Below, one piece after another: positions 1-22,980 of a stretch of DNA of 22,980 nt. Location: positions 1 through 22,980 of the IMG/VR virus record IMGVR_UViG_3300044953_000862. One strand, given 5' to 3'. The stretch's first letter is position 1, and the number at the start of each line of letters is the position of its first letter. The position numbers and the translations under genes were made by a program. The notes under the pieces are model-generated. The model made no database searches. It had not been told where the DNA came from and saw nothing but the letters and a program-made list of their open reading frames with translations. Source of the DNA: a virus.

Positions 1-275
1 TCTAAGCGGTAGAGACCAACAGCACAGAACAACCTGAATTTACACACCTCTTGCCCCAAAAAAGGGCAGGAAAGAGAGAGGGAGAGCAGGCTGTTGCCGT
101 GAGTAGTGTTACGTAGTCCAAAGAAATAGAGTGATCTAGATCACAGAATTATCCTTGACAGACACGTATACTATACTCGTGAACAACAAACTATATCTCA
201 AAATACTCCACCCAAATTGGGAGTTCCTCTATCACTACAAAAAGGTGTTGTAAATTACGAAAAAGAATCTCGGCT
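1..275. other. Left-edge intergenic region, no supported gene
   Basis: I see no credible coding sequence here. A short open stretch runs off the left edge on each strand, but neither has a recognisable product or start. The region holds a CRP-like palindrome at 131-144 and -10-like hexamers at 167-177, listed separately. It separates the terminator of the phage operon from whatever lies to the left. Confidence 0.5.
131..172 (+). promoter_or_regulatory. CRP/FNR-family-like operator with class II spaced -10
   Basis: Positions 131-144 read GTGATCTAGATCAC, a perfect 14-base palindrome that equals the core of the E. coli CRP consensus (TGTGA-N6-TCACA with one base changed on the left arm). Its centre is 137.5. 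A TATACT hexamer at 167-172 would place the start site near 179, putting the palindrome at about -41.5, the classic class II activator position. No gene is evident downstream on the plus strand before the convergent terminator, so the target is unclear. The site is symmetric and could instead serve the minus strand, although no good -10 is seen there. Confidence 0.4.
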
Positions 276-310
276 GTGTGTTGGTTGGTAGATAAATTAA
301 TAAATGAAGC

Positions 311-351
311 AAAAAGATGGGGGGAGGGAGCCTTAGGGTATCCCTCCCCCC
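311..351 (-). terminator. Intrinsic terminator ending the phage structural operon
   Basis: Positions 319-329 and 341-351 form a perfect 11-bp G/C-rich stem (ggggggaggga against tccctcccccc) around an 11-base loop. Read on the minus strand it is followed by ATCTTTTTG, a U-rich tail. It lies about 45 bases after the last small gene, so it marks the 3' end of the minus-strand operon. Confidence 0.85.
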
Positions 352-394
352 AAACGCTACTGCGCGTTGAAAGAGCAAAACCTTTGGTAGCGGT

Positions 395-589
395 CTACTC
401 TATTCCCTCCAACTCTGCCACACGCGCCTCTAGGCTTGTAATGCGCCCGCGCACCTCTGCTGTGTAGCGTGTCTCTTCCTCCACCAGCATATCTATAAAA
501 CCGCGTACCTCACTGTGCGGCTTCGTGTCCAGATAGTTCATCAAGTCCATCAAAAGCCGTTTGCTAATCACACTTGCCTCTTGTTCCAT
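395..589 (-). CDS. Small coiled-coil protein at the end of the phage operon
   Basis: A 64-residue acidic protein of unknown function. The C-terminal third (residues about 44-62) shows a heptad-like pattern ITSLEARVAELEGIE typical of a short coiled coil, and there is no signal peptide or membrane segment. It begins 18 bases after the tailspike stop codon. A good ribosome binding site (GAAGAGGAG) precedes ATG 589, and the operon terminator follows, so it is very likely a real last gene of the tail module. Small proteins at this place in siphophages can be tail-fibre accessory proteins or lie ahead of lysis genes. It lacks the hydrophobic span expected of a holin, so I do not assign it that role. 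Confidence 0.65.
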   Translation of the reverse strand: MEQEASVISKRLLMDLMNYLDTKPHSEVRGFIDMLVEEETRYTAEVRGRITSLEARVAELEGIE

Positions 590-607
590 CGTTACTCACT
601 CCTCTTC

Positions 608-3600
608 TTAGGTCAAAAGCCCGAACGTCCGCAGACAGTCGTAGGCTTTCTGAATCATGTTCTGTTCCGTTGTGGTGTAGGTTGCGCCTGCGGTAGAAGC
701 ACCCCCTGTCTGTTGTGTGGTCGGCGTCTTATTGAAAAACCCCAAGGAAGTCCCACTATGTTTGAATGTTGCGTCTACCGTAAGGCTCCCTGATGTTCTC
801 AGCACACTTGCGCTATCCCGATACAGAAGCGCATCCACAATCATCAAGCCCGCGTTTGCGCCACCGCTTCCGAGTGTCACACGCCCCGCATTCGTGCCTT
901 TCGTAGTCACCCCAAGCCACTCCGTAGAGCCTGAGCGAATCGAGACATTCGGGCGGTTTGTAGAACTGCTTGCGTCCGTCTCAAGCGTCAGGAGCGAACT
1001 GCTTCCGCTTCCTGTCATGGCAAGGCGCGAACGCTTGCCCTCCCCGCTGTTTTCGCTCATCTCATACGCCAGAACGTCACTGGTTGAGGTCGCATTCAGG
1101 CGAACACGACGGTTCGCAGTTGTGTAGAAGGTCGAAGCCACATTCGCATTCAGGTCGAGGTTCCCAAACACCGTATCGCCCCCCCTCGAGACCCCATAGG
1201 GTGATAGAGGCGCGTTGTAGTACGTCCAACCCACCTGCAACAGTTGGAAGTAGGTTCCCGAAGCGAAGTCACTAAAGGTCAGACGTAGGTTCGTCGTGCC
1301 ATACAGAGCCGTGCTTGTAACGAGTGCGTTATCTCCTCCTTTCAGGTTTGTGTAGGTTGTGTAGGTCGTCCAAGTTGAGCCGTTATCGGTAGAGTACTCC
1401 ACCACCACCTGCCGCGCAAAGTAGAGAACGTGCTGACTGAGGAGTAGTTCCCTCATGTAAGACCACGCCGTCGGCAGATTGACCCGCACCTGAATGGTTC
1501 CGCTAGGGCTGTTCCACGTCAGTGGGTTTCCCGTGTCTTTGTACAGGTCTGCGGAGATACCCGCCGACGCCGAAGGAGTGAGAGCCGTAGAGCCTCCCAC
1601 CGATTCGAGAAACACCATGCGGTTTCGCGAATAGTTGAAGACCGACTTTGCGGTATCGTACTCATTGAATCCGCCGACACAGAAGCCCTCCAGTTGCCGC
1701 AAGCCCACACTCTGCACAGGGCTACCAATAAGGTCGCTTGTAATGGTCAGTTGGTTCGCCGCATTTCGATAGACCCGCACTTCGTCGCCAATCAGCAAGC
1801 CCCCAGCAGAGCCATTCGTGGGCAGTTTCACCTGTAGGTTAAAGGTGGTTGCGGCAAGACTACCCGCGTCCAGAACCTTGTAGGTGAAAACACTATCGTA
1901 GCGGTTCAGCCCGATTTGAGCCTCGTTTCCGCTATAGTTACCCACCTCAATGGCACGATTACAGACGCTCACCACACTCGACTTTCCTGTCACGGCGTCT
2001 CTGCCAAAGTTATTGCTCGAAATGGTTCCTGTGTTGTTTCCCACCGAACTCGCGGCGTAGATACGGATACCCATCCCCACATTCCCTACCGTATTGCTCC
2101 AGCAGTCCACGATATTGTTGCCCGTAACCGTATAGTGGCGGTTCTCGTGGGAGAGAACGATACCACAGCAGGCAGGCTCAATAAGCGTGTTTGAGGCGAC
2201 TACCAAGCCCATCGTCGTTCGGCAGTAGACGGCACCACTATTTTGAAGCGACTGGTTCCCATGTCCATAGATCGTGTTGCCCGTGATGGCGATACGCTCT
2301 GCATACTCCGCAACAGTCGTTCCATTCTGCGCCCCCGTGATGGAGATACCGAAAGTACAGCTTCCGTCTGACCTCCCAGAGATAACATTCCCGCAAACCG
2401 TTATGTCCTTTGGGGCAAGGAGCTCTGTGCCACCACTCTCTTGCGCGTAGTTGACCACAATAGCCCCATAGCAGTTTGTGATGACGTTATCTGCAAAGGT
2501 GATATACTGCCCACCATGCGTATCCAAAGCCTCCCAAACCACGTCCTGAATGCGGTTATTTGCCACATTCCAGTAGGTTGAGCGCGGCTCATTTGTTGTA
2601 TCCGAACTGCCTGTGCGGGTAATAACAACACCATAGACCGACGTGTTCACTCCGATGGGTGGGCTAGCCGTCGCGTCGCCAGTCGCATCTCCCACGATAT
2701 TTTTGATGGTACAGCCCGTCACCCAACCATGATTACAGCAGACCGCTTGCACCCCTGCCTCATTCAGGTTTTGCAGGAGACAGTTCTCCACACGCACACT
2801 ATCCACAAACTGCACCTGAACCCCAATACTGCCCCAGTTTTGGATCGTACAGTGGCGAATGGTGAGATTGTTGAGGCGGTCGGTGTTCGCGTTGCCGTTC
2901 GCCTTAATCGCGTTCTCACCGCCGTTCCAGGGGCGATACTTGACGTACTGCTTTCCTGTCAGGGTCAGCCGCTCAATGATAACGTCGTTGTGAAGCACAT
3001 TGAAGCACCCCTGATCCGTTGTTGCCTGCCGAATCTCCACGCCATCTGTAGAGCCGCGCAGAGTCAGGCTTCCCAAGACGTTCAGGTATGCCGTGATTTT
3101 GTAGAACTGGCTCGGCTTTGGCAGAATCAGCGTGCCGCCGTTTGGAGTTGCGGTCATGGCGGCTTGCAGGGCAGAAGTGTCGTCTGTAGAGCCATCTCCC
3201 ACCACCCCAAACCAGAGCGCGTTATAGTCCCCTTGAAAGACTCTCTCCCACACCCAACCTGAAGTTGCACTCGCAAACGTGGTTCCGTTATTGGGAGAGT
3301 TTCCCGTCTGGAAGGCACGAAAAAAGCCCCCTCGGTTCGCGTCCGCAATGAAGACAATGGCGTTTGCCTCAGCGGGAAGCGTGGCAAGATCAGAGACACT
3401 GCGCCCCCGCACGTCCACATTGATACTCTGCCCATTTTGGGTGAGAACCGCTGTGCGCCCCGAAGTAAGAGCCACATTCCCCACCAACCCCGAACCCGCG
3501 TCTGCCGCAACGGTCAAGACCGCGCCGCTTCCTGCCCGTGACGTACTGCCCCCACTACTCGCCACTGCCGTCCCCGTAGTACCTTTTGGCACATTCGCAG

Positions 3601-5755
3601 TTAGTTTACGAAGCAGGTTCGCCAAGTCCGGGCGTTCATTATTCAGGTCTATTTCAGCATCAAAACTCTCCCCCACACGATACCGAATCCGCGAAGGAAA
3701 AAGCGGCTCCGGTGCGTCTGGCAAATTGAGGAGTTTCACTTTGCCTGCCAAGCCAAGAGTCGCAGTGATCCCTTTGAGAGTTAGTTTCGCCTGCACCGCC
3801 GGCACAGCGTGCGCCCGAAAATACGACTTGCAGTAGGCATCAAGGCTATCGAGGTCACGGATATGCTCAACACTCTCCTCTTTCTCTCGAATGCCATAGG
3901 TGCTGATACTCCCTGCCGCCTCCGTCCCAATGTCACCAGAGGTGTAGTCTGTCACACTCCGCACCGCCTCAAAGGTGTTGCCTGTGTAGAAGACACTCTG
4001 CGGAACACTTGTCCCCTGCGTCACCATCACGGCATCAAGATAGACAACCCCCTCATTCAAGAAACGAACAAACGGCTCTAACTTGTTGCAGTTCTGCCCG
4101 ACCGTCACGCTAAACTCATAGCGCGTCCAAGTCGCCGTAGTGGGCAGAGTCTGCGTTGCGCCCATGTCTTCCTGAAGTTGCGTGCTATCCGAAAACTGCC
4201 TCAATCCCAAGCGGATTTGTGGTGCAGTTGTGCCTTCCGAAAGAAGCCATGCGGTGAAATAGTAGGTCTTACCGGGCTGAACGTCAATCGCCTTATCGGT
4301 GCGCGTGCAGATTTCGGTATAGCCCCCCACCCCCGTTATGGTAGCCTGTGCTTTTAGCGCAAAACTGCCCTCGTATGCGTGTGTGTCGTCGCGCCAGTCA
4401 AGGGTACTCAAGAAGGCATCGGAACTTGTGCCTACGCGCCAGCCGTCCGCCGTCACCTGAGAGACCACACACGTCGCATCGTCAAGGAGTAGGTGATAGG
4501 TGTCCTGATTCCCCACAAAGAGAGTCACCTGCTCAAAGGTTACGGTGATCTGTGTGACACTCTGATTTGTGGGCGTACACTCAAAGGAGTACTGCACCCA
4601 GTTTGCGGTATCAGGCGTGATGGTAGCACTGGTGAAGGTCTCCATCACTACCCCAGTGGCATCTTTCGCCTGTACCTTAATGCGAAAATCGCGGTACTCA
4701 CTGGTATTCCCGTCCGCTGTCTTCTGCCGCGCCCATGCGGCGACTCGCACTCTCTGCGGAAAGCCGATCTGAACCGTCTGCGAAAGCGTGTTTGCTGATG
4801 GTTGCATACTGGCAAAAGAGTAGTAGTCCAAAACTACCCAAGCGTTACCCGCATGAGACAGATTCGCGCCTCCCACATTCGGGTACACATAGACTTTTGC
4901 GCCTGTGCTAGAACTTCCCGGCTGGCTCCACCCTGTCGCATAGAGTCCGTAGGTGGCGTCCACATCCTCAAACCCCGCGTTTGTGAAGAGGTTGTTCTTG
5001 TTATCGTCCACAGAGGAGCAGTTTTCAAAGCTGGCGTTTGGAGCAAGATTCGCAGGATCAGCACTCCCACCGGAGACATAGACCTTGTTCACCACCTGAG
5101 TCACATCACGCGGATAGACAAAAGCGTTTACATCTTTCCCCACACTGTAGCGATACGCCACCTCCTCAGAACGAGGGCGCAGATAGAGCCTATCGTCTCC
5201 ATTGGAGTCCACATCACAGCCCCAGATCAGTTGCTGAGGAGCCATGTCTATCAGTTGGTTAAACGCCTGTGAAACGCTCTTCCCCTTCGCACAAAACTCC
5301 GTCAGTTTTATTCCGAGTGCCGAGACGCCCGTTGTGTCCAAAACAAGATTCGGAAGCCGCCCCGCAAGCACCACATACTCTACTACCACGTCCTCAAACA
5401 CCTCAGCGATATTGGTCGGGCTGGCGTAGCAGTAGCAGTGCCGAACCAGATAGCCGTTCAGCCTGTCCATCAGTCCATACAGGTTGATTGTCCACTTTTC
5501 CGCGTCCTCAAGGCTCTGTTGGGGTTGCAGAGCGTAGCCCCGATAGACCCTATCATCGAACGCATAGATGTCTACAAACTCTGTTCCCTCAAAACCCAAT
5601 GCGTCCCACCCCGCAAGAACCGTCAGGCTTCCGTTTTGAAAACCGCCCCGCTCTCCTACCTCAAACTGCGCCTCTGTGATAAAGTTTTGGGGAAGGCGTT
5701 TCCGCTTCCCCATTTTGTCGTAGAGCCGAATATCCAGTTCTCTTGTTGTTGTCAT
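608..5755 (-). CDS. Tail hub / carbohydrate-binding / pectate-lyase-fold tailspike fusion
   Basis: A 1715-residue tail tip protein expected to bind and possibly cleave a host surface glycan. Positions below count from the alternative GTG four codons upstream (5767). Residues about 1-235 resemble a siphophage hub (Gp37-like, opening with ELDIRLYDK). About 240-435 and 440-590 are two jelly-roll domains of CBM4/9 type (NASFENC, GFEDVD). About 595-730 look like the rest of the hub (YGIREKEESVEHI), so the jelly rolls appear nested in it. From about 850 a pectate-lyase-3 type beta helix starts (FGVVGDGSTDDTSALQAA), with repeated right-handed-helix turns to about 1290. The C-terminus carries LGFFNKTPTTQQ and ends FGLLT, a pattern common in phage fibres. 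ATG 5755 follows the upstream stop by two bases with AAGGTGG ahead of it, so I prefer it to GTG 5767. Function comes from fold recognition by eye; no catalytic residues were identified. Confidence 0.85.
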   Translation of the reverse strand: MTTTRELDIRLYDKMGKRKRLPQNFITEAQFEVGERGGFQNGSLTVLAGWDALGFEGTEFVDIYAFDDRVYRGYALQPQQSLEDAEKWTINLYGLMDRLNGYLVRHCYCYASPTNIAEVFEDVVVEYVVLAGRLPNLVLDTTGVSALGIKLTEFCAKGKSVSQAFNQLIDMAPQQLIWGCDVDSNGDDRLYLRPRSEEVAYRYSVGKDVNAFVYPRDVTQVVNKVYVSGGSADPANLAPNASFENCSSVDDNKNNLFTNAGFEDVDATYGLYATGWSQPGSSSTGAKVYVYPNVGGANLSHAGNAWVVLDYYSFASMQPSANTLSQTVQIGFPQRVRVAAWARQKTADGNTSEYRDFRIKVQAKDATGVVMETFTSATITPDTANWVQYSFECTPTNQSVTQITVTFEQVTLFVGNQDTYHLLLDDATCVVSQVTADGWRVGTSSDAFLSTLDWRDDTHAYEGSFALKAQATITGVGGYTEICTRTDKAIDVQPGKTYYFTAWLLSEGTTAPQIRLGLRQFSDSTQLQEDMGATQTLPTTATWTRYEFSVTVGQNCNKLEPFVRFLNEGVVYLDAVMVTQGTSVPQSVFYTGNTFEAVRSVTDYTSGDIGTEAAGSISTYGIREKEESVEHIRDLDSLDAYCKSYFRAHAVPAVQAKLTLKGITATLGLAGKVKLLNLPDAPEPLFPSRIRYRVGESFDAEIDLNNERPDLANLLRKLTANVPKGTTGTAVASSGGSTSRAGSGAVLTVAADAGSGLVGNVALTSGRTAVLTQNGQSINVDVRGRSVSDLATLPAEANAIVFIADANRGGFFRAFQTGNSPNNGTTFASATSGWVWERVFQGDYNALWFGVVGDGSTDDTSALQAAMTATPNGGTLILPKPSQFYKITAYLNVLGSLTLRGSTDGVEIRQATTDQGCFNVLHNDVIIERLTLTGKQYVKYRPWNGGENAIKANGNANTDRLNNLTIRHCTIQNWGSIGVQVQFVDSVRVENCLLQNLNEAGVQAVCCNHGWVTGCTIKNIVGDATGDATASPPIGVNTSVYGVVITRTGSSDTTNEPRSTYWNVANNRIQDVVWEALDTHGGQYITFADNVITNCYGAIVVNYAQESGGTELLAPKDITVCGNVISGRSDGSCTFGISITGAQNGTTVAEYAERIAITGNTIYGHGNQSLQNSGAVYCRTTMGLVVASNTLIEPACCGIVLSHENRHYTVTGNNIVDCWSNTVGNVGMGIRIYAASSVGNNTGTISSNNFGRDAVTGKSSVVSVCNRAIEVGNYSGNEAQIGLNRYDSVFTYKVLDAGSLAATTFNLQVKLPTNGSAGGLLIGDEVRVYRNAANQLTITSDLIGSPVQSVGLRQLEGFCVGGFNEYDTAKSVFNYSRNRMVFLESVGGSTALTPSASAGISADLYKDTGNPLTWNSPSGTIQVRVNLPTAWSYMRELLLSQHVLYFARQVVVEYSTDNGSTWTTYTTYTNLKGGDNALVTSTALYGTTNLRLTFSDFASGTYFQLLQVGWTYYNAPLSPYGVSRGGDTVFGNLDLNANVASTFYTTANRRVRLNATSTSDVLAYEMSENSGEGKRSRLAMTGSGSSSLLTLETDASSSTNRPNVSIRSGSTEWLGVTTKGTNAGRVTLGSGGANAGLMIVDALLYRDSASVLRTSGSLTVDATFKHSGTSLGFFNKTPTTQQTGGASTAGATYTTTEQNMIQKAYDCLRTFGLLT

Positions 5756-5757
5756 CG

Positions 5758-6504
5758 TTAGTACCACCTTGCCTTATGCGAAAGGGAGAGGTTGCTGATC
5801 GTTCCCGCCGTGTAGTTCACCTGAAACGTATTACTTCCCACTTCCAGAGAGGGGAAAAGCCCATCAAAGAGAGCCGTCTTGTCCACTCCGCTGATAGTGA
5901 TGCTCTGCTCTAGCGTGTCTATGAGGATAACCTCTCCCCCCGTCACACTGCCGTTCAGCGTGAAACTCTCTCCTGTTGTGTTGTTCAAAACGGTGCAGGA
6001 GAGCGTCACTGCCCCACTGCCTCCCACCGTGAGAGAGAGAACGGGTGCGGCGGGCGCATTCCCTGCGTTGGTTGTGTTTAGGGTCTGCCCGCTGGCGGTA
6101 ATAGTGCGGCTATTGGTCGTGTCCGAAGCCGCGTACTGATAGGGATCGGGAGTGACAAAGGAGAGACGCACTCGCGCAAAACGGGCGTACCCTGTTCCCT
6201 CATAGTTCACCTCAAAGTCTCGCATTTGTGCTTTGCGCCAAAGCCGATCCGCCTCAAAAGAGAGGCTCTGCTCCCCTTGAAGCCCCGCCTTCAGCGCATC
6301 TATCTGCGTGCGAAGTGAGGCTCCTGCGCTCTCAACTAGCCCCCCTTCTAGGCGTATCACCTTCTCGGTAAGGAGCCGTGTGCTTGCTCTTGCGCCTGTT
6401 GTGCGTGCCAGTTTTGCCACGCTGATTCCCGCCTCTCCCGGCTCCTGAATGGGATAGAGCGTTACAGGCAGAGCGTAAGAGCCAAAAGTTGGTATGTAGG
6501 TCAT
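5758..6504 (-). CDS. Distal tail protein (Dit, siphovirus tail component)
   Basis: A 248-residue protein matching the Dit family, which forms a ring joining the tail tube to the hub and fibre. The N-terminal half contains the expected insertion of a helix followed by strands (residues about 90-120, with FEVNYEGTGYARF and LSFVTPDPYQY). The C-terminal galectin-like half ends in the characteristic pattern LFPSLEVGSNTFQV near residue 225. It sits in the canonical order, immediately after the tape measure (stop 6508, start 6504) and two bases before the hub/tailspike start. AAGGAG lies ten bases upstream of ATG 6504. Length and placement both agree with the family. Confidence 0.85.
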   Translation of the reverse strand: MTYIPTFGSYALPVTLYPIQEPGEAGISVAKLARTTGARASTRLLTEKVIRLEGGLVESAGASLRTQIDALKAGLQGEQSLSFEADRLWRKAQMRDFEVNYEGTGYARFARVRLSFVTPDPYQYAASDTTNSRTITASGQTLNTTNAGNAPAAPVLSLTVGGSGAVTLSCTVLNNTTGESFTLNGSVTGGEVILIDTLEQSITISGVDKTALFDGLFPSLEVGSNTFQVNYTAGTISNLSLSHKARWY

Positions 6505-6507
6505 CGC

Positions 6508-7941
6508 TTAAAGGCTCCTTCTCAGTTCGCGCTGAAGTTCTAGCGCAATGCGTCGCCCCACCTCACCATAGTCTGCCGCGTTCCCCTGCCCCGTGTAGTG
6601 AACGTTCACCGTCGTCTGATAGGTGGGGGAGGCAGAGACGGGCGTAGAGATTCCTCCACCCCGTTGCGCCTGAAACGAGTCTGCACCGCGCCGAAAATGC
6701 TTTGCGAAATCCCATCCCCATGTCTGGGCAGTGCGGTCGTTTGCGGCATCATCAAAGCCAAACATTCCGCCCACAATGTCGAACACATTTCCGAAAAGCC
6801 CTCCCACAAACCCGCTCGCCTGCGCCTGTGGCTTTTTGCGAAAGGCAGAGGCAAGCGCACTCTCCAAAGAGTCAGAAAGGAGGTTCGTGAGCGTGCGAAC
6901 CACAATATCGCCAAAAATCCCCGTAACACCCTTTCGCAAAGAGCGGCTCAATACCGAGAGGCTCTCGTTGCTCAAGGTCATCAGCGCATTTTTTACAGAG
7001 CCGCTTCCTTGATCGATTCCCTGCGCCATCGAGTCGGCTCCCAAAGCCCCCTGCCCCCGAAATTCGCGCTTCATCACCTCGTTATCAAGTTTGTAGAGCC
7101 GCTCATAGGTCTTTTGCCACTCTGGTGACGCCTCCTGCAAAGCCTGCAAACGCTCCTGCAAAAACGCCCGATACTCCTCCAAAGAGAGGCGCCCCGTGCG
7201 GAACTCAAAGGCACGTAGCCGCTCCAATTCGCGCATTCGCTTCTCGTTCTCTTCTGCCTCCGCCTCTCCCCGCTCACGAAGCGCATCCATAAAGGAGAAG
7301 TCACCTGAAAGGGCATTGCTGAGGCTCTCCATACCGGGCGCAACTTCGCGCATGGCGGCGGTGTTTCTGCGCCGTTGAATGTCCAGAATCCGCGTCTGAT
7401 AGAGCAGAGCCGCCTCACCGCGAGTAACAGGATTCTCACTACTCCGAAACGTAGTATCAAAATCGCGTTGCGCCTCCAATGCCTCTCGCTGAAAGCGCGT
7501 CATCCCCAGTTTTGCGCGTGCATCTTGGAGGCGTTGCTGTTCACGTCGCTCCGACTCTGCGATATTTTGAAGGCTCAGATCGCGCCGCCGTGTTGCTGTC
7601 TCTTGCGGAACTCCCAACGCGGTATCGTCCTCATAGCGCAGATACGCCTTGAGGCGATTCGCGTCCGCTTTGTCGTGCGTCATCCCAAAGACCGCCGCCT
7701 CTGCCTGTCGCACGGCTCCGCGCACCCCTGCCGCCATCTGACGCGCCGACTCCTGAATGCCTTTGACCAAACCCTGCCCCAAACGCGCTCCCATGCTATT
7801 GCCTGCCTGCTCGGCAAGCCCCACCATCTCACTACTGAAACTGCGAATCTGCGAACGTGCCGCCCCCACATCACGCCGTAAATCCTGCAAATTTAGCCCT
7901 ATGGTCGCCTGAAGGCTTCCCAAATTCACTGTCTCTGCCAT
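6508..7941 (-). CDS. Tail tape measure protein (short)
   Basis: A 477-residue protein that sets tail length and forms the channel plug. It opens with the typical tape-measure pattern (about residues 8-40, LQATIGLNLQDLRRDVGAA). A long helical, charged middle with many Arg/Glu residues follows (about 90-290), then two hydrophobic stretches near 345-375 and 385-405 (GFVGGLFGNVFDIVGG). It closes with a conserved-looking tail (VNVHYTGQGNAADYGEVGRR). At 477 residues it is at the short end for siphophages, which predicts a short tail. It begins five bases after the frameshifted chaperone ends, with AAGGGG ahead of ATG 7941. The neighbours (chaperones before, Dit after) support the call. Confidence 0.85.
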   Translation of the reverse strand: MAETVNLGSLQATIGLNLQDLRRDVGAARSQIRSFSSEMVGLAEQAGNSMGARLGQGLVKGIQESARQMAAGVRGAVRQAEAAVFGMTHDKADANRLKAYLRYEDDTALGVPQETATRRRDLSLQNIAESERREQQRLQDARAKLGMTRFQREALEAQRDFDTTFRSSENPVTRGEAALLYQTRILDIQRRRNTAAMREVAPGMESLSNALSGDFSFMDALRERGEAEAEENEKRMRELERLRAFEFRTGRLSLEEYRAFLQERLQALQEASPEWQKTYERLYKLDNEVMKREFRGQGALGADSMAQGIDQGSGSVKNALMTLSNESLSVLSRSLRKGVTGIFGDIVVRTLTNLLSDSLESALASAFRKKPQAQASGFVGGLFGNVFDIVGGMFGFDDAANDRTAQTWGWDFAKHFRRGADSFQAQRGGGISTPVSASPTYQTTVNVHYTGQGNAADYGEVGRRIALELQRELRRSL

Positions 7942-7945
7942 TGTT

Positions 7946-8574
7946 TCACCCCTTCGGTTCCACCATCATCATATAGCGCACAGGGTGCGCCGCCATAAGC
8001 CTAAGAGTCGCCTCCAACTGAAGGTAGGTCATCTCCCCGATCTCGGCATACGTCCACCCCATGCGCACCGCCACCTGCCAGATAACTGCCGACCAGTCTG
8101 GCTCTAAAAAGCCGGGGGGTCTCCCTGCTCACCCTCCTGTGCCTTCCAGCCGGTCGCCCGTGCCACAATCTCCTGCACCTCATGGGCATCAAAAGCCGCC
8201 TCAATCTCCTCTGCGGTCGCGCTTCGGAGAGCCTGCCCCTCCTCCACACACAGCACGCACTGCGCCAAAGCGATCAGCGCATCGAGATAACGCTCCTCTG
8301 CATCGGGAGCCTCTACGGGGATCGCGTCCAGTACCCGCTTCACCTGAATCAGTTGCCTCTGCTGTTTCAGTTTTGGGGGGCGCACCACGAACCTGCCCAC
8401 TGCGGTGATGATCTCCTCACTTATGTCACCCAGCATAATCTCTAACGACACCGCTTTCTGAACCGCAGGCTTTGCATCGGGTATGTCCCCAAAATCGAAC
8501 GCCTCCGGGTTTTTTGCTATCTTCTCTTGTAAAAGGATCGCCTCTTTAGGCGTGTTGCTCTGCTCTGTAGTCAT
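7946..8574 (-). CDS. Tail assembly chaperone, frameshifted long form (gpGT-like)
   Basis: If ribosomes slip back one base near the end of the short chaperone, translation continues for 55 further codons to TGA 7946-7948, giving about 209 residues. The added segment reads sensibly: after GFLEPDW it continues with IWQVAVRMGWTYAEIG and EMTYLQLEATLRL, and it ends VEPKG. The Trp-rich, EI..MT pattern resembles the T part of many siphophage chaperones. The extension has no start codon of its own suited to separate translation, fills the whole gap to the tape measure, and stops just five bases before it. The product is inferred from this layout; expression level is unknown. Confidence 0.7.
8104..8574 (-). 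CDS. Tail assembly chaperone, short form (gpG-like)
   Basis: A 156-residue acidic, mostly helical protein between the tail tube/glycosyltransferase genes and the tape measure, where lambda gpG-type chaperones lie. Residues about 45-125 contain the likely chaperone core (GRFVVRPPKLKQQRQLIQV, then ALIALAQCVL). It stops at TAG 8104-8106, directly after a run that allows -1 slippage, so it should also be made as a longer G-T fusion. The start ATG 8574 has AAAGG seven bases upstream. The sequence is not strongly diagnostic by itself; the call relies on position and the frameshift arrangement. Confidence 0.75.
   Translation of the reverse strand: MTTEQSNTPKEAILLQEKIAKNPEAFDFGDIPDAKPAVQKAVSLEIMLGDISEEIITAVGRFVVRPPKLKQQRQLIQVKRVLDAIPVEAPDAEERYLDALIALAQCVLCVEEGQALRSATAEEIEAAFDAHEVQEIVARATGWKAQEGEQGDPPAF
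8113..8119 (-). promoter_or_regulatory. Programmed -1 ribosomal frameshift site
   Basis: Read on the minus strand the heptamer is C CCC CCG in the chaperone frame, matching X XXY YYZ: both tRNAs can re-pair as CCC CCC after slipping back one base. Four codons later a second chance exists, because TTT before the stop TAG is preceded by another T. Slippage at either site enters the frame of the 55-codon extension. I did not identify a clear downstream pseudoknot. Confidence 0.6.
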
Positions 8575-8621
8575 CCTTGTGCCTTTCTAAGTGCCTCATC
8601 CCACATTATGAAACGAGGGCT

Positions 8622-8823
8622 AAATCTCCCCCTTTGCTAAGCTCAGAGGGGTATGTATGAGGGGTTTTGAGAGGTAGGAAGGCTCTTTTTACCCACCCCC
8701 TCTGTGTCTCCCCCTCAACTAAGGGGGAGAGGCTCACCTCTCAAAGGTCTATCTGTATTTCAAAAGACTCTTTCAATGCCATGTTTTACATACCCCTCTG
8801 AGCCTTCGCTAAGGGGAGGCTTT
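8622..8823. repeat. Putative MITE-like element with terminal inverted repeats
   Basis: Sequence at 8622-8657 (containing gctcagaggggtatgta) recurs inverted at 8787-8823 (tacatacccctctgagc), about 36 bases with several mismatches. The 200-base unit has no coding capacity. Target duplications were not recognised. It could be a non-autonomous transposable element or a large transcribed hairpin; its location between phage genes suggests later insertion. Confidence 0.45.
8691..8749. repeat. 59-bp dispersed repeat, copy 1 (inverted relative to 20073-20131)
   Basis: The reverse complement of these 59 bases matches 20073-20131 at 57 of 59 positions by eye. The repeat includes a 7-bp hairpin (CTCCCCC with GGGGGAG, loop of 8). 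It links the interior of the phage cluster with a host intergenic region. Confidence 0.75.
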
Positions 8824-8938
8824 CCGCTCCACTGTCAACAAGTTCCGTTTACCAGTTACTTTTGAGGATTAGAGACGCCTTCCAATACCGTGCATTTGCC
8901 TTGCCCCTTACGAAGAGGAAAGGCTGGAAAGGGGTAAA

Positions 8939-10798
8939 CTATATCTGCGCCTTCCACTTCTGCAAAAACCGCATTCGGTTCGGCTCTGCCTCAGAAGCAC
9001 GTACCCCGCTCGACGTGTGGGCATCATGCACAACACTCACCTCAGCGGTAGCCATAACCTGAAACCCCTTTGCACGCGCCTGAAAGCAGTAGTCCACGTC
9101 CTCATAAAAGAGAGGAAAACGACTATCCCAGCGTATCGAACGCCACACATCCGGGCGCACAACCATGCACGCCGTCTCCACATAGTCCACCAAAACCCGA
9201 CCACGCTCTAACAGGCACGGCACGGAGCCGCCATTCAAAAAGAGGCGATTGCCCACGTTTTGAAGTTTGCCCGAAGCGTAACGTTTGAGAGGGGCAAGCA
9301 CCCCAACGGCAGGCTCTTCCGCAAAAACCCTCTGTAGTCCTGTCCACCAGCCTCTAGGAACCACAACGTCGTTATCCAGAAAGGCGATATAGCCGTCCCA
9401 GCGAAGCGTATCACGCAGATACTCCACAGCAACCTGCCGATTCGCGCTCACATTGCCCCCCGAAAGCGGAAGAAGCATCACACTCTCTCGCTCTGCCCAA
9501 GCCCGCGTCTCATCTGTAGAGCCGTCATCTGCCAAGACAATATGCGCCACCCCACAACTCGCCCGCAATGCCCGCACCGTCTCCTGCGTCTTGTCAAGAT
9601 GGTTGTGGGTTGTCACAACGACGGCAAGCGGCTTCTCCGCCACCTTGCGCGGTTTTCGGGATACATTTGTATCCTGAACCTCCTCAACAACCTCCAAAAG
9701 CCGCTCTCCCAAAGCCGTCAAGCCATACGCACGCACCGCACGCTCTGCCAACGCCTCCCCCTCTTCCACTTTCCCCGCACAGATGCGCTCATAGGCACGA
9801 CGCAGAGTGCGTTTCAGAGTCTCTACCTCACAAGCGTGCCAGCGGTTATCAGAGCCGTATATCTGCGGAAGCAAGCCCACACTCGAAACAGGGCGGCAAG
9901 GAATCTTCATGCCACCCAGAGTAGTCAGCACATCTTGCGCCCCACCCCCATCCAACCCAATGACCGGCACACCGCACATCGCCGCCTCCACATACGGCAA
10001 CCCAAACCCCTCCGCAGAGGGCAAAACATAGGCATCGCCAGCACGATAGAGGGCTGACATCTGTGCCTCACTCAGGCTCTCCTTAATAACCTCCACCCAA
10101 GACCCCATCGCACGACACCAACTCGCCAACTCCTCCACTTCAGCGGCGCGAGTCGGCTTCACCAGCAAGCCCACGCTCTCCCCACGAAACTCCTCCGCAA
10201 ACGCCTGCAAAAGAACCCGCCACCCCTTCCGCTCACAGGTCGAAAAGACCGAAACAAAGAGAAAGTCCGGACGCTTCTGCACCTCACGCGCCACTCCATC
10301 AGGCTTCCAGCATCGCTCATCTACTCCCAAAGGGAAGAGCCGCTTACGGGGGCGCACCACTTGCCGCTCTGCCGCCTCCAGATTCCACCGCGAAGGAACC
10401 AAAAGCATATCCACATTCTCACAAGACCGCGCCCAACCGCTTGGCACGCGCTCCGTCTCCCACATCGTCAAACCAATGCGCTTCCCCTGTGAAAATTCGC
10501 CCCAGTCCGAAAGCGCGTGGGGGTTCCCCATAATCAAGGTTGGAGCATTTTGTGATACTTTTGTCTCCTGAACCTGTACGATCTCCTGCTCCTGAAATTC
10601 AGGTAACTTCGTCGGAAACTTCGGAACCCAACCTCTCTCCACAGAGCCATCTGCCTTCAAAGTCGCCTCAAAGCGTCGCTCAATCTCGATCAGTTCCACG
10701 CTCATATTCACGCGCCGCGCCGCCGATAACAGCGCACGCCCTGCCTTCGCATAGCCCGAACGGTTATGCACGGGCGCAATCAACCGCAAAGCCTCCAT
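8939..10798 (-). CDS. Bifunctional glycosyltransferase (GT4-like plus GT2-like domains)
   Basis: A 619-residue protein with two sugar-transfer domains. Residues about 1-375 form a GT-B fold of the GT4 type: an N-terminal SGYAKAGRAL loop, ERKGW near 189-193, and the EX7E signature SAEGFGLPYVE (E263, E271). Residues about 388-600 form a GT-A fold of the GT2 type, with VVTTHNH, ADDGSTDET (424-431), the DXD-type FLDNDV (473-478) and YEDVDYCF. It probably builds or decorates a surface polysaccharide or glycosylates a virion protein using nucleotide sugars; no substrate can be read from sequence. It interrupts the usual tail tube to chaperone order, behind a terminator and ahead of a repeat-filled gap, so it looks like an added cargo gene. 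ATG 10798 is preceded by AGGAGG at six bases; a longer reading frame to 10864 has no such support. Confidence 0.85.
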   Translation of the reverse strand: MEALRLIAPVHNRSGYAKAGRALLSAARRVNMSVELIEIERRFEATLKADGSVERGWVPKFPTKLPEFQEQEIVQVQETKVSQNAPTLIMGNPHALSDWGEFSQGKRIGLTMWETERVPSGWARSCENVDMLLVPSRWNLEAAERQVVRPRKRLFPLGVDERCWKPDGVAREVQKRPDFLFVSVFSTCERKGWRVLLQAFAEEFRGESVGLLVKPTRAAEVEELASWCRAMGSWVEVIKESLSEAQMSALYRAGDAYVLPSAEGFGLPYVEAAMCGVPVIGLDGGGAQDVLTTLGGMKIPCRPVSSVGLLPQIYGSDNRWHACEVETLKRTLRRAYERICAGKVEEGEALAERAVRAYGLTALGERLLEVVEEVQDTNVSRKPRKVAEKPLAVVVTTHNHLDKTQETVRALRASCGVAHIVLADDGSTDETRAWAERESVMLLPLSGGNVSANRQVAVEYLRDTLRWDGYIAFLDNDVVVPRGWWTGLQRVFAEEPAVGVLAPLKRYASGKLQNVGNRLFLNGGSVPCLLERGRVLVDYVETACMVVRPDVWRSIRWDSRFPLFYEDVDYCFQARAKGFQVMATAEVSVVHDAHTSSGVRASEAEPNRMRFLQKWKAQI

Positions 10799-10817
10799 CT
10801 CACGCCTCCTAAAAGAT

Positions 10818-10857
10818 AAAAAAGAGGGGACTCCTCCACAAAAGCAGAGAAGCCCCC
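10818..10857 (-). terminator. Intrinsic terminator between tail tube and glycosyltransferase genes
   Basis: On the minus strand a 14-bp stem (10844-10857 with 10826-10839, several G-U pairs) closes on a UUUU loop and is followed by UCUUUUUU. This is a textbook Rho-independent terminator placed 28 bases after the tail tube stop. It should reduce transcription of the glycosyltransferase and tail genes relative to head and tube genes. Confidence 0.8.
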
Positions 10858-10885
10858 AAAACACACCCTCTCACACCGACGAACC

Positions 10886-11401
10886 CTAAGAAGTGGTCTG
10901 ATCTCCCGGAAGGATCAGGCGCATGATGTTCGTCCCATCACCATATACATTGAACTGAAATTTCGGAATCACGAAGGTATTCAGTTGCAGTTTCAGGTCT
11001 GCCGAAGTGCAGACACAACCCCACAGGTAGATTTCCAAATCCGATCCGTCCGAAGGGGACTTCAAGTGCAGGTCAAACCGCACAGGCTCATCGTTCACCC
11101 CAATGTTGTAGGTCGTCTTACCCGAAGCAAACGAGGGAGCCGTACCCCCACGAAGCAGATAGTACTGCCTCATGCGTACCTTCGCGTGTTCTGCCGTGCC
11201 AGAGACCTTATGCTCTTTCACAGCAACCGCTTTCGCCGTCAGTTGGTCGGGACCCATCAACTCCTCCAACGCATACTGCGACGTTATCTCCACATTCTGT
11301 AACTCCCCAAAGGGAACATCGTCCGTCGCACCACCTAGCCGCGTCCCAAAGAGATAGGCTTTTGCAAAGACCACACCACCCGGATTGATGATTGAACTCA
11401 T
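10886..11401 (-). CDS. Major tail tube protein
   Basis: A 171-residue protein expected to polymerise into the tail tube. It has the pattern of siphophage tube proteins: an N-terminal strand region (GGVVFAKAYLFGTRLG), a central LQNVEITSQYALEELMGPDQL segment, a KVSGTAEHAKV loop, and a beta-rich C-terminal half ending in a region like FNVYGDGTNIMRL. The gene lies after the tail terminator (stop 11423) and ahead of an intrinsic terminator, where abundant tube protein is usually encoded. AAAGGAG nine bases upstream supports ATG 11401. Family assignment rests on size, composition and order rather than a strict motif. Confidence 0.75.
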   Translation of the reverse strand: MSSIINPGGVVFAKAYLFGTRLGGATDDVPFGELQNVEITSQYALEELMGPDQLTAKAVAVKEHKVSGTAEHAKVRMRQYYLLRGGTAPSFASGKTTYNIGVNDEPVRFDLHLKSPSDGSDLEIYLWGCVCTSADLKLQLNTFVIPKFQFNVYGDGTNIMRLILPGDQTTS

Positions 11402-11422
11402 CGCGTCTCACTCCTTTCGCGC

Positions 11423-11932
11423 CTAATAGCGCACCTCAAGAAACTCATATCGAACCAAACCAGCCCACGCATGAAGGCTCGGATCGTAAACGACAGCAAG
11501 CGGACTAAACGCCTGCATAGCAAACAGTTTGCCACTCTCCAAACTCAAACCGCTCACCACGCCCCGCCGCGTATCTAACAGCAGTTCCATACACTCCGCA
11601 ATGTCGGTAATGCGTTTCGCGCTTGTGCCGTCCTCCCATATCTCAAAATCGTAGAGAACGCGCTCCACTGCCCCCGTCTCCTGCTGAAAACGACGATCCG
11701 TAGAGCCGCCCGAAGGGCGAAACGTAATACACGGATAGAGCGGCAACGGGTTGCCAGAACCATCAAAAGCCTGTGCGGAACTCTTATTACCAAAAAAGAC
11801 CGCAGGCGCGTCACTCTCCGTATCTAGCCCCAAAAGAGTCGCTAACTCTGCCTGTGCCTCTCCTCCTGCCCCTGTCAAAGCCTCACTACCAGAGAGTCGC
11901 GCATATACCGCTTTAGAGAGAGCCGTACTCAT
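11423..11932 (-). CDS. Tail terminator / tail completion protein
   Basis: A 169-residue protein of the tail completion type (lambda gpU, DUF3168-like), which caps the tail tube and joins it to the head. Recognisable features are the start SKAVYARLSGSEAL, the Pro-rich LPLYPCITFRP turn near residues 63-74, the FEIWEDGTSAKRITDIAECMELLLD helix region near 95-120 (shown in part in other families as W.....A..I.E.V), and a basic-hydrophobic end RYEFLEVRY. ATG 11932 overlaps the stop of the preceding gene as ATGA, indicating translational coupling. It directly precedes the tube gene, the expected position. Confidence 0.8.
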   Translation of the reverse strand: MSTALSKAVYARLSGSEALTGAGGEAQAELATLLGLDTESDAPAVFFGNKSSAQAFDGSGNPLPLYPCITFRPSGGSTDRRFQQETGAVERVLYDFEIWEDGTSAKRITDIAECMELLLDTRRGVVSGLSLESGKLFAMQAFSPLAVVYDPSLHAWAGLVRYEFLEVRY

Positions 11933-12282
11933 ACTGCCACCTCCTGCAACGAGTCTGAGAGAAGACTCCGTATCGCACCTTCATTCTGCGAAACTGCCTC
12001 CCAAAGCCATGCCCAACGCCCGTTTCGCGCCAGTTCCAAAAACCGCGCATAGTCCGTTCCCACTGTAAGAACCACCTCCAAGAGATCGCCCTTTAGCAGA
12101 ACCTCCGCCTGCGTGCTGGCATCTGTGGCTCCCGTGCGTGACTGCCAAAAGTGGTGGGTGCGTGCATACTCTACCAAGAGATTCCCAATCGCCTCTGCGG
12201 TCGCGTATGCACGCTCCTGTACACGGATCTCCCACGCATCAAGCCGATCCAAAACCTCCTCAACACCTGTAAAGCCGCTCAT
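11929..12282 (-). CDS. HK97 gp10-like neck protein
   Basis: A 117-residue head-tail joining protein of the HK97 gp10 type. It starts MSGFTGVEEVLDRLDAW, continues with a helix rich in Ala/Glu (AYATAEAIGNLLVEYART), then a T-G rich turn and strands, and has the typical VGTDYARFLELARNGR segment near residues 75-90. A longer open frame extends upstream to 12468 but overlaps the head closure gene. ATG 12282 overlaps that gene's stop by ATGA and gives a protein of normal family size, so I choose it. Confidence 0.8.
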   Translation of the reverse strand: MSGFTGVEEVLDRLDAWEIRVQERAYATAEAIGNLLVEYARTHHFWQSRTGATDASTQAEVLLKGDLLEVVLTVGTDYARFLELARNGRWAWLWEAVSQNEGAIRSLLSDSLQEVAV

Positions 12283-12602
12283 GTCACCCTCCGCGTATCT
12301 ATCTGAAGCGAGTGCGAATAGGCGCGAACAAAAAGCACACGCCACTCCGCCCCACCCTCTTCCTTCAGAACATCGTTCACACGCACATCGGGGTAGGTCG
12401 CTCCAAACAGGATAAAGAGGCACTGGTTCTCGGTACGCACGCCCGGGTTCGCCTCTGTGCGCCACCAAGACTGTTGCGAGTAGAGCCTCCTATGCGCCTT
12501 CAAGTCCGTCGCCACATCGCTATAGGTCTCCACCTTGCCCCCTGCACCATCAGAGACACGCCCCGCACGACGTACCGCAATCGTCACCCAATCGCTAGCC
12601 AT
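12279..12602 (-). CDS. Head closure / head-tail adaptor protein
   Basis: A 107-residue beta-rich protein of the phage head closure (SPP1 gp16-like, HK97 head-tail adaptor) class, which seals the portal after packaging. Typical features are the early VTIAVRRAGRVSDGAGGKVE strand-turn, a W-R pair in the middle (SWWRTEANPG), and YPDVRVNDVLKEEG followed by a final strand pattern. AGGAGG lies four bases before ATG 12602, and the stop is coupled to the next gene by ATGA. The position between connector and gp10-like gene is canonical. Confidence 0.8.
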   Translation of the reverse strand: MASDWVTIAVRRAGRVSDGAGGKVETYSDVATDLKAHRRLYSQQSWWRTEANPGVRTENQCLFILFGATYPDVRVNDVLKEEGGAEWRVLFVRAYSHSLQIDTRRVT

Positions 12603-12612
12603 ATCGCCTCCT

Positions 12613-13236
12613 CTACGCCACTACCAGGCGCCGATAGTGCCGCACCGCCTCTGCATAGCCCCGCTCCCAGCCTTGAACCAACGAAGCAAATGGCTCCGCA
12701 CCACTGCTCTGCTCTACATCGCCTTCCCGCCAACGCAGAAGCCCCCGTGAATAAGCCGCGTGAATCTGAGGAATCAATAGCACCGCCGCCTTTCCCAAAA
12801 CCGCCTGCTTCACCGAATCCGGCAGAGCCGCCACACACCCCCACCGCCCTGCCACAGCGATAGAGCCACGTCTCCCCGATGGAACAGACACAAACTCCAG
12901 AGAGGTAATAGGCACTCCTCGCGCACCTGCGTTCTTCGGCATACAGAAGAAGTCCGTGTTCTCTACCTGCACTACTCCCGCAAGGCTCACACTGGTTAAG
13001 GTCATCAGACCACCCTGCAAGTCCAGAATGCAGGTCTCGTTCGGGTCAAAGTAGCGTGTGACATCTGTATTCTGTTTTAGAAATGGGAACCACCGTACCT
13101 CCTGCTCAAAACGCTCTTGCGCCGCACTGACGGCTCCTGCCAAATCCAAAAGCGTCTCCGTTCTACTCAGTGGAACTTCGAGAAGCCCACCAGCCTGCAA
13201 AAACGCCTCCAAGTCGTCTGCTGTCAACCAACTCAT
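12613..13236 (-). CDS. Head-tail connector protein (gp6/gp15-like)
   Basis: A 207-residue adaptor expected to bind beneath the portal ring. It opens with SWLTADDLEAFLQAGG, has an N-terminal helix with AAQERFEQEVRWFPF, and a middle beta insertion around residues 65-125. A helical C-terminal part (DSVKQAVLGKAAVLLIPQI) then resembles the DNA packaging/connector family. GAGAGGAG is seven bases upstream of ATG 13236. It follows the major capsid gene, as in HK97-like phages. The central insertion makes it longer than the minimal gp6 fold. Confidence 0.75.
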   Translation of the reverse strand: MSWLTADDLEAFLQAGGLLEVPLSRTETLLDLAGAVSAAQERFEQEVRWFPFLKQNTDVTRYFDPNETCILDLQGGLMTLTSVSLAGVVQVENTDFFCMPKNAGARGVPITSLEFVSVPSGRRGSIAVAGRWGCVAALPDSVKQAVLGKAAVLLIPQIHAAYSRGLLRWREGDVEQSSGAEPFASLVQGWERGYAEAVRHYRRLVVA

Positions 13237-13278
13237 ATCACAACTCCTCTCAAGAAAGCCCCCTAGCGAAGAGGGGCA

Positions 13279-13300
13279 GGGGGAAGAGTTATCTTCCCCC
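13279..13300 (-). other. Hairpin after the major capsid gene
   Basis: Positions 13279-13287 and 13292-13300 make a perfect 9-bp stem (gggggaaga / tcttccccc) with a 4-base loop in the 82-base gap after the capsid gene. No U tract follows on the minus strand, so it is not a standard intrinsic terminator. It may protect the 3' end of capsid mRNA or lower downstream expression. Confidence 0.6.
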
Positions 13301-13318
13301 GTTCAAGCAGATGAGGGA

Positions 13319-14539
13319 CTAGATACCAGTCACTTTGCAGAACGCCGCCGCGCGGTAGATTTCGAGGCTCAAACGCTCTTCAATGCGAATCGCCAACTTG
13401 CCCTCTGCGAAGTAGGTGCTGTGGCTATCCGAAATGTCAATGCGAAGCCCCTTCTTGCGGCTAATGTGCGAATACATGGCGAAGTCACCCACAAGAGCGG
13501 TTCCCTCTGTCTGAACCGGAGTCACAATGACAGGCTTACCCCAAATGCGATCAACCCCCTCCTCCGAAGAGGCTCCCCACAGATAGAGACCATCGCTTGT
13601 GGTAGCAAGGCGAATGCTCTGCCAGTCGTTCGGGTTCATAATGACCGCGTTCGGCTCCGCAAAACCGGTGTAGCGCACAAGGGTCATGCCCTTGAAGATG
13701 GCATCTTGTGGGCTGTCTGCACCTATTGCATGAGTCTGAACCCCGCTCTTGTTCATAAAACCAAGCAGGTTCGGAGAGCTTCCATCCCCGTTCAGAATCT
13801 GGTTCTCTTCGGTCAACAGCAACTGCGTGATAAGGCGGTTGTCAATGGTGGAACGCACCCCCGCAACGTCCTCAAGCAGCTCCTCTGTGACAGGAAGCAG
13901 AGCCGCCAACTTCTGCACTTGAGCAGTACGCTCGGTGAACACAAGTGCCGATTCCGGAATGGTTCCGCCTTCTGCCACCGCCGCAACGCCGTTGGTAAAA
14001 GTGGTCTCTTCCATGTACTTAACCACCGATACATCGGTTGGGTCTTGTGGAACATAGTCTGCCACCACAGGGCGACGATGGGCTGAAAAGACCACGCGAT
14101 TCGTGCGCGGATTCGCAGGAGCATAGCCCGCACTCGTGCTCATCAAGGTCTTCAAATCGAGGTTTGAAAGTAGCGCACTAATCCCCTTTTTGTTCACCTG
14201 TTGCACGTAGTTACTCGCCTGCAAAAACTGCTCCGAGAGAGACTTGGCATCATAAGCCCCCTCCACAATTCCAGCCTCAAAGCGACGATCCAGACGCCCA
14301 CCCTCCGCCTCACGATTCTGCTTAAACGCCCTATCGTAGGCACGTGCCGCCTCAAGATGCCCCTCCAAATCCTCCAACTCCTGAACGCGATCCCGAACCT
14401 CACCCAGCTCTCCCGCGCTCAGTTCGAAACTATCACCACCCATACCGTTGCGCTTGCCCGACTTTCGCGAATCGAAAATCTTCTGCAACTGCTCACGCTT
14501 CGCCGCAATCTCGTTTTGTAGGGCTACTACATTACTCAT
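13319..14539 (-). CDS. Major capsid protein, HK97 fold with delta domain
   Basis: A 406-residue HK97-type coat protein. Residues 1 to about 105 are a charged helical delta (scaffold) region that the prohead protease would remove (AAKREQLQKIF, VQELEDLEGHLEAARAYDRA). The mature part has the usual patterns: VVADYVPQDPTDVSVVKYMEE near 157-177, AAVAEGGTIPES near 185, LLPVTEELLEDV near 215, LLTEENQILNGDGSSPNLLG near 240, and the WGKPVIVTPV and IRIEERLSLEIY strands near the end. GAGGAG nine bases before ATG 14539 supports the start. It follows the protease and precedes the connector, as expected. Confidence 0.92.
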   Translation of the reverse strand: MSNVVALQNEIAAKREQLQKIFDSRKSGKRNGMGGDSFELSAGELGEVRDRVQELEDLEGHLEAARAYDRAFKQNREAEGGRLDRRFEAGIVEGAYDAKSLSEQFLQASNYVQQVNKKGISALLSNLDLKTLMSTSAGYAPANPRTNRVVFSAHRRPVVADYVPQDPTDVSVVKYMEETTFTNGVAAVAEGGTIPESALVFTERTAQVQKLAALLPVTEELLEDVAGVRSTIDNRLITQLLLTEENQILNGDGSSPNLLGFMNKSGVQTHAIGADSPQDAIFKGMTLVRYTGFAEPNAVIMNPNDWQSIRLATTSDGLYLWGASSEEGVDRIWGKPVIVTPVQTEGTALVGDFAMYSHISRKKGLRIDISDSHSTYFAEGKLAIRIEERLSLEIYRAAAFCKVTGI

Positions 14540-14559
14540 CGTTCTTCACTCCTCTGTTT

Positions 14560-15297
14560 TTAGGAAAGACGCACGCCCAAACGTCGCGCCTCCAAAGTCA
14601 AAAATCGTAGATACAACGCCTGTGCCTCAGAAGCGAAGCACACCTCTGGCTCCTTAGCCGCCGCCTTAAAGCCATGCAACGCAATCGCCGTTGCCCGACC
14701 TCGTGAGAACCCTCCTACCTCCCGTAGGAAACGCTCAAAGTCGCGCTCCGAAACGATCTCCCTCCGCTCCGACTTCACCCCCAAAATCTGCGTCATACGG
14801 TTTGCCGGAACCGTCACCGGAGAGACCTCAATCAGGCGAGCGCGGGTAATAAGCCGAGCCCCCTGTTTCGCACGATCAAGCTCATCGGGTTGTGGAGAGT
14901 ATCCCACGCTCCGCCAGTAGGCACGTACCGCCTCCTGATCCCCCAAAATGCGCTTGCCAAACGTCTGAAAACCTATCGAAAGATGCTGAACCACACCGTC
15001 CTGCATAAGCGTTCTGCACTCGTGCGCCGCCAGCGTATCCGAAAGCGCGGCGCGAATCCAAAGCCCCTTACTGTCCTCTTTCGCCGCCACAGGACGCCCA
15101 ATCGGGTGATCCCAATCGTGATTCATGCCCCCAATAAACCCCTGCGCCACAAACTCCGCCAAAGAGTCCTGAAAGGCACGTTCCGCAACAATATCTCCCA
15201 CATCATCGAGATTATGACAACGGCTTGCATACCCCTCAAACTCACCCTCTGTCTCTGTTGTCGTCAGTTCACAGGGCAGAACTTTTCGCTCCACCAT
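14560..15297 (-). CDS. HK97-type prohead protease (S78)
   Basis: A 245-residue serine protease that should cleave the delta domain from the capsid protein during maturation. Visible catalytic features are His60 in GGMNHDWDHPIGR, Ser107 in VVQHLSIGFQ, and Glu157 in LIEVSPVTVPAN. The core ends near residue 175; the remaining 70 residues are a basic, helical tail that may be self-cleaved. The open frame reaches 15339, but ATG 15297 has AAAGGAG six bases upstream and begins VERKVLPCEL, the usual family start. The first 29 bases overlap the end of the portal gene. Confidence 0.9.
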   Translation of the reverse strand: MVERKVLPCELTTTETEGEFEGYASRCHNLDDVGDIVAERAFQDSLAEFVAQGFIGGMNHDWDHPIGRPVAAKEDSKGLWIRAALSDTLAAHECRTLMQDGVVQHLSIGFQTFGKRILGDQEAVRAYWRSVGYSPQPDELDRAKQGARLITRARLIEVSPVTVPANRMTQILGVKSERREIVSERDFERFLREVGGFSRGRATAIALHGFKAAAKEPEVCFASEAQALYLRFLTLEARRLGVRLS

Positions 15298-16549
15298 GGG
15301 CGTCTCCTTTCTCCACATTCGCAAAATAGACTCCCTCATCTTCAGGCAAGGGCGTGCGACCCACCAACCGCTTCCATGTCGCCCGATCCATCAAGCCCGC
15401 TTTCCAATCCTCGCGCAGACGTGTATGAAGCGCATCCTCATCAGGTATCAGGGGACGAATGGCAGAGACATCAAAATAGAGAGCCTGCTTCTCCCAATCC
15501 TCTGCAAACTCCGGTAAGAGCGCGTGTCCTAGCCCGCCTGCAATCAGTTTCAATAGCGGCAAAAGCGTCTCTTCCCAAGCCACCTCCCGCGCCTCACGCA
15601 GGTTTGCATACGTCTTCGAGAGTCGCCCCGAATGCAACCCAACCACCTGCGCCGGAACCCCCAGAGCGGCGCAAATATCTGCCTCTGAGCGATCCAACAG
15701 AGTCTCCAGTGCCAAGTCTTGCGGCGTCGCCTTCGGATAGTGAACCTCCACAGGCACATTCGTCGCCAGCACCCCACCCGCTTTGTCGCCCTGCGTCTTC
15801 GCCTTCCAAAGAGACGTAAGCTCCTCTAAGTCGAAGAGCGTGTTCGCCTCTTTCGGCGTAATAATGGTTCCCGCCGTCCCGAAATTGCGTAGCACATTCG
15901 CCGTATAGTTCGCCCCCTGATTCAGCACATACTGTTGCCTCTGCACAGAGACCAGTGGCGAAAGCCCATAGCGCGGATCATTCGGGTCAATCCCCAGTTT
16001 GAGATGCACAATATCCGCCTTTGGAACTCGCAACGTCACCCCATTTGCCTGCCGAAACTCCCAAAAATCGAAAGGCTCACGGCTATGCGCCTCTTTTCCC
16101 ATCGTCACTCGCGTATGCGACAGCCAGCACAGCTCCACAGGAACTCCATCGCCATCGCGCTCCACACCCAAATAGGCGTTTCCACTCGCAAGCAGACTGG
16201 AAACAATACCCGCCATCAAACCTTGCCTATCCATCGTATGGTTCGGGTGATTCAACAACCTCAAAAGCGGATGCTCTGGCAAAACCTGTTGGCTTCCATC
16301 GCGAAAGAGCCGCTTCACCATCGGCTCCGCCTGATTCACATTCTTCGCAATCCAGCTCACACAGGCGTACCACGCCGCATTCTGGCTCGGCTCCCCTATC
16401 AGGCTATGCCAATCCACCACCGTCCCCACCACATCGAAAGATCGGCGTGGCTCCATTCTGTTTCCCGGAAGACCACTACCAGCCCAGTCTCCCCCACCCC
16501 AAAACGCCTTCAAACTCGCCTGCACTCGCGCACCAAAACTCTGTCTCAT
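15269..16549 (-). CDS. Portal protein (HK97 family)
   Basis: A 426-residue portal subunit forming the DNA entry ring and the docking site for terminase. Family patterns include NAAWYACVSWIAKNVNQAEP near residue 57, HPLLRLLNHPNH near 92, LLASGNAYLGVERDGDGVP near 119, DIVHLKLG followed by YGLSPL near 185-200, and CAALGVPAQVVGLHSG near 290. The ATG at 16549 overlaps the terminase stop (ATGA) and is preceded by GGGAGG; a GTG two codons earlier has no room for a ribosome binding site. The C-terminal end (LPEDEGVYFANVEKG) overlaps the protease start. Confidence 0.9.
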   Translation of the reverse strand: MRQSFGARVQASLKAFWGGGDWAGSGLPGNRMEPRRSFDVVGTVVDWHSLIGEPSQNAAWYACVSWIAKNVNQAEPMVKRLFRDGSQQVLPEHPLLRLLNHPNHTMDRQGLMAGIVSSLLASGNAYLGVERDGDGVPVELCWLSHTRVTMGKEAHSREPFDFWEFRQANGVTLRVPKADIVHLKLGIDPNDPRYGLSPLVSVQRQQYVLNQGANYTANVLRNFGTAGTIITPKEANTLFDLEELTSLWKAKTQGDKAGGVLATNVPVEVHYPKATPQDLALETLLDRSEADICAALGVPAQVVGLHSGRLSKTYANLREAREVAWEETLLPLLKLIAGGLGHALLPEFAEDWEKQALYFDVSAIRPLIPDEDALHTRLREDWKAGLMDRATWKRLVGRTPLPEDEGVYFANVEKGDAHGGAKSSAL

Positions 16550-18033
16550 GCCCACCTCCCCACGCGAAACTGCGAAAGCAGATTAAACGCATCTGCCGCC
16601 GCGTCTACTTGGTCATCGTGTTGCCCCTTTGGAAAGGCACGCAACTCCTCCACAAAATCTCGGTTCCACGCCCCACGCACGAGGCGCACCATTCCCGCAT
16701 TCACATAAGCACTCATAGGGTCTGCTCTCACCTCCTTTGCGCCCGTAGCACGCACCACATCCACCCGCCAGCCCGCCAAATTCCGCACAAAAGCACGCGC
16801 CGCATCCACCCCCGCACTGCCGGGGTCTTGCACTCCGCGCACACGGCAAGCCACACCATCGCGCACCGCAGTCTCCAAAATCTCACGGTTCCGCCTATCC
16901 GGGCTCCACTGACCACGCACCACATCTGCCACATAGTAAAGCCCCTCCGAATCGGGACCCGCCATCTTAACACCCGCCGTAAAGTCACCGCTTCCCTGCG
17001 TCGCCGCCTGATCCCATGCCCGACACATCAGCAAACCATCAGGAACCCGATCCACCGTCTCCAAGCGATCCACCTTAAAGAAGGCTCCACTGCGCTCTAT
17101 AGGCTTGCCCTGAAACTGCCCCAACCAGACCGGCGCACTCTTCTGCATCTCTGCCAACCACTTCTCCGTCCAACGAGAGCAGAGTTTTTCGCCAAAAGGA
17201 CGCCCCAAAGGGTCTTCCGCTTCTCCTTCCGAAATCGCCGCATAACGCAGAAGCTCCCATGCGCCCCCCTCCGAAACCAAACCCTCTTCCCGCATCAGTC
17301 GCCCCGCCAAGTCGTCTGTGTGGTACCGATGAAACATCACCACCACATTAGAATCGGGAGTCAAGCGCACCTTTGCCGCCTCCTCCCAAAACATCCAGAC
17401 AGAGTCACGAATAACCGCACTCAAAGCCTCTTGCGGTGAAGCGTATGGGTCATCAATGGTGAGCATATCTGCTCCCTGCCCCACAAAGCCCGTCTGCAAC
17501 CCCAACGCCTTGAGGCTCGGCTGTCCGTCCCTCTTCTTCAATCGCGCCAGAGTACTCCACTCCTCCTGAGAAGGAGATTTCTCCAAACGACACGCCTGCT
17601 TTGGAAACAGGTCACGATACATATCGCTCTGCATAAGGTCACGCCCCACACGGCTAAAGCGCGTCGCCTGCCCAATGTTGTAGCAAGCGATCTTGATCCG
17701 CATCTCCGGATTGCGCCCCAAAAGCCAAACCGGATACCTTTGCGAAAGAATAATGCTTTTTCCCGCCTGCGGAGGAGCGCAGATCAGGAGGCGTTGACCT
17801 CTCTCCTCTCGCAAGCGTTCCAGACGCGCACAGAGGTGTACCTGCCACGGCTCTAAAGTAAGGGAGGTAGTCAGTTCCACAAACTCCGTTAGAGAAAGGC
17901 TCTCACCACTGCCCGGCGTATACAACCTCTGTTCGCGCCCCCCAGACTCCCCAAAATGGAAGCCTGAAATATGAAACCCAACCCACTCTTTGGGAAGGTT
18001 GGGAAGAACCGTTTTCTTGCCGCCGCCTCGCAC
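16546..18033 (-). CDS. Terminase large subunit (TerL)
   Basis: The DNA packaging motor, 495 residues from GTG 18033. The ATPase part shows an adenine-binding EPWQ (61-64), Walker A APPQAGKS (86-93) and Walker B MLTIDD (190-195). The nuclease part shows acidic residues in RAWDQA (Asp341), VQDPGSAG (Asp403) and HDDQVDA (Asp473/474). The open frame extends to a TTG at 18078, but that codon lies immediately at the foot of a terminator-like hairpin. GTG 18033 instead has AGAAGGAGG nine bases upstream. It is the first gene of the operon and is followed by the portal with ATGA overlap. No small terminase gene precedes it, which is unusual. Confidence 0.9.
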   Translation of the reverse strand: MRGGGKKTVLPNLPKEWVGFHISGFHFGESGGREQRLYTPGSGESLSLTEFVELTTSLTLEPWQVHLCARLERLREERGQRLLICAPPQAGKSIILSQRYPVWLLGRNPEMRIKIACYNIGQATRFSRVGRDLMQSDMYRDLFPKQACRLEKSPSQEEWSTLARLKKRDGQPSLKALGLQTGFVGQGADMLTIDDPYASPQEALSAVIRDSVWMFWEEAAKVRLTPDSNVVVMFHRYHTDDLAGRLMREEGLVSEGGAWELLRYAAISEGEAEDPLGRPFGEKLCSRWTEKWLAEMQKSAPVWLGQFQGKPIERSGAFFKVDRLETVDRVPDGLLMCRAWDQAATQGSGDFTAGVKMAGPDSEGLYYVADVVRGQWSPDRRNREILETAVRDGVACRVRGVQDPGSAGVDAARAFVRNLAGWRVDVVRATGAKEVRADPMSAYVNAGMVRLVRGAWNRDFVEELRAFPKGQHDDQVDAAADAFNLLSQFRVGRWA

Positions 18034-18042
18034 GCTTCCACG

Positions 18043-18051
18043 CCTCCTTCT
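18043..18051 (-). promoter_or_regulatory. Ribosome binding site deciding the TerL start
   Basis: AGAAGGAGG on the minus strand lies nine bases before GTG 18033. No comparable site precedes TTG 18078. It argues for translation starting downstream of the leader hairpin. Confidence 0.65.
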
Positions 18052-18067
18052 CCCAAAAATCGGTAGC

Positions 18068-18178
18068 CCAAAACACAAAAAGCCCGCTCCTAAACACCAC
18101 TTTTGCAGTGCCTAGAAACGGGCTTTCCAAAATGAGCCACGCCACTATTCGGTTAAATCAACCTCAATTCCGTGTGAC
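18068..18178 (-). ncRNA. Candidate leader RNA or small RNA with 22-bp hairpin
   Basis: Transcription from the perfect promoter should start near 18178. The RNA then folds a 22-bp stem (18105-18126 with 18079-18100) closed by AAAA, with every position paired when G-U is allowed. The stem ends GGGCUUU and runs into UUGUGUUUU, like an intrinsic terminator. If it terminates, the product is a small RNA of about 110 bases. If it is read through, it is the 5' leader of the TerL operon. The G-U pairs would be A-C mismatches on the other strand, so the fold is specific to the minus-strand RNA. Confidence 0.5.
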
Positions 18179-18212
18179 AAATGTATTATACAGCACCTTC
18201 TTGTATTTGTCA
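18175..18212. promoter_or_regulatory. Imperfect operator-like dyad embracing P-A
   Basis: Arms TGACAAATGTA (18175-18185) and TGTATTTGTCA (18202-18212) are inverted repeats matching at 9 of 11 positions. One arm covers the start site and -10 edge, the other the -35. A repressor bound here would block RNA polymerase. The arms partly arise from the -35 sequence itself, so chance is possible. Confidence 0.4.
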
Positions 18213-18213
18213 A
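18185..18213 (-). promoter_or_regulatory. Perfect sigma70 promoter of the phage operon (P-A)
   Basis: On the minus strand TTGACA (18213-18208) and TATAAT (18190-18185) are exactly consensus with a 17-base spacer. The promoter points at TerL, 145 bases ahead of its start codon. A promoter this strong in front of capsid and packaging genes implies tight control, by repression or by termination in the leader. Confidence 0.9.
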
Positions 18214-18300
18214 GTCACCCCCATCCACCCGCAGGGCTTCACAACACACCTTCCCAATTCAGAAAACACCTGCCATAATAGAAGGGAACGGAAGTGACCC

Positions 18301-18621
18301 ATGCCCACTCTAAAAATCACCTCTATTGGAAGTGCAACGGGTATTGTGTTGCCTCCAGAGATACTAGAGCGTCTCCACGTTCAGACGGGAGACAGCCTCT
18401 ACGTCTCAGTCACTCCACAGGGCATTGAACTTATTCCCGCCCCCACAGAGTTTACGGCGCAGATGAAAATAGCGGAGCAGATCATGCTGGAAGACGCCGA
18501 TGCTCTCAAAAGACTCGCTGAGTACGGAAAACCAACTGGCAATCTGGCTTCGTCAGAGAGTTTATCTCCTTTCACAATAGACTACGAACCTATCCTCCTC
18601 AAACAAAAAGCCCACTCCTAA
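18301..18621 (+). CDS. AbrB/MazE-type DNA-binding protein (orphan antitoxin-like)
   Basis: A 106-residue protein whose first 75 residues match the AbrB/MazE/SpoVT antitoxin family: a swapped-hairpin DNA-binding start (LKITSIGSATGIVLPPEIL), GDSLYVSVTPQGIEL, and EQIMLEDADALKRLAE. Family members of this type often end at that point and precede a Doc/Fic-type toxin gene. Here about 30 extra residues follow and no toxin gene is present. The last six codons and the stop lie inside copy B of the promoter-hairpin module, suggesting the original end was altered. GGAAG lies six bases before ATG 18301, and a weak CATAAT -10 sits at 18274-18279. It is divergent from the TerL operon and 87 bases from its promoter, so it is a candidate regulator of it; this is inference. 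Confidence 0.75.
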   Translation: MPTLKITSIGSATGIVLPPEILERLHVQTGDSLYVSVTPQGIELIPAPTEFTAQMKIAEQIMLEDADALKRLAEYGKPTGNLASSESLSPFTIDYEPILLKQKAHS

Positions 18622-18654
18622 ACATCTTGTTTGTAGTGTCCAGAAATGGGCTTT
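18607..18654 (-). ncRNA. Hairpin of module copy B
   Basis: The same 22-4-22 base design as copy A on the minus strand, followed by UUGUUUG. Against copy A, stem position 8 changes from G-C to A-U by paired substitutions, and positions 14 and 16 swap between A-U and G-U, keeping pairing. Three inner positions near the loop are unpaired. The hairpin overlaps the end of the AbrB-like gene on the other strand. Confidence 0.5.
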
Positions 18655-18686
18655 CCAAAATGAGCCGCGTCGCTATATTACTTTGA

Positions 18687-18902
18687 CTCACGTTACGCAC
18701 GCTCTCAGAGTTAGGGCTTGTATTACCTCTCCCCCTGTCCCCCTCCCCTAAGAAGGGAGGGAGAATGGTACACAAACGATGTGCCTCCAACGAGAGGGAG
18801 AGACTTCGTAATACAGGGCATTGAACCCCTCCGAAGGTGGGGTTTCGTAAATAGAGCGTAGGGTTTTCAACCCTATGCGATTCGGGTATTGCGTAACGTG
18901 AG
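18687..18902. mobile_element. MITE-like insertion, 216 bp, with 9-bp target duplication
   Basis: The ends CTCACGTTACGCA (18687-18699) and TGCGTAACGTGAG (18890-18902) are perfect 13-bp inverted repeats. Directly outside them ttactttga occurs on both sides (18678-18686 and 18903-18911), a 9-base target duplication. The interior has no reading frame of note but several hairpins (for example gcgtagggtt...aaccctatgc). It is therefore a non-autonomous DNA element, moved by a transposase not in the window. It sits about five bases downstream of the expected start site of promoter P-B. Confidence 0.9.
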
Positions 18903-18913
18903 TTACTTTGAGT

Positions 18914-18942
18914 ATGATACTCCACCTTCCCGTATTTGTCAA
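18914..18942 (-). promoter_or_regulatory. Promoter of module copy B (P-B)
   Basis: On the minus strand TTGACA (18942-18937), a 17-base spacer and TATCAT (18919-18914), five of six matches to the -10 consensus. A perfect 13-base palindrome GAGTATGATACTC (18910-18922) covers the -10, unlike copy A, and could bind a regulator. Its transcript now enters the inserted MITE. Confidence 0.7.
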
Positions 18943-18960
18943 ACTGCACCCTAACAGAGG

Positions 18961-19974
18961 CTACCCCTCTTGTTTTAGGTTCTGCTGTTCTACCGCCTCC
19001 TGCTCAGGGCTTTGTGCAGGTTTCAGCAGATCGTCTTCCTCCACCACAACACCTTCTACAGGCAAAAGCAGGTCTTCCTCGTTGGTTGTAGGCTTAGAAG
19101 AGGGGCGCAAAAGCAGAGAAGGCTCTGGAGGTTTCGGGGCTGATTTGAGTTTAGAATAGGTGCGTTGTGCCTCTGCCTTAACACGGTTTGCCTCTTCGGC
19201 TCTTGAGCCATGAAACGTATATTGAATGTTGTATACAAGGTCTTTGTAGGCTGTATCCCCTACTCTCTCCGCAAGGCGCAACATCGCCAAACAGACAGAA
19301 ACATCATAATCCGAGCGTGGCACACCGTTGGGCATCTCTTCTCCAGCAGGTTGCAGAAGAAAAGCACTATGCGTCTTAAAGAGTGTAAGCATCTGTTGCC
19401 GAGCCGATTGAGGTAGCGCGAAATAGCGTTTCCTGTCTAAATCCTCCAAAAGCGATAAGAGAGGCTCCATAACAGACCCCAATAGTTCTGGAAACTCGGA
19501 ACCCACACTACGCTTTAAGCGCAATAACCATTGTACTTTCGTATCATAGGGCACTTTGTTTGCCGTTTGAATCAAGCGCGGGAGTGCCACTGTAGGGCTG
19601 TCCGCGTGTAGAGAGGATTGCCAATGGGAACCTATTTTGGAACCAATAATATACAGTGCTATATACCCAAACACGGCGATGACCAAAACACTCTGCGGAT
19701 AATCAAAAAGAATTAGAGGAATCTTTGTTGAAAATGCATCAATGCTCATAAATGCGCTAGAACCTATAAGAGCAAAAATCAAAGCAAAACCGCTAAGACA
19801 GCAAAAGTTCCCTTGCTTGATGTGCTTTTCGAGGCGACGAACATAGTAGCCTATTGCGTGGTCAAATATCGGAACTGCTGCCTCACCCATCTCTAGCAGT
19901 TCTGCCTCCACTGCGCTATAGGCTTGCTCATCTGCGTCTTTGAGCGCATTGAGATACGTTTTTTTGTTTAGCAT
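18961..19974 (-). CDS. Two-pass membrane protein of unknown function
   Basis: A 337-residue protein I do not recognise. It has a soluble N-terminal helical part (residues 1-55, EQAYSAVEAELLEMG), two likely transmembrane helices (about 57-77 and 92-112), then a cytoplasmic-looking helical domain of about 200 residues with HEAT-like character (VALPRLIQTANKVPYDTKVQWLLRL, described loosely). The C-terminal 75 residues are acidic and Pro-rich (EEDLLLPVEGVVVEEDD). The open frame extends to 20235, but that part translates a dispersed repeat. ATG 19974 with GAGG five bases upstream is the natural start. The gene ends just before promoter P-B. Confidence 0.65.
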   Translation of the reverse strand: MLNKKTYLNALKDADEQAYSAVEAELLEMGEAAVPIFDHAIGYYVRRLEKHIKQGNFCCLSGFALIFALIGSSAFMSIDAFSTKIPLILFDYPQSVLVIAVFGYIALYIIGSKIGSHWQSSLHADSPTVALPRLIQTANKVPYDTKVQWLLRLKRSVGSEFPELLGSVMEPLLSLLEDLDRKRYFALPQSARQQMLTLFKTHSAFLLQPAGEEMPNGVPRSDYDVSVCLAMLRLAERVGDTAYKDLVYNIQYTFHGSRAEEANRVKAEAQRTYSKLKSAPKPPEPSLLLRPSSKPTTNEEDLLLPVEGVVVEEDDLLKPAQSPEQEAVEQQNLKQEG

Positions 19975-20072
19975 AAGTACCTCATACCTGAATTGCTGTT
20001 CTTGGAGCCTATCATAAATGATACTAACTCCGCTGATAGACACATCGTATCCAAAGCCTTTCTCCCCCGTCA

Positions 20073-20131
20073 GACCTTTAAGAGGAGAGCCTCTCCCCCT
20101 TAGTTGAGGGGGAGACACAGAGGGGGTGGGT
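20073..20131. repeat. 59-bp dispersed repeat, copy 2
   Basis: Matches the reverse complement of 8691-8749 at 57 of 59 positions. It carries the same CTCCCCC/GGGGGAG hairpin. Its translation creates the spurious N-terminal extension of the neighbouring membrane protein frame. Confidence 0.75.
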
Positions 20132-20240
20132 GCGAAGGAAAACAGAACTATTCCACAGGAGTTGGTATGAGTACCTTCAAGCCCTCTTCGTAAATAGAGG
20201 TAGTGCCAGCAGAAGAACCAAAACATTTGTAACAAATATC

Positions 20241-20269
20241 TTGAAATTATTGTCCTACGCGCATATAAT
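20241..20269 (+). promoter_or_regulatory. Sigma70 promoter of the DUF1549/DUF1553 gene
   Basis: TTGAAA (20241-20246), a 17-base spacer and TATAAT (20264-20269). The start site would be near 20276, leaving a 48-base leader before ATG 20324. The GGAG at 20309-20312 lies a rather long 11 bases from the start codon. Confidence 0.75.
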
Positions 20270-20323
20270 ACAAACTACCTATGTCGCAATCGCTGGCTAT
20301 GTTCCTGCGGAGATTATATCCTA

Positions 20324-22813
20324 ATGCAAACAAAAAGTCTATTCCTCATAGCGCTCTGTTTGGTGCAGACGAGTGTGCGTGCAGAGAAGCCTGCCCAACC
20401 CTCTGTACTGCCCTCTCCTGTACGAAGCCTCAAAGCCGAGCCAAGCACCATAGAGATACGCGGAGCCCGCTCCATAGGGCGTGTTCTCGTCACGGCACAA
20501 CTCGCAAACGGCTCACTACGCGATGTAACGCAACTTGCAGAGATAACTCCCGCAGACTCCAAAGGTATAAAAGTAGAGGCAGGAGGCGTCTTGCGCCCGC
20601 TCAAAGAGGGAACCTATCCGCTTAACCTCCGTTGGCAAGGCAAAACGACACGCGCAAACGTTGTCATTACCGACCTAAAGCCCTCGCCCGTCAGTTTTCA
20701 TAAAGACATCATTCCCATCCTAACCCGCTACGGCTGTAATCAAGGCTCCTGCCATGGGGCGCAGTATGGGAAAGGTGGCTTCAAACTCTCTCTTGCAGGC
20801 TATGATCCCGACCTCGACTACAACCAGATAGCGCGGCTCGTGCGCGGACGACGCCTTAGCCTCTCCGCCCCCGAAAAGAGCCTCCTCCTCACCAAGCCAC
20901 TCATGCAAGTCCCTCACGGAGGAGGACGCCGATTAGAGGCAGATAACCCTGACTACAAGACACTAGTACGGTGGATAGCGGAAGGTGCACCGCCACCGCT
21001 TGAAAAGGACGCGCACGTCGTCAAACTAGAAGTCACTCCCTCCGAGCGTGTTCTTGCCAAAGGTGATCCTAGCCAAGCCCTCCTCGTGCGTGCTTTCTAT
21101 AGCGACGGTACGAGCCGCGAAGTGACTGCACAAGCACGCATAAGTACCCTGAATGATGGAGTAGCAACCGTCACCCCGCAAGGAGTGGTCAGCCCCGTGA
21201 ATCGGGGGCAAACGGCGATCATGGTACGTTATGGAGGGCAAGCCGCCATTGCCACCATCATCGTACCTTTTGCACGCCTCACCCCAAAACAGATGGCGCA
21301 ACCGCTTCCTCCAATCGGTGTAGACTACTGGATAACGCGCAAACAGAGACAAGTGGGCTTGCTTCCCTCACCACTTTGCGACGACACAACCTTTCTGCGC
21401 CGTGTGAGCCTCGATGTCATTGGAACCATGCCAACAGCGGAGGAGATACGCACCTTTCTGGCAGACAAGACACCCAACAAACGCGAGAAATGGATTGATG
21501 CGCTTCTTGCACGCCCAGAATATGCCGACTACTGGACACTCAAATGGGGCGACCTCCTGCGTAGCAACCGCACGAACCTAGGTCCCAAAGGAATGTGGAG
21601 CTTCACCAACTGGATTCGCTCCCAACTCCAAGCAAACCGCCCTGTAGACCAGTTCGTCCACGACCTCATTTTGGCGCAGGGAAGCACCTTCACCCAAGGA
21701 CCCAGTAACTTCTACCGCGTGGCAAGCAACCCGCAAGACCTTGCAGAGACAACAAGCCAAGTCTTTCTAGGGGTACGGCTCCAGTGTGCGCGTTGCCATA
21801 ACCACCCCTTTGAAAAGTGGACGCAGAAGGACTACTATCAGTTCGCCGCCTTCTTTGCGCGTGTGGGGCTCAAAGGAAGTAACGAATTTGGTATCTTTGG
21901 CAACGAGCAGGTAGTACGCATCAACGACTATGGCGATGTCTATCACCCAAAAACAAACAAAAGAATGTACCCCACTCCATTGGGGGTACAGCTCGCGGCA
22001 CTGCCCGAAGACAAACAGCCCAACCCCGATGCAGATGGTGACCGAAGAGCAAAACTCGCAGAATGGCTTGTAGGAAAAAACAATCGCCTCTTTGCACGCA
22101 ATATCGTCAATCGCTATTGGGGCTACCTCATGGGAAAAGGGATAGTAGACCCCATAGATGATCTCCGAATCACGAACCCACCTAGCAACCCAGAACTGCT
22201 AGACTACCTTGCCGATGCCTTGATAAAAAACAACTTCGACCTCAAAAAACTGATCCGCACCATCACGCTCTCAGAAGCATATCAGCGCAGTTCGGAGTCC
22301 ACACCCACAAACAGATACGACACACGCTTCGCCTCCTACTATATACCCAAACGGCTCCCCGCAGAGGTGCTTCTCGATGCGATTGACCACGCCTGCGGCA
22401 CACAAGAGAAGTTTCCGAGCCTGCCACAAGGAACCCGCGCCATTCAACTGCCTGACCCATTAGTTGGCTCCGAGTTTTTGGACACCTTTGGCAGACCAGC
22501 ACGCCTCATTGCCTGCGAATGTGAACGCATGGCAGAGCCGAATATCTCCCAAACCCTCCGCATGATGAATGGCGAACTGGTGAACCGCAAAACCGGGCAA
22601 GGAGACGGCAGAATCGCGAAACTGGTGCAGGCAAAACGCAACGACGAAAACTGCATCGAAGAGATATACTTGACAGCACTCGGACGCCTGCCAACCCCCA
22701 AAGAAAAAGGCATAATAAAAGGGGTGTTGACCTTCTCAAAAGACCGAAAAGCGGCTTTTGAAGATGTACTCGTAACGCTGATAAACAGCAAAGAGTTTCT
22801 CTTTAACCACTGA
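20324..22813 (+). CDS. Exported DUF1549/DUF1553 cytochrome-type protein with Ig-like domains
   Basis: An 829-residue protein of a family abundant in Planctomycetota and relatives; its biochemical role is poorly defined, with proposed links to polysaccharide degradation. In order: signal peptide (1-20, cut near VRA-EK), Ig-like domain (about 30-117), a cytochrome-like region with GCNQGSCHG (Cys138, Cys143, His144; spacing CX4CH), a BIG2-type domain (about 232-315), DUF1549 (about 330-520) containing the heme-c motif CARCH (488-492), and DUF1553 (about 565-829) with NRYWGYLMGKGIVDP and the typical end SKEFLFNH. It probably acts outside the cytoplasm. In related genomes such genes often precede a DUF1501 sulfatase-like gene; here the following bases are a transposon-like repeat and the window ends. 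Complete by all visible signs. Confidence 0.9.
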   Translation: MQTKSLFLIALCLVQTSVRAEKPAQPSVLPSPVRSLKAEPSTIEIRGARSIGRVLVTAQLANGSLRDVTQLAEITPADSKGIKVEAGGVLRPLKEGTYPLNLRWQGKTTRANVVITDLKPSPVSFHKDIIPILTRYGCNQGSCHGAQYGKGGFKLSLAGYDPDLDYNQIARLVRGRRLSLSAPEKSLLLTKPLMQVPHGGGRRLEADNPDYKTLVRWIAEGAPPPLEKDAHVVKLEVTPSERVLAKGDPSQALLVRAFYSDGTSREVTAQARISTLNDGVATVTPQGVVSPVNRGQTAIMVRYGGQAAIATIIVPFARLTPKQMAQPLPPIGVDYWITRKQRQVGLLPSPLCDDTTFLRRVSLDVIGTMPTAEEIRTFLADKTPNKREKWIDALLARPEYADYWTLKWGDLLRSNRTNLGPKGMWSFTNWIRSQLQANRPVDQFVHDLILAQGSTFTQGPSNFYRVASNPQDLAETTSQVFLGVRLQCARCHNHPFEKWTQKDYYQFAAFFARVGLKGSNEFGIFGNEQVVRINDYGDVYHPKTNKRMYPTPLGVQLAALPEDKQPNPDADGDRRAKLAEWLVGKNNRLFARNIVNRYWGYLMGKGIVDPIDDLRITNPPSNPELLDYLADALIKNNFDLKKLIRTITLSEAYQRSSESTPTNRYDTRFASYYIPKRLPAEVLLDAIDHACGTQEKFPSLPQGTRAIQLPDPLVGSEFLDTFGRPARLIACECERMAEPNISQTLRMMNGELVNRKTGQGDGRIAKLVQAKRNDENCIEEIYLTALGRLPTPKEKGIIKGVLTFSKDRKAAFEDVLVTLINSKEFLFNH

Positions 22814-22980
22814 TGTTACGCAGTACCTGTACCGCATAGGGTTGAAAACCCTACGCTCTATTTACGAAACCCCACCTTCGGAGGGGTTCAATGCCCTGTA
22901 TTACGAAGTCTCTCCCTCTCGTTAGAGGCACATCGTTTGTGTACCGTTCCCCCTCCCTTCTTAGGGGAGGGGGACAGGGG
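22810..22980. mobile_element. Second MITE copy, inverted, cut by the window edge
   Basis: The sequence from 22810 to the window end matches the reverse complement of 18902-18732, with about nine differences in 171 bases by eye. Its outer end CTGATGTTACGCA keeps 11 of 13 terminal-repeat bases and includes the TGA stop of the DUF1549/DUF1553 gene. The far end lies beyond the window, so the target duplication cannot be read. Confidence 0.85.

Follow-up and report, generated by a model that had tools for sequence, protein, structure and literature searches.

The window, by which we mean the whole of the 22,980-bp virus record IMGVR_UViG_3300044953_000862, carries a late gene cluster on its minus strand, and at the head of this cluster is what appears to be a phage late promoter with an intrinsic terminator downstream of it, in the untranslated leader of the operon. 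Judging from the sequence and from analogy with known systems, we consider it probable, at about three chances in four, that the late operons equipped with this unit are switched on by antitermination at the leader terminator. Two copies of the unit are present in the window: copy 1 would govern the terminase-head-tail operon, and copy 2 appears to hold the position that the unit of the holin (lysis) operon has in relatives. The features concerned are the following:

608..16555, minus strand: remaining late-operon genes (portal, prohead protease, capsid, connector/tail, tape measure, distal tail, tail spike)
16546..18033, minus strand: TerL (terminase large subunit; Pfam Terminase_6C/6N), first gene of the late operon
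18076..18126, minus strand: intrinsic terminator of copy 1, with a stem of ~22 bp, a loop of AAAA and a T-run
18127..18178, minus strand: copy 1 leader RNA, from the predicted start site (~18178, placed by means of the -10 box) to the hairpin
18185..18213, minus strand: copy 1 promoter, perfect sigma-70, TTGACA-N17-TATAAT (12/12)
18301..18621, plus strand: orphan AbrB/MazE-fold antitoxin-like gene (Pfam MazE_antitoxin), between the two copies
18604..18654, minus strand: hairpin and T-run forming the intrinsic terminator of copy 2
18678..18686, no strand assigned: left target site duplication TTACTTTGA (9 bp, exact), flanking the MITE-like insertion
18687..18902, no strand assigned: MITE-like insertion of 216 bp with 13-bp perfect TIRs CTCACGTTACGCA, immediately downstream of the -10 box of copy 2
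18903..18911, no strand assigned: right target site duplication TTACTTTGA (9 bp, exact), flanking the MITE-like insertion
18914..18942, minus strand: copy 2 promoter, TTGACA-N17-TATCAT (11/12), with one -10 mismatch

The two promoter-hairpin copies in the window

Copy 1 lies within the terminase 5' leader, at the head of the head/tail operon; TerL itself probably starts at a GTG codon at 18033, with AGGAGG upstream. The hairpin lies 58 nt from the promoter and its stem leads directly into a T-run (GGGCTTTTTG) at 18076, which gives it the shape of an intrinsic terminator, a point that the preliminary description of this DNA did not name. When folded as minus-strand RNA, the copy 1 hairpin attains -47 kcal/mol with a z-score of -6.1 against shuffles (plus strand, -2.9), and that of copy 2 attains -31.3 kcal/mol with a z-score of -5.2 (plus strand, -1.8). 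The fold is thus strong on the minus strand only, the strand for which the earlier description had called the G-U pairs valid. The intervening leader of copy 1 contains neither an ATG nor a supported competing helix, and an Rfam search of the window returned nothing above the gathering cut-off.

The preliminary description had recognized two direct minus-strand copies, and these indeed exist: the hairpin part (74 nt) and the promoter part (31 nt) are each 84% identical between them. The promoters are as strong as had been stated, with 12/12 consensus positions in copy 1 (18213-18185) and 11/12 in copy 2 (18942-18914) and 17-nt spacers in both, against a chance expectation of ~0.01 perfect promoters per shuffled window. 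Likewise, the count of 9 differing bases out of 48 between the hairpins is exact (positions 8, 14, 16, 21, 26, 27, 28, 30 and 41). The compensatory changes reported from these differences hold in part: position 8 (G-C vs A-U) is the sole such change between the two window copies, and positions 14 and 16 are one-sided alternations of A-U and G-U.

The described short distance from promoter to hairpin is seen in copy 1 but not in copy 2, where the gap is 259 nt because the 216-bp element sits between promoter and terminator. The portrayal of the two as like modules overstates their current likeness, the insertion in copy 2 having been missed. A second copy of the MITE-like element is found at 22810-22980, cut by the right end of the record, with 166 nt aligned at 96%. 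It is this MITE-like element, situated within copy 2, that is mobile here, rather than the promoter-hairpin module. The 13-bp terminal sequence of the element also occurs once each at two loci (L086 and L095) of G003, one of the relatives considered below.

Relatives of the unit and conservation of its stem

TerL matches were found in 42 of 291 Armatimonadota genomes, of which three (G001, G002 and G003) have the closest versions, at 64-66%. In each of these the terminase gene directly follows a promoter that matches the consensus at 12/12 positions, spaced by 17 nt, and a stem of 20-22 bp with a T-run (in G003, loci L098/L246), and a perfect promoter-terminator is also located upstream of TerL on the viral contig L160. 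The scan detected no promoter-terminator at TerLs of <=57% identity; given that these more distant homologous phages are without it, the unit appears to be confined to one clade.

A covariance model built from five copies and run over 31 Chthonomonadia genomes recovered five strong matches, namely the three at TerL and one each in G001 (G001:C200:10944) and G003 (G003:C304:654), the latter two each having their own perfect promoter and lying upstream of a holin gene. The holin is a PF05105 protein in G001 and a 70% homologue in G003, with no other among the 31 genomes. In G001 the order of transcription is unit 2, holin, an 81-aa protein, a 227-aa protein, unit 1 and TerL. The earlier suggestion that the module belongs to a family of small RNAs or is a mobile unit is not borne out by this distribution, the strong model matches being found only at the terminase and holin of one phage-derived cluster, nor by the terminator-like make-up of the hairpin. 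The weaker matches of the model that were inspected (G004, G009, G002:C553, G003:C393 and G017; <= ~40 bits) are terminator-like stems without a perfect promoter. Among weak plain-DNA matches in genomes of the family, L084, L096, L101 and L102 show no such hairpin and were set aside as chance; the match L098 in G003 is real.

Both holin leaders (L134 10944-11100 and L240 654-809) contain two terminators in tandem, a small one and then a large one, ahead of the gene and after its promoter. The G003 holin was not retained as a separate locus: its contig ends just past the holin and could join the TerL contig. Divergent from the G003 holin unit is a 141-aa protein (L240 891-1313) that by eye resembles a helix-turn-helix regulator and matched no Pfam, NCBIfam or PADLOC model.

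An exact scan of the viral and genome collections with the shared core GGCTCATTTTGGAAAGCCC gave no match. A degenerate leader-plus-stem scan of viral contigs returned nine matches, with a promoter only in L285, which comes from the same contig as L160. Eight of 80 viral contigs with related capsids have a TerL match, and the unit is present only in L160; a scan by portal found none.

For the stem, seven copies from four genomes were aligned over 20 pairs. Pairing is kept in 95.7% of the cells, a percentage that is favoured by the structure having been derived from the same seven sequences. Both sides have changed in 7 of the 20 pairs (12 cells), against shuffled means of 3.2 and 4.1 and with 0/500 shuffles doing as well, numbers that are not to be taken as probabilities since the seven sequences are related and the structure is self-derived. 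In a control with the partner slid by 1-3 columns, the both-side-changed pairs fell to 0-1. The kept pairing and the seven compensatory pairs of the terminator stem support the preliminary description in its proposal of selection on a minus-strand RNA fold. In all seven copies a G+C-containing stem, with 20-26 paired positions counted, is followed by a U-run. The sigma-70 promoter (TTGACA/TATAAT, 17-nt spacing) is 12/12 in the six intact copies and in L160, and 11/12 in window copy 2.

Across G001-G003 there are 38 perfect TTGACA-N17-TATAATA promoters, at 11-14 per genome, and none of the reversed pattern, which indicates that this lineage makes ample use of the consensus sigma-70 promoter. 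Thirty of these 38 loci were read. At all five late loci the promoter is followed, after 44-66 nt, by a terminator of 20-23 bp, and the remaining 25 have a terminator-like stem in three cases (L249 and L263, both tRNA-gene-like, and L270, which is weak), a comparison that describes rather than tests, as the late loci were known beforehand.

Units 2 and 1 of the window follow the order and direction of those in G001, but are only ~390 bp apart. No homologues of the G001 holin, 81-aa and 227-aa proteins were found in the window record, and the antitoxin-like gene at 18301-18621 occupies the place of the G001 holin operon. Based on the missing holin, the mismatch in the -10 box and the MITE-like element in the leader, we read window copy 2 as probably a relic of a lysis-operon unit whose operon has been lost. 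The copies within one genome are closely alike in both the window and G001, and hence the hairpins cannot reveal descent. The antitoxin-like gene scores 55.3 bits against TIGR02609 (cut-off, 55.9), and no adjoining toxin gene was recognized. The stop codon of its frame falls inside the copy 2 hairpin, resulting in an extra C-terminal tail.

Proposed antitermination and competing explanations

In the six intact copies the leader is 46-68 nt long, and 30-49 nt separate the T-run from the start codon. In most of these copies, this space is too short for an ordinary promoter plus a ribosome-binding site. The units display the lambdoid type of organization, with a promoter and then a terminator before the late genes and no promoter between. 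Where the sole access to a gene is via a strong terminator, read-through is required. We accordingly infer transcription, termination, antitermination and a dedicated factor at these units from their sequence. Under this proposal, the host RNA polymerase would need no activator to initiate at the near-consensus promoter and would halt at the hairpin and U-run to yield a ~100-nt RNA. The late genes would come on only once the polymerase has been rendered terminator-resistant by an antitermination factor that loads either at the promoter or within the leader.

Late control by a promoter that runs into a terminator is already known in lambdoid phages and, in another form, in the Caulobacter GTA. 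For phage Q, the loading site is a DNA element between -35 and -10, and Q passes terminators (PMC6606751). Like the pR'-tR'/Q systems of lambda, 21 and the Stx phages, the present unit combines a sigma-70 promoter with a terminator before late genes and would release a short by-product RNA, which is predicted here. Unlike them, it is placed before TerL and, in relatives, again before the holin, and has 44-66 nt from the -10 box to a 20-23-bp stem. A further difference is that no Q-type antiterminator (PF06530, antitermQ) was found in the five genomes searched (G001-G004 and G011), nor any Q-binding-type motif common to all copies. A dyad between -35 and -10, ACAG-N5-CTGT, is perfect only in the G002 TerL and G003 holin copies and imperfect in two more. 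The sequence GGCTCTT, which might be boxA-like, is observed in only 3 of 7 copies.

The Caulobacter crescentus GTA employs GafY, GafZ and IHF together with terGTA (Tran & Le 2024, PMC11150451); GafZ loads at the promoter, at a site between -10 and -35, and passes terminators (PMC11150451). The likeness lies in a particle gene cluster with an early terminator, with antitermination operating there and predicted here. However, terGTA consists of three 150-bp repeats after the first gene, whereas the hairpin here is in the leader, and the Caulobacter GTA promoter needs the activator GafY plus IHF, whereas the core promoter here equals the consensus. The presence of a promoter-terminator arrangement of this type in a distant, little-studied phylum, before both lysis and particle operons, suggests a wider spread or a repeated origin of antitermination as a lock on lysis and particle production. 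It also points to a putative antiterminator and, in Armatimonadota, to a candidate GTA-like element.

In the antitermination reading, the ~100-nt terminated RNA is a predicted by-product, for which a trans-acting role is possible. That the unit is instead a stand-alone small RNA gene, whose ~100-nt terminated transcript acts in trans, appears unlikely to us, even though a promoter, short leader and terminator would constitute a complete gene of this kind and the leader segment adjoining the hairpin is conserved between loci within one genome. There is also a precedent in StxS, a short RNA from between the late promoter and terminator in the pR'-tR' region of Stx phages (PMC7873438), to which the RNA predicted here would correspond. 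What weighs against it is that all strong copies in relatives directly precede TerL or the holin, with an RBS-like site and start ~30-50 nt past the T-run, a placement for which a free small RNA gene has no need; moreover, StxS is itself a by-product of antitermination control, making this alternative compatible with antitermination. A shade less likely still is a leader attenuator, in which the terminator is melted at the RNA level, by a riboswitch, a leader peptide or an RNA-binding protein, with no polymerase-modifying factor involved. In 7/7 copies the AGCC of the 5' arm has a possible pairing partner in a GGCT that precedes the stem, and the two might form a tiny antiterminator. Yet the six intact leaders, short as they are, contain no ATG or leader peptide and form no duplex with the 5' arm beyond what shuffles give, and there is no Rfam match. 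Furthermore, the second, different terminator in series at the holin copies would not be bypassed by a single local switch.

Host-type genes lie upstream in both the window and G001, and the hairpin could accordingly be a mere insulator against upstream read-through, with TerL transcribed from elsewhere; we regard this as improbable, for it leaves unexplained why, in each of the intact copies, a perfect promoter points at the terminator, and the stretch from the T-run to the start codon offers little space for another promoter. The two copies in the window and the presence of a MITE-like element might also suggest a mobile regulatory unit, i.e., a repeat element that is here by coincidence. 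This is very hard to reconcile with strong model matches that occur only before TerL and holin; no target duplication was noted around the unit, and the MITE-like element is a separate entity inside copy 2.

Prophage or GTA-like cluster and its host

The ~18-kb cluster of G001 spans contigs C88 and C200 and is broken inside the tape measure gene (L280 9539-17406 and L134 1-11994). On its left side, tail genes and a GDSL-like protein extend to dihydroorotate dehydrogenase, and on its right side the holin is followed by PhyH; no integrase, repressor or replication genes were seen in the cluster between these host genes. The window record extends on the left as far as the tail-spike end of the cluster. 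Between G002 and G003, dS is 0.16 for TerL and 0.17-0.21 for two host genes, and the dN/dS of TerL and portal between G002 and L160 is 0.07-0.09; these values fit vertical inheritance under selection. Counting against vertical, GTA-like inheritance are the patchy presence of TerL in the family (7/17 genomes) and the TerL homologue of G046 (57%), upstream of which the contig carries a long run of genes without a match in the window, as in a fuller prophage.

Together, the gene content points to the G001 cluster as possibly a GTA-like element in Armatimonadota; a literature search found no GTA from the Chthonomonas lineage of this phylum. As a tentative and rather doubtful extension, one may envisage a Chthonomonas-lineage GTA in which twin consensus promoters, one for the lysis and one for the particle operon, are held by leader terminators and co-released by one antiterminator of a new family.

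The right end of the window codes for a PSCyt2/PSD1 protein. Most of the closest relatives of this protein (68-76%) come from Chthonomonas-related MAGs (Armatimonadota). Based on the relatives of this single gene, the host of the window is most likely an Armatimonadota bacterium near Chthonomonas. The tail cluster of the window also includes a two-domain glycosyltransferase of GT1 + GT2 type (8939-10864), and G001 has no gene at that place. At 608-5767 the window encodes a 1719-aa tail protein with a beta-helix/pectate-lyase-like part, and its counterparts in G001 and G002 are frames of ~781-787 aa that match its first ~760 residues only.
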